From: Phycisphaerae bacterium | GTDB lineage: Bacteria > Planctomycetota > Phycisphaerae > SM23-33 | Direction: 5' to 3' | DNA length: 57,322 nucleotides | Assembly (NCBI GenBank): GCA_003551645.1 | Contig: PUND01000043.1 | Location: 1-57,322 of the forward strand | The notes under the pieces: generated by a model | What the model was told of the DNA's origin: nothing | What the model saw: the letters and a program-made list of their open reading frames with translations, nothing else | Database searches by the model: none | Part shown: positions 1-57,322 of the stretch, in pieces | Layout of the letters: every line of letters starts with the position of its first letter | Position numbering within the stretch: position 1 is the stretch's first letter | Translations under genes and position numbers: made by a program

Positions 1-543
1 AAGCTCGTGCAGGTCGCGCAGGAAGTCCGCACACCACAGCGCCGCCCGCTTGCCCACGGTCGTAAGCTGCGCCGGCTGGTAGTGCGTCCATGCCAGGCAC
101 GGCAGGTCGCGGTGCTCGGCCGCGAAGTAGGCCAGTGCATCCACCACGCCGGCAAGCTCCGCCGTCAGCAGCGACAGCGCCTCGCGCATCAGGATGATGT
201 CGGTGTTGCAGCCGACGAACTGGCTGGTCGCGCCGAGGTGTATGACCGGCCTGGCCGCCGGAGCCGCATCCGCGAAGGCGTGTATGTGCGCCATCACATC
301 GTGGCGGAACTTGCCCTCGTACCGTTCGGCCGCCTCGAAGTCGATATCGTCCAGGTGCTCTCGCATCTGGCGGAGCTGCTCGTCGGATATGTCCAGCCCA
401 AGCTCCCGTTGCGATTCCGCCAGCGCCAGCCACAGCCGCCGCCAGGTGGAGAACTTCCGCATATCGCCGAACAATTCCCGCATCGCCCGCCCGGCGTAGC
501 GGGTCTCGAACGGGCTTATGTATGTCTGTCGTCGCTCGTCCAT
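1..543 (-). CDS. purB: adenylosuccinate lyase, N-terminal part (runs off the window edge)
   Basis: Reverse-strand translation MDERRQTYISPFETRYAG...HLGATSQFVGCNTDIILMREALSLL...WTHYQPAQLTTVGKRAALW has PurB motifs (HLGATS, THYQPAQ.TTVGKR). Confidence 0.9.
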   Translation of the reverse strand, partial: MDERRQTYISPFETRYAGRAMRELFGDMRKFSTWRRLWLALAESQRELGLDISDEQLRQMREHLDDIDFEAAERYEGKFRHDVMAHIHAFADAAPAARPVIHLGATSQFVGCNTDIILMREALSLLTAELAGVVDALAYFAAEHRDLPCLAWTHYQPAQLTTVGKRAALWCADFLRDLHEL

Positions 544-598
544 GTCGGCATTATACTACGGGGCCTTGGCCGCCGCGGCAATACGCCTGAGGGGGCTG

Positions 599-1048
599 CT
601 ATCTGACGAACTTGATGGACCACGGATAGCGGAACCACTCTCCCCTGTTCGCGCTGAAGGTTCCAATCAGGCCATAAACCCAGTCCAGCACCGCCAATCC
701 GAGGAGGGCCACCGGAGCCAGACATATAAACCCGAACCCCAGGGCCGCACCCACGGCGAAACCGATCATCAGCGTCAACTGCCAGTTAAGGGCTTCCTTT
801 CCCTGATCGGCCACGAACGGCCTTTCGTCCTTCATCACCAGCCAGAGTATCAGCGGAGCGATGAATCCCGTCAGCAATCCCAGGAGGTGACAGAGCATAC
901 CCAGTGTCCTGTCCTCCTGAGACACCGGCCCGGTCATCGGCGCGGGCGGCTCCGGCCGCGGAGGAGGAGGCGGCTCCGGCGGCGGGGGAGGCGGCCGAGT
1001 CGGACCTTCATTCGGAGGGTCAGTTCCCGTCATGGCCGTTTCCTTCAC
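599..1048 (-). CDS. DUF4870-like small membrane protein (paralogue 1)
   Basis: RTLGMLCHLLGLLTGFIAPLILWLVMKDERPFVADQGKEALNWQ...GEWFRYPWSIKFVR with Pro-rich N terminus. Confidence 0.8.
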   Translation of the reverse strand: MKETAMTGTDPPNEGPTRPPPPPPEPPPPPRPEPPAPMTGPVSQEDRTLGMLCHLLGLLTGFIAPLILWLVMKDERPFVADQGKEALNWQLTLMIGFAVGAALGFGFICLAPVALLGLAVLDWVYGLIGTFSANRGEWFRYPWSIKFVR

Positions 1049-1524
1049 TCACCAGGGCGTTGCGTCTGTTCCCGCCTGTCATTTCCTCCCGAAAACGGGT
1101 AGCGGAACCACTCGCCCTGACTGGCCTTCACCGATGCGATGACCACATACGTAATGTTAACAGCGGCCAGGGCGAGCATCACGACAAAGCCGAGCAGAAA
1201 CGGGCCAGCCGCGCCCACCGCGGACACGACCATCAGCGCGCCGACAACAAGTGAAACCACCGTCACCAATACCTGCCATCTGAGCGATTCCCTGCCCTGG
1301 TCGTCCACGAACGCGCTTCGCTCCTTGTGCGTCAGCCAGATGACAAGGGGGCCGATGATGTTGCCGAACGGCACCGCCGAACCGCCCATGGCCAGGATGT
1401 GACAGAGCATGCCCATCGTCCTGTCCTGGGATGTCAGTTCCTGACCCGGCGGTGGAGGGGGCGCATCCGGATGGTCCGGCCCCGCCGGCGGAGGGACATC
1501 CTGCCGAGGTGCGTTCGCCGTCAT
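1045..1524 (-). CDS. DUF4870-like small membrane protein (paralogue 2)
   Basis: RTMGMLCHILAMGGSAVPFGNIIGPLVIWLTHKERSAFVDDQGRESLRWQ...GEWFRYPF; overlaps paralogue 1 by 4 nt. Confidence 0.78.
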   Translation of the reverse strand: MTANAPRQDVPPPAGPDHPDAPPPPPGQELTSQDRTMGMLCHILAMGGSAVPFGNIIGPLVIWLTHKERSAFVDDQGRESLRWQVLVTVVSLVVGALMVVSAVGAAGPFLLGFVVMLALAAVNITYVVIASVKASQGEWFRYPFSGGNDRREQTQRPGE

Positions 1525-1701
1525 GGTCGTCTCCCTTCACCGGCTCGTGCGGTTACGCACTAAGGCGCTGCGACCACGGCAGGGAGTAATTCCGCCCTGC
1601 TAACCGAAATGGGCAGCACGGGCCGCCGCGCATCCGCCGGGATCCCCTGTCCCGACGTCCCGCGGCGGCCGTGCGAATACTCGTCGCGGAACCGCCCGGG
1701 C

Positions 1702-2178
1702 CTACTTGATGAACTTAATAGACCACGGATAGCGGAACCACTCGCCGCGGTTGGCCTTCATCGTGCCGATTATGCCGTAGATGACCGCCAGGATCCAGAC
1801 GACCGCGTAGAGGACGAACCCAATACATACGAACGTAAGCGCGCTGCTGATGATGTAGCCGATAAGCAGCGTTATCTGCCAGTTCAGCGCTTCCTTGCCC
1901 TGGTCATTCACGAACGGCTGATCATCCTTCTTGATAAGCCAGATGACCAGCGGGCCGATGAAGCCGGTGAATATACCGAGAAGGTGGGCGAGCATGCCCA
2001 TTGTGCGCGCATCCTTGGGCACTTCGCCGCCGGCCTGCGCCTCGGCGCCCGGCGATGGCGGCTGACCTTCGGCCGGGGGCTGCTCTGGCTGCTGGGGTTC
2101 CTGCTGCGGCTGCTGGGGGCCTTCGTTACCGGGGCTGTTTTGCGTCATTGATGTTTCCTTTCGCTGACCACCGCGCAA
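1702..2178 (-). CDS. DUF4870-like small membrane protein (paralogue 3)
   Basis: RTMGMLAHLLGIFTGFIGPLVIWLIKKDDQPFVNDQGKEALNWQ...GEWFRYPWSIKFIK. Confidence 0.8.
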   Translation of the reverse strand: MRGGQRKETSMTQNSPGNEGPQQPQQEPQQPEQPPAEGQPPSPGAEAQAGGEVPKDARTMGMLAHLLGIFTGFIGPLVIWLIKKDDQPFVNDQGKEALNWQITLLIGYIISSALTFVCIGFVLYAVVWILAVIYGIIGTMKANRGEWFRYPWSIKFIK

Positions 2179-2437
2179 TTCGACTACCCGACCCGACGCG
2201 AGCCGGGCGCATAACGGGTTACGCGAGACATCCTATGCCTGTATCGGCCGTAATGAAAGACAAGACCACAGGATTTCGGCTTTTTTTGCGCGCGCGGTCA
2301 ACGGATCGCACGGTCGCAGGCACGGAAACCCGCCCGCGCATTGCTTGCGCCGATGCAATGCGATGGCGTCAACGATGGCCCGCTATCCTGGATTGCGTGT
2401 CGGGGGCGGGGATTTAACTGCGCATTGACCGAGACCG

Positions 2438-2818
2438 TCACCACGTGCTCGTCGGGCTGAGGAGCTTCACCACCCAAGCCAGCAACAGTATGCCAACCCA
2501 GACCCAGGACAGGCGTTTGCCCGCATGACCCCCGCGGACTGCCAGACAAATCGTAAACGCCGTCAACCCCAGGATTGGAATGGTCATAGGGTTGTAATAC
2601 AGCGATCCGCGCAGATCGCCACGCATCAGCGCCTGCAGACTGCGCGTTCCGCCTGTGGTTGGACTCGGAAAGCCCGTAGTCGCCGTAAGTATCGACGGCG
2701 GCACACGCCACCTGGCAATGTGATAAACATTCCAGACCAGGTAGAACGCTACCATGGCGGCTGCAAAGGCGGTCGCCACACGACGACGAGTTCGGCGCCA
2801 TCTCAGGCGCACAGGCAT
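2438..2818 (-). CDS. DUF2752-like membrane protein
   Basis: GFPSPTTGGTRSLQALMRGDLRGSLYYNPMTIPILGL resembles the DUF2752 core (PTTGxTRA..RGD...NPL). Confidence 0.65.
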   Translation of the reverse strand: MPVRLRWRRTRRRVATAFAAAMVAFYLVWNVYHIARWRVPPSILTATTGFPSPTTGGTRSLQALMRGDLRGSLYYNPMTIPILGLTAFTICLAVRGGHAGKRLSWVWVGILLLAWVVKLLSPTSTW

Positions 2819-2821
2819 CGG

Positions 2822-2959
2822 TCAGGTCTTGCTCGCCTTACAACCGTCAAGAACCCAGGGCAGCCAGCACAGCGGCAGACAGACAAGCAGCAAAACGATG
2901 AACAGGATGAAACCGCCCTTGTTAAGCCCCAGTGCAAATTCCTCGTTTGCTTCGCTCAT
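2822..2959 (-). CDS. small single-pass membrane protein (45 aa), not in supplied ORF track
   Basis: Reverse-strand reading MSEANEEFALGLNKGGFILFIVLLLVCLPLCWLPWVLDGCKASKT*, directly upstream of the DUF2752 gene. Confidence 0.6.
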   Translation of the reverse strand: MSEANEEFALGLNKGGFILFIVLLLVCLPLCWLPWVLDGCKASKT

Positions 2960-3334
2960 AGCTCGCTCCTTCGACTCTGACAATGCGTACATTACCCGGA
3001 CAGTGACGATGATCGTCCCTGCCGCATTGGTCCGGGCTTTCTCAGGTGGGCTTGCCCGGCTACGGCAGCGGGAGATTTCGGACGAACTTTAAGCTCACGC
3101 ATTAGTTGCGCCAAGCTAAATCCGTGCGAAATATTTATTTTGTCCGCTCTGTGTTTCGCCCCCCGTTTTCTGCGCGCGCGGTCAGCGAGTCGCACCCCGG
3201 TCCGTCGCAAAAAAGCGCGTTTTTTTTAGCCCACTGTTCGGCTTGGCTTAGCCGGTCTCCCTCCGGCGACCGGCAAGACCTGCGCGCGCACGTTCCGGCC
3301 GACGGCCGAAAAGGCGAGGACGGAACAATTAACA

Positions 3335-4933
3335 ATGCCCTTCGAAACAGACAACCTCGCCACCGACGGCCGCGAAGCAATCGACGCCGACTACCTCGAT
3401 TACCTTCTTCAGCGGCAGGACGACGACGCCCGACGTTACCGCCGTCTGTGGGAGTACTTCCGTAATCCGCTCCGGCCGGTGGCCGGCATCTCGGCCCGCG
3501 CGGCCAACGCCGCCAGCCGGCCATACGTCGAGGCCCAGGAGTCCGGCCTGCCCGCACGCATCACCGGCGTCCGCCGCGTCGGCTCCCGCGAGGAGGTGCC
3601 GGACCTGCGACGAAAGGAAGTCGTCATCGAGAACGACATCGGCTGGCGAATCCAGACGATGATCGACTTCTTGTTCCCCCGCTGCCCGACGCTCCGCTCG
3701 CTGGCGGGCGAGGAGCCGCTGGCGGAGACCATCGAGCAGGTCCTGGGTGTCCTGCTCGACGCCAACGGGGGCGTGCGGCTGCTGCAAGAGCTTGCCCTTT
3801 TCGGAGCCGTTTACGGCTTCGTTGACGTTGCCCTCCGAACCCCGGCCGATGCCGCGGAAACCGCGCTCGCCGCCGCGAAGTCCGCGGATTCGCCGTCGCC
3901 GCCCGCCTCCTCCGACGCGACGGCGCATCGGCCGGGCACTCCTTCCCCGCAGGCCCGCAGGCGGGCGATGGAGGCGGCCGCATCGCTCCGTCTGGAGCCG
4001 ATTGAGGCGCCCCGAGTCGTGCCGGTGCTGGACGAGGACGATTACAGCCGCGTCCGGCTGTGGGTTCAGAAGTACCACAAGCACCCGCCGCGCATGGACC
4101 GCTCGCTTCGCCGGCGGCTGCCGCTGCCGTGGACAACCAAAACGTCCGAGGCGCCGGCGGAGGTCGAGGTGGTGGAGGTACTCTCGCCGACCTGGTGGCA
4201 GCGATACGAGGACCGCCGCCTGGTCGCCGAAGGCCCGAACCCGCTCAACCGGCTGCCGGTGGTCCACGTGCAGAACCTCTCGCTTCCGGCGAGCTACGCC
4301 GGTTTGAGCGACGTCGAGCCGATGGTCCCGCTGCAGGATGAGCTGAACACACGGCTCAGCGACCGGGCGCACCGGGTGACGTATCAGTCCTTCAAGATGT
4401 ACCTGGGCAAGGGCATCGACGACTTCCTCGAGCGACCCGTCGGGCCGGGACAGATGTGGGCGACCGAGAACCTCGAGGCCGGCATCGAGGAGTTCGGCTC
4501 CGACGCCGACGCCCCCGGCGAGACCGCGCACATCGAGCAGGTCCGCGAGGCGCTGGACAAGGTCTCCGGCGTCACGCCGCTGGCCGCGGGGCTTATCCGA
4601 GGGAACGTCGGACACCTCACCAGCGCCACCGCCCTGAAGGTGGTCCTCGGCGGGCTTCTGGCGCGGACCGCCCGCAAGCGGCTGACTTACGGCGAGGGAC
4701 TGGCCCGGCTGGCGGAACTGGCGCTGGCCTGGCTGGACCGTCGCGGCGTACTGCGGACCAGGCCCGAGGACAGGCGTATCGAGGTCCACTGGCCAAGCCC
4801 GCTGCCGACCGACGAGGCGGAACAGCTCCGCAACGCGCAGATAAAGGCCCGGCTCGGAGTCCCGCGCGAAAGGATTCTCACAGAGCTGGGATACGACGAC
4901 CACACCGAGCAGACAGAACGGACCAACACGTGA
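3335..4933 (+). CDS. phage portal protein (SPP1 gp6-like)
   Basis: KEVVIENDIGWRIQTMIDFLF...LQDELNTRLSDRAHRVTYQSFKMYLGKGIDDF...VGPGQMWATENLEAG; precedes scaffold-like and capsid genes. Confidence 0.8.
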   Translation: MPFETDNLATDGREAIDADYLDYLLQRQDDDARRYRRLWEYFRNPLRPVAGISARAANAASRPYVEAQESGLPARITGVRRVGSREEVPDLRRKEVVIENDIGWRIQTMIDFLFPRCPTLRSLAGEEPLAETIEQVLGVLLDANGGVRLLQELALFGAVYGFVDVALRTPADAAETALAAAKSADSPSPPASSDATAHRPGTPSPQARRRAMEAAASLRLEPIEAPRVVPVLDEDDYSRVRLWVQKYHKHPPRMDRSLRRRLPLPWTTKTSEAPAEVEVVEVLSPTWWQRYEDRRLVAEGPNPLNRLPVVHVQNLSLPASYAGLSDVEPMVPLQDELNTRLSDRAHRVTYQSFKMYLGKGIDDFLERPVGPGQMWATENLEAGIEEFGSDADAPGETAHIEQVREALDKVSGVTPLAAGLIRGNVGHLTSATALKVVLGGLLARTARKRLTYGEGLARLAELALAWLDRRGVLRTRPEDRRIEVHWPSPLPTDEAEQLRNAQIKARLGVPRERILTELGYDDHTEQTERTNT

Positions 4934-4944
4934 GAGGACAGGAT

Positions 4945-5556
4945 ATGTCAGAGCACACAGCCGATCAGCCCCGGCCGGACGATTCGCGGACCGGCGACGA
5001 CACCACTTCCGTGGCGGCCGAGACAACCGCCGCGGACTCAGCCGACGCCAAGCTCGTCCCGGTGGGCGAGTCCATCAAGTACCGCCGCCGCGCCCAGCAG
5101 GCCGAGGGCCGATGCCGGGAGCTGGAGCGGAAGCTCCAGGACCTTGAGTCGCAACTGACACGCGGTCGAGACGAGGTGGCCGCCGCCGAGGCCCGGCGCG
5201 ACGAGGCGGCCGCACACGCCACCCGGCTGGAGAACCGGCTGGGGGTCGAGCGCAAGCTTGCCGAGGCCGGGGCCGTGGATATCGAGGCGGCGTCGCTGCT
5301 GCTGTCGCGCCGAGCGGACCTCGACGAGCCGCTGGAAGACGAGCAACTCGACCGTCACGTCGAACAACTGCTGCTGGACAAGCCATTCCTGACGGCCTCC
5401 GCCGACCTGCCGGCTCAGACCGCATCGGCCCGGCCGAGTGAACACGCCACCGCCGGCGACCTGGCACGCGCCGCCAGGCGGGCCGTAAGCAGCGGCGACC
5501 GGCGGGACATCGCCGAGTACCTGCGACTGCGACGCACCGCGGAAGCCAACGACTAG
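4945..5556 (+). CDS. scaffold-like coiled-coil phage protein
   Basis: In-frame ATG at 4945 inside the longer ORF; charged coiled-coil (QQAEGRCRELERKLQDLESQLTRGRDEVAAAEARR) between portal and capsid. Confidence 0.6.
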   Translation: MSEHTADQPRPDDSRTGDDTTSVAAETTAADSADAKLVPVGESIKYRRRAQQAEGRCRELERKLQDLESQLTRGRDEVAAAEARRDEAAAHATRLENRLGVERKLAEAGAVDIEAASLLLSRRADLDEPLEDEQLDRHVEQLLLDKPFLTASADLPAQTASARPSEHATAGDLARAARRAVSSGDRRDIAEYLRLRRTAEAND

Positions 5557-5625
5557 CCGCGCCGCCGAAGATCGGCCGGCGCAGACAACCACACGCGAAC
5601 CCCAACACAAGGAGACAAAGCAACC

Positions 5626-6786
5626 ATGGCATTTACTGGAAAGGCAACCTACTCCGCCGGGGCCGACCTGCCGGAGATAGCCGAGGACGTAGCCGACATC
5701 GTCAGCATCGTCTCGCCCTATGAGACACCCCTGCTGGACCGGCTGGGCGACCCGACCCGGGCCGCGACCAGCACCTTCCACGAGTGGCTGGAAGATGAGC
5801 TTCTGCCCAACACCGACGCCACCGACGACGGCAACTGGACCGACCCCACGAACCAAAACACCTTCGGAGTCGCACACACCGACCGTTTCCGCGTGGGCGA
5901 CCAGATTCGCGCCGCCGGAAGCGATGAGCTGATGATGGTAACTGAGGTCGATACCGGCGCCGGGGAGATCACCGTCACCCGCGGCTACGGCGGCACGACA
6001 CCGGAGGACCTCTCCGACGGCCTGACGCTGCACATCCTCGGCAACGCCGCCCTCGAAGGCGACGACTCCCCTGCCGCCCGCTTCACCACCCGCACCCGAA
6101 AGGGCAACTGGACGCAGATATTCACAGCCGGCATCCGCATCAGCGGCTCGGAGCTTGCCGCCCGCAAGATCGCCGTCGCCGACGAGCTGGACTACCAGAA
6201 GCAGGAGCGGCTGCGCGAGCTTCTGCGCGACCTGGAGAACACGGTCGTCAACGGAACCGCCCCGACGGCCGATCAGCAGGGATCGGCAACCGTCCGCAGA
6301 ACCATGCGTGGCATCCTGCCGGCGCTTACCGGCAACATCTTTCTGCCCGGCGAGGACGGCTTCCCCGCCGAGGCCAACCTCACCGAGGAGCAGCTCAACC
6401 TCGCCCTGAGGCGGATATGGGAACAGTCCGCCAGCCGCATCGACACCATCGTCGTCAACGGCCACCAGAAGCGCCGCATCAACGGCTTTATCACCAGCAC
6501 CCGCGCCTACGGGCCTGAGGATGTGGCCTTCCGCGACCTGGTGAGTACCTACGAGAGCGACTTCGGCGTCTGCCGCGTGGTGCTGTGTCGGCACATGCCG
6601 GCCGATGCGGTCCTGCTGCTGGACAGCTCGCGCATCGATGTGCTGCCGCTGGCCGGACGCAGCTTCCACTACAAGCCGCTGGCGACCACCGGCGACTACG
6701 AGAGCGGCGAGGTCATCGGCGAATACACCGTCGAGCTTCGCAACGAGAACGCACACGGGGTCATCAAGTCGCTGTCCGCCGCGTAG
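5626..6786 (+). CDS. major capsid protein, SU10/DUF5309-like
   Basis: DIVSIVSPYETPLLDRLGDPTRAATSTFHEWLEDEL...FTAGIRISGSELAARKIAVADELDYQKQERLRELLRDLENTVVNG; RBS ggaga upstream. Confidence 0.82.
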   Translation: MAFTGKATYSAGADLPEIAEDVADIVSIVSPYETPLLDRLGDPTRAATSTFHEWLEDELLPNTDATDDGNWTDPTNQNTFGVAHTDRFRVGDQIRAAGSDELMMVTEVDTGAGEITVTRGYGGTTPEDLSDGLTLHILGNAALEGDDSPAARFTTRTRKGNWTQIFTAGIRISGSELAARKIAVADELDYQKQERLRELLRDLENTVVNGTAPTADQQGSATVRRTMRGILPALTGNIFLPGEDGFPAEANLTEEQLNLALRRIWEQSASRIDTIVVNGHQKRRINGFITSTRAYGPEDVAFRDLVSTYESDFGVCRVVLCRHMPADAVLLLDSSRIDVLPLAGRSFHYKPLATTGDYESGEVIGEYTVELRNENAHGVIKSLSAA

Positions 6787-6796
6787 CACCCGTCAC

Positions 6797-6877
6797 CCCG
6801 GCGCCCGCCGAAGGCGCCGGGCCTGCCCCGCCCCACTGCAAATCGCGACCGAATAAATGGCAGGCCGCGGGCGGGGC
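6797..6877 (+). terminator. two tandem GC hairpins 3' of the capsid gene (attenuator or mRNA-stability element)
   Basis: CCCGGCGCC(6797-6805)/GGCGCCGGG(6813-6821), then GCCCCGCCC(6825-6833)/GGGCGGGGC(6869-6877); no clear U-tract. Confidence 0.45.
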
Positions 6878-6927
6878 GGACCCGGAACCTTCGGCCGACA
6901 AAGCCATCAAAACCTGGAGCACCGACC

Positions 6928-7578
6928 ATGAGACGATTCTGCCAAGACCGAGACCTGCTGGCCGTCGAGCCGGTGATGTTCCTGGGCGGCGGATTTCCCG
7001 CCCGTGTGCCCGCACGCGGGGAAGACGCTGAGTTCAGCGGCACAACCTTCACCTCGGCCGCGAGCGACTTCCACGCCGCCGGTGTGGCCCCGGGCATGGT
7101 CCTGACCGTCTATGCCGCCACGCCGTCGGAGGGGCTGGCCCTGGAGATAATCTCGGTGGACTCGACCACCACGCTGACGGTTTCTGTTCTGCGGGCGTCC
7201 ATCGAGGATGAGCCGGTCGCTCCGCCCGCCGACGGTGAGAAATTCCACATCCGATCATACGACGTGCGGATATCCCGCGTATCGGAAGCACTCGCCGAGA
7301 CGCTGCGCCGGATGTCCGAGGCGGCAGGCATCTCGGCGGCCCACTTTTCGGACTCTTCGCAACTGACCGCCACGACGTGCTACGGCGTGCTGGCCGAGTG
7401 CTTCACCGCGCGGTCGGCCGGCGGGTCGGCCGACGACGCCAACTGGATAAAGGCCCGCCACTATCGCGAGCTGTTCCGCTCGTCGCGGCTGGGGCTGCGG
7501 CTGGCGGTGGACATCGACGGCGACTGCGTCGCCGAGCGTACCCGCACGCTCGGCAACATCCTGCTGAGGAGGACGTAG
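6928..7578 (+). CDS. phage head-tail connector-like protein
   Basis: Position right after the capsid gene, ~216 aa, co-oriented; no diagnostic motif. Confidence 0.45.
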   Translation: MRRFCQDRDLLAVEPVMFLGGGFPARVPARGEDAEFSGTTFTSAASDFHAAGVAPGMVLTVYAATPSEGLALEIISVDSTTTLTVSVLRASIEDEPVAPPADGEKFHIRSYDVRISRVSEALAETLRRMSEAAGISAAHFSDSSQLTATTCYGVLAECFTARSAGGSADDANWIKARHYRELFRSSRLGLRLAVDIDGDCVAERTRTLGNILLRRT

Positions 7579-7580
7579 CG

Positions 7581-8015
7581 GTGGCCGGCGTCGCGAAGAC
7601 CGTTCTTGACTCGATAGTGCAGTCCCTCCGTTCGGAGGCCGGTCCATCGGGACTGGCGGTTGTGATCGCGGGCGAGTCGGCCGATGAAACGGCCGTGCCG
7701 CGGGCGAACGTTCTGTACCGGGGCTGCGACGCCTTCGAGCCGGACGACTCGCCCGCCGGCGGATGGTTGCGGCTGCGTTATCGCGTCGAGGTTCGCACCC
7801 GCTGCGATGGTGCGGCTTCCGGCCTCGGCCGGGCGGCCGAGCTTGCGGAATCCGCCGTCGTCGCCCTGCTGGCCGACCCGTACCGGGGCGGCGTATGCGC
7901 GGACCTGCCGGTCGGCAGGGCCACGGAGATAGGGCGGGTGGAGGTGCTCACGCAGCTTCGCCGCCCGGAAGCCGGCGTGGCGCTTGAGGTCCGCTGTCAC
8001 GTGGAGGAAAGCTGA
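7581..8015 (+). CDS. phage structural protein, tail-completion/terminator-like
   Basis: GTG start 3 nt after the previous stop, 144 aa; position-based call. Confidence 0.4.
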   Translation: MAGVAKTVLDSIVQSLRSEAGPSGLAVVIAGESADETAVPRANVLYRGCDAFEPDDSPAGGWLRLRYRVEVRTRCDGAASGLGRAAELAESAVVALLADPYRGGVCADLPVGRATEIGRVEVLTQLRRPEAGVALEVRCHVEES

Positions 8016-8422
8016 TGGGTCGCTACACTCGCATCGGCTCCGTGGAGTTCGACTCGTCTCCGTTGCCGCTGCCGGTGTCTGTGCGGGTGTCGCGCCGGGC
8101 CGAACCGCTGCCGGCGTCCGGGGACAACCACGCATTCGCCACCAGCGTCGAAACCGCCACGCCCGTTTTCTCGGCGGAGGTTCGCATTCGTGACACCTCG
8201 GCCGCCGAGCAACTTGACCTCGGGCAAAGGGGCGACCTGGGCTTCACAGTCCGCGCGGCCGAGCAGGACAAGCCCCACAGGAGGGTCACGCTCAAAGGCG
8301 CCGTGCTGCTGGCGGTGGAGCTGGCATACGAGCAGACCGAGGCGGCGGACGCGACGCTGCGGTTCGTCGCCGAGGCCGAGACCGGCTCGCAGGAGCCGTT
8401 TAGCGCGGGAGACCAGCCATGA
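8015..8422 (+). CDS. phage structural protein (tail-tube-like by position)
   Basis: TGATG overlap with upstream gene. Confidence 0.4.
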   Translation: MGRYTRIGSVEFDSSPLPLPVSVRVSRRAEPLPASGDNHAFATSVETATPVFSAEVRIRDTSAAEQLDLGQRGDLGFTVRAAEQDKPHRRVTLKGAVLLAVELAYEQTEAADATLRFVAEAETGSQEPFSAGDQP

Positions 8423-8784
8423 GTTCGTTCGGCGGCAGTAACCTGTTCGGCTCCGGCCCGCACTCCATTCGTCCGTGTTCGTGGGGGCGGTCGCAACAGC
8501 GGCGCGGCTTCGACGCCCTGGACGGCGAGGTGGTGCTGGACGACGGGCTTCGCGGCCGAACCATCGAACAGACCGGCCGACTCCGGGCATCCACCGCATC
8601 GGCCCTGCAGACGCTGATTGAGGACATCGAGCAGCTCATAGACGGGCGGACGCATACGCTGCTGGACAATCACAGCCACGTTTACCCCAACGTGATGCTC
8701 CAGAGCTTCGAGCCGCGGACCCCCATCCAGAAGGGCCGGTCGTACTGGTGCGACTACACGGCCCGCTACCTGCAACTGCCATGA
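8419..8784 (+). CDS. phage structural protein
   Basis: 4-nt overlap with upstream gene, co-oriented. Confidence 0.4.
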   Translation: MSSFGGSNLFGSGPHSIRPCSWGRSQQRRGFDALDGEVVLDDGLRGRTIEQTGRLRASTASALQTLIEDIEQLIDGRTHTLLDNHSHVYPNVMLQSFEPRTPIQKGRSYWCDYTARYLQLP

Positions 8785-9500
8785 CCGGCCAATTCACAAC
8801 CGAAGGAATCGACGGGCTTTCCGCCCTGCCGCGGGCCGTGCCGCCGGGCTGGCGCGTGAGGTTCCGCTCGAAGCACGCGGGCATGGCGCATCAGCTCTAC
8901 GTCAACGGCCGGCTCGCCGACTGGACCGACACCACCGACCGGCGAAGCTTCACGCTGGACGACTACGGCCCGTGCGAGTTGACGGTCGCGGCCGTGGCCC
9001 CGCGCGAAAGGGCTACGGACTTCTCGCACCTCCTGCCGGATGAGGTCCGCCGTCCGGCGTGGGTCTTCGAGGCGGCTATCCCGCGTGGGACCGACCTGGG
9101 CCGGTCGGACCGCATCGAGGCGACGATCGTCGGCGAAGCCGGGCCGATCGCATCCTTCGAGGCCTGGCCGGAGCACATCCGCCGATGGGCCTGGGGTGAG
9201 GACCGCTTCGGCAAGGGCGGTTTCGGCTACGACGGCTCGCTCGCGCCCGGTGCCGGGTTGGGTGCGTTCGGGGCCGGGGCGTTCGGTATGGACGCGGATG
9301 TAATCCGACTGCGGATGCCCATCCCGGCGACGGGCGAGCACGAAATCACCATCCGCAGCGTAAGCGACAAAGGCCCCGCAGCCGAGTTGCCCCCGATTCA
9401 GTTCATCTCCGCACCGCCTCCGGCTGCGCCAGAGTCGATAGCCGTCGCCGCTTACGACAACCAGACCCAGACAGTAACCCTGCAAATCCAGAGAGGTTGA
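8781..9500 (+). CDS. phage structural protein with Gly-rich GEDRFGKGGFGYD...GLGAFGAGAFGMDAD segment
   Basis: ATGA overlap with upstream gene; start at 8781 preferred over 8748. Confidence 0.45.
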   Translation: MTGQFTTEGIDGLSALPRAVPPGWRVRFRSKHAGMAHQLYVNGRLADWTDTTDRRSFTLDDYGPCELTVAAVAPRERATDFSHLLPDEVRRPAWVFEAAIPRGTDLGRSDRIEATIVGEAGPIASFEAWPEHIRRWAWGEDRFGKGGFGYDGSLAPGAGLGAFGAGAFGMDADVIRLRMPIPATGEHEITIRSVSDKGPAAELPPIQFISAPPPAAPESIAVAAYDNQTQTVTLQIQRG

Positions 9501-9501
9501 C

Positions 9502-10323
9502 ATGACCGAAATGCACCCGCCCGACGCCACACTCAACGCCCTTTCCGGAACCGCCGACGACGAGCAGGAGGTGCCCTTCCCGACCATCGGCGAGTCGCCT
9601 TACTACACCAGCTTCTACAGGATGCTTCATCGCCTGCTCGACGTGGCCCGCCGCGCCGGCGACCTGCGCGTGTACAAGGACGGGGAGCTTACCTTCGGCA
9701 TCCGGTGCGGCCGCTTCTTCGACGGCGACGAGCTGCGAGAGTACCCCGGCTCATCCGGCAACGCGCTGGCAAACAACGCCGAGAACCACATCTATCTGGA
9801 CGCCGCTGGTGCGCTTCACGTCTCGACCGGCGGCTTCCCGCCTCCGGCGACGCCGCACATCCGCCTGGCGACCATCACCACCGCCGCGGGCGGCTATACG
9901 CACGCCGACATCGGCGACCGGCGCGGCCCGGCCATGTTCGCGCTGTCCAACGGGCTGTCGCCCTCTCGGCTGCAAGACCTGCTGCCGGGCATGGCAATCA
10001 CCGCCGGTGAGCAGACCGGCGATACGCGGACCGTCACCTGCCAAGTCACCGACGCGGCCGGAAACGACCTCGCCGAGCGGTTCCGCATGCGCCTGTGGGT
10101 GGCGACGGTCGAGTTCGGGCCGCCCGGCGCCGACGGCAACTCGGTGAGCGTTACCGGCGGCGAGTTGCTCCGGGAGATAACCGCCGAGGCGGATTATGAG
10201 CTTATCACCGCGCCGGACGGCTCGGCCGCCGTGGACCTGGCCGTCACGCCGCCTGCGAGCCGCTGGGTCTGCGCGGAAATCGACGGGCGCATCCACTGCT
10301 CCAACGAACTGACATACGCCTGA
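9502..10323 (+). CDS. phage tail/fibre-like protein
   Basis: Co-oriented, 1-nt gap from previous gene; beta-rich composition with ENHIYLDAAGALHVSTGGFP. Confidence 0.4.
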   Translation: MTEMHPPDATLNALSGTADDEQEVPFPTIGESPYYTSFYRMLHRLLDVARRAGDLRVYKDGELTFGIRCGRFFDGDELREYPGSSGNALANNAENHIYLDAAGALHVSTGGFPPPATPHIRLATITTAAGGYTHADIGDRRGPAMFALSNGLSPSRLQDLLPGMAITAGEQTGDTRTVTCQVTDAAGNDLAERFRMRLWVATVEFGPPGADGNSVSVTGGELLREITAEADYELITAPDGSAAVDLAVTPPASRWVCAEIDGRIHCSNELTYA

Positions 10324-10334
10324 GGCCACAAGCC

Positions 10335-12449
10335 ATGCCATTACACCACTACATCGACAACGAGGTCCCGGACTTCGCCGAGTGGGACACCGTCGTCGCT
10401 GACGGCGGCGCAACCGTCGTGCAGACGGCAGAGTCCGGCTTCCCGGAAAGAGGCAAGCTCGGACTGCGGATCGACTGTCAGATGGAACAGGCGTGGGTCG
10501 AGAAGCAGCTAGGCGGCGCCGGCGATCACCTGGCGATCGGCTTCTGGATGAGGATCGTCGAGCCGCCTGACTGGGCCTGGTGGATGACGAAGCTGGGCGT
10601 CTGCGAGGCCTGCGCGGAAGACGACGCCGGCATGCGACTGCACCTTCGGCAACACCCAAACGGCCTGTGCCTGTCGCTGCACCAGGCGACGGACGGTTCC
10701 CTGAACGTGATCAACGACGATCTGCTCCTTGATAGTCAGCGATGGCACTACCTGGTCGCCGTCTGTCACTGGGGTCAGAGCGAGTGTGAGGCCAAACTCT
10801 ACATCGACGGCTCACTCCGCGGGCATTCGGTCCTGGCCGACTGCGGCGCAGGCAGGCGTCCGGACCGGGTGCGTCTCGGCTGCACCGAGTCCGGCGGGGT
10901 GTGCCCGGTCGTGCTGGACTTCGACGAGATCAAGATCGCCGACGCCTACCCCGAACCGTTCCGGGCCGAACCGCAGACGGAGCACCCGGCGCCGGAGCGG
11001 ACCGTGGTGCTGGTCGCCGACACTGAATATGGCCGGGAGTTCGCCGACGGTTGCGTCGAGATGCTGGGCATTCCGCGTGGCAACCGGTGTGTGCTGTCCA
11101 ATGCCTCCACGGACGAGACGCTTCAGGACCACGCCGCCTTCGAGCAGCAGGTTGAAAACGACCTGCGGGCGTGGCTGGCGACCAACCCCACGGCCGCCGC
11201 CCGATGCAACTGCCTGCTGCTGGGCGGCGACCTGCCCGGGTACTTCATGCACGACGGGCTGCGGCACTCGGCCACCTCCCGACTGATGAATACGCACCAG
11301 CCGTTCTCGACCGGGTCGGACAATCCGTTGTACGCCCCCGGTGAGGTTACACGGCTGACCAAGGCGGCCCTGGACGGTTTGTATCTGGTGACGCGCATAG
11401 ACGCCCCGGACCCGCAGGACGCGAGGACGGTGATGTCGCGGTCGGTTTCCGTATCCGCAATGGAGTCGCTGCCGGCCGACAACCTGCTCTACTGCGACGA
11501 TGCGGCTTATCGCCCATCCCCGGCATGCGGGCGTCTGCGCATGCCGACGTCCGATATCTCGAAGCTGGATATGGCGGCGATGGTCTGGGGCCGGGTCGCC
11601 GACCCGCAGTTCGGCGACGGAGGTACCCGCGCCGTCTTCGCCGACACATCGGCCGGCTCGGCCGCCACGCTGAGGGACAAGAGCTTATCCTGCGGCCGGG
11701 CGCTGTTTGATGCCGGCTTCGCCGCCGCACTTGGTTGCAGTGATGAGCCGGACGACTTCGACGTCGAGAGTTTCTTCGAGATGCTCCGCATCGGCGGCAC
11801 GCTTGCCGAGGCGTTCGCCGTCGCCACGGCCCGGCTGGACTACACATCGGTCGCCTGCGGCGTTCCGACCATGACGGTCGCGACACCCCGAGCCGGCGTG
11901 AACATCTATCACGGCGTCGGAAGCGCCGACGCCATCGACTACTCCGCACCGATGGCGTATCTGCACGAGAACCAGCAGACCGTCGATGTGCCGCTGGAGC
12001 TTGCCGCCGGCCGGAGACACTACCTGGCCGCGCGGGCGGTCTCGTCGGCCAGCGTCGAGGAGAACAATACCCACATCATCACCTGCGCACGTGCCGACGC
12101 CCAGGGAGTGATGCTCGGCGAACCGCTGCCGACGCCGACCGATCTCGTAGTCGATGTCCTGTCGCCGGGCCGCGTGGCGATCGGCTTCGTATGCCGAGTC
12201 GAGCCGGGCCTCGCCCGACCGGAGGCGTTTGAGGTGCTCTCGGACAACGGAAGCGGGCAACTGGACGCCGACAACCCCGTCGCGAGCATCCCGGCGGCCG
12301 ACGACCGGGAAGTGTTCATGGCCCAGGCGACCGACCTGACCCTGCCGGCAAAGCTGGCCGTCCGCTGCCGCCGAGACGGGCACACCGGCGAGTTGAGCCA
12401 AACAGTGAACGCCGCCTGGCCGACGCCCGCGCCGCCGGCTGTGCTTTGA
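10335..12449 (+). CDS. LamG-like lectin domain fused to a TIGR03790-like domain, in the phage cassette
   Basis: N-term ConA/LamG-like (LAIGFWMRI...WHYLVAVCHWGQSECEAKLYIDGSLRG...VVLDFDEIKIADAYPEPF); middle VLVADTEYGREFADGCVEMLGIPRGNRCVL...LYLVTRIDAPDPQDARTVMSRS...LGCSDEPDDF...GGTLAEAFAVAT. Confidence 0.55.
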   Translation: MPLHHYIDNEVPDFAEWDTVVADGGATVVQTAESGFPERGKLGLRIDCQMEQAWVEKQLGGAGDHLAIGFWMRIVEPPDWAWWMTKLGVCEACAEDDAGMRLHLRQHPNGLCLSLHQATDGSLNVINDDLLLDSQRWHYLVAVCHWGQSECEAKLYIDGSLRGHSVLADCGAGRRPDRVRLGCTESGGVCPVVLDFDEIKIADAYPEPFRAEPQTEHPAPERTVVLVADTEYGREFADGCVEMLGIPRGNRCVLSNASTDETLQDHAAFEQQVENDLRAWLATNPTAAARCNCLLLGGDLPGYFMHDGLRHSATSRLMNTHQPFSTGSDNPLYAPGEVTRLTKAALDGLYLVTRIDAPDPQDARTVMSRSVSVSAMESLPADNLLYCDDAAYRPSPACGRLRMPTSDISKLDMAAMVWGRVADPQFGDGGTRAVFADTSAGSAATLRDKSLSCGRALFDAGFAAALGCSDEPDDFDVESFFEMLRIGGTLAEAFAVATARLDYTSVACGVPTMTVATPRAGVNIYHGVGSADAIDYSAPMAYLHENQQTVDVPLELAAGRRHYLAARAVSSASVEENNTHIITCARADAQGVMLGEPLPTPTDLVVDVLSPGRVAIGFVCRVEPGLARPEAFEVLSDNGSGQLDADNPVASIPAADDREVFMAQATDLTLPAKLAVRCRRDGHTGELSQTVNAAWPTPAPPAVL

Positions 12450-12644
12450 TGCCGACTCACAGGGCAAACATGCCTTTACGGATGCTAACTTGTTTTCGCT
12501 TCTCAAACGAGTCACAGCACAGAGCCGCGAAGAGACAGAGAGTTACATATTCCGTCTCATACATCTCTGTTCCTCTGTGTCGAAAGCACGAACGTCCACA
12601 ATGCACGAATCATCTCGTCTCTTACTGAGCACCTGTCAGGAACC

Positions 12645-14339
12645 ATGAACACGCTGAAGCTTTCAAAACGCACCGAATCGCCCGTGCTGCGATGCGCCGC
12701 TCCACTGGTCTTCGTGGACGGCCGGTTTCGTCCGGATTTGCGGGGCCGCTTGTGGGAGGTCCTGCCGGCGCCGCGTTTCGGGCGGGCGCGGCTCGAGGTC
12801 CGGGGCCGGGCAGTGCTTCCGCCGCCGCGGATCGGCTCACACGTGCTCCTGCTCGGGCCGGGCGCGGTCGGTCAGTTCCTCGGCGTGGTGGATTCCCGCA
12901 TCGACCGGCTGGGCGAACAGGCCGACCCGCCCGGAGTCGAGGTCCGCCATATCCTCGCTGAAAAGCTTTCCGACAGGGTCGCCGCCCGGCACCTGCTCAT
13001 CGGCGGGGAGCCGGTCGAAATACGAAGCGGCACTGTGGGCTTCAACACCGGCTGCGATTCGATGGCGACACCGAACGACCACACCCTCAACGGGCGGAAG
13101 ACGCCGTTGTTTTCGTCGGCCGCCGACGCCCGGCGGTGGAGCGTGGCCGATGCTCTTGCGTATCTGCTGGCGGCGTGCGTGCCGCCGGAGGTGGAGGTCC
13201 AGGATATCGACGAGCTTCGCGAGCTTGCCGGCGGAATCAACGCCGGCGAGTCCGACATCACCGGCCGGACGGTAGCCGAGGCGCTGGCGAACGTCGCCGC
13301 CGCCGCGGCGCTGGAACTGCGGGCCGCGCGGGCCGGTGAGGGGCTGGTGTTCTACCGCCCCGGCAGGCAGGGCCGGCTGCGGAGCGTCCGTCTTCAGCCG
13401 AGCGGGCAAAGGGTGCTGGCGTCGGGCAGCAATCTGTGGCGAGGCCGGCTTGAGTTTCACCGTCGGCCGGGCCGGCGCGGCGTGCTGGCTCTGGGGGCGC
13501 GCCGGCGGTACGAGGCCACATTCGAGCTTTCGCCCGGCTGGGACCCCGCGAAACAGACTCACCGCTGGCGAGACTTCGTTCGCGGCGAGGCCGCCGACTG
13601 GCCCGACGTTTCGCGGGTTTACCGCAAGTGGGTGCTCAACGAGCACGCTCGTTACAGCGGCGAGCCGTGGAACCTGCCGGTGCACGACTTTTCCGAGATA
13701 GACCCGTATGCGTTCACCGCCCTGTCCCCGCGACGGTTCCTGCCGTGCATCTCCACCGACGAGGCCGGGCAATCGCTGGGCATGGCGGTGGAGTTCCGCC
13801 GCGGCGGGGAAGACCAGTGGCGACGCTGGCCGGGACCGGTCTGGACGTGCGAGGACGAGTGCGCCGTGCTGCTCGGCGGCGACTCGCTGCCGGGCGACTT
13901 CTTCGCAGCGGCCGCTGCCGGCGAAGCGCAAGTGCGCATCACGGCGACCGTGCAGGCCGACGCCCGCCTGATAGCCGAGGTCCCAGGCGACCCCAATCTG
14001 CCGACCGAGACTGCGGACTTCTCCGACCGCGCCGCCTGGCAGCGGGTCTCGCCGCTGAGTGTCTTCTACGGCCGTGGAGACCTGGGCGTGCCCGACGAGC
14101 GCGACGACGCCGATATGCTCGCCGAGCTTGCCCGCCGCCACGCCGAAGGCGCTTGCGAGGCGGTCGAGGCGCATCTGACGCTGGGCTGGCCGGATGCGTC
14201 TTTCCACGTGGGCGACCGCGTGGAGCGGATCGACGGGCGGGCGATTGAGCTTGCCCCTCACGCCGACGCGGCGCCGCGGGTCCGCTCGGTCCGCCACGAC
14301 TTCGACCGATTGACAACCGAACTGACTGTCACTGGATGA
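12645..14339 (+). CDS. phage tail/baseplate hub-like protein
   Basis: 564 aa, co-oriented; overlaps the next gene's start. Confidence 0.45.
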   Translation: MNTLKLSKRTESPVLRCAAPLVFVDGRFRPDLRGRLWEVLPAPRFGRARLEVRGRAVLPPPRIGSHVLLLGPGAVGQFLGVVDSRIDRLGEQADPPGVEVRHILAEKLSDRVAARHLLIGGEPVEIRSGTVGFNTGCDSMATPNDHTLNGRKTPLFSSAADARRWSVADALAYLLAACVPPEVEVQDIDELRELAGGINAGESDITGRTVAEALANVAAAAALELRAARAGEGLVFYRPGRQGRLRSVRLQPSGQRVLASGSNLWRGRLEFHRRPGRRGVLALGARRRYEATFELSPGWDPAKQTHRWRDFVRGEAADWPDVSRVYRKWVLNEHARYSGEPWNLPVHDFSEIDPYAFTALSPRRFLPCISTDEAGQSLGMAVEFRRGGEDQWRRWPGPVWTCEDECAVLLGGDSLPGDFFAAAAAGEAQVRITATVQADARLIAEVPGDPNLPTETADFSDRAAWQRVSPLSVFYGRGDLGVPDERDDADMLAELARRHAEGACEAVEAHLTLGWPDASFHVGDRVERIDGRAIELAPHADAAPRVRSVRHDFDRLTTELTVTG

Positions 14340-14899
14340 CCATGAAGACCGACCGCGTTTATCACGATTCGTTCAAACACCTCTCCCAGGCCGGCGGCGG
14401 AACGGGCGTGCTGCTTGCGCGCATCGTCGCGGCCGAGACCGGCAACCGCTACTCGGCCGTCGCCGTGGAGTTCGACGGTGACGGTCTGACACAGCCGGTC
14501 GGGGATGAGGTTGTGGTAACCAACCTGGCCGAGGACCCATCCGCCGGCGGAAACCTGCCAGCCGGCACCGAGGCGCTGGCCGTGGACACCGAGGGCCGGT
14601 GGGTGGTGCACGTGCGCGCCTTTGGGACGGCCGTGTTCGCTGCCCGGGTGATAGCCCACGCCGGGACGGCCGGCCGCTACATCGTCCGCGAGCAGGCGCT
14701 GTCGCCGGAGGGCACCTTCGAGGACAAGCCCGGTGCCGACGACGTTACCGCGACGAACCTGGCGGAGCTTTCGCTGGGCGACGGGGCGGCCGTCGATGAT
14801 GACACCATCGTACTGGTGCACGCGGTGCCGGATACAGGCGAGCCGCCGACGCCGCGGCACGTGTTCGACCATCCCGCCTACGCCAAATACCTGGACTGA
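14336..14899 (+). CDS. phage structural protein
   Basis: ATG at 14336 overlaps upstream stop; position in cassette. Confidence 0.4.
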   Translation: MTMKTDRVYHDSFKHLSQAGGGTGVLLARIVAAETGNRYSAVAVEFDGDGLTQPVGDEVVVTNLAEDPSAGGNLPAGTEALAVDTEGRWVVHVRAFGTAVFAARVIAHAGTAGRYIVREQALSPEGTFEDKPGADDVTATNLAELSLGDGAAVDDDTIVLVHAVPDTGEPPTPRHVFDHPAYAKYLD

Positions 14900-14904
14900 A
14901 CGCG

Positions 14905-15945
14905 ATGAGCTACAACCCAACATGGCAGAACGCCGACCCGGCCGGACAGGTCGTCGCGGCCGAGCACTTCATCCGGCTCAGCGACGCCGCCGAGCTTGCC
15001 GACGCGGTCAACCGCCGCCGGCTGCTGACCTACCAGGCGGAGCAGGACTTCTCGTCGGACATCGCCGCCGGCGCGCATGTGAGAAACCGGGTAATCGACT
15101 CGGCCGAGGCCCCGCCTTACGACGCGTTCCGCAAGTCGCTCGCCGAGAAGATACTGCACCCGCCCGTTGGCACGCTCGGCGGACAGCCCGCCTCCCCGCT
15201 GGCTATGGACTGGCTCTGGCCGATAGCCGACGGCGATGAAGACAAACTCCTGGTCGCCGGCGACGCCGACGAAGGCCAGGTGGGGCTTTTCGAGAAGCTC
15301 AACGGAACCGACGACTGGACCGACGCGACGCTGACGCCGGGGCAGTCGCGCATACGCGCAGTACACATCAACGAACTGCGGCAGGCGGTGGAGTGGATCC
15401 GCCGCGGGCGCTGGGTCCTGCCTGTGTATCCGGAAGCGGGCCTGTTCTCGCCGATGCCGGATACGCCCTGGGGCGGCGGGTTCCTCGCCAACGATGGCAG
15501 CGAGGAGCTTCGGGTGGTGGGCTTTTCGATGTTGCGTACGCCCGAGACGCCGCCGCGCGGGCTGACCGACGTTACCGTCCGGCCGTCCACCCGCATCGAG
15601 CTTCTCGCCAGCGACGACTGCACGCTCCAGGTGCACCATTGCCTGCGGGAAATCGACTTCCAGACCAACCCGCCGACGTGGAACCAGTACGCTCCCGACG
15701 CCTCGGCCGCATGGTCGCAACCGGGCGGGCTGGGCGAAGGCGATTCGCTGCCGATCGGTTCGCTGACGCTAACCGCCGGCGAGCCGGGGCATATGTCCGG
15801 CCCGGTGGTCGCCGCGGCGCTTCAGGCGATGACAGACGGCGCCGAGCGGAACCTGCTTGTCCGCAGGGAAGACACCGGCCCGCAGACCGTTGAGATAACC
15901 GTAATGCTGGTCGTGGAGTTCGACCTTCTAACGCCGCCGAACTAG
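14905..15945 (+). CDS. phage fibre/appendage-like protein
   Basis: 346 aa, co-oriented, 5-nt gap. Confidence 0.4.
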   Translation: MSYNPTWQNADPAGQVVAAEHFIRLSDAAELADAVNRRRLLTYQAEQDFSSDIAAGAHVRNRVIDSAEAPPYDAFRKSLAEKILHPPVGTLGGQPASPLAMDWLWPIADGDEDKLLVAGDADEGQVGLFEKLNGTDDWTDATLTPGQSRIRAVHINELRQAVEWIRRGRWVLPVYPEAGLFSPMPDTPWGGGFLANDGSEELRVVGFSMLRTPETPPRGLTDVTVRPSTRIELLASDDCTLQVHHCLREIDFQTNPPTWNQYAPDASAAWSQPGGLGEGDSLPIGSLTLTAGEPGHMSGPVVAAALQAMTDGAERNLLVRREDTGPQTVEITVMLVVEFDLLTPPN

Positions 15946-15980
15946 AGAGGCAGAGTTGGTCGTTTCGAGCGTCCACTGTT

Positions 15981-16094
15981 CGACACAGAGGGACAGAGGA
16001 ACTGAGTTTTATTTCTCTGAATCTCTGCGCCTCTGTGTCGCATCGACGCTTGCACCCGCTTTGAATCCGCAATCCTAAATCCGCAATCCGCAAT
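15981..16094. repeat. host-type intergenic repeat: CGACACAGAG...CTCTGTGTCG inverted repeat plus (AATCCGCAAT)n-type tract
   Basis: CGACACAGAG 15981-15990 with CTCTGTGTCG 16031-16040; AATCCGCAATCCTAAATCCGCAATCCGCAAT 16064-16094 abuts the next ATG. Confidence 0.6.
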
Positions 16095-16373
16095 ATGAAC
16101 CTGATCTCCGTTCTATATGACCTGGCCGGCTTTGGGGCCGCGGGGCTTATGGGAGCCATGTGGCTGTGGGAGCGCCGCCTCAGCCGCCGGCGGGAAGAGC
16201 AACTCGACGACGCCCACGAGCGAATCCGCCGCGACGAACAGCGGCTGGACAAACTCACCGAGGTCGTCGAGCGGAACACCGCCGCCGTAGCCGGCTTCGC
16301 CGAGACGCAGCGACAGGTGCACGAGACGCTGAAAGACCTCAGCAGGGAGCTTCGACATGACCGGACGTATTAA
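16095..16373 (+). CDS. TM + coiled-coil phage protein (inner-membrane spanin-like or holin-associated)
   Basis: N-terminal TM then helix (LDDAHERIRRDEQRLDKLTEVVERNTAAVAGF); 17-nt overlap with lipoprotein gene. Confidence 0.5.
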   Translation: MNLISVLYDLAGFGAAGLMGAMWLWERRLSRRREEQLDDAHERIRRDEQRLDKLTEVVERNTAAVAGFAETQRQVHETLKDLSRELRHDRTY

Positions 16374-16857
16374 GCTGATTTGCCTCATCCCACCGGCGCT
16401 GCTTTGTGCCGGCTGTGCCGAGACGGCCGCGGTGAACCTGATCTCCGTAGCCCGCGAGGGCATCGCCGACGCCCGCGGCGCCCAGCAGGACCAGCACGAG
16501 GAACTGATGACCCGGCTCGCCGGGCAGAAGGAGTCGCTGGACGAGGCGTTCGACTCGGACGTCCGCCTGGTCGCGGCCGGCGGAATCACCGACGCCGACG
16601 GCGAGCCGGTGGAGCTGACGCCGGAGTGGGTCATCTCCGCCCGCGCCGGCTACGCCGCGGCCCGCGACGTCGTCGCCGCGGAAATGCTCTCCGCCGAGCT
16701 TGCCCACGCGGCGCGTCTGGACAACCTCGCCGCGGCCGACGAGGCCCTTGAGATGGCGACCGACCTGTTGCTCCGCCAGGCGGGGCTGACCGAGCCGGTC
16801 CGCGTCAAACTGCTGGATAAACACGGGAGATGGATTGATGACAGACAACAGCGTTGA
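16357..16857 (+). CDS. phage-cassette lipoprotein (outer-membrane spanin-like candidate)
   Basis: Lipobox LLCAGC after a hydrophobic signal; overlaps TM/coiled-coil gene in another frame. Confidence 0.5.
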   Translation: MTGRIKLICLIPPALLCAGCAETAAVNLISVAREGIADARGAQQDQHEELMTRLAGQKESLDEAFDSDVRLVAAGGITDADGEPVELTPEWVISARAGYAAARDVVAAEMLSAELAHAARLDNLAAADEALEMATDLLLRQAGLTEPVRVKLLDKHGRWIDDRQQR

Positions 16858-17095
16858 ACAGGCCGTTTCACAGGCGGTGGACCGCGCCTACGACCGCTGG
16901 GCCGCCGAACACCCATCTCTGGCGCGGGTGATAGACCGGCTGGCCGTCACAGAACGGACCAGCGAGTCGCTCCGTGATTCGGAGGCCTATCGCAAGGCCG
17001 TGGCGGACTACCACCGCGGCCGGAACGAACTGGAACTCATACACCGACTGACGGAGCTTGCCGCGCCGCTGGTGCGGAAGCTGCTTTCCGGCTGA
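16835..17095 (+). CDS. small hypothetical protein in phage cassette
   Basis: Overlaps upstream ORF, co-oriented. Confidence 0.4.
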   Translation: MMTDNSVEQAVSQAVDRAYDRWAAEHPSLARVIDRLAVTERTSESLRDSEAYRKAVADYHRGRNELELIHRLTELAAPLVRKLLSG

Positions 17096-17118
17096 CGGCC
17101 GGGGAAAGGAACGAAAAG

Positions 17119-17337
17119 ATGCGCGGATTTCTTGAACGGATATCGTCGCGGAAGTTTCTGACGGCCGTGGCAGTCCAGGCGGCGTCGGTGGCCGCTATCT
17201 TCCGCCCGGAACACGAGCAGACGCTGCACACCGCGGCGGTACGAATCGCGGCACTGGCGACGCTGCTGCTGGCGGCGATGGGCTACGGCAAGATCGAGTC
17301 CGCCGTGGACGCCGCCATGAAACAGGATGCTCAGTAG
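17119..17337 (+). CDS. holin-like small membrane protein
   Basis: 72 aa with two hydrophobic segments (FLTAVAVQAASVAAIF, ALATLLLAAMGYG) at cassette end. Confidence 0.5.
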   Translation: MRGFLERISSRKFLTAVAVQAASVAAIFRPEHEQTLHTAAVRIAALATLLLAAMGYGKIESAVDAAMKQDAQ

Positions 17338-17798
17338 AGCGCCAGTTCCGCGGTCTGGGGGTCCTCGAAGCCCTCGCCGCGGAAGACCGTCGCTTTGACG
17401 ACAAACGGATACGCGACTATCGGCGCCCTTCGGCCAGGGTCGTATTCCATAACGGCCGAGTCACCTGGCGCCAGCACGATGGTCCGGTAAGGCCCCAGCG
17501 GGACGGCCGCCCGAAGGCCCTCCAGAAATATCTCGTCCGGCTCAAGCACCAGCGGCTCGGAGCGTGAGGTGTTGGTTATCTCCAGGACGAGCTTCTGAAG
17601 CTGGGGCAGGTTGCGGGCCTTGCCGACCTCGGAGTCCATAACGGCGAGCGACCAGCCGTCCATTTCCAGTTGCGCGCCCCGGACCTCTACGACCCAGTCG
17701 CCCCGGTCGTCGCTGAACTCCATCATCGCCGGTCGCGTCGTCGGGAAACAGCCGCCGAGCACCGCAATCGCCAGCGTCAGCAGAACCGCCGCCTTCAC
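17331..17798 (-). CDS. hypothetical lipoprotein
   Basis: MKAAVLLTLAIAVLGGC lipobox; convergent, overlaps last phage ORF by 7 nt. Confidence 0.6.
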   Translation of the reverse strand: MKAAVLLTLAIAVLGGCFPTTRPAMMEFSDDRGDWVVEVRGAQLEMDGWSLAVMDSEVGKARNLPQLQKLVLEITNTSRSEPLVLEPDEIFLEGLRAAVPLGPYRTIVLAPGDSAVMEYDPGRRAPIVAYPFVVKATVFRGEGFEDPQTAELALY

Positions 17799-18211
17799 CG
17801 GCCGTTCTCCGCCTCATCCGGCGGGATGAACCTCAGGTGCCTGGCCGAGTCGCCGGCCTGCTGCTCGGCGCGGCGCAGCCACATCCGCGCCATCTGGTGC
17901 GAGGGCTGTACGTCCAGGCAGCTCTGGTAATAGTAAATCGCCCGGACGAGCCGACCCTTGCTGTGCATGATGCGCCCCATGTGGTAAAGCGACTCCGGGT
18001 CATAGGGGCGCTTGTTCAGCACCTCGCGGAAGGACTCCTCGGCCTCGTCCAGATAGCCGAGCTGATACTGGCTGATTGCCTGGTCGCGAAGCTCCCCTAC
18101 CGGCGGGGCGCAGCCGAGCAAGAGCAACCCCGCCGTCACTGCGGTCAGGTATCTCATCCTGTCGCTCCCTTTGGCGCCGGCGCGGAATCCCGCCGCCGGG
18201 CCGCTGTCCAA
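17795..18211 (-). CDS. TPR-repeat lipoprotein
   Basis: GLLLLGCAPP lipobox; QYQLGYLDEAEESFREVLNKRPYDPESLYHMGRIMHSKGRLVRAIYYYQSCLDVQP. Confidence 0.65.
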   Translation of the reverse strand: MDSGPAAGFRAGAKGSDRMRYLTAVTAGLLLLGCAPPVGELRDQAISQYQLGYLDEAEESFREVLNKRPYDPESLYHMGRIMHSKGRLVRAIYYYQSCLDVQPSHQMARMWLRRAEQQAGDSARHLRFIPPDEAENGR

Positions 18212-18249
18212 TCCGTGTACCTATAGTGTAAACACTCGAAAGGCCGATG

Positions 18250-19053
18250 TCACTCGCCGTCGCGTCGGACCGGTTCGAGCCGCAGCGTGAGTTGCTTGTC
18301 CGCGATGGTCATCTCGGATACGCGGAGTCGGCGCCTGTTGATGCCGCCGGTGAACACCGGCTCGACCCGGGCGTCTTCGCCGGCGAGCAGACCCGCCAGC
18401 AGCCGGCCGAACTGCTCGACCGGTTTGTCGTTGTCCTCGTCGATCGGATCGGCCTCGGCGAGCTGCCGCCGCAACTGCTCGACCTGCCCGGCGACGGCGG
18501 AAGACGGCACCGCCAGCCGACCCACGCGGGCGCCGTCGAGGCGGAAGCCGATGTGGTCATCCGTCTGCTCGGCAGCCAGCGTGACCGAGAGCACCTTCTG
18601 GCGCCTGGTCTCGCGCAACATCAGCGTCAGCGTCCCTTCACCGAGCAAGACAGCCGGCTCGGCAAGACCGGCGCCGTCAAGCCGGCCCTGCATCTGTCCC
18701 GGTTCCCAGCCCATCCCCAGCCAGGCGATCTCATCCATAGAGGCGAGAAAGCGGTTAATCTCGTCCTCGGTGATGCTCCAGTCGAACGGCCGGGATTCCT
18801 GAGCGGGATTGCTCAGCTCGCGGATAAGCTTGCGGTTGACGAAATCGTACGCTGCTTCCTGCTTATGCTGCTGTGACAGACGAATCGGTCGGTACTCCGC
18901 CGGGACGCGCGAGGCCAGCACATACAGCACGCCGGCGGCGCCGGCAAGAGCCACCACAAGGAACACCAAGACCCACTTTGCCGACTTCCATACGCGCATG
19001 TTCGCTCCGTCGATAATCAGTTTGGCCGCAGACGCCGCCCGAGGCAAGAGCAT
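18250..19053 (-). CDS. hypothetical membrane-anchored protein
   Basis: N-terminal TM (KWVLVFLVVALAGAAGVLYVLA). Confidence 0.55.
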   Translation of the reverse strand: MLLPRAASAAKLIIDGANMRVWKSAKWVLVFLVVALAGAAGVLYVLASRVPAEYRPIRLSQQHKQEAAYDFVNRKLIRELSNPAQESRPFDWSITEDEINRFLASMDEIAWLGMGWEPGQMQGRLDGAGLAEPAVLLGEGTLTLMLRETRRQKVLSVTLAAEQTDDHIGFRLDGARVGRLAVPSSAVAGQVEQLRRQLAEADPIDEDNDKPVEQFGRLLAGLLAGEDARVEPVFTGGINRRRLRVSEMTIADKQLTLRLEPVRRDGE

Positions 19054-19130
19054 TTGCTCAAAAACAAGAGAGGATTCATCGATTGCAGGCGATTTGGAAA
19101 GCCGTCCCCGCGAACATCACGCCTCAAACA

Positions 19131-20339
19131 TCATCGTGATGACTCCCCCTGCTCATCCTCAAAGTACCGGCGGACCAGCGGGCGGTATCGCTGAGGTATG
19201 CGTCCGGCGGCCAGCGCCTCGGCTGCCCGCAGCCGCGCCCGCGACCATGCCTGTTCGAACGGTTCGGTGTCGTCGTCGGTGTCGCGAGCCGCGCCGGGCG
19301 AATACACCCGCACCACGCCCTCGCCCGGTGTCGGCGCGGCGTCGGCTGCGTCGGCATCCTCGGCCGCGACGGTCGGCGGGTCATCCTCAGCGGGATCCTC
19401 GCGCATCAGCGCCGAGGTGTCCACGCCGGCTCGGCGAAGGTTCATCAGCGCCTCAAGCAGCCGCTCGGCGTCCTGTTCGTCGGCCGCGGCGGCCGCGTCC
19501 TCGACGTCCGGCGCCTGCTCGTCAAGCCCCGCCTCGGCGGCCGCGCGGCGTATCGCCTCGGCCAGTTGCTCCCGCTCGGCGGCGGTCATGCGTCTGGCGG
19601 CCGAGGCCACCGTCGCCGCCTGGCGCCGTCCGGCCGCGGACGCCGCCGGAATCAGCGTCACACTCAACAGCACCGCCAGGGCCAGTGCGGCGGCGGTCGC
19701 CCGGCCGCGAGACCACAGCGGCAGCGTCGTCGCGCGTGCGCGGTCGGCGGCCCGCAGGGCGTGAACGCACACGTTGCGGACGACCCGCTCGTCGGCCGAC
19801 GGCGATTCGACAAGCTCAGCCGCCGTCGCCAGCCGGTCCAGCAGTCTGGCTCGCGAATCCAGCACAATCGCCGAGCCGCGCGGCCCGGGCGCGCCCGCCA
19901 GCGACACCAGCGCCCCGATCGCGGCCCCGGCGGGTATCACCGCCGCCGGTATCAGCCAGGGCGCCACGCGCAGGTGGGCGCCCAGCAACAGCCCGCCGGA
20001 GGCCAGGACCCCAACAAGCACGCACACAACCGCCGCGGCCCTGCCGGCCGGTCCGCCAAGCCCCGCTACGCGCCCGAGCGACGGGCGTGCCAGAATCGCC
20101 GCCGCTCCGGCGGCCGGGACCATGCACAGCGCCATCCCCGCGGGCGTCCACAGATGCGCCAAGGCCCAGCCGCCCAGTGCCGCCGACGCCGCCACGGCCG
20201 CGGCCGTAGCGCACACGGCGGCCGACTCGGCCGCTCGCACGCGAAGCAGCTTCCGCCGGGCAAACACAAGCAACCGGCGCACCTGCTGGTCGGGCGAGTC
20301 CGGCTCACGTCTCTGTTGGTCCGGGTTCGCGGAGGTCAT
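19131..20339 (-). CDS. hypothetical multi-TM protein with acidic C-terminal half
   Basis: ATG at 20339 (MTSANPDQQRREPD...), TM segments then EDAAAAADEQDAERLLEALMNLRRAG; the 819-aa ORF is a read-through of this frame. Confidence 0.55.
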   Translation of the reverse strand: MTSANPDQQRREPDSPDQQVRRLLVFARRKLLRVRAAESAAVCATAAAVAASAALGGWALAHLWTPAGMALCMVPAAGAAAILARPSLGRVAGLGGPAGRAAAVVCVLVGVLASGGLLLGAHLRVAPWLIPAAVIPAGAAIGALVSLAGAPGPRGSAIVLDSRARLLDRLATAAELVESPSADERVVRNVCVHALRAADRARATTLPLWSRGRATAAALALAVLLSVTLIPAASAAGRRQAATVASAARRMTAAEREQLAEAIRRAAAEAGLDEQAPDVEDAAAAADEQDAERLLEALMNLRRAGVDTSALMREDPAEDDPPTVAAEDADAADAAPTPGEGVVRVYSPGAARDTDDDTEPFEQAWSRARLRAAEALAAGRIPQRYRPLVRRYFEDEQGESSR

Positions 20340-20384
20340 AAGTACATTGTCGGTTTTAAGGGCGGGCCGTTCAATACCGGCGGG

Positions 20385-20500
20385 AACTCCTCTCCCCTGG
20401 GAGAGGTCGGCCGTAGGACCGGGTGAGGACACTCCTCTCCCATCTGCCAGACACCCCCTCCCGGCCCTTCGGGCCGACCTCCCCATTTGATGGGGAGGGG
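20385..20500. repeat. intergenic palindromic repeat (CTCTCCC...GGGAGAGG / CCCTCCCGGCCCTTCGGGCCGACCTCCCC type)
   Basis: CCTCTCCCCTGGGAGAGG and GGCCCTTCGGGCC palindromes. Confidence 0.55.
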
Positions 20501-23197
20501 TTATTTGGCCCGGCCGTGGACGCCGAGGCGTTTCAGGATTTCGTCGAATATCCAGATGGAGCTTGCGACCAGGACTATCAGCAGCCAGTCCAGCAGTTGC
20601 AGCGGGCGAGTGTCGAACAGCAGCCGGCCGAGCGGGGTCTGTACCACCAGCACCTGCAGGCCGATTGCGATGCCCACGCCCAGCAGCAGCCAGCGGTTGC
20701 TCAGCAGGCCGATGCGGAATGCGGACATCCTCTCGGAGCGGGCGTTGAGGGCCTGGAACCACTCGAAGCCGACCATGGCGGTGAACGCCATCGTCCTGCC
20801 ATATTCCAGCCCGATCGTGTGATTCCGCCAGGCGAACAGCCCCAGCGTTCCGCCGGCCATCAGCGGCGTCAGCAGCGCCAGCCGGCGGAGCATGACGGCG
20901 TTGAGGACGCGCTGGCCCGGTCGGCGGGGCTTCTCGGTAAGCACATCCGCGTGGGGCGGCTCTATGCCCAGCGGTATGGTGCACGCCCCGGCCGTTACCA
21001 GGTTTACCCACAGGATCATCGTCGCCAGCAGCGGCAGGTCCAGGCCGATCATCAGCGCCGCGACCAGTGTGGTTATCTCCCCGGCGTTGGCCGAGAGCAG
21101 GAAGAAAATGACGCCGCGGAGGTTGTCGTATATGACCCGGCCCTCTTTGACGGCGTTGATGATGGTGGCGAAGTTGTCGTCGGTCAGGACCATGTCGGCG
21201 GCCTCCTTGGCCACCTCGGTCCCGGCCCGTCCCATCGCAACGCCGATGTCGGCGCCCTTCAGGGCCGGGGCGTCGTTCACGCCGTCGCCGGTCATCGCCA
21301 CAACGTCGCCGTGGCCCTGGAGCGCCTGCATTATCCGGAGCTTGTGGGCCGGCGAGACCCGCGCATAGACGCCGGTATGGGTGACGGCCTCGGCCAGGGC
21401 GGACTCGTCCATGCGGTCCAGGGCGGCGCCGTCGAGCACGTCGGAGTCTTCGGTGATGCCGACCATGCCGGCGACTGCGCTTGCGGTGGCGGCGTGGTCG
21501 CCGGTGATCATCACCGGGCGGATGCCGGCCCGCTTCGCGTCGGCGACGGCATTGGTGCTTTCGGCACGCGGCGGGTCCATCATGCCCCACAGCCCGGCGA
21601 GCGTCAGGTCCGCCTCCACGTCGGCTTCTTCAAGGGCTTCCTTGTCGGGGTCGAACTCGCGATACGCCCCGGCCATCACGCGGAGGGCCTCGCCGGCGAG
21701 GTCCTGGTTGACCCGCTCTATCCGCTCTCGCAGCTCGTCGGTAAGCTCGGCCCGCTCGCCGTCGATAAGCACGTGCGAGCAGTAATTGAGCAGCCGGTCG
21801 GGGGCGCCCTTGACCAGCACGATGCGCGTGCCTTCCGGCGATGAGTGCAGCGTGGCCATATATTTGCGGTCGCTGGAGAAAGGAACCTCATCCAGCCGGG
21901 GCTGCGACTGCTCCAGCTCATCCCGGTCAAGCCCGGCCTTGACGCCCACGGCCAGCAGCCCTGCCTCGCTGGGGTTGCCGTCGGCGAGCCAGCGGCCTTC
22001 CTCCCGGCGGAGACGGGCGTTGTTGGCCAGGACGCCTATCCGCAGCAGCGGCTCGGCCGCCTGCCGGGCTTCCGGCGGGGCGTCCTCGCCTTCGGGTGTG
22101 ATTTCGCCTTCTGGGGCGTATCCGCCGCCGGTTACGTCGAACAGTCGCCCGGACGCCCACAGCCGCTGGACGGTCATCTGGTTCTGCGTGATTGTGCCGG
22201 TCTTGTCGGAGCAGATGACGGTGGTCGAGCCGAGCGTCTCTACAGCGGGCAGGCGGCGGATAATCGCGTGGTGGTCGGCCATCCGGCGGACGCCCAGTGC
22301 GAGCGTTACGCTGATGACCGCCGGCAGTCCCTCGGGTATCGCCGAGACGGCCACCGCCACGGAGAACATGAGCATCTCGAAGTATTCGTAGCCGCGCAGC
22401 AGACCGAGGCCGAAGATGGCAAACGCCAGCACGATGCCCGTGCCGCCCAGCAGCATGCCGAGCTTGTGCATGCGCTTCTGCAGCGGCGTCTGCTCGCGTT
22501 CGGAGCCGCGGACGGCGTGGGCGATTCGGCCCATCTCGGTGTCCATACCGGTGGCGACGACGACCGCCTCGCCACGCCCGCCGGTGATGTTGGTGGACAT
22601 CCAGGCCATGTTTGACCGGTCGGCCAGCGCCGCGTCGGCTTCGACGGCTCCGGGCTTCTTCCTGACCGGCTTCGATTCGCCGGTCAGCGCCGACTCGTCC
22701 ACCTGCAGCTCCTCGGTCCTGAGCAGGCGGGCATCGGCGACGACCCTGTCCCCGGTCTCAAGCACCAGCACATCGCCGGGCACCACGTGGGGCGCATCGA
22801 CGTCCACGATTTCGCCGTCGCGTCGGACACGGGCGTGGGGTGCGGACATTTTTCGCAGCGCCGCCAGCGCGCCCTCGGCCCGCCACTCCTGGAAGAACCC
22901 CAGGATGGTGTTGAGCACGACAACGCCGAAGATGACGGCCGAGTCAACTGTCTTGCCGGCCATCAGCGAGACCACCGCCGCCGCTATGAGAAGGTAGATA
23001 AGCGGGTTGTGGACCTGTCTGAGAAGCAGCCGCAGCGGACCCGCGCCCTCCTCGGCCTCCAGGGCGTTCGGTCCGAACTCCGCCAGCCGCGCCGAGGCGG
23101 CATCCGAGGTCAAGCCGTCTTCGGAGCCGTCCAGGCGGGACATCAGCTCACGCTGGGCAATCGCGTGCCAATCGACCGACGACTGTGCTCGCTCCAT
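20501..23197 (-). CDS. cation-transporting P-type ATPase (Ca2+/PMCA-SERCA type)
   Basis: [53 protein letters not shown]. Confidence 0.92.
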
Positions 23198-23361
23198 CCG
23201 TTTGTCCCTTTCGCGAATTTGCCGCGAAGGTCGGCATCGCTGCTTGCCCGCCCCGTCGCGGCGGCGGAGGGATTATCACGGAAGATGCGAACCGCAAGCA
23301 AGCCCCGGACACCGGATTCCCGCGCGGGTATCGCCGGCGGCGACCGGCGCGGACCGGTCGG

Positions 23362-23856
23362 CTATGTCAGTCGTATGAGCACCGGCCGCAGCAGCGCACG
23401 CAGAATGACCAGAAAGACAATCCCCAGCAGCGCCGTCAGCACGACCAGCCAGGACCACTGCTGCACGACCAGACCCAGCGCCACGCCGGCCGACGGAGGG
23501 TGTTCGGTGTTGGTCACCACCATGCCGAACATCGTCAGGCCCACCGCCAGTGCTCCGTAAACGGCCCCGGCGTTGAGTGGAAGGTTGGCAAGCGGCGCCC
23601 ACTGCATGAGCCAGTAGCACAGGGTGCCCATTGCGCAGCCGACGATATAGCCGCCGACCAGCAACCGCGTTCGGGAGACCGGATCGTGCGGAAGTGAGAA
23701 AACGATAAAAGAGCTGGCGCCCAGAGAGGCAACTATTACGGCATCGGTGACCATGTCCAGCACCGAAAGCACAGTAAGCATGCACGCCATGGCCAGCGTG
23801 CACTGCAACACGTAGCGAGGTGCCTGTTTGCGAAACTTCGGGTCTATTATCCGCAT
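23362..23856 (-). CDS. HPP family membrane protein
   Basis: VASLGASSFIVFSLPHDPVSRTRLLVGGYIVG...NTEHPPSAGVALGLV. Confidence 0.75.
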   Translation of the reverse strand: MRIIDPKFRKQAPRYVLQCTLAMACMLTVLSVLDMVTDAVIVASLGASSFIVFSLPHDPVSRTRLLVGGYIVGCAMGTLCYWLMQWAPLANLPLNAGAVYGALAVGLTMFGMVVTNTEHPPSAGVALGLVVQQWSWLVVLTALLGIVFLVILRALLRPVLIRLT

Positions 23857-24015
23857 CTGGGTCGGGGCGTTTCCTTTCCGGTCAAGAAAGATTATGAGTA
23901 TACCACATTCCCCGGCCGGACCACATAATTGACGCGCGGCTAGCGGGCGCGAGGCGAGGCGGTCAACCCCGCGCCCGTATGCCCGGACGCTTCTCGGCAT
24001 CGACATCCAAGCCGG

Positions 24016-24843
24016 CTATCCCAGCAGCAGCAAGCTAAGGGCCATCACGGCCATACCGGACAGCAGCCCGTACAGCGACTCGTGGCCCTTGCCGTAGGCG
24101 CGGGAGGTCGGCAGCAGCTCATCCAGCGAGATATACACCATGATCCCCGCGACCATGCCGAACGCAACGCCCATGACGCCTTCGGTCATGAAGGGTCTGA
24201 GTATGGCGTATCCGACCAGCGCGCCTATCGGCTCGGCGAAGCCGGCCAGGAAAGAGTATCCGAAGGCCTTCCGCTTGCTGCCGGTGGCGAAGTAGATGGG
24301 CACCGATATGCTCATGCCCTCCGGGATATTGTGCAGTGCGATTGCGATGGCGATGGCCAGGCCGACGGCCGGGTCTTCCAGCGCCGACAGGAACGTGACC
24401 ATGCCCTCCGGGAAGTTATGCAGCGCTATGGCGACGGCGGTGAACAGCCCCAGCCGGTGCAGCTTGGCCTTGCTGGTGTGAAGCAACTGCTCTGGCGACT
24501 CGCCCTCGTGGACGGCCTCCATCTGCCACATGGCGCGGACCTCGTGGGGGTTCTCGGCGGCCGGTATCAGACGGTCAACCAGCAGCATCACCACGACGCC
24601 GGCGAAGAACGCCCCGACGGCGTACCAGTTGTGGGCGACCTCGTAGTCGCCGAGCATCTCGGCCGCTTCCGGCAGAATCTCGGCGAACGATATGTAGAGC
24701 ATCACACCGGCCGCGAACCCCGTTCCGACCGACAGGAACCGGTAGCTTGTGCGCTTCGCGAAAAACGCTATCGCGCTTCCGATACCCGTGGAAAGACCCG
24801 CGAATGTCGTAAGAGCCAACGCAAACCAGAAGTTCTCGTGCAT
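24016..24843 (-). CDS. ZIP family zinc/divalent metal transporter
   Basis: ALHNFPEGMVTFLSAL...AIALHNIPEGMSISVPIYFATGSKRKAFGYSFLAGFAEPIGALVGY. Confidence 0.92.
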   Translation of the reverse strand: MHENFWFALALTTFAGLSTGIGSAIAFFAKRTSYRFLSVGTGFAAGVMLYISFAEILPEAAEMLGDYEVAHNWYAVGAFFAGVVVMLLVDRLIPAAENPHEVRAMWQMEAVHEGESPEQLLHTSKAKLHRLGLFTAVAIALHNFPEGMVTFLSALEDPAVGLAIAIAIALHNIPEGMSISVPIYFATGSKRKAFGYSFLAGFAEPIGALVGYAILRPFMTEGVMGVAFGMVAGIMVYISLDELLPTSRAYGKGHESLYGLLSGMAVMALSLLLLG

Positions 24844-24911
24844 AATGCGCTCCCTGGCAACGGCCGACGTGGCCGCCGCCTGCAAATTCCCAAAAACACT
24901 CTTGACTCGAA

Positions 24912-24945
24912 CTTAGCCGAGCCGTACATTGTACGCTTGGGTAAA
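24912..24945. promoter_or_regulatory. candidate DtxR/MntR-type operator between divergent ZIP and DtxR genes
   Basis: CTTAGCCGAGC-CGTACA-T-TGTACG-CTTGGGTAAAC; perfect core CGTACA/TGTACG. Confidence 0.45.
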
Positions 24946-24992
24946 CATACAGGCCGCAGGCCGGACCGTCAAGTGGCTGACAGAAAATAATC

Positions 24993-25520
24993 ATGAAAAA
25001 GCAAGCAGGGACACCCGCCCCGCCGACAAGCGCGTTGAGCGCCAGCTTGGAGGACTACCTGGAGGCGATTCTCCGGATCATCCAGGAAAAGCAGGCGGTC
25101 CGCGCCACCGACATCGGAAAGCGGCTCAAGGTCAGCCGCTCGTCGGTGACCGGCGCCCTGCACGCCCTGGCCGACCGAGGTCTTATCAACTACGCGCCCT
25201 ACGACGTAATCACGCTGACCGACGCCGGCCGGGCCGCCGCCGAGGATGTCGCCCATCGCCACGAATCACTGAGGGACTTCTTCACGAAGGTGCTCGCGGT
25301 CGAGCCGGAGAAGGCCGACGACGCCGCATGCAAGATGGAGCACGCGATCCCCGAGGCCATCCTGGAGCGGTTCGTCGATTTCGTCCGCTTCGTGGAGCGT
25401 TGCCCGCGCGGCGGGCCGGACTGGATAGAACACTTCGGCCGGTTCTGCGACCACCAGAACACCGACGACGACTGCGAAAACTGCGTCCGGGAGGTGCTTG
25501 AGAAGTTGAGGCGGCCGTAA
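24993..25520 (+). CDS. DtxR/MntR family metal-dependent regulator
   Basis: LSASLEDYLEAILRIIQEKQAVRATDIGKRLKVSRSSVTGALHALADRGLINYAPYDVITLTDAGRAAA. Confidence 0.88.
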   Translation: MKKQAGTPAPPTSALSASLEDYLEAILRIIQEKQAVRATDIGKRLKVSRSSVTGALHALADRGLINYAPYDVITLTDAGRAAAEDVAHRHESLRDFFTKVLAVEPEKADDAACKMEHAIPEAILERFVDFVRFVERCPRGGPDWIEHFGRFCDHQNTDDDCENCVREVLEKLRRP

Positions 25521-25603
25521 GCGGAATCACACCGTCGCCGACAGCAGCGCGGCGGCAGAGCAATTGGCAGAACAGACAGAACGGAATTGAGGCGAGTGCG
25601 AAC

Positions 25604-25783
25604 ATGAGTTACTGTGGAAATACTGGCCAGTGTGGTCGCTGCAACCATCCGGGACCGCTGGGCGCGGCTACCATCGAATCGGAACGCCTTTTCGCCGGCG
25701 GCAGGGAGGTCAGGATCCGTCATAACGGCGAGACATACCGCCTGCGCCTGACCAGGAACGGAAAGCTTATCCTCAACAAATAG
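25604..25783 (+). CDS. HemP/HmuP-like hemin uptake protein with Cys-rich N-terminus (not in ORF track)
   Basis: MSYCGNTGQCGRCNHPGPLGAATIESERLFAGGREVRIRHNGETYRLRLTRNGKLILNK; HemP-type HNGExYxLRLTxxGKLIL. Confidence 0.75.
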   Translation: MSYCGNTGQCGRCNHPGPLGAATIESERLFAGGREVRIRHNGETYRLRLTRNGKLILNK

Positions 25784-25897
25784 CCACCGACAACCGCTTC
25801 GCCCCAGCCAGCCAAAAGCCAGCCGGGCAGCAGAGACGTCGTAGTGCTCTGCTGTCTTTTTTTTGTGGCGAAGGAAACCCCGCAGGAAGGAGTGGAA

Positions 25898-27142
25898 ATG
25901 AAGTTCGAGCAAGTGGTGTGTGTTATCGCCGTGGTGGCGTGCTTTCTGGGATGGACATCCGCGGCCCGGGCCGAGGATGAGCCGTTCCACGCGGCGATTA
26001 CCGGGCGAGAAACGCTGACCGACGACTGGTTCGGTCTGGGCCGGGAACTCGAAGACCTTGGCATCTCGCTGGAGCTGGAGCTGACACAGGTGTACCAGGT
26101 GAACCTCCGCGGAGGGCTGAGCACCCACAGGCGGTCCGGCCGGTATTCCGGGCTGTACGAACTGGAGCTGGAGGTCGATACCGAGAAGCTGTTCGGGCTT
26201 CCGGGGGGGACGATTGCCGCCGAGGCCGAGGGCGGCTGGTCCGAAGGCATAGACCCGCCCTCGGTCGGCAGCGTCTTCGGGGTCAACTACGTGGCCGACG
26301 AGCGGTGCATGCCCATTATCCTGTCCCAGCTCTGGTACCAGCAGTCGCTGCTGGAAGGTTCGTTGCGGGTTCGCCTGGGCAAGCAGGACCCGACCAGTTG
26401 GTTCGATGGCAATGAGTACGCCGGCGACGAGACCTCTCAGTTCCTCAACTCGGCGCTGGTGAACAACCCCACCGTCCCCTTCCCCGACGAGGGACTGGGC
26501 ATTGCGGCCCACCTGAGGCCGATAAGCTGGTGGTACGTGGCCGCCGGCGTCTTCGACGCCCACGCGGTGGACAGCCAGACCGGCTTCAATACCGCCTTTC
26601 ACGGGCCCTGCGATTTCTTCATGATCGCAGAGACCGGCATCTCGGCCGATGTGCCGCTGGGCGAAGCGGACTTGCCGGGAGCGTACCGCGTGGGACTGTG
26701 GTACGACCCGCAGTCGAAGGACCGCCTCGACGGCCGTGGCTCCAAGCGCGACGACGTCGGCTTCTATTTCAGTGCCGACCAGGTCATCTGGTCGTCCGGG
26801 GACGACGAAGACCACCGCAATGTCGGCCTGTTCGCACGGTTCGGCCTGGCCGACGGAGACGTAAACGAGGTCAAATCGTTCTGGAGCGTCGGCACCGCCT
26901 GTCGCGGGCTTATCCCCACGCGAGCCGACGACGTTCTGGGCTTCGGAGTCGCACAGGGACGACTGAGCGGCCGGGCGGGCTTCACCACCTCGCACGAAAC
27001 GGCGATGGAGCTTTACTACAACGCATCGGTGACGCCGTGGCTGAGCGTAAGCCCATCGATGCAGTACGTCTTCAATCCCGGCGGCGACCGGGACGTAAGC
27101 GACGCCGTCGTCGCCGGCGTCAGAGTGCACCTGTCGTTCTGA
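25898..27142 (+). CDS. OprB-family carbohydrate-selective porin
   Basis: Signal peptide then LELTQVYQVNLRGGLSTHRRSGRYSGLYELELEVDTEKL...LRVRLGKQDPTSWF...ELYYNASVTPWLSVSPSMQYVFNPGG. Confidence 0.78.
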   Translation: MKFEQVVCVIAVVACFLGWTSAARAEDEPFHAAITGRETLTDDWFGLGRELEDLGISLELELTQVYQVNLRGGLSTHRRSGRYSGLYELELEVDTEKLFGLPGGTIAAEAEGGWSEGIDPPSVGSVFGVNYVADERCMPIILSQLWYQQSLLEGSLRVRLGKQDPTSWFDGNEYAGDETSQFLNSALVNNPTVPFPDEGLGIAAHLRPISWWYVAAGVFDAHAVDSQTGFNTAFHGPCDFFMIAETGISADVPLGEADLPGAYRVGLWYDPQSKDRLDGRGSKRDDVGFYFSADQVIWSSGDDEDHRNVGLFARFGLADGDVNEVKSFWSVGTACRGLIPTRADDVLGFGVAQGRLSGRAGFTTSHETAMELYYNASVTPWLSVSPSMQYVFNPGGDRDVSDAVVAGVRVHLSF

Positions 27143-27155
27143 GTGGAATGTTGCA

Positions 27156-27201
27156 GCCCGGCCGCCCTCGCAGACACGTCGTCCGCCGGGGGCGGCCGGG
27201 C
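27156..27201. terminator. bidirectional hairpin terminator between convergent genes
   Basis: GCCCGGCCGCC (27156-27166) / GGCGGCCGGGC (27191-27201). Confidence 0.6.
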
Positions 27202-27204
27202 CGC

Positions 27205-27576
27205 TCAGTTGCAGGAGTCGCACAACCCATAGAGAAACAGGTCATGTCCTTCCAGCGTGAAGTTGCTAGGCGTGAGACGGCCAAGCAACTCATCACACCC
27301 GGCCACCTCGTACATGCTCTGGCACCGGCGGCAGCGGAAGAAATGGTGATGCCCCCTGCCGGCCGGCTCGTACAGCGGGGCCTCGCCGGGAAGCTGGACG
27401 GTCACAATCTTCCTCTTCTTCAGCAGGCGATTGAGTATCCGATACACGGTCGCCTGGCTCAGTGTCGGTACGGCCTCACGGGCAATAGACAGAATATCAG
27501 CGACTCCCAGTGGCGTGCTGGATTCTTTAAGAGCTCCCAGGACGGCCTGTTTCTGGCGCGTATTACGTTCGGCCAT
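27205..27576 (-). CDS. Fur family transcriptional regulator
   Basis: TRQKQAVLGALKES...LSQATVYRILNRLLKKRKIVTVQLPGEAPLYEPAGRGHHHFFRCRRC...LYGLCDSC. Confidence 0.9.
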   Translation of the reverse strand: MAERNTRQKQAVLGALKESSTPLGVADILSIAREAVPTLSQATVYRILNRLLKKRKIVTVQLPGEAPLYEPAGRGHHHFFRCRRCQSMYEVAGCDELLGRLTPSNFTLEGHDLFLYGLCDSCN

Positions 27577-27600
27577 ATTGCACACTCTGCTTTTTTTCGC

Positions 27601-27629
27601 TTGACTTATTGCGAACCTGTTCCTAATAT
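27601..27629 (+). promoter_or_regulatory. sigma70-like promoter (TTGACT-17-TAATAT) with a 22-nt palindrome in its spacer; Fur-family operator candidate
   Basis: TATTGCGAACCTGTTCCTAATA 27607-27628 = TATT-NN-GAAC-CT-GTTC-NN-AATA, between divergent Fur and His-rich genes. Confidence 0.6.
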
Positions 27630-27649
27630 GCTTCGTCGTACGGTCAAGG

Positions 27650-28108
27650 GTGTGCTCGCCCGAAGGCCCGACGTGCTTGTGTGCGAATGTGAGGAAACGC
27701 TCATCCATTCTACTGATGCTCGGCGTCATCGCCTTTCAGGGCACCGGGCTGCTGCACGCGCTGCACGTGCTGCTTGAGCACGATCATACCGGACATTCGT
27801 GCTCAACAGAAGCGCGCCACCTGGAGGATGACACCTGCCCGTCGTCGCGGGCGAGCGAGACCCACAGCGGATATCCGGCCCTTGATGAGCAAGCCGACAA
27901 ACACTCCCATCACCCGGCGGCCTGTCAGATTTGCAGCGCCATTGTCGGCCTGAAGGCCCTGGCGGCAGATGTCGAGTACGAGCCGCCAATATATTTGCCG
28001 CAGGTTGGGCGGAACCTCCGGCCCGCCGGGGCGGCTCACGTCAGTCCCCTGCTCAGCGACAAGGCCCCGCGCGCGCCTCCGACCTGCGGTCTCTCAATCA
28101 GCGTCTGA
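27650..28108 (+). CDS. His/Cys-containing secreted or membrane protein, probable metal binding
   Basis: LLHALHVLLEHDHTGHSC...DKHSHHPAACQICSAI; GTG 27650 or ATG 27716 start. Confidence 0.5.
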   Translation: MCSPEGPTCLCANVRKRSSILLMLGVIAFQGTGLLHALHVLLEHDHTGHSCSTEARHLEDDTCPSSRASETHSGYPALDEQADKHSHHPAACQICSAIVGLKALAADVEYEPPIYLPQVGRNLRPAGAAHVSPLLSDKAPRAPPTCGLSISV

Positions 28109-28146
28109 GTGCTCCGCGAACCCCCTGATCAGACCAGAGGTGGCAA

Positions 28147-28896
28147 ATGCGCCGCAGGTATGCATTTACTCTGATCGAACTGCTTGTCGTGATCGCCATA
28201 ATCGCGTTGCTGATGTCCATCCTGATGCCCGCGCTGTCGGCCGCAAGGAGTGTGGCCAGGAGGGCCAAGTGCCTCAGCAATGTGCGCAATATGCAGGTGG
28301 CCAATTGGATGTACCTGACAAGCCACGACGGACGCCTTATCGACGTAGGCCTTGCACACGGAGGTGCTCACGCCCACGAAGAGGCCGCGTGGATCAACAC
28401 CCTGTCGGGCTATTACGGCAGTACCTTGCTGCACCGGTCCCCGGTGGACAACAGCCCGCACTGGCCTGCCGATGAAGGCGGTCAGGGGGTCCCGGTACCC
28501 GGCGGAGACGGCACGCAGTTCCGGCGGACGAGTTACGGGATAAACAACTTCCTTTCCGGGGTGGCCCCCAGCATGCCGGGCACCTCATGGCAAGCATACA
28601 CCAACCTTGAAGAGGTCCCCAATCCCGCCGAGACGGTGCACTTCCTGATCATGGCTTTCACCGGGCCTTTTGCCGGGGCCGATCACGTTCACGTGGAGAA
28701 CTGGATGCCCCACCCGGATGCGCCGCCGGTTGTCGCGGCCAGCCAGATGCAGACCAATGCCCATGGCGGGCCGGAAAAATCGTGGGAGTCGGTCTCGAAC
28801 TACGGCTTCCTCGACGGACACGCAAGAACGCTGACCTTTGAAGAGGTCTTTCAAAACTGGACTAACAACCGATTTGACCCACAAGTCGCACGATAA
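28147..28896 (+). CDS. type II secretion/pilin-like pseudopilin
   Basis: [30 protein letters not shown] prepilin motif. Confidence 0.88.
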   Translation: MRRRYAFTLIELLVVIAIIALLMSILMPALSAARSVARRAKCLSNVRNMQVANWMYLTSHDGRLIDVGLAHGGAHAHEEAAWINTLSGYYGSTLLHRSPVDNSPHWPADEGGQGVPVPGGDGTQFRRTSYGINNFLSGVAPSMPGTSWQAYTNLEEVPNPAETVHFLIMAFTGPFAGADHVHVENWMPHPDAPPVVAASQMQTNAHGGPEKSWESVSNYGFLDGHARTLTFEEVFQNWTNNRFDPQVAR

Positions 28897-29603
28897 TGTG
28901 CGGAGGAGAATGCATCATGATGCTCACCCATGCAACGCCCCGGCGGGCCGCTCTGCTCGTCGCGGCACTTACAGTGTGCCTGATTGGGGCGTCGGCTCAA
29001 GCCGACGGCCTGCACGAGGGCGACTTTGTCTTGACCTACGACGAGGCGGCCGGCTCGATGACCATCGCTCCGCCGGTGAAGACGGGCGTGTTCGGCGATT
29101 CTGGCTGGCCAAACTACACGGCCGACCCCGGCATCGACTCGGTCATCGGGGAGCTTCCGGCCGGTGAGTCAATCGCCTTTGATGTGCTTGGACCTGTCCG
29201 GAAATGGGACGGCTCGACCTTCGATGCAATAGCCCAGGAAACCATCACAATTGGCTATGGGCCTGCATCGGTAACTACATCACCGCACGGGCCGGTCACC
29301 GGCTTTGCCATAAACGCCTCATCGTCAGGCGAGTTTCACGTACACTACGACTTCACGCTCAATGACCCGGCCGAAGCAGGCATCTATTTGCTGGATATGG
29401 AGTTGTATTTTCAGGACACGGAGGAGACTCGCTCCAATCCGTTCTACTTCGTGTTCAGCCAGGACGGCTCGCAGGCCGATCTCGACGAGGCGGTTTACTA
29501 CGTCGAGAACGTTATCGTCCCGGAACCCGGAACGGCCGCGTTGCTCATCGGCGCCGGGACGCTGCTGCTACGGCGGCGGTCACGCCGAGGTCGTGGTAGC
29601 TGA
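28896..29603 (+). CDS. PEP-CTERM sorting-domain protein
   Basis: C-terminal VPEPGTAALLIGAGTLLLRRRSRRG. Confidence 0.85.
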   Translation: MCGGECIMMLTHATPRRAALLVAALTVCLIGASAQADGLHEGDFVLTYDEAAGSMTIAPPVKTGVFGDSGWPNYTADPGIDSVIGELPAGESIAFDVLGPVRKWDGSTFDAIAQETITIGYGPASVTTSPHGPVTGFAINASSSGEFHVHYDFTLNDPAEAGIYLLDMELYFQDTEETRSNPFYFVFSQDGSQADLDEAVYYVENVIVPEPGTAALLIGAGTLLLRRRSRRGRGS

Positions 29604-29732
29604 GGCGACAGGACCACTGATGCTTCACCCGGAGACGGCCCGGTCGAGGTGACCGCGGCCGACTAATCCCCGGCCGCGCGGTCGGGAAAACCCTTGCTCA
29701 AGCGCAGGCCATGCCTGCGGAGGAGAATCACA

Positions 29733-30491
29733 ATGCGTAAGCTATTCCGAATTGCCGCTATTGCAGCACTGTCCCTGACGTTTCTGCCGGCTCTGGCCGC
29801 CGCCGGGACCTTCAATGACTGGCCCGACAACTGGGACTACAACGACTGGCACATCGGGCTGGAAGTTCACGACGGCCAACTGGTCACCGGCTGGTACACC
29901 GGCCGGGACGGCGGACTAATCGGGTTCGCTCCGAGCCAGGTGTTCCTACAGCAGTTCGGCCATACCGGAGTGGTTGGCGTTGCGGACTGGGGAACCAATT
30001 CCGGTCCGGGCACCTTCAATACACCCAGCTCAGTCGGCTTTAACCTCATGGAAGAACTGCACATGTGGGACGGAGACACCTTTGTCCCAACCGCGGACGC
30101 AACCCTCACTGTCAACGCCGGGCCGGAGACCGTTCAATCGGGCACCGGCTTCGTGGCCGGCATCCCCACACAGGTCCGGGATGAGGACTCGCACCCCAGC
30201 AGTACGGGTAACTGGGGCCGGCATCACGCCCATTATCTGTTCTGGCTCGATGAGGAAGCCGACGACGGGATATATTTCATCAAGACGGAATGGTTCCACA
30301 CGTCGTCTGATCAGTCGGTCGAGCTTGCCGCGAACGCCGAACCCGTTTGGCTGGTGTTCGGCCTGAATGTTGATGATGAGCAGCTTGTAACCGCGGCCAA
30401 TTACGTACAGACCGAGGTCGTGCCCGAGCCGGCGACGCTGGGGCTGCTGGCCGTCGGCGGCGTTGCACTGCTGAAGCGCCGAAGACGATAG
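29733..30491 (+). CDS. PEP-CTERM sorting-domain protein
   Basis: Signal peptide; C-terminal VVPEPATLGLLAVGGVALLKRRRR. Confidence 0.88.
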   Translation: MRKLFRIAAIAALSLTFLPALAAAGTFNDWPDNWDYNDWHIGLEVHDGQLVTGWYTGRDGGLIGFAPSQVFLQQFGHTGVVGVADWGTNSGPGTFNTPSSVGFNLMEELHMWDGDTFVPTADATLTVNAGPETVQSGTGFVAGIPTQVRDEDSHPSSTGNWGRHHAHYLFWLDEEADDGIYFIKTEWFHTSSDQSVELAANAEPVWLVFGLNVDDEQLVTAANYVQTEVVPEPATLGLLAVGGVALLKRRRR

Positions 30492-30531
30492 TAGCCGCAA
30501 GATGGGTCATAGCGCAAGAATGTCATAATTC

Positions 30532-30600
30532 AGCCCGGCCGCCCGCGAGAGCGCATCCGCAAGATAAATGGCGGATACCCGAGCGGGCAGGCCGGGCTGC
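30532..30600. terminator. large imperfect hairpin between convergent genes
   Basis: CAGCCCGGC...GCCGGGCTG with inner ATCCGC/GCGGAT pairing. Confidence 0.5.
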
Positions 30601-30615
30601 GTATGATGCGGAGTT

Positions 30616-31749
30616 TCAACCCGGTTCCTTCAGTCCCAGCGCATCGGCCGAGGCGGCAATCGCCTCGCCAAGATCGTTCGCGGACAAATCCTCCGTCAGC
30701 CGGAGTATAAGCCCGCCGCGCCGCGGGCCGCTGAACAGGTATCGAGACACCAGACCCATCCGCCACCAGCCGGCGGTATCCGGCGGGCGACGGCCGGGCG
30801 ACGCGGCGAGCATGCACGGCAGCATATCCTCGAGGCGCCGAGTCGGCGGCGGATACGCAAGCTTGCCCAGATACGCCACATCGCCAGGGTCGGCCAGAAA
30901 GACCTTCGCCTTCCTCGCCGTGCACGGCTGCACCAGCACGAAGCGGAACTCCTCCAGCGGCGCGACGTGGCGGTAGTCGGGACCGTCCAGCTCGGCCAGC
31001 CGGTCCAGCCGGGCCTTGTACCCGGCCGCCCGCTCGAACCGGAGCTTATCCGAGGCCTCGCGCATCCGCCGGCGCAGCTCGTCGAGGTGTTCACGGCGCC
31101 CGCCCGTGGCAAACTCGGCGGCCTTGGCCACCGCCTGTCGGTATTCAACCATAGACACCCGGCCGTGACAGGCCCCAAGGCACCGGCCCATCTGTCCGTA
31201 TGCGCAGGGATCGCCGTTCGGTGCATCCCTCAGCACCTGCCAGTCGCGGCAGAGGTAGAAGCCGTCCCGGAGGATATCGCAGAATCGCTCGGCCGCCCGC
31301 GCGTTCGGGAACGGGCCAAGATACCGCCCGAACCCTGTCGGGGCTTGCCGCGTGCGGACAAAGTGCGGGATGTCGGCCGACGGGTCCACATGCACGAACC
31401 ACGGCGGCTTCCAGGCGAGCATTTCGGCGTATTCGTCCGGCCAGAGCCGGCGGGCAAGCTCAAAGAAGCGCAGGTCGGTCTCGAAGTGTCCGTCGGTAAG
31501 CTTCCAGGCGACCTTGCCGGTAATCCTCCCCAGGTCCGGCATGTTCCGGCGGGTCTGCTCGTCGGGCCGGAGTATGCGGTTGCGCACGCGGGAGCGCATG
31601 TCCGCCGCGGGCAACAGTTGTATCGGCCGATCTTCGCCTGTGCTCAGAAGCGCCACTCCGCGACGAGCGGGTATGCGGGCCAGCATCTCATCCGACAAAG
31701 GCGGCGGTCCCTGAACTTCGCCGTCGAAACTGTCGGTGGTCTCGGACAT
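30616..31749 (-). CDS. UvrC-like protein (degenerate GIY-YIG N-term, UvrC Cys region)
   Basis: CAYGQMGRCLGACHGRVSMVEYRQAVAKAAEFATGG resembles UvrC; no canonical GIY-YIG signature seen. Confidence 0.65.
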   Translation of the reverse strand: MSETTDSFDGEVQGPPPLSDEMLARIPARRGVALLSTGEDRPIQLLPAADMRSRVRNRILRPDEQTRRNMPDLGRITGKVAWKLTDGHFETDLRFFELARRLWPDEYAEMLAWKPPWFVHVDPSADIPHFVRTRQAPTGFGRYLGPFPNARAAERFCDILRDGFYLCRDWQVLRDAPNGDPCAYGQMGRCLGACHGRVSMVEYRQAVAKAAEFATGGRREHLDELRRRMREASDKLRFERAAGYKARLDRLAELDGPDYRHVAPLEEFRFVLVQPCTARKAKVFLADPGDVAYLGKLAYPPPTRRLEDMLPCMLAASPGRRPPDTAGWWRMGLVSRYLFSGPRRGGLILRLTEDLSANDLGEAIAASADALGLKEPG

Positions 31750-31777
31750 GTTCGCCCGCGCCGGCGGCGCCGGCCGC

Positions 31778-32251
31778 TCACAGCCACATGCCGGTGATCC
31801 GCCCCTCGTAAACCAGCGAGCCGTCAACGAACGCCTGGGTGTCTCCTATGCACCTGCGGCGGCGCAGCTCGATCATCTTGCCCAGCAGTATGATTTGCTT
31901 CCCGGGCACGACCGAGCCGCGGAACTTCACGCCGTCAACGGCGCCGAAGGCGAGAAAGTCGCCGAAACGATCGGTGGTCATCGCGTAATAGCTGACTAGC
32001 TGGGCGGCCGATTCGATCATCAGCACTCCCGGGAATAGCGGCCGGCCGGGAATGTGCCCGCGGACCCAGAACTCATCGTCGCGGACGTCGCGGAAGCCGA
32101 CGATCTGGCCTTTTTCCGGGACGAGGTGGCAGATTCCGTCAAGCTGCTGAAACTCGTACCGGTGCGGATTGACCTCGTAGATGCCCTCACGCGGTATGAG
32201 GACCTTCTTGGTGTCTATGTCCGATATGTCGAACAGGGGTTGAGGCGGCAT
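31778..32251 (-). CDS. FabA/FabZ-type hydroxyacyl-ACP dehydratase
   Basis: VRGHIPGRPLFPGVLMIESAAQLVSYYA...AVDGVKFRGSVVPGKQI. Confidence 0.85.
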   Translation of the reverse strand: MPPQPLFDISDIDTKKVLIPREGIYEVNPHRYEFQQLDGICHLVPEKGQIVGFRDVRDDEFWVRGHIPGRPLFPGVLMIESAAQLVSYYAMTTDRFGDFLAFGAVDGVKFRGSVVPGKQIILLGKMIELRRRRCIGDTQAFVDGSLVYEGRITGMWL

Positions 32252-32452
32252 GGCTGTGCTTTCCAGCCCGGCCGCGCCGGGCAATTACGGTCAGTTGGCT
32301 GATCCTTCGCCGTCGGCGCCGGCGAACGTCCGATTACCGTATCAACGCCCCGCTGCGTGGTCAACGCCTAATCGCGCAAACGCCGGCGGCTGCCGACTGG
32401 CAAGTCGCCCGTCCCGAAAGCTACAATACCGCCGCAGCTTAAGGAGCCGAAC

Positions 32453-32863
32453 ATGAGTGAACTTGTGCGCACCGCCCTGGCCATCGACCGCGACCTGCTC
32501 GAGCGGTTCGATCAGTGGATGTCCGGCCACGGATACACCAACCGCAGCGAGGCCGTCCGCGACCTGGTCCGCAACGCACTTATAGAGCAGGAATGGGCCG
32601 ACCCGCACGCCCAAGTGGTGGCCGTGCTCAGTGTGGTCTTCGACCACGAGGCCCGCACACTCGCCCAGGAGCTGACCCACATCCAGCACGAACACCACCA
32701 CTCCGTGCTCTGCAGCCAGCACGTCCACCTGGACCACGAGCAGTGCCTGGAGGCGATCCTTCTACGCGGCACGGCTGGGGCGCTTCGGGAACTTGCGGAC
32801 CGCATAATAGCCACCCGTGGAGTAAAGGCCGGCAAACTGACGCTCCTGTCCACGCAAGTCTGA
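32453..32863 (+). CDS. nikR: NikR-like nickel-responsive regulator
   Basis: RHH N-term (IDRDLLERFDQWMSGHGYTNRSEAVRDLVRNALIEQEW) and HIQHEHHHSVLCSQHVHLDHEQCLEAILLRGTA. Confidence 0.88.
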   Translation: MSELVRTALAIDRDLLERFDQWMSGHGYTNRSEAVRDLVRNALIEQEWADPHAQVVAVLSVVFDHEARTLAQELTHIQHEHHHSVLCSQHVHLDHEQCLEAILLRGTAGALRELADRIIATRGVKAGKLTLLSTQV

Positions 32864-33025
32864 GACAGCCGGTTTTCTCATCTTTTCCGGCGCGCCTTGC
32901 CGAATGGAACCAATGGCACCCCCCCCGCGGACATTTTTCGCCGCCTCGCTTTTCGGCGGCTGTTGACGCGGTATGGAGCCGCTATAATAACCTCAGCATA
33001 CCGGCCGGGCGCGTAGCCGCAGGCG

Positions 33026-33334
33026 ATGGAACGCACAGACAGCTACAAGGAATCGGAAATGTACGAAAAAGGCCGAAAAAAAGGCACACTTCGCTTTAGT
33101 CTCACCGCACCGGACCATATTAGGCAGGCATCGGTCACCGGGGACTTCAACGGCTGGAAACCGGTCCGCATGCGCCGCAACAAGGACGGGCAGTTCGTGG
33201 CCATCGTCTCGGCGAAACCGGGGCCGCACGAGTACAAGTTCCTGGTTGACGGCGACTGGTCCGTTGACCCGGAAAACTCCGACTACTCCGTGAACCCCTA
33301 CGGCACGCTGAACTCGGTGGCCCATCTCGTGTAA
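33026..33334 (+). CDS. glycogen-binding (CBM48/AMPK-type) domain protein
   Basis: QASVTGDFNGWKPVRMRRNKDGQFVAIVSAKPGPHEYKFLVDGDWSVDPENSDYSVNPYGTLNSV. Confidence 0.82.
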   Translation: MERTDSYKESEMYEKGRKKGTLRFSLTAPDHIRQASVTGDFNGWKPVRMRRNKDGQFVAIVSAKPGPHEYKFLVDGDWSVDPENSDYSVNPYGTLNSVAHLV

Positions 33335-33374
33335 GGGTTTGGTCCTGAATCCCGCGTGGTCGCAGCGGTCCGAC

Positions 33375-34178
33375 CTAACGCCTGCCCGCCTCGAGCGGCT
33401 GGACGCGGAACACCGCCGGCCAGAGTCCCGTTATCCGCTCCCGGGGATATAGCTCCGAGGGGTAGCGGTCGTTCAGCGGCTGGAGGCGGACGGTGTCTTC
33501 GTCGTCCTGGTAGAAGCGTTTGAAGGTGGTCTCGGCGTCCTCGGCGAAGCGGATGAAGCAGTCGTCGCCGGACCTTGCCGGCGTATTGGGCGAGAAGATG
33601 ACGATATCGCCCTCGTGGTAGGACGGCTCCATAGAGTCGCCCACCACCCGTGCGGCGAAGGCCTGGGCGTCGTGGACGTCCGGACAGCGGATATACTCAT
33701 CCGCCACGCTAGGTGGATAGTCCAGGTCTGTGAAGTGTCGCGGGTAGCCGGCCGTTACCTTGTTGATAATCGGCACCGACGCCCCGGCCGTCAGAGTGCG
33801 CACGTTGCCCGCGTTCTCCGGCTCGATCTCGGCCGCCAGCGCATCGAGGTCAACTCCGCCGCCGGGCTTGCGCGGGCCCTCGGATATAAGACCCCTCAGC
33901 ACGCTGCGGAGCTTCTGTATCTGGGCGTCCTTGCGCTCGTACTCGTCGCGAACGTCGGCCGGCGTGCGCGCAAGGTGGGCAAGCTTGGTAAGCTCGCCCG
34001 CGCCAAAGCCGAGCACACGTTCCAAGGCCCGCAGCACGCCGTCGGTCGGTGGGTTCTTGGCCCGGCCGGTCTCGATGGTCGAAAGGTACGGCTTGGAAAT
34101 GGCCGCCTGTTCGGAGACCTGATCCTGCGTCAGGCCCAGCTCCTCCCGACGACGCCTTATAATCGCACCTATGTTCAT
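33375..34178 (-). CDS. XRE-HTH / S24 LexA-like repressor (phage cI-type)
   Basis: IIRRRREELGLTQDQVSEQAAISKPYLSTIETGRAKNP; S24 part VTAGYPRHF..., VVGDSMEPSYHEGDIVIF..., TTFKRFY. Confidence 0.88.
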   Translation of the reverse strand: MNIGAIIRRRREELGLTQDQVSEQAAISKPYLSTIETGRAKNPPTDGVLRALERVLGFGAGELTKLAHLARTPADVRDEYERKDAQIQKLRSVLRGLISEGPRKPGGGVDLDALAAEIEPENAGNVRTLTAGASVPIINKVTAGYPRHFTDLDYPPSVADEYIRCPDVHDAQAFAARVVGDSMEPSYHEGDIVIFSPNTPARSGDDCFIRFAEDAETTFKRFYQDDEDTVRLQPLNDRYPSELYPRERITGLWPAVFRVQPLEAGRR

Positions 34179-34353
34179 AGCCGCTCTCCCGCCCCCCGGC
34201 TGAACCAAATCGGCCATCCCTGCCACGAAACCCGCAACACCAACCAGGCCCGCGAAAATGCCCGAGCCATGCTCATCAGCCGCGCACCGCGAAAGACCGA
34301 ACGCCCGGCTTCACGGCCGCCCGGTCGGCTGCGTCCATTACGGAAACGAGTAA

Positions 34354-34382
34354 ATTTTAGCGTCATATATGTATAACGGCAA
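34354..34382 (-). promoter_or_regulatory. candidate repressor promoter (TTGCCG-17-TAAAAT) with CATATATG palindrome in spacer
   Basis: Reverse complement of ATTTTAGCGTCATATATGTATAACGGCAA. Confidence 0.45.
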
Positions 34383-34432
34383 GAAAAATATCCGACTTTT
34401 TTACTGTCCAGACAATTTTTTCTGATAATAGC

Positions 34433-34486
34433 TTGACTGCGCCTGTTGTCTTGTTATAATATACAAAGGCCTAGTAGCATAACTAG
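34433..34486 (+). promoter_or_regulatory. near-consensus sigma70 promoter (TTGACT-16-TATAAT) and downstream operator-like IR
   Basis: TTGACT 34433-34438, TATAAT 34455-34460; CTAGT(34471-34475)/ACTAG(34482-34486) near expected +1. Confidence 0.6.
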
Positions 34487-34658
34487 TGAACAGGCGAAGC
34501 GATTACAACAGCCGGGCGCAAGCATTCGACACCCAGGGCGATGCGTCGATAGAACCAGGAATAAGGGCTTAAAATTAAATGACTTAGAAAACTACCAAAC
34601 AAAGCCGACACACCGGGATTAACCACCAGACCAGCTCAAACACGAAACGAGGGACGCC

Positions 34659-35093
34659 ATGCCGCTGTCTTTGCGTGAGAACATCTGCCGGCACCAGGAA
34701 TTACCAGACGACCAGGAGGTGATTCGAGGTCGTATCGAGCTTTTGGACAGTCCCGACAGGGATTTGCTCGAGGCGATCCTCATACAGGGCCAATCGGCCG
34801 CATCGCTGGCCAGGATCATGGGCGTCCGTCCGCGGACGCTCCGCGAGCGGGTCCGCCGCCTCACCCACCGGCTGAGCAGCCGACGGTTCCTCGATGCGGC
34901 AAGGTCGCTGAGTTACCTGTCCGCGGAGGATGCGGAGCTGGCCCGCATGCACTTCTGCCAGGGCCTCAGCCAGAGGGAACTCGCCCGGCGGCTGGGCACG
35001 AGCACGCATGCCCTTCGCCGTCGGCTGGACCGCATCGATGCCGAGATAACCGCCATCCGCCGGCTCCACCGCAGCCGGTCGCCGCGCCACTGA
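34659..35093 (+). CDS. two-HTH (sigma region 4-like) protein; small-terminase or regulator candidate
   Basis: SAASLARIMGVRPRTLRERVRRL and SQRELARRLGTSTHALRRRLDRI; upstream of ABC-GNAT and TerL. Confidence 0.55.
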   Translation: MPLSLRENICRHQELPDDQEVIRGRIELLDSPDRDLLEAILIQGQSAASLARIMGVRPRTLRERVRRLTHRLSSRRFLDAARSLSYLSAEDAELARMHFCQGLSQRELARRLGTSTHALRRRLDRIDAEITAIRRLHRSRSPRH

Positions 35094-35146
35094 GCCGTCC
35101 CTCGCCCTGACGCCCCTTCGCCGCCAGCCCACGGGGAAGCCGCCAA

Positions 35147-36385
35147 ATGCCCGCCACAAGACCCGCCGGCTGTTTCCGTCGGCGCACCACCATCAGCATT
35201 TCGTTCAGCCGCCCCGCCGCCCGAGGCCGGGACGCGTCGAGAGTCGCCCGCCTGTTCGGCATCTCCGCCGGCCGGGACCGGATATGGGACGAACTGACCG
35301 TTGAACTCGCCGCCGGCGAGATCGTCGCCGTCGTCGCTCCCAGTGGGGCCGGCAAGAGCGTGCTGCTGAGGCGCATCGCCCGCCGGGTCCCCGGCACCGT
35401 GGTACTGGATGCTGTCGGGCCGGCGATCACCGGTCTGCCGGCGATCGAATACGTCGGCGAGGGCCCTTTCCGGAGGCGGCTTGATCTTCTCAGCCGCTGC
35501 GGGCTTGCCGACGCGGCCGCGATTGTACGCCCGGCTGCCCGGCTCTCCGGCGGACAGCAGTGGCGGCTGGCCCTTGCCGCGGCTCTGAACGCCGCAACCC
35601 GAACGGCCGAACCCCGGCTGGTGATAGCCGACGAGTTCGGCTCCGGCCTGGACGCCATCACCGCGACGGTCCTGGCCCGGCAGGTTCGCTCGCTGATACG
35701 GCCACGGCGGCCGGATGCGCCGGCGATGCTGCTGGCGACGCCGCGGGCGGAGCTGCTGCCCTGGCTCCGGCCGGACCGCACCATCGTCAAGACGCCCGGA
35801 GAGCCGGCTGGCGTGTTGACGCGGTGGCGCAGGCCCACGGGGCGGCGCCGGCCTCCCTGGGGCGGATTCCGGCTTATGCCCGGCCGGATAGCCGACTACG
35901 ACGCCCTTTCCAGCTGGCATTACCTCACCTGCCGGCCCGCCGCGCATAAGAGGGTCTGGGTCGTTCGCACATCGCGCCGCCCGCCGGGGGCGCCCGCGAC
36001 AGCCGGCGTACTGGTGGTCTCACCGCCGTCGATGCGCTGCCGCGGACGCAACCAGGCGACACGGCGGCGGTACCTCGGTCCGGACCACCGCCGGTCGCTT
36101 GCGCTTCTGAACGCCGAAATCGAGTGCATATCGCGTGTGGTGGTGCACCCGATGTATCGCGGCTGCGGGCTGGCGACCGCACTGGTCCGTCACTCGGTGG
36201 CCACGGCCGAAACGCCGCTTGTCGAGGCCCTGGCGGTTATGGGCGGCGTGCATCCGCTCTTTGAGGCCGCGGGGATGAGCCGCATCGGCCGCTTCGCCGG
36301 CACGCGAGAGTACCACTACTTCCTGGCCCGCCGTCGGCCGGCGGTTCCGTCGGCCAGGCAAACGGAGATCCTGCTGAATGACTGA
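35147..36385 (+). CDS. ABC-type ATPase fused to GNAT acetyltransferase domain (COG2401-like)
   Basis: Walker A VAPSGAGKSVLLRR, signature RLSGGQQWRLALAAAL, Walker B PRLVIADEFGSGLDA; C-term GNAT ISRVVVHPMYRGCGLATALVRHSV. Confidence 0.8.
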   Translation: MPATRPAGCFRRRTTISISFSRPAARGRDASRVARLFGISAGRDRIWDELTVELAAGEIVAVVAPSGAGKSVLLRRIARRVPGTVVLDAVGPAITGLPAIEYVGEGPFRRRLDLLSRCGLADAAAIVRPAARLSGGQQWRLALAAALNAATRTAEPRLVIADEFGSGLDAITATVLARQVRSLIRPRRPDAPAMLLATPRAELLPWLRPDRTIVKTPGEPAGVLTRWRRPTGRRRPPWGGFRLMPGRIADYDALSSWHYLTCRPAAHKRVWVVRTSRRPPGAPATAGVLVVSPPSMRCRGRNQATRRRYLGPDHRRSLALLNAEIECISRVVVHPMYRGCGLATALVRHSVATAETPLVEALAVMGGVHPLFEAAGMSRIGRFAGTREYHYFLARRRPAVPSARQTEILLND

Positions 36386-37898
36386 CACACCCAACGCCCG
36401 CCTTCGGCGAAGAAAACCCACAAGTCGCAAGACCGCCGGCCCAGCCGAGCCGAAAGACCGGCCGGCCGCGCCGCCGAAGCCGCGGACACCGCATCAGCTC
36501 GCCCGACTGGTCCGCGACGCCTTCGGGCTGAACGTCCCGCCCGGTCCGTGCTGCGACCATCACAACTCGCCGCTGGATTACCTGGTGGCGAGCTTCTTCG
36601 GCGAGCGCGATTTGCTGGTCTGGGCCAACCGCGGCGGCGGCAAGACCATGATGGCGGCCGTGGCGACGCTGCTGGACGCGATATATCACGGGCCGGTCCA
36701 CATCCGCGTTATCGGCGGCAGCTTCGATCAGTCCGACCGGCTGGCCGAGCACATCCGCGAACTGCTGGAGCACAGACCAGACCTGCTCGCCAAACCGCCC
36801 ACCCGCGACCGCGTGCGGCTTGTCGGCGGTTCGGAAATCCGCATGCTGCCGCAGTCGGAACGGGCGGTCCGCGGCCAGCACGTCCAGAAGATACGCTGCG
36901 ACGAGGTGGAGCTTTTCGACGAGCGCGTCTGGCGGGCCGTCCAGTTCGCCACGCGGTCCACCGCGTCGGCTCGCGGGTCCATCGAGGTGCTCTCAACGCT
37001 CCACCGCAGCGGCGGGCTGATGCATCGGCTGGTAAGCGACGCCGAGCGGCTGGCCTCCCCCCTGCCGGCCGACGGCGCCGGCGGCAAGCCCGGCTATGCA
37101 CTGATACACTGGTGCCTGTGGGACGTTATCGAGCCGTGCCCCGCCTGGCGCGACTGCAACGGCTGTCCGCTGGCCGACGACTGCCGGGGCGTCGCCCGCA
37201 ACGGCAAGGGGTTCTTCCGAATCGACGACGCCATCGCCATAAAGGCCCGCTCCAGCCGCGCCGCATGGGACGCCGAGATGCTCTGCAAGGGGCCGCACCG
37301 CGACTGGCTGGTGTTCCCGGAGTTCGACGTGGCCCGCCACATCCGCCATGCGGAATACTGCCCGGACTGGCCGATGTACCGGGCGATCGACTTCGGCTAC
37401 CGCAGCCCGCTGGTGTGTTTGTGGATACAGGTAACGCCCGCCGGCACTGTGCACGTGATAGACGAGTACGTCCGCCGCCGCCTGCCCCTGACAGCACACG
37501 CCGAGGAGATACTCCGCCGCGACCCTCCGGCGGCGAAGACGGCCATGACCTACGTGGACCCGGCCGGCCGGCAGAAAGAGGCCACCAGCGGCGCCGCCTG
37601 CACCGAGCTTCTCCGGGCCGCGGGCATCCCCAGCACCTGCCGGGCCAGCACCATCGCGGAGGGGCTGGAGCTTATCCGCTCCGCACTGGCCCCGGCGTGC
37701 GGAGAGCCGTCGCTGGTTATCGACCGGCGGTGCGGGCGGCTTATCGACGCCTTCCACAGCTACCACTACCCGCCCGGCGGCGACGCCCGGTCCGAACAGC
37801 CCGCCAAGGACGGCCCGGACCACCTCATCGACGCGCTGCGGTATTTCTTCGTCAACCGGATGCGGCCGAAAGTTGCCGTCCGCCGGGGCAGGTATTAG
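36378..37898 (+). CDS. phage terminase large subunit
   Basis: Walker A VWANRGGGKTMM, Walker B IRCDEVELF, nuclease AIDFGYRSP; Cys cluster CPAWRDCNGCPLADDC; starts inside the ABC-GNAT 3' end. Confidence 0.85.
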   Translation: MTDTPNARLRRRKPTSRKTAGPAEPKDRPAAPPKPRTPHQLARLVRDAFGLNVPPGPCCDHHNSPLDYLVASFFGERDLLVWANRGGGKTMMAAVATLLDAIYHGPVHIRVIGGSFDQSDRLAEHIRELLEHRPDLLAKPPTRDRVRLVGGSEIRMLPQSERAVRGQHVQKIRCDEVELFDERVWRAVQFATRSTASARGSIEVLSTLHRSGGLMHRLVSDAERLASPLPADGAGGKPGYALIHWCLWDVIEPCPAWRDCNGCPLADDCRGVARNGKGFFRIDDAIAIKARSSRAAWDAEMLCKGPHRDWLVFPEFDVARHIRHAEYCPDWPMYRAIDFGYRSPLVCLWIQVTPAGTVHVIDEYVRRRLPLTAHAEEILRRDPPAAKTAMTYVDPAGRQKEATSGAACTELLRAAGIPSTCRASTIAEGLELIRSALAPACGEPSLVIDRRCGRLIDAFHSYHYPPGGDARSEQPAKDGPDHLIDALRYFFVNRMRPKVAVRRGRY

Positions 37899-37910
37899 AC
37901 TGACCCTGTC

Positions 37911-38816
37911 ATGTCGGTAAAGGTCTATCTCAACGGGCGGCTGGTTCCGCGGGCCGAGGCGAGCGTATCGGCGTTCGACGCCGGTCTGCTGCACGGGGCG
38001 TCGGCGTTCACGACCATGCTGGCGCGTGCGGGCAGTGTCTTCCGGCTGGAAAGGCACCTGGGGCGACTGATGCACACAGTGAGCGTGCTGGATTTGCGGA
38101 CCGACGCAACGGCCGACGAACTCCGGCAGGCGGTTTACGACGTGCTGACCGCCAACGGCCTTTGCGACGCCCGCGTGCGCGTTACGCTGACCCCCGGACC
38201 TGTCGGGCGGATGGACGAGGAAGGCGAGGACAACGCCCCGCCGACCAAGCTGGTAACGGCCGAGCCGCTGCCGGAATATCCGCGTCAGTGGTATGACAAC
38301 GGCATCGCCGTGGTCATCGCGCCGTTCAAGCAGCTCGCCGGCGACCCGTCCTTCGGCTTCAAGACCGGCTGCTATCTGCCGCGCGTCCTGGCTCGGAAGG
38401 AGGCCGCCGCGAAGGGCTTCGACGAGGCGCTGTGGTTCACCACCGAGAACCTTCTGGCAGAGGCGTGTTTCTGCAACGTCTTTCTGGTCCGCGAGGGCGA
38501 GGTACGAACCCCGCCTGTGGGCACGCCGGCCCTGCCGGGGGTGGTGCGGGAGGCGGTTATCGAGCTTTGCGACCGGCTGGACCTGCCCTGCGACGCCGAA
38601 GCGCCCCTTACCATAGACGATGTACTGTCGGCCGAGGAGATGTTCCTGACCAGTTCCACCGCGGGCATCCGGCCGGTTGTGCGCCTGGAGCGGCATACCG
38701 TGGGCGAGGGCGAACCCGGCCCGGTGACGCGCAAACTGATGGACGAATACGAGCAACTGCTGAGAGTCGAGTGCGGACCAAGAGGCACACACGACGACGG
38801 GTCGGGTCATACTTGA
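37911..38816 (+). CDS. class IV PLP aminotransferase (aminodeoxychorismate lyase/BCAT-like)
   Basis: VYLNGRLVPRAEASVSAFDAGLLHGASAFTTML...FGFKTGCYLPRVLARKEAAAKGFDEALW...EEMFLTSSTAGIRPV. Confidence 0.85.
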   Translation: MSVKVYLNGRLVPRAEASVSAFDAGLLHGASAFTTMLARAGSVFRLERHLGRLMHTVSVLDLRTDATADELRQAVYDVLTANGLCDARVRVTLTPGPVGRMDEEGEDNAPPTKLVTAEPLPEYPRQWYDNGIAVVIAPFKQLAGDPSFGFKTGCYLPRVLARKEAAAKGFDEALWFTTENLLAEACFCNVFLVREGEVRTPPVGTPALPGVVREAVIELCDRLDLPCDAEAPLTIDDVLSAEEMFLTSSTAGIRPVVRLERHTVGEGEPGPVTRKLMDEYEQLLRVECGPRGTHDDGSGHT

Positions 38817-38936
38817 GCTTTATGCCTGGTCGAGTGTGGTTGGGCTTCGCCGCGCTTCGCGAAGTGAAGCTCAAGCCACGGCCACGGCGCACGGCCGCGA
38901 CAGTCGGCGCACAGACAAGCGAAATCGAGGTGCGAT

Positions 38937-40043
38937 ATGAAAGTACGGGACATCGTAGAGGTACTGGAACACATCGCTCCGCCTGAGCTGGCGGCCGAGT
39001 GGGACAACGTGGGCCTGCTTATCGGCGACGACGACGCCGACGTACGCAAGCTGATGCTGACCATCGACCTGACGCCGGAGGTCCTGACCGAGGCCGGCCG
39101 GGGCCAGGCCGATATGGTGATGGCGTACCACCCGCTTATCTTCAGGCCGCTGGCGCGGTTGACGGCGTCCGATGCCCCCGTCGCCTACGCCGCGACGCGG
39201 CGCGGGCTGGCGGTTTACTCGATGCACACCGCGCTGGACGCCGCCGACGGCGGTACCAACGATGTGCTGGCGGAGGTGCTCGGGCTTCGCGACACCCGCC
39301 CCCTGGAGCCGGTCGCCGGCGATGACGAGTGCAAGATCGTCTCCTTCGTGCCGAGCGAAGACCTCTCGCGTGTCGCGGAGGCGGCCTTCGAGGCCGGCGC
39401 CGGGCGCGTGGGAGACTATTCCGAGTGCGCGTTCTTCTGTCACGGCGTCGGTTCGTTCCGCGGCGGGGAGGGTTCGCATCCGACCGTCGGTCAGCCGGGC
39501 AGACACGAGGCGGCCGAGGAACTCCGGTTCGAGACGGTCGCGCCTCGCTCGCTCGCCCGGGGGGTGGTCTCGGCCGTCAGGGACGCCCACCCATACGAGG
39601 AGCCGGTGGTGGATGTTTATCCGCTGGTCGCCGGCGCGGCCGTCGCCGGGATGGGGCGCATCGGAAAGCTGGATCGCCCGGTAACGGCCGGGACGCTGAT
39701 AAACCGCGTCAAGAAGGCGCTGGGGCTGAAGCGGATGCTGGTCGCGGGCCGGCCCGCCGGCGATGGGCAGCCGAAGATCGAAACCGCCGCCTGTTGCGCC
39801 GGCTCGTGCGGGTCGCTGTTCAAAGCGGCCTCGGCGGCCGGCGCCGGGTTCTACCTCACCGGCGAGATGCGCCACCACGATGCGCTGGCGGCCGCACAGG
39901 CAGGCATGACCGTCGTCTGCACAGGGCACTCCAACTCCGAACGGATCGCGCTTTGCCGACTTGCCGAGCGGCTCGGCGCCGAGATGCCGAAGCTAAATGT
40001 CGCGGTTTCAAAACAGGACCGGGACCCGTTCGATGTGGTTTAA
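38937..40043 (+). CDS. Nif3-like dinuclear metal centre protein
   Basis: VRDIVEVLEHIAPPELAAEWDNVGLLIGD...YHPLIFRPL...HTALDAADGGTNDVLAEVLGL. Confidence 0.88.
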   Translation: MKVRDIVEVLEHIAPPELAAEWDNVGLLIGDDDADVRKLMLTIDLTPEVLTEAGRGQADMVMAYHPLIFRPLARLTASDAPVAYAATRRGLAVYSMHTALDAADGGTNDVLAEVLGLRDTRPLEPVAGDDECKIVSFVPSEDLSRVAEAAFEAGAGRVGDYSECAFFCHGVGSFRGGEGSHPTVGQPGRHEAAEELRFETVAPRSLARGVVSAVRDAHPYEEPVVDVYPLVAGAAVAGMGRIGKLDRPVTAGTLINRVKKALGLKRMLVAGRPAGDGQPKIETAACCAGSCGSLFKAASAAGAGFYLTGEMRHHDALAAAQAGMTVVCTGHSNSERIALCRLAERLGAEMPKLNVAVSKQDRDPFDVV

Positions 40044-40193
40044 CCATCATGGCCGGCCGGTTTGCCGATTGGCGGAATTCGCCGACCCGATACATTGCGT
40101 GAGTCGCCGGGAAAAGGTATGGATTCCATGCCGACGGGCCTGCTTGACGCCCGAGCGGGTCGCGACTGTCACATGAACTGACAGGTTTTCCAA

Positions 40194-40802
40194 ATGATTA
40201 AATACAAATGCGTCGAATGCGGCTCAAAGCTTGAGACTACGAAGGCCCTGGCCGGCCAGCCGGAACGATGTCCCGCGTGCGGGAAGTTGAACACGGTCCC
40301 GGCCGACGAGCGGAACGACACCGGCGGCAGGGACAAGCACAGGGGCAAGCCGGCGGTTCTCGAAACGGGCGAAGCGATGGAGGCCCTGCGGAAGCTGAGG
40401 ACCGACGCCGCCGAAGCCGCGCCGGCCGAGGCATTGCTGGAGTCTCAGGCGCCTGAAACCGAGCCACCGGTCGCAAGGCCCGCCCCGCCACGGCCGGCAA
40501 GCTCCGCCGCCGGGCCGGAGGAACCACGGCGAACGTCGAGACCGCCGGCCCGGACGACCCTCACCGAGACCGCCTGCGGGATAATGGGATGGATAAGTAT
40601 GGTCCTGGGTTTCGCCGCGCCCATAATCTTTATAACCAACGCCTTGCGGGCGGAATCTCAGCGGCCGGTGTGGCAGGCGCTTTTGGTGTTCGTCGGCTGC
40701 ATCGCCTTCGGCGTTGCCGCCGGTGTGTTCTGGTTTGCACTGCAGCAGGCGCTGCGGTACCTGCGAAGAAGCATGAACGCGATTGAGAGATTGCGGGTAT
40801 AG
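40194..40802 (+). CDS. hypothetical membrane protein with N-terminal zinc-ribbon
   Basis: MIKYKCVECGSKLETTKALAGQPERCPACGK then TM segments. Confidence 0.65.
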   Translation: MIKYKCVECGSKLETTKALAGQPERCPACGKLNTVPADERNDTGGRDKHRGKPAVLETGEAMEALRKLRTDAAEAAPAEALLESQAPETEPPVARPAPPRPASSAAGPEEPRRTSRPPARTTLTETACGIMGWISMVLGFAAPIIFITNALRAESQRPVWQALLVFVGCIAFGVAAGVFWFALQQALRYLRRSMNAIERLRV

Positions 40803-40911
40803 TGTATCCGGCGGGCCGATGTCGGCCGACGACGGACAACGCCGTCTGCCGGGCGGTGGGTACCGACCCGGCATGCAACCGTTTCGATTCTTCAACTTAC
40901 GGAGGCAGACG

Positions 40912-41892
40912 ATGATTACGACCGCGGATGCAGTGAGTGCAAGGGTGTCCCGCCCGGTGGCGGGCGCGGCTGTGGGGATGCTGGCGTCGGTGCTGATAGT
41001 CGCGATCGGCTGCGCGCAGGTCTCGACCGAGCGATATACGCTGAACCCGGATGGCTCCGGCAAGGTCGAAGTCAGAATGGCGCGAGACCTTGAGGGAGGG
41101 GCGCAGATGGACCCCTTCGGCGGAATGGGCACGGACGGTTCGACCGACCAGCGGGCACGGCAGGAGGTCCTGAAGATAGTCCGCGACTCCGAAGGCGTGG
41201 ACGCATGGACGGACGTTTCCCACCGGGTCGAACCGGTGGAGGACAAGAACTACCTGGTCTTCGAGGGCACGGCCTATTTCCCGGACCTGAACGAACTGGA
41301 GCTTACTACCGGTAACGCCGCGCCGGTCAAGCTCGACTGGCAACGTCATGACGACGGCAGCGCGACGCTGACGATAGGCATGGACACCAACGATGAGGCC
41401 GACCAGCGGGAGGACGCCGACGAACAGCCCGATGCCGAGGAAATCGACGACCCACTGATAAAGCGTCTCCAGGAAGCGGAATCCCGCCAGGGCCTGCGGA
41501 TGATGCAGACCATGGTGGAGGGCTTCCGCAGGGAGATGGTCTTCAACCTGCCCGCGGAGGTGGCCGAGGCCAGCGGCATGGAAAGCCACAGCGAGCGTGA
41601 AGTGCGGTTCGTCTTCGACGGCAGGGAGATTGCCGAGGCATTCGAGGAACTGCTGGACAAAGACGTCGAAGACTGGGCCGAAGCGTTCGACGACTTAACG
41701 GTCCAGCAGCTCCGGTCCATGGATGAGGATGTGGTGAACCGGATTGTCGGGGCCAGAATATCGGCACGCGCGGTCATCCGTCCCGACGGAGAGTCGCTGT
41801 TCGACTATCAGGCGGAAGTCGCCGAGGCCAAACAGGCCCAGCGTCGGATCGAAAGAAAGCTGGAGGGCGGCGACGAGCAGGAGGATTTCTGA
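40912..41892 (+). CDS. hypothetical lipoprotein
   Basis: ATG 40912; LASVLIVAIGC lipobox; ORF to 41892. Confidence 0.6.
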   Translation: MITTADAVSARVSRPVAGAAVGMLASVLIVAIGCAQVSTERYTLNPDGSGKVEVRMARDLEGGAQMDPFGGMGTDGSTDQRARQEVLKIVRDSEGVDAWTDVSHRVEPVEDKNYLVFEGTAYFPDLNELELTTGNAAPVKLDWQRHDDGSATLTIGMDTNDEADQREDADEQPDAEEIDDPLIKRLQEAESRQGLRMMQTMVEGFRREMVFNLPAEVAEASGMESHSEREVRFVFDGREIAEAFEELLDKDVEDWAEAFDDLTVQQLRSMDEDVVNRIVGARISARAVIRPDGESLFDYQAEVAEAKQAQRRIERKLEGGDEQEDF

Positions 41893-41959
41893 CATACCGG
41901 CCGCCCCACGAACCGCGGCGCCCTTGACGGGGCTGTGAATTGTCGGGCATGCGCCGGAC

Positions 41960-42775
41960 CTACGGCCGCACGCGCTCAAGCGCGCGGGTGTATTGTTTGC
42001 GCGGCGCGATTTCCGCCGCCCGCTGATAATACCGGCGCGCCTGGTCGAGCCGGCCCAGCGATTCGCACATCACACCCGCGGCGAACATCGAGTTGTGGTC
42101 CGCCGGTTTTATCTCCACGGCCCGGAGATACTCTTGCAGTGCGGCCTCGTGGTCGCCGGCCGCAGCCAGCACATCCGCGCGCCTGGCCGGCTCCGACTCG
42201 CCCGGCGGGATGTATTCGGTGGCGGATACCCGGCGCGGGCTTATCCGCGCCACGAACGCCTCCACGCACTCGTCGATAAGCCCGCCGATGGCCGGCTCCG
42301 GCGGCGGGGGCTGCTCGGCGACACCGTGGGCCTGGCGGGTAATCGTCACGGTCGCGAGCGTGCCGGAAGTCCGCGCATCGGCGATGGTGAAGCCGACAGA
42401 CGCCTCGTGCCGCCACCGGACATATTCCACCGACGCCGGCTCGCCGGGCGCCGGCCGCTCGCGAGTGCCACGCTGCCGCCGCGTGACGACTCGCACCCGG
42501 CTATCGACCACCGCGTCGGCGTCCCGCTGGGGTGTCGCAAGCTTGAACCGCCGGTGATCCACATCTTCGGCCGAGAGTTTCCCGACCAGCGCTTCTCTGG
42601 CGTGTTCCGCCCAGCGGTCGTCTTCGGCTGTGGCGCCGGTGAACCGCCCGATATCCAGGACGCGGACCGTCCGCGGCAGGTCGTGCTCGGCGGGCCGGTC
42701 ATACTGAAGCTCGACCTCCACGGGCCGGGCGCAGCCGATCAGCGCGAGTATCCAGCAGGGAATGAATCCAGTCAT
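41960..42775 (-). CDS. hypothetical TPR lipoprotein
   Basis: MTGFIPCWILALIGC; C-term AAGDHEAALQEYLRAVEIKPADHNSMFAAGVMCESLGRLDQARRYYQRAAEIAP. Confidence 0.65.
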   Translation of the reverse strand: MTGFIPCWILALIGCARPVEVELQYDRPAEHDLPRTVRVLDIGRFTGATAEDDRWAEHAREALVGKLSAEDVDHRRFKLATPQRDADAVVDSRVRVVTRRQRGTRERPAPGEPASVEYVRWRHEASVGFTIADARTSGTLATVTITRQAHGVAEQPPPPEPAIGGLIDECVEAFVARISPRRVSATEYIPPGESEPARRADVLAAAGDHEAALQEYLRAVEIKPADHNSMFAAGVMCESLGRLDQARRYYQRAAEIAPRKQYTRALERVRP

Positions 42776-43099
42776 AAGCTTTCCGTGATAGGGTTTCACG
42801 ACAAGGCATCCTTTCGGAACCGGCTCCGCGGGACTGCCCCGCGGACATTCATCACAGCCGGTGGTTAAACCTACTCCTCGCCCGGCCCCGTGGCAACCGG
42901 GAAACCGCCGCGAGCCGAACACCGAAACGCCGGACTTGCGGAAAACCCCTCGACCCACCGGGGCGGTTTGTGTATAGTGTCTGTCCGCCGGTCGGCGGTT
43001 TTCCGCGCTTTTTCAGGATGCGCCGGCTTGACACGGGCGGAGTATGCCGCATAATGCAGGGCTTCCGCTGTTTCCCCTTAGACTGATAGGGATCGCTAG

Positions 43100-43528
43100 A
43101 TGAAGACGTACATGGCCAGGAAAGAAGATGTCACCAGGCGGTGGTATGTGGTCGATGCCGCCGACAAGGTGCTGGGCCGCATCTCCACCGAGATCGCCCG
43201 CATCCTGATGGGCAAGCACCGCCCGGAGTACACCCCGCATACCGACGTGGGCGACTTCGTGATCGTAATCAATGCCGAGAAGGTCCGTCTGACCGGCAAG
43301 AAACTCCAGCAGAAATCGCACGAGCGGTACAGCGGTTACCCCAGCGGGCACAGAGTGGTGCCCCTGGCGGAGGTCATGAAGGACAAGCCCGAACAGGTCG
43401 TTCGTGAATCGGTCCGGCGGATGCTTCCCAAGACCAAGCTCGGCCGGGAGATGGTCGGGAAACTCAAGGTTTACGCCGGCGCCGAGCATCCGCATCAGGC
43501 CCAGCAGCCGGAAGTTTTGGAGCTGTAG
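43100..43528 (+). CDS. rplM: 50S ribosomal protein L13
   Basis: RRWYVVDAADKVLGRISTEIARILMGKHRPEYTPHTDVGDFVIVINAEKVRLTGKK. Confidence 0.95.
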   Translation: MKTYMARKEDVTRRWYVVDAADKVLGRISTEIARILMGKHRPEYTPHTDVGDFVIVINAEKVRLTGKKLQQKSHERYSGYPSGHRVVPLAEVMKDKPEQVVRESVRRMLPKTKLGREMVGKLKVYAGAEHPHQAQQPEVLEL

Positions 43529-43546
43529 CAACAGGAAATAACGCAT

Positions 43547-44080
43547 ATGGCCGAGCAGCAGGAACAACCACAGGACCAGCAGCAGCCCCAGGCCGAGCAG
43601 CCGGAGGCCGAGGCGACCGCCGTCGCCACGCCCGAGAAGCCCGAAACGCCCAAGGAGCAGCCCGCCCGGACGGCCCCGCCGCCTCCGGAGGGCCGGCACT
43701 ACTGGTGGGGCACCGGCCGGCGGAAGGAAGCCGTCGCACGGGTGCGGATACGCCCCGGCAGCGGCTCGTTTTTCGTCAACGGCCGGAGCGTGGACGATTT
43801 CTTCACCCAGCAGCGCGACCGCGAGGGCGTCACGACACCGCTGCGCGTGGCCAACATGGTCGGCTCCTGGGACGTCTTCGCCAACGTCCGGGGCGGCGGC
43901 TATACCGGACAGGCCGGCGCCGTTCGGCTCGGACTGGCCCGGGCGCTCGTCGAGGCCGTGCCGGAGCTGCTGGAAGAGCTTCGCCGGCGGGGACTTCTTA
44001 CCAGAGACGCCAGGACGGTCGAGCGGAAGAAGCCGGGCCAGCCGGGCGCGCGGAGGAAGTTCCAGTTCTCCAAGCGGTAA
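43547..44080 (+). CDS. rpsI: 30S ribosomal protein S9
   Basis: YWWGTGRRKEAVARVRIRPGSGSFFVNGRSVDDFF...LLTRDARTVERKKPGQPGARRKFQFSKR. Confidence 0.95.
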   Translation: MAEQQEQPQDQQQPQAEQPEAEATAVATPEKPETPKEQPARTAPPPPEGRHYWWGTGRRKEAVARVRIRPGSGSFFVNGRSVDDFFTQQRDREGVTTPLRVANMVGSWDVFANVRGGGYTGQAGAVRLGLARALVEAVPELLEELRRRGLLTRDARTVERKKPGQPGARRKFQFSKR

Positions 44081-44105
44081 AGCCACACCAGAGACAACGA
44101 ACCCG

Positions 44106-44143
44106 AAAGCCCCGGCGGCCGAGAAAAGCCACTGGGGCTTTTT
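44106..44143 (+). terminator. Rho-independent terminator after rpsI
   Basis: AAAGCCCC (44106-44113)/GGGGCTTT (44134-44141) followed by TT. Confidence 0.65.
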
Positions 44144-44340
44144 GCTGGACCGATTGGCCGAGGTCCTGCGGGTTTATCGATGGATCGGGCGCTGTGGCTT
44201 GCCGAGCAGGCCCCGGCGCATCCGCACGGGCGGGTGCAGTGGCTTGCGGCGCTGGTCCAGACGTGTCGGGACCAGCGGAGCAACCACGTTTCCCGCGCAT
44301 CCGGCGGTAAGTGTCGCAACAGATAACTCCGGAGCGAGTA

Positions 44341-45369
44341 ATGACAGAAAACGCAAAGACACGCGTGGTGCTCGTAGGCGGCAGCGGATACGCCGGCTTC
44401 GAGGCGCTGCGGTGGCTCATTCGCCATCCGCATGCAGAGATCGTGGGCATTTTCGGTCCCGAAGCTGAGCTTGGGCCAATGGAGCGGTTCTACCCCCTGC
44501 TGAGCAAGCAGGTGGAGCTTCCGCAGCGGCTTTACGAGCCGGACGCCGTGGCGGCCCTGAACGCGGACGTCGCGATGCTAGCCGTGCCGCACAAGGTCGC
44601 GATGAGCTACGTGCCGCCGCTCCGCGAGGCGGGCCTGCGGGTGATAGACTTCTCCGCGGACTACCGGCTGAGCGACCGCGGCGTCTATGAGCAGTGGTAC
44701 TGCGAGCATACCGACGCCGAGCGGCTCACCGAGGCGGTTTACGGGCTACCGGAACACTATCGCGACCGCATCCGCACGGCCGGGCTGGTGGCCAATCCCG
44801 GCTGCTATCCGACATCGACCATCCTTCCGCTTGCGCCGCTGCTGGCCGAGGGGCTTATCGAGCCGGACGGCATCGTGGCCAGCTCCGCAAGCGGCGTCAG
44901 CGGCGCCGGGCGGGCGCCGAGCCAGATGATGCACTACCCGGAGCGGAACGAGAACTTCGAGCCGTACAAGGTCGGCTCGCACCGCCACATGCCGGAGATG
45001 GAGCAGGTGCTTTCGGATATCTCCGGGGAGCCGACGACGCTGCTGTTTCAGCCGCATCTGGCGCCGATGGACCGGGGGATACTGACGAGCATCTACGCCC
45101 GCCCCGCGGCCGGTGCGAATGAACAGAAGCTCACCGACGCCCTGCACGCCGCCTACGACTCGGCCGCATTCGTCCGCATCCGCGAAGATGTGCTGCCGGC
45201 GACCAAGTACGTCGCCAACACCAACTTCTGCGATGTGGCCGTCCGGCTGACAAAGGGAACCGTCGTCGCCTTCGGCGCACTGGACAACCTCATCAAGGGC
45301 GCATCGGGACAGGCGATACAGAACATGAACGTCATGTTCGATATGGACGAGCGGACGGGATTGTACTGA
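44341..45369 (+). CDS. argC: N-acetyl-gamma-glutamyl-phosphate reductase
   Basis: VVLVGGSGYAGFEALRWLIRHPHAEIVG...LVANPGCYPTSTILPLAPLLAEGLI...SGVSGAGRAP. Confidence 0.93.
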   Translation: MTENAKTRVVLVGGSGYAGFEALRWLIRHPHAEIVGIFGPEAELGPMERFYPLLSKQVELPQRLYEPDAVAALNADVAMLAVPHKVAMSYVPPLREAGLRVIDFSADYRLSDRGVYEQWYCEHTDAERLTEAVYGLPEHYRDRIRTAGLVANPGCYPTSTILPLAPLLAEGLIEPDGIVASSASGVSGAGRAPSQMMHYPERNENFEPYKVGSHRHMPEMEQVLSDISGEPTTLLFQPHLAPMDRGILTSIYARPAAGANEQKLTDALHAAYDSAAFVRIREDVLPATKYVANTNFCDVAVRLTKGTVVAFGALDNLIKGASGQAIQNMNVMFDMDERTGLY

Positions 45370-45619
45370 TTGAGCAGCAATTGGGCGGGCTGCGCCCGCC
45401 AGATTCCAAAGCAAGCAGCTCCGCGCAACGGCGGACACTCCGCTCCGCCCTGCGTAGTGTGTTACGCGGAACAGGACGGCCCGCCCCGCCCGGCTAGCGG
45501 ATGCCCGCCCGCGGCAGGTGTGCCGTCGCCTGGCGGCAAACCGCCCTGCTGCTGGAAGGACAGGAAATAGGCGGCGTTCCAGGCCGCAAGTACCGGAGAC
45601 CTGCCGTTGGCGGACCACC

Positions 45620-45835
45620 AGAAAATAGCCGGCGTTTTAGGCCCGAAGGGCGACAGAAAATAGCCCGGGGGGGGCGTCAGCCCCCGGAACTGCGGCGCAA
45701 AATGCTGTTAGCCCCGAAGGGGCGACAGCATCGTGCGACGGTGGGAAGTCTATGTCGCCCCTTCGGGGCTGAATGTGATAAAGACCAGACCACCGGGGCC
45801 TCACGGCCCCGGCTACTAACTGCCGGTCCTTCGGA
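45620..45835. repeat. REP-like palindromic repeat cluster in argC-argJ intergenic region
   Basis: AGCCCCGAAGGGGCGACA 45710-45727 and its exact reverse complement 45753-45770; also AGGCCCGAAGGGCGACAG, GGGGGCGTCAGCCCCC, CCGGGGCCTCACGGCCCCGG. Confidence 0.7.
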
Positions 45836-45991
45836 CCTGCGAAGGGCCAAGGATGAAGCATCGGCCCAAACACTGTGCAATACCGCCGCAAGTGGTGATC
45901 GCTTGATCTGGATGAACGCCCTCTGTATTAGTTAAGTATTCTACGGCAAGATTCGCTTCATTATCGCCAAGTCTCACGGAGCAACCCACAA

Positions 45992-47200
45992 ATGAGCGCC
46001 AGCAACTCGCGACACATAACGCTGCCGAAGGGTTTTCTGGCCGCCGGGGTTCGCTGCGGCGTCAAGACGGCCGGCGCGGACCTTGCGATTATCGCCGCCG
46101 AGCGACCGGCCGCCTGCGCGGTGCTGACCACGCAAAACCAGGTGGTCGGCGCCCCCGTTGAGTTGTGCCGGCGACTGCTTCCCGGCGGACGGGGGCGGAT
46201 GCGCGGCATCGTCATCAATGCCGGCTGCGCGAACGTCTGCACCGGCGCGGCGGGCCTGCGCGACGCCGAGACGATGGGCCGGCTGACGGCCGGGCGGCTG
46301 GGCGCAACGGCCGAGCAGGTCCTGGTCGCCTCCACCGGCATCATCGGGCATCGGCTTGAGATGGACAAGATCCGCCGCGGCATCGACGCCGCCGGCGACG
46401 CCCTCGGCACCGACAAAGACGCCGCGGTAGCCCGCGCGATAATGACCACGGACACCCGCCCGAAATCCTCTGTCGCACACTGCAAGCTCGGCGGGCGAGA
46501 GTTCACCGTCGCCGGAGTGGCGAAGGGTTCTGGCATGATAGCCCCGAACATGGCCACCATGATCGCGGTCATCACCACCGACGCGGCCATTACGCCGGCC
46601 GCGCTGCACCGCGCGCTTAAGGCGGCCGCGGATGATAGCTTCAACGCCGTGACGGTGGATTCCGACACTTCCACCTCCGACACGGTCGCGGCCCTGGCGT
46701 CGGGCGCGGCCGGGAACAAGCGGATAACCGCCGGCTCGCCGGGCTACCGGACGTTCGCCGCCGCGCTGCGGCGCGTGTGCGTTGACCTGGCCGAGCGAAT
46801 CGCCGCCGACGGCGAGGGCGCTACCAAGCTCATCCGCGTGCGGGTCCGCGGGGCGGCCGGCGCGGCAGACGCCCGCTCGGCCGCGATGGCGATAGCCAAC
46901 TCGCCACTGGTCAAGTGCGCCGTCCACGGCGGCGACCCGAACTGGGGCCGCATCGCCGCGGCCGCCGGCAAGTCGCCGGCCGGCGTGGAGGCCGGGAAGA
47001 TGTCCATACGCATCGGCGGCGTGACCGTGTTCTCGCGCGGCCGGGGGCGGAAGTTCGACGCGGCCGCCGTCGCAAAGCACCTCGCCGGAAACGCCGTGGA
47101 AATCGAATGCAACCTCAATCTCGGCGCCGGCGAGCACACGGCCCTGACCTGCGACCTCTCGGCCGAATATGTGCGAATCAACGCCGACTACCACACCTGA
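45992..47200 (+). CDS. argJ: glutamate N-acetyltransferase/amino-acid acetyltransferase
   Basis: LPKGFLAAGVRCGVKTAGADLAII...NAGCANVCTGAAGLRDAETM...STGIIGHRLEMDKI...KGSGMIAPNMATMIAVITTDA. Confidence 0.94.
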   Translation: MSASNSRHITLPKGFLAAGVRCGVKTAGADLAIIAAERPAACAVLTTQNQVVGAPVELCRRLLPGGRGRMRGIVINAGCANVCTGAAGLRDAETMGRLTAGRLGATAEQVLVASTGIIGHRLEMDKIRRGIDAAGDALGTDKDAAVARAIMTTDTRPKSSVAHCKLGGREFTVAGVAKGSGMIAPNMATMIAVITTDAAITPAALHRALKAAADDSFNAVTVDSDTSTSDTVAALASGAAGNKRITAGSPGYRTFAAALRRVCVDLAERIAADGEGATKLIRVRVRGAAGAADARSAAMAIANSPLVKCAVHGGDPNWGRIAAAAGKSPAGVEAGKMSIRIGGVTVFSRGRGRKFDAAAVAKHLAGNAVEIECNLNLGAGEHTALTCDLSAEYVRINADYHT

Positions 47201-47384
47201 GCAGCATCCGACGACCATCGTCGCAGCCCGGTGAATCCTCTGACTGGCCGCCGGCGACCGCGGCGGCGCAAAGAGACAATAATTTTGCGCAAACTCCGGT
47301 TGTCGGCCGCCCGCCTTGATGGTATTCTATAGTCAGGTAGTCATCTCTTCTTTCATGATGGCCAAGCGGCCGGAGGCGAAAAAA

Positions 47385-48221
47385 ATGAATAGGTCGAAAC
47401 AGCATCACGGGAGTCGTACGGGTTTCACGCTCATCGAGCTTCTGGTGGTCATCGCCATCATCGCCCTTCTGATGAGCATCCTCATGCCGGCGCTGGGACA
47501 GGCGCGAGAACAAGCCAACAGGATCAAGTGCCTGTCGCACTTGCGAGGGATCGGAATTGGCATGCTCAGCTACAGCAGTGACTACCGCGAGACAATCGTT
47601 CCGGCCAGCTACTTGTACGGCCGGGGCGAGGAGCCAGGCCCCCAATTCCGCCAGGACTGGGCGGCGATTCTTGCGATAAACGGGTATATCAGCGCGCCTA
47701 TCTATCCGGAAAACGAGGCCCCGGCACATCCGGAACCTGTGCCGGAAGCCGCTGCAAGGTCCATCCTGCAGTGCCCGGGCGCATCAGACATAGTACGGGA
47801 GAACTGGGGAGAGGATCCGTACGTGCCGGTGGGGCCTAGCGACCAGCCGGCCGACCTTCCCGACGAAAGACGCATTATCTACTTCTCGTACGGATCAAGC
47901 GGCGCCAACAATCGCGGGGAACGCCAACTGCCCATGCGGGTGCATGCCGATTACGACAATCCGCCCCACACATTCCCCATGGCACAGAGGCCCGGAGATA
48001 CGGTGCTGCTGTATGATGGTTCATGGAGCCACAACGGCTTTGTATTTGAACGGATCAACGCCCACCACATGAACGCCACACAGACCGCCGTCCTGCTGAT
48101 GGACGGCAGCACACATGCGTTTGACCGCGACGACCTGCCCAAACCCGACCTGAATCATATGGGCAATCTGAGCTATCTCAGAGACAACTACCCCTATCCG
48201 CTGTGGCGTTTCGACCAGTAG
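47385..48221 (+). CDS. type II secretion/pilin-like pseudopilin
   Basis: [45 protein letters not shown]. Confidence 0.88.
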
Positions 48222-48281
48222 CCCCGCCCGGTGAGACGGGCGGTAAACTGCGTGGTTACCTCGCCGGTGTGCCGGTTGCGA

Positions 48282-49970
48282 TTATCTCCCTCGCCGCGAC
48301 TCGCCTCGCCGGCCACGGTCGGAGCTGTCACCGCGGCGATTGACGTTCCCGCCGCCGCGTTCGGTGTCATTACCGCCGCGGTCGAAGCGCCCGGTTCGCC
48401 GATTGGTCCGGTCGAACCTGTCGGTCCCGAAGTCGGAGCGGTCGAAGCGGTCGGCGCCGAAATCGGACCTGTCAAAACGGTCCCGCCTGCTTGTCGAACG
48501 CTCGGGCGTCCGGGTGCGAACATCGCCGAACAGTGAGCCGCTGTCCGACCGTTCGGTCCGCCTGCGGTGTACGGTGCCGGTTTCGCGGCCGCCGAACGAG
48601 GATCTATCCCGCCGACTCTCCATAGACCGCTGCCGCACAAACCCGCCGTCTGACCGTCGCGACTCGCCGCGCCCGCTTGGCGAGCGGTCCTCAAACGTCC
48701 GTGGCGACGAGAAATCGCGGCCGGAGATGTCCGGACGGGTCGAGGTGGTGAACCCGCCGGTCGTGCCGGTCCGCGTTCGGCTGTTCCTGCCCGAACTGGT
48801 GTCCGGCGTGATTCGCACTCTCGGGCGGTCGCGGGTAGTCTCGAAGCGGGCGTCGCGCGATTCGCGCCGCGGCCCGGACCTGTCGGTCGTGAAACTCCTG
48901 TCGCGGTCGGTCGTGGTTCGTCCGCGGTCGCGGCTCGGCCGTGAGTCCAGAGAGGATATGGACTCACGAAGCGTCGTCCTCCTCGGCGAGCGCGTGGTGA
49001 CCGACCTCGGACGCGTGTGGCTCGGTCGCCGCACTGTGGAGCGTCTTGACGGCAGCGAACGGGTCCGGCGGACCAGCGGGACCTCGCGCTTCAGGCGGAC
49101 GCCGGCGTCGAGCGTGGTCCGCCGCACGATAGTGGTCGAACTCGATATGCCGATGCCGAAGTGCACCGAGAACGACCACCGCCTCGGCCGGACCACCACG
49201 ACGGACCTGGCCACCGGCGGGCAGAGCAGGACCACGCGCGAGCAGAACGGGAACGTGTAGTAGTCGTAGCAGATGCGCGAGGGAACCCAGACCGGGTAGT
49301 AGGTCGAGTGGTGGTGATGATGATGATGGTGGTGATCGACGTAAACCGTCCGCGTATCGGCCACGTCCGGCCAGGGGTCGGACGGGGCCTGGTCCGGCCC
49401 GCGGAGGTAGGCGTCGAGCGCTATCTCGTACGGCTCGTGGAACTCCCGTCGGTATTGCAGCCGGTGCTTAAGCTCTGCCGCCCGGCCGACCATCTCGGAG
49501 GTAACTTCCAATGAGCCGGTGTTGGCCTCGATCCAGGCGACTATCTCGCCGGCGGTCTTCAGCGCGAACGGCTCATCCGGTCCGTGGCGTATGGCCGAGT
49601 GGATCGCGGCGACCGCGCCTTCGCCGTTGCCGCCGAGCAGGTTCATCTGCGCGATAACCGCCCAGCCGATGCCGCTGTAGGGGTCCATGCCGACAAGCTC
49701 CTGGGCCTGGTAATAGGTAAGCTCCGCCAGGCCGAGGTCTATCATCCGCCGGATGTACGCCTCGTGGAGCCGGGGGTCGTGCTCGTGGGTCTCCAGGCCT
49801 CTGGAGTAGGCCTCCACAACGCCGGCGGGGTCGTCGGCATTGCGGACGGCGGTGATGACGGCCGGTTCGTGCCCCTCAGACGACGCGAACACATAGCCCT
49901 GTGCCCGTGCCGTCTGGCCGGAAATCAGCAGCACCGCCGCGACGATGAGAACTGCCTTCAGGTATTTCAT
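48282..49970 (-). CDS. secreted protein with helical N-domain, 10-His tract and long Arg/Ser/Asp-rich repetitive C-terminus
   Basis: Signal MKYLKAVLIVAAVLLISGQTARA; DHHHHHHHHHHSTYY; repeats DRFDRSDFGADRFDRSDFGTDRFDR. Confidence 0.65.
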   Translation of the reverse strand: MKYLKAVLIVAAVLLISGQTARAQGYVFASSEGHEPAVITAVRNADDPAGVVEAYSRGLETHEHDPRLHEAYIRRMIDLGLAELTYYQAQELVGMDPYSGIGWAVIAQMNLLGGNGEGAVAAIHSAIRHGPDEPFALKTAGEIVAWIEANTGSLEVTSEMVGRAAELKHRLQYRREFHEPYEIALDAYLRGPDQAPSDPWPDVADTRTVYVDHHHHHHHHHSTYYPVWVPSRICYDYYTFPFCSRVVLLCPPVARSVVVVRPRRWSFSVHFGIGISSSTTIVRRTTLDAGVRLKREVPLVRRTRSLPSRRSTVRRPSHTRPRSVTTRSPRRTTLRESISSLDSRPSRDRGRTTTDRDRSFTTDRSGPRRESRDARFETTRDRPRVRITPDTSSGRNSRTRTGTTGGFTTSTRPDISGRDFSSPRTFEDRSPSGRGESRRSDGGFVRQRSMESRRDRSSFGGRETGTVHRRRTERSDSGSLFGDVRTRTPERSTSRRDRFDRSDFGADRFDRSDFGTDRFDRTNRRTGRFDRGGNDTERGGGNVNRRGDSSDRGRRGESRRGR

Positions 49971-50035
49971 GGCTCATACCTCCAAGCTGACAGACAGCCG
50001 CCTTGGTCGGCGGTTAGAAATATTATGCCCAGAAG

Positions 50036-50260
50036 ACAGCGAATAGCGAATAGCGACTCGCGAGCAGCGACTGGCGAAGAGCGAACAGCGAATGGCGGAC
50101 AGCAGCCACGAGCCGTGAGCAATGGGCAACGAGCCAAGAACCAAGGGTGCCGTGGGCTGCGAAGCCCCGGCGAGCCGGGGCGAAGCAACCACGCCGGCGC
50201 GATTCACAATCCGCGACTCCTCATTCGCGATTCGCGACTCGCAACTCGCAATTCCTCACG
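50036..50260. repeat. intergenic low-complexity repeat (AGCGAATAGCGA... / ATTCGCGATTCGCGACTCGC...)
   Basis: Short direct-repeat tracts with partly complementary ends around a less repetitive centre. Confidence 0.5.
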
Positions 50261-50621
50261 GTGTGGGGTTTTCTATCCACCGCCGGTAGCAAGGCCCGCA
50301 CAGATGCAGCGTGAAGCGCCGGCAGACCTGGTCCATCATCTCCTGCTGCGACATCTCCGACATCTGCTCGATGAGCCGGTCTATCTCCTCGCCAGGGTCG
50401 CACAGCAGGTCATCCTCCGAGAAGCTCGGCGGCGTGGGGTCGGCGAACGCCTCGACTCGGACGACGTAGAAATCGCCCCTGCCCGGCGCCAGATGCGCCC
50501 CGCAGCGATGGCAGAAGAGGTTGGCATGGGGAGCATCTTTCACTTCAGTCCTGAACGGCCCGGCCGGCGCCGGCTCAGCCACTTCGCTGATCAACTGCTT
50601 GCTGGTCTCGTCCGGGCACAC
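50256..50621 (-). CDS. hypothetical protein with CxxC motifs
   Basis: FCHRCGAHLAPGRGDFYVV...LHLCGPCYRRWIENPTP. Confidence 0.55.
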   Translation of the reverse strand: MCPDETSKQLISEVAEPAPAGPFRTEVKDAPHANLFCHRCGAHLAPGRGDFYVVRVEAFADPTPPSFSEDDLLCDPGEEIDRLIEQMSEMSQQEMMDQVCRRFTLHLCGPCYRRWIENPTP

Positions 50622-51049
50622 AACCGGACGCCGAGGGTCATACGGCTCCTTGGCCGGGTTCTGCTTACCCTATCGGCAAAGAAGCCCGCAATTGTTCCAT
50701 CAATCTACGGATGACAGAGCACTGGACCTGACCATTCGAACAGCAGGGCTTATCGATGCCACGAGCACACGAATACACGGTATCACGGGCAAACGCGCAC
50801 GCGTATGGGGCGCATCAGCCGGGCAATCCGGCGCCGGGTGTGGCCAATCGCGTACCTGGCGCGTATGATGGCCCCGCGGAAGCGCCCGGCGTAAGGCGGC
50901 CGGGCGGACTTGCTCAACGGCAAGCGGTACGATCCCGAAAAATTCGCCGGTCAGGCACCGAGGCGCGGAGCTTCAACAGGCCGGGAAGGGCTTGTGCGGC
51001 CAGCCGCCTCTTTGGCTCGCAAGCCGGCGCGGTACACAGGAGTTAGAAG

Positions 51050-52225
51050 ATGGCCGACATATCAAACATCAAGCCGCGTATCCTGATGGGCCCCGGCCCG
51101 AGCAATGTTCACCCGCGTGTGCTCAAGGCGATGTCGCACACGTGCGTCGGGCACTTGGATGCGCAGTTTCTGGAAGTCCTCAACGACATCCGCAACATGC
51201 TCCGGCAGGTGTTCAGGACCCGCAACAACCTGACGCTGGCGGTCAGCGGAACCGGCTCGGCCGGCATGGAGGCATGCGTGGTGAACCTCGTGGAGCCGGG
51301 CGACCGCGTGCTGATATGCGTCGCCGGCGTCTTCGGCTCGCGGATGGCCGACGTCGCCGAACGCGCCGGCGCGGATGTTACCACCATCGAGGTCCCCTGG
51401 GGCCGGGTCTTCAGCCCGGAACAGGTGGCCGAGGCGATTGAGCGGTCCGGTCCGTTCAAGCTCGTTGGGATAGTCCACGCTGAGACATCGACCGGCGCCG
51501 CCCAGCCGATAAAACCGATCGGCGAAGTCGTCCGCCAAGCCGGCTCACTGCTGCTTGTGGACACGGTTACCAGCTTGGGCGGCATGGAGGTGAATGTGGA
51601 CGGCTGGGGCATCGACGCCTGCTACAGCGGCACGCAGAAGTGCCTGTCGTGCCCGCCGGGCCTCGCGCCGGTAACGTTCAGCTCCGCCGCCGAGAAGGTC
51701 ATCAGCGAGCGGAAGACCAAGGTCCGAAGCTGGTACCTGGACATGAACATGGTCCGCCAGTACTGGGGATCGGAACGGCTGTATCACCACACCGCGCCGG
51801 TGAACATGAACTACGCGCTGCACGAGGCGCTGCGTCTGGTGCTGGGCGAAGACCTGGAGAAACGCTGGAACCGGCACGCCCTGCATCATAAGGCCCTCAA
51901 GGCGGGCCTGGAGGCGATGGGCCTGCGATACCTCACCGACCCGGAACACCAACTGCCGATGCTCAACGCGGTCGAGGCGCCGGAGGGCGTCGATGAGGCC
52001 GCCGTCCGCAAGCGGCTGATGGACGACCACTCCATCGAGTTCGGCGGCGGGCTGGGCGATTTCAAAGGCCGGGCGTGGCGAATCGGGTTGATGGGCGAGT
52101 CCGCGACGCGAAAGAACGTGGAAACGGCCCTGGGAGCGCTGGCAAAGGTGCTGTCCGAGCAGGTGGCGGGCATCTGGGCCGACAAGGCCGTCGAGGCCGC
52201 CAAGGACGTCTACAGTAAAAGGTAA
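51050..52225 (+). CDS. PLP-dependent aminotransferase (serine-pyruvate/alanine-glyoxylate type)
   Basis: [46 protein letters not shown]...[42 protein letters not shown]. Confidence 0.92.
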
Positions 52226-52283
52226 GGCCCGCGAAAGAGCTTGACGCAAGCCCGGCAAATGCGGTACTGATGGTCACAGAGCC

Positions 52284-52374
52284 GGAGAGGTGGCTGAGTG
52301 GCTGAAAGCGACGGTTTGCTAAACCGTTGTACCGGGTCAAACCGGTACCGCGGGTTCGAATCCCGCCCTCTCCG
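52284..52374 (+). tRNA. tRNA-Ser(GCT)
   Basis: Acceptor GGAGAGG/CCTCTCC, anticodon loop TTGCTAA in ACGGT..ACCGT stem, long variable arm, GGTTCGAATCC T-loop. Confidence 0.93.
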
Positions 52375-52450
52375 TTGCAAAAGAGCCGGCGTTTGTAAGG
52401 CCCGATAAAAACAGGCCTTGCGACATGTCGGCATTTTTGTGCGCCGGAGT

Positions 52451-52472
52451 TGTCCCGGTTTTGTCCCGGTTT
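52451..52472. repeat. tandem 11-nt direct repeat TGTCCCGGTTT x2 (integrase arm-site candidate)
   Basis: 52451-52461 and 52462-52472, between tRNA 3' end and integrase. Confidence 0.55.
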
Positions 52473-52606
52473 GGCGACTCGCCGCTGAGGCGCGTTTGGC
52501 CTGCCGCCTGGGATGCCGCTGCCGCCATGAGCACCATAGCGGCGGCGACTGCCTTGCTGGTTGTGACTTTTACTTTTCTTTTACGCATGATCTATATCTC
52601 CTGAAT

Positions 52607-53734
52607 TCAAGAGGCCCTGCCTACCAGGGCCTCGGTTGTGTTGGTTTCCGCCGTCTCACCGAACGGCACAGCTTCCATGAACGCCTGCGATTCTTCCGGG
52701 CTGAGGTGGTAGTATCGTTGACGGACGCTGCCGTCGGCGTGGTTGAGCCAGATGTCCACCGCCCGTTCGGGGACACCGCTGTTGACGGTGAAGCTTTTGA
52801 AAAAATGCCGCAGATCGTGCAGCGTGAAGCCCGTTATACCCGCCCGCTCCGCGGCCGCCTTGAAGTACTCGTTGAGACGTTTGGCGTTGATGGGCCTGCC
52901 GCCTTCGGGGTATTTCCGCGAAGGACGGGCGGTGAAAAGCAGCTCGTGATCCTTGTCCTCCCGCCTCGCTTCCTGAAGCACGGCCAGGAGGCGGGAGTGG
53001 ATGGGCAGCTTGTACTGCTGCCGCTTCTTGACGTCGCGGACGGTCAGCCAGCCGCCTTCAAGGTCAACATCGCGACGCTCGAGAACCTGCAGCGAGCTGA
53101 CCCGCATGCCCGTAAACGCCAGTGTCGCGAGCATCCTGAACTGCCGCTCGCTGCACTGCCGCAGGATGGCGTTGACCTGTTCCAGCGACAGTGCCGGCCT
53201 GCTGATCAGCCTTGGTTTGTTCAGCCGGTAGTCGGCGACCGGGTTCGTCGCCAACAACCCACGACGCTTCGCCCATTTGAATAGCTGCTTTATCCCCACG
53301 CTTTCGTGATAGACGGTCGCCGGAGCACAGTCCCGGCTCCGCTCGGCGCGATACTGATCAAGCAACGAGACACCGACGGCGTCAAGGCGTCGAACCCGAC
53401 GCGACTCGGCGAATTCGACAAACCGCTCCAGCTCGCCCCTGTAGCGAGTGACCGTCCTGTCCGCCCTGTCCTCGGTCCGGAGGAACTCGAGGTACCTGTC
53501 AACTCCCTCGCGGAGTCTCACACGCTTCGGCGCCTGATAGGTACCGCCGGCAAGCTCTGCGGCAAGCCGAGTCGCACGCTCTGTGGCCACCTTCTTATTC
53601 GAGGTGCCCAAGCTCTTTCGCCTGTGCGAGTCGCTGTGCTGAAACTCCGCCGTCCATGTGCCCTTCTTGCCACGTCGATAAATTTTCACTCGGTCGCCGA
53701 TGGAGACCCTATGTTCGTCATCTGTGTCATTCAT
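52607..53734 (-). CDS. tyrosine recombinase/integrase
   Basis: LAFTGMRVSSLQVL (Arg), HDLRHFFKSF (HxxR), WLNHADGSVRQRYYH (Tyr); next to tRNA-Ser. Confidence 0.9.
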   Translation of the reverse strand: MNDTDDEHRVSIGDRVKIYRRGKKGTWTAEFQHSDSHRRKSLGTSNKKVATERATRLAAELAGGTYQAPKRVRLREGVDRYLEFLRTEDRADRTVTRYRGELERFVEFAESRRVRRLDAVGVSLLDQYRAERSRDCAPATVYHESVGIKQLFKWAKRRGLLATNPVADYRLNKPRLISRPALSLEQVNAILRQCSERQFRMLATLAFTGMRVSSLQVLERRDVDLEGGWLTVRDVKKRQQYKLPIHSRLLAVLQEARREDKDHELLFTARPSRKYPEGGRPINAKRLNEYFKAAAERAGITGFTLHDLRHFFKSFTVNSGVPERAVDIWLNHADGSVRQRYYHLSPEESQAFMEAVPFGETAETNTTEALVGRAS

Positions 53735-54020
53735 TGGTCTTGCTCCAGTCCGGGCCGTTGAAAACGAGGTCCACGGCCTTGTTCAACCAGATCAGCACAT
53801 GCTTGCCTCGCTTGCGCATGGCGCCGTCGAGACGGCCCTTGCTGATCCACTCATAAATGGTGCTGATAGACAGCCCCAGCAGCTCCGCCAGGTCCTTCGG
53901 CCCGCCTATCGGTGATGGCAGGTCCTCCAGACCTTTGGAGATTTCGGCGTCTGTCAGCTTTTTTCGTTTAGTTCCCAAAACTTCTCTTACCCTCATATCT
54001 AAGTAGGCATGACCTCGCAA
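53727..54020 (-). CDS. excisionase/AlpA-like HTH DNA-binding protein
   Basis: PKDLAELLGLSISTIYEWISKGRLDGAMRKRGKHVLIWL. Confidence 0.72.
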   Translation of the reverse strand: MRGHAYLDMRVREVLGTKRKKLTDAEISKGLEDLPSPIGGPKDLAELLGLSISTIYEWISKGRLDGAMRKRGKHVLIWLNKAVDLVFNGPDWSKTNE

Positions 54021-54045
54021 AAAAGAGAGGCCACGCGCCTGGTAT

Positions 54046-54579
54046 TCACCTCATATCCAATCGCCGCCGCAACAGGCCGGTCTCGATGCGGCTGATCACT
54101 ATCGGCCGATAGCCCTTTTCTGCGGACTGGCCTGAGCCGAGGTCCGTCCACGGCAAACCAATTTTCGGCAGACTGCCGGACCGAACGCCGCTCTTGCGGC
54201 CGGCACGGAGACACTCGCCGTCGCCAATCTCCAGCTCCAGATCCTCGGCCCCTTCAAAAAGCGGGTAAAGTCGTAGCGAATAGTCCGTGCCGTGCGGGTT
54301 TGGCGTCGCCCAGTCGGCCAGCAGCCGCAGAGCACGTTCCAGTGCCTCTCGGCCCAGGTTAGCCTTCCGCAACGACGCCGCCAGGGCCAGCAAGTAGGCG
54401 AAGTACTTGGAGAACGTCCGGGGCACGCCCCGACGAGGAGCGTGCATATCCTTAAACCAAGGGATGGCCGCACCGAGCAGGTCGTAATCGACTACGTAAC
54501 GAAGGGCCCGCGGCTGTATGCCTGTCCGCTCGGCTATCTGGTCGATATCCAGCATTGTGGATGATTTTTCGGCTGTCAT
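54046..54579 (-). CDS. MerR-like HTH protein in integrase island
   Basis: MLDIDQIAERTGIQPRALRYVVDYDLLGA... Confidence 0.55.
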   Translation of the reverse strand: MTAEKSSTMLDIDQIAERTGIQPRALRYVVDYDLLGAAIPWFKDMHAPRRGVPRTFSKYFAYLLALAASLRKANLGREALERALRLLADWATPNPHGTDYSLRLYPLFEGAEDLELEIGDGECLRAGRKSGVRSGSLPKIGLPWTDLGSGQSAEKGYRPIVISRIETGLLRRRLDMR

Positions 54580-54615
54580 TTTATCTCCATACTCATGTCG
54601 GCATCTCATCTACAT

Positions 54616-54812
54616 CTACTATATCACATAATGCGTGCCCGGTCAAGTCCAACAATTGACGACCAGAATACAACAGGTCATACGTGATATAGTAGCATAC
54701 ATATAAATCTCTTACAGGTGCTACCGCTCCGTTGATGGTCATAGCTGCCGGGTTGTCTGCGGCCGTGTGTGTCATACTATATCGCCATATCCATTACGAC
54801 ATCTATAGTATA
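54616..54812. promoter_or_regulatory. AT-rich control region with repeated CTACTATATCAC/GTGATATAGTAG half-sites
   Basis: CTACTATATCAC 54616-54627; exact reverse complement 54684-54695; TACTATATC 54775-54783; CTATAGTATA near 54803. Confidence 0.5.
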
Positions 54813-54850
54813 ACCTACCATCGGGTCCAGGTCAAGTCAAGCGGTTCTGC

Positions 54851-55027
54851 TTACCTGTTAGACTCCCCCCGGCCGGAGGCGGAACGCTTGTCGAGCCAGT
54901 CCCAGGCCAGCAACCACCCTACCAGATAGGCAAGCTCCTCTCGGCGACGGCTGTAATCGGAATCGCCTCCGGCTTCACCTTCAGGCCCGGCGGGGTGGTT
55001 TTGGTCGTTGGTGGTCTTGTCGGTCAT
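54851..55027 (-). CDS. small hypothetical protein
   Basis: MTDKTTNDQNHPAGPEGEAGGDSDYSRRREELAYLVGWLLAWDWLDKRS; upstream of the AT-rich control region. Confidence 0.4.
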   Translation of the reverse strand: MTDKTTNDQNHPAGPEGEAGGDSDYSRRREELAYLVGWLLAWDWLDKRSASGRGESNR

Positions 55028-55142
55028 GTCATGTTCCTTTCGGTATCGTGTAATGCCGCCTTTCGGCGGTATGTGAAGGAAGCCGAACCTGCTCCGGCTT
55101 CGACCGGCAGCGTGATTGTCATTTCGGTCTTCGGCTTTCCCG

Positions 55143-55535
55143 TCATTGGTGATGCTCGTCGGTCCGACCGGCCGGCAGGTCATGAATGTTTGGCCGGTGC
55201 TCTCTGGGCTGGAGGCGAAGCTGTACGCTCTGGCGTGTCTCGGCGATGGAGGAGAGCTTCTTGTCGCCGACGATGCGTCTGGCGGCCGTGACCGAAACGC
55301 TCACGCATTCCAAAAACTCCTTGGCCGAGACCAGGCGCCTCAGGTCGGCCGGGACGACCTCCAGCCGGTTCTGGGTTATCAGCTGCGCATCGAAGTGCTC
55401 GCTGGTGGCCCGCGTCATGCCGTGCTCGGACATCTGGGCACGGACCGACCTGGCCAGGGCATCCTCCTGCTGCTGAAGTTCCTGGCGACGGCCGCGAAGC
55501 CGGCCCAGGCGTTCGATCTGTTCGGTCAGGTTCAT
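55143..55535 (-). CDS. hypothetical phage/island protein with coiled-coil
   Basis: MNLTEQIERLGRLRGRRQELQQQEDALARSVRAQM..., AAAGGAGCT-type RBS. Confidence 0.5.
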   Translation of the reverse strand: MNLTEQIERLGRLRGRRQELQQQEDALARSVRAQMSEHGMTRATSEHFDAQLITQNRLEVVPADLRRLVSAKEFLECVSVSVTAARRIVGDKKLSSIAETRQSVQLRLQPREHRPNIHDLPAGRTDEHHQ

Positions 55536-56259
55536 CGCAAAGCTCCTTTCTGTGGGTTCAGGGGTAAAGGTGTCAGCAGGCCCGCCCGACGCGGACGGAC
55601 CTTTCATTCAGGGGTCATTCGGTGCCGGCCTGACTGGCGACCGGCGGGAACGAGACGGTGATGCGAACGCCGAAGAGGCCCGTTGAGTACCGGGCGATGA
55701 CTAACCACCCTTCATATTGTTATAGCGTGTTTTGGGCGGCAATTAAGCGGCAGGTGGAGGCCACGACGCTCCGGGCCGCTGGGACTCTCGAGCTTGCCTC
55801 GAAAAGCTGAGCGCGGGCCAAGGTGGAATCGCATCCGGGTAGGATCGGCCTGCCAGGCCTCGTAAGGAGGCGATTCGCCGTTGCAGGAGCAGCGACGATT
55901 CATGGCGGAATTCGGGGCCAGGGCGGTTTGGACGAAGCCCCGCCAGAGCAATGCGATCGGGGAACCGGCCAGGCACTTAGACCCCGATCTCGGTCAGTTC
56001 CCGCTGGCCCCATCGCTCTGGTTGCGCATGCACGTGTCTATCTGCAGGATCTCACGCAGGGACGTGAATTCCATATGACCCGAGCCGACAAACAGGACCG
56101 AATGTCCTTTGTGGCGGCGGCATGCCTGTGGCGCGGACCGGGCACTGAGCGGGTGGACTTCTCCCTCCATAATCGAACGCTTCCGCCCTTAGCATGATTA
56201 TCGCTGTCGCCGGTCACGGGTTTTCGACGAGAGCATTCTCCTGGGCATGTGTGAGAGCA

Positions 56260-56664
56260 ATGTCAGCGTACGAGTCAATAGCGGCTGAGCCGAGGTTGAT
56301 GAGCTTCTACTGCGGGTGGATCGGCCAGCGGATATGCGTCCGTCTCCACCAGGCGGTCCTCGACGGCGATGCGAGCATGTGGCGGGATGCGTGTCGGGAG
56401 TTTGACCGCCTCCTTGTCCTGCTCGACCACCGGCAAAAACAAAACGAGACCGCATTGCCCGAACCGGCAGTCACAGACCTGGCCGAGCTTCTCGAGCTGC
56501 TCTGTGAAGATGGCGGCTGGTGGTCAGGCGCAGAGGCGGCTGAGCAGCGCTACCCGGATGATGAACGTCCCTCGGACTTCGAGGATGCGATAGAGCAGGC
56601 GATCAAGGGCCAACCGTTTGTGCCGTACCTGGATGCGGATGCCCCCCAGCTTGCCTCGTCCTGA
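56260..56664 (+). CDS. hypothetical protein
   Basis: MSAYESIAAEPRLMSFYCGWIGQRICVRLHQAVL...; acidic, plausible CDS. Confidence 0.4.
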   Translation: MSAYESIAAEPRLMSFYCGWIGQRICVRLHQAVLDGDASMWRDACREFDRLLVLLDHRQKQNETALPEPAVTDLAELLELLCEDGGWWSGAEAAEQRYPDDERPSDFEDAIEQAIKGQPFVPYLDADAPQLASS

Positions 56665-56806
56665 AAGTCCTGAGCGAAGCTGTTCATCCGCTAGCAGTGC
56701 GGTTTATACTCTGCCTGTGCATTCACGCGGTCCCTCAGATGGCCCGGTGTAGCTCCGGGCCGGCTCATTCCTTCGAAACACTTAGTGAATGTACTAACCG
56801 CCACGT

Positions 56807-57196
56807 TTACTTTCCCTGGCCGTCTCCAACCAGTGGGCGAACGCCGTCAATCCGGAAATGAACAAGGTATCTGGCTTCGCTGCTGCCGTTGCAATCCTGT
56901 GCCGAGGGCCTTCGGCGAAGGGCCTCAATCTTCTCGGCGTCGGTCTCTTCGGCGACCTTCGTCAGGTACAACCGCTTGCCCTGATAGCCCTGGCCTGCCT
57001 CGATGAACAGGTAGGCCGCATGAGGATTGGACTGCAGGTTCCTGTGGCTCAGGCGGTCGGCCATGATAAAGGCCAGTGTCTGTTCATCCACGAAGTGTGG
57101 TCTGGCATAGACGGCGACATCGACCTCGCCGGAGCCGCTGGCGGTAGCCAGTATTCCCGTTCCGCTGGTGTTCTCAAAATACTCTTGAAGCTCCAT
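56807..57196 (-). CDS. pyridoxamine 5'-phosphate oxidase-fold (FMN-binding) protein
   Basis: GTGILATASGSGEVDVAVYARPHFVDEQTLAFIMADRLSHRNLQSNPHAAYLFIEAGQGYQGKRLYLTKV. Confidence 0.8.
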   Translation of the reverse strand: MELQEYFENTSGTGILATASGSGEVDVAVYARPHFVDEQTLAFIMADRLSHRNLQSNPHAAYLFIEAGQGYQGKRLYLTKVAEETDAEKIEALRRRPSAQDCNGSSEARYLVHFRIDGVRPLVGDGQGK

Positions 57197-57267
57197 CTCA
57201 TCTCTCCCTGTCCAGGCCCGACGCATTGTATCTTGACCATACTTTGAGTTTGATTGCGTTCGTGTGG

Positions 57268-57313
57268 CGGTTCCCCGAAGCCCTCATAAGAGGGCTGGGG
57301 CTTCGGGGAACCG
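57268..57313. terminator. 16-bp inverted repeat with a competing inner hairpin
   Basis: CGGTTCCCCGAAGCCC 57268-57283 / GGGCTTCGGGGAACCG 57298-57313; inner AGCCCTC-ATAA-GAGGGCT. Confidence 0.6.
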
Positions 57314-57322
57314 GCGGCGGCG

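Follow-up and report, generated by a model that had tools for sequence, protein, structure and literature searches.

What an ABC-ATPase/GNAT fusion protein does at the head of a large terminase (TerL) gene is the question raised by a 57,322-nucleotide contig of a Phycisphaerae bacterium (PUND01000043.1; this whole stretch of DNA is referred to below as the window). An earlier note, made from the letters of the sequence, had described nucleotide-binding and acetyltransferase motifs in the fusion and an 8-nt overlap with the TerL start, and it had suggested a role in packaging, in DNA or protein acylation, or in marking packaged DNA, with base modification as a speculation drawn from the Mom protein of phage Mu. 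We could place each of the motifs: the ABC domain (approximately residues 37 to 215) carries a Walker A motif (APSGAGKS, 64 to 71), a signature (LSGGQ, 133 to 137), a Walker B motif (DE, 162 and 163), and a D-loop (LD, 168 and 169), and the GNAT domain (approximately residues 241 to 400) carries motif A (RGCGLA, 338 to 343). The overlap is likewise confirmed at positions 36378 to 36385. In Pfam searches, the fusion matches ABC_tran (3.8e-9), and the GNAT models are marginal (Acetyltransf_7, 9e-4, under its cut-off). An AlphaFold2 model shows two folded domains (mean pLDDT, 80; 87.5 for the GNAT part modeled alone). By domain content, the protein resembles COG2401, in which an ABC-type ATPase and an acetyltransferase domain also share one chain. 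The GNAT catalytic residues, the loss of which the earlier note had considered, form an invariant active-site pattern in 38 sequences from the class; 11 GNAT residues are invariant (H258, Y259, R301, N322, R330, P335, R338, G341, E360, M365, and G376), and R338 and G341 among them belong to the cofactor loop. The ABC motifs are likewise invariant in the relatives from the class. A deviation is seen in the ABC switch (H-loop), where the His found in most relatives is replaced by Arg (R200), which is invariant within the alignment of the window's family. The features of the window are collected in Table 1.

Table 1. Features of the window, with positions counted from its first nucleotide
Feature	Position	Strand	Basis or remark
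Portal protein, SPP1 gp6-like	3335..4933	+	PF05133, 2e-11; phrog_104, 2.5e-19
Scaffold-like coiled-coil protein	4945..5556	+	Between portal and capsid; function assigned by position; synteny kept
SU10-type HK97-fold major capsid protein	5626..6786	+	PF17236, 9e-85
Head-tail connector and tail genes	6928..15945	+	phrog_4204, 0.003; Laminin_G_3, 6e-5; syntenic in relatives
Tail terminator-like gene	7581-8015	+	Within tail genes
Lectin-like gene	10335-12449	+	Within tail genes
Small spanin/holin-like ORFs	16095..17337	+	Weak spanin/bacteriocin PHROG matches, best 1.6e-5; syntenic
LexA/CI-type HTH and S24 peptidase repressor	33375..34178	-	PF00717, 3e-21
Predicted sigma-70-type promoter, TTGACT-16 nt-TATAAT	34433..34460	+	Consensus; would drive the HTH-ABC-GNAT-TerL operon
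Double helix-turn-helix protein, sigma-70 region 4-like	34659..35093	+	HTH and sigma region 4 models; first gene of the operon
ABC-ATPase/GNAT fusion	35147..36385	+	412 aa; ORF, motifs, AlphaFold2 model, invariant residues in relatives
Large terminase (TerL)	36378..37898	+	506 aa; PHROG and Pfam matches, relatives in the class

The TerL assignment rests on matches to the PHROG terminase large subunit (2.7e-17) and, slightly under the cut-off, to Terminase_6C (1.7e-4). To evaluate its linkage to the fusion, we surveyed 60 genomes of the class Phycisphaerae, in which gene absences were called from tblastn or HMM searches, a simple gene caller having missed some genes in low-GC loci. In all 34 genomes in which one contig carries both, ABC-GNAT and TerL lie within about 4 kb of each other, and they are on the same strand in 33 of these, the exception (G010) being at a contig end. 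In families of the TerL lineage outside the window's, where readable, ABC and GNAT are separate genes, and in two genomes (G040 and G049) GNAT overlaps TerL by 4 nt. Since different Phycisphaerae families retain the pair and its GNAT residues are invariant, we do not regard the observation as due to chance. The linkage extends to viruses: among the 80 best viral loci, TerL was detected in 58 and lies within 3.5 kb in 57. Where the two domains are split, TerL is downstream within 3.5 kb in every locus in which it was detected (45/45), and where they are fused, TerL directly precedes them in 12 of 13 loci (-78 to +463 nt); the linkage thus outlasts both reversal of the gene order and fusion or fission. 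These counts bear out the packaging role proposed in the earlier note, in the sense of a packaging-linked partner of TerL, and they also answer its concern that homologs might lack a terminase association elsewhere. We therefore consider the link of ABC-GNAT to packaging to be well supported.

The nearest described counterparts are gene pairs of large siphophages (SSU5, Cyrano, Nickievirus, and Rhizobium phages), labeled "MK0520" and of the COG2401 type (PHROGs 293, 886, and 11143), which share the motifs of the window's fusion and lie upstream of TerL and portal genes on the same strand. The order in annotated phages is ParB-like, ParB-like, ABC, and GNAT, followed by TerL and portal; TerL itself could be read in the Rhizobium and Pseudomonas phages that we examined, as well as in viral contigs, and the Cyrano record stops before it. 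The siphophage pair differs from the window's protein in comprising two genes, in a C-terminal extension of the GNAT, and in the presence of ParB-like genes, whereas the window has a fusion without ParB. Of the 52 split-type viral loci, 49 have a ParB-like gene no more than 3 kb upstream of ABC, and 8 loci of the class have one near the pair, placed between GNAT and TerL in G045, G047, G056, and G058; the ParB-like genes of G025 and G042 are unnamed by Pfam and were matched by a phage ParB-like profile. This pattern is most simply read as loss of the ParB-like gene and fusion of ABC to GNAT in the window's family. A role as an ABC transporter subunit is rejected because neither the window nor the phage loci that were read have a permease gene adjoining the pair and because its neighbors are constantly genes for DNA packaging or other DNA functions (HTH, ParB-like, and TerL). 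The PADLOC matches (mad3 and mad8) proved to be generic ABC matches. The profile phrog_886 (L133, 6600-7490) is labeled "ABC transporter ATP-binding subunit" and is in fact the GNAT protein, the ATPase being phrog_293.

Several loci show other arrangements. Two near-complete relatives, G016 (L346) and G019 (L016), keep ABC-GNAT, and no TerL was detected in either; the G019 copy is still close to an aminotransferase IV-like gene, of the kind that follows TerL in the window. The protein may have a role apart from TerL in these genomes, or the loci may be decaying remnants. A divergent ABC-GNAT in G039 (L056, 2740-9912) has no TerL; its neighbors are genes for a D12-type adenine methylase and GmrSD-HNH and a fragment of an EcoRI-type methylase, and the locus is possibly a restriction or modification island. 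Together, these three genomes warn that the function of ABC-GNAT may not depend on packaging. In G025 (L062), G042 (L060), G051 (L163), and G033 (L070), ABC-GNAT belongs to a second, divergent lineage that is accompanied by a ParB-like gene, and the clusters of G025 and G042 continue with genes for TerL, portal-like proteins, and capsids of other types (Gp13-like and Phage_capsid_3). In G004 (L172, 6375-9083), ABC-GNAT and TerL occupy one open frame; a genuine triple fusion was not adopted, a lost stop or an assembly error being as likely, and the former is possible because a start for TerL and a sequence resembling a ribosome site are still present. Farther afield, 119 Acinetobacter plasmid records, mostly of about 90 to 155 kb among those listed, encode a GNAT relative (approximately 27% identity) and are perhaps phage-plasmids.

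The operon that ends in TerL begins with the double-HTH gene, which occupies the same position in relatives and is a candidate small terminase or activator. In G046 (L058, 8748-9128), a further HTH-like ORF of 126 aa between GNAT and TerL overlaps the TerL start and is likewise a candidate small terminase. Divergent from the operon is the gene for the LexA/CI-type repressor, which has a predicted autocleavage site (TAG, cleaved at Ala-Gly) with the Ser of GDSM and the Lys of FKRF as the catalytic pair; the site and the pair are kept in nearly all relatives. This conservation of autocleavage residues, as in LexA and CI, suggests that the operon is probably induced by DNA damage under SOS control. 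The predicted promoter scores above the 95% level of shuffled sequences here and in many, though not all, relatives. A search for an operator palindrome common to the terminase operon and the virion cluster found none; inspection by eye shows a dyad in the promoter spacer of several relatives.

The window also holds a cluster of virion genes (portal, SU10-type capsid, and tail) at 3335-17337, separated from the terminase operon by about 16 kb of host genes, including those for a P-type ATPase, FabZ, and NikR. The scaffold-like protein in this cluster has no significant match to a phage family, and the small ORFs that close it may serve in lysis. Relatives of the capsid protein occur in 31 of the 60 genomes (56 to 79% identity, no internal stops), those of the portal occur in 30, and those of the terminase occur in 42 at an E value of 1e-8, of which about 30 are of the same lineage. 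Thus, the virion and terminase loci are each present in roughly half of the genomes, nearly always as single copies. They also occur together: 27 genomes have both the capsid and this TerL lineage, 4 have the capsid alone, 3 have TerL alone, and 26 have neither (Fisher p, 2e-9). The virion cluster is syntenic across many genera and in several adjoins the same lyase (purB-like) gene, and both loci are often at conserved chromosomal sites. In G046 and G055, they form one cluster; in other relatives, they are on different contigs or, where the distance could be measured, 60 kb to 1 Mb apart. We note that genes for a UvrC-like protein and FabZ, which in the window lie to the left of the terminase module, directly adjoin the portal gene in G014 (L146, 720-2989), an arrangement hinting that the two loci were once neighbors. 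The pairwise distances of the capsid correlate with those of TerL or GNAT (0.88 to 0.94), and host families are recovered in the capsid, portal, and TerL trees. The capsid tree contradicts 3 of 19 strong RpoB clades, the portal tree 3 of 16, the TerL tree 6 of 22, and the GNAT tree 7 of 22, with the conflicts of the last two stemming partly from the inclusion of a second, divergent lineage. dN/dS values are about 0.02 to 0.18 for the capsid protein, TerL, and GNAT in within-genus pairs and reach 0.57 between more distant genera, where the values are affected by saturation.

These observations bear on whether the loci are simply ordinary prophage remnants of a phage lineage that infects the class, with no domestication. 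All of the genes are phage derived, the presence of the loci is patchy, and the conflicts of about a quarter to a third of the strong RpoB clades with the TerL and GNAT trees would fit such an origin. We nevertheless consider it very unlikely, given that the copies are intact and nearly always single, that the capsid retains its degree of identity across families, that the genes are under purifying selection with the same flanking host genes in several genera, and that two separate loci have correlated distances. Moreover, no integrase or replication genes were found among the matches in either the virion cluster or the terminase locus. A tyrosine integrase (PF00589) with small HTH/excisionase-like ORFs does occur at 52607-54555 of the window, and it is probably part of another mobile element that has no relation to either locus. 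Our scans of viral contigs, which used single proteins and thus had limited reach, recovered no close relative of TerL and no capsid above 36% identity; the named close relatives are metagenome-assembled genomes of Phycisphaerae and Planctomycetales.

Gene transfer agents (GTAs) have been defined as tailed particles made of caudoviricete-derived proteins whose genome is endogenized, often in several loci, inherited mostly vertically with host codiversification, and that package mostly random host DNA rather than their whole own genome and deliver it to other cells (PMC9662315). In the Phycisphaerae element, the portal, SU10-type capsid, TerL, and tail terminator-like proteins are caudoviricete derived by similarity; the virion cluster and TerL module are separate in the window and most relatives; and vertical inheritance is indicated by trees that recover host families, with some strong conflicts, and by conserved flanks. 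The element may act as a GTA. The known GTAs RcGTA, BaGTA, and BhGTA, which are classed as viriforms, similarly combine caudoviricete-derived head, portal, terminase, and tail genes, more than one endogenized locus, broad codiversification with the host, and purifying selection (PMC9662315). The Phycisphaerae element differs from them in the host phylum, in the SU10-type capsid, and in having ABC-GNAT and a LexA-type repressor in the terminase operon; the likeness is drawn feature by feature. We conclude that ABC-GNAT probably serves TerL as its dedicated enzymatic partner in packaging, within a GTA-like element that comprises two loci and has been domesticated and passed on vertically. The packaging reading of the earlier note thus stands as regards the partnership with TerL, and it had missed the virion cluster, the LexA-type repressor, the vertical inheritance, and the ParB-like partner.

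We then considered what the GNAT part might act on. Its top Foldseek matches are NAT10 and TmcA, with modest E values (1e-5), and a Mom structure (8bv8) ranks 39th in the PDB, with a Mom being 6th among viral models. Escherichia coli TmcA, as a single sequence, is colinear with the GNAT profile over 134 columns (p, 1.6e-4), including the HY and SRxxVxP motifs, and shuffled TmcA scores far below it; this match is no better than that of RimI, which has a p of 1.5e-4 over 55 columns of the core alone. The predicted fold is marginally closest to the nucleobase acetyltransferases NAT10 and TmcA. These enzymes also unite an ATPase and a GNAT in one protein, whereas their substrate is RNA and their ATPase is of another, helicase-like kind. 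Phage Mu Mom and Mom-like proteins share with the fusion the GNAT fold, a conserved His-Tyr early in the domain, and an Arg of the central strand. They differ in lacking a significant profile match, an ABC ATPase, and, in the Mom-like loci read, an adjoining TerL, and their SFAD motif is absent from the fusion. The window's protein has no Mom PHROG match, profile-profile comparison with the Mom family (phrog_1384) gave a probability of 2.9% (E, 0.016), and single Mom sequences reached a p of 0.0017 at best with any of three profiles; membership in the Mom family is therefore unsupported. Mom-like genes near a ParB-like gene, in only two of the nine phages fetched, are a weak lead for a role in DNA modification. 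Such a role for ABC-GNAT is possible, and a base amine as the GNAT substrate, proposed by analogy with TmcA and NAT10, is a tentative assignment to which we give somewhat less than an even chance. The recurrent ParB-like, HTH, and TerL neighbors favor a DNA-bound ABC-GNAT complex.

Two other functions were weighed against this. The GNAT might switch on packaging or late expression by acetylating a protein, be it one of the host or TerL, the portal, the scaffold, or the repressor, with the ABC part as a regulatory or assembly ATPase. RimI, a protein N-acetyltransferase, matching the profile as well as TmcA does, the overlap with the TerL start suggesting a fixed ratio to TerL, and the fact that proteins or small molecules are the substrates of many bacterial GNATs all speak for this; yet the DNA-directed neighborhood better suits a DNA-bound complex and the nearest folds are nucleobase acetyltransferases, so we judge protein acetylation to be unlikely. 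Alternatively, the ABC part could act mechanically, clamping the DNA or loading it for TerL, with the GNAT fold as a binding module that performs no acyl transfer, as the invariance of the ABC motifs, the occurrence of ABC and GNAT as separate genes, and a ParB-like partner that could load ABC on DNA would permit. Class and phage sequences, however, conserve both the residues of the GNAT pocket and the RxxGxG/A cofactor loop, and a mere scaffold would need neither; with the H-loop His lost in the window's family, hydrolysis may also be the weaker function. We regard a purely mechanical role as quite unlikely. ABC-GNAT is most likely an ATP-driven, DNA-bound acyltransferase that would license or mark DNA for packaging.

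We accordingly envisage, as a working model, that the LexA-type repressor would hold the HTH-ABC-GNAT-TerL operon off until DNA damage cleaves it, upon which the operon and the distant virion cluster would be expressed, and particles made from both loci would be filled with DNA by TerL. As an ATP-driven dimer, the ABC part would attach to DNA, together with a ParB-like clamp where this gene is retained, and deliver the GNAT to its substrate, for which DNA is the likeliest candidate and a packaging protein a less likely one; the GNAT might then acylate a base amine, much as the ATPase-GNAT enzymes TmcA and NAT10 act on RNA, before the DNA is handed over to TerL. The wider generalization that a complex of a ParB-like clamp, ABC, and GNAT chemically marks or licenses DNA at its uptake by TerL in many large phages and in the Phycisphaerae GTA lineage is speculative and on balance doubtful.

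Our literature search, which covered open-license papers, found no report of a GTA-like element in this phylum and none of a function for the ABC/GNAT gene pair. If the proposed explanation is true, a GTA-like lineage would be added in a phylum for which no report was found, and it would offer a concrete route of gene exchange in Phycisphaerae. A gene pair labeled "ABC transporter" in phage records would become a candidate component of DNA packaging and, if the marking reading also holds, the bacterial DNA exported by the Phycisphaerae GTA lineage would carry a mark.
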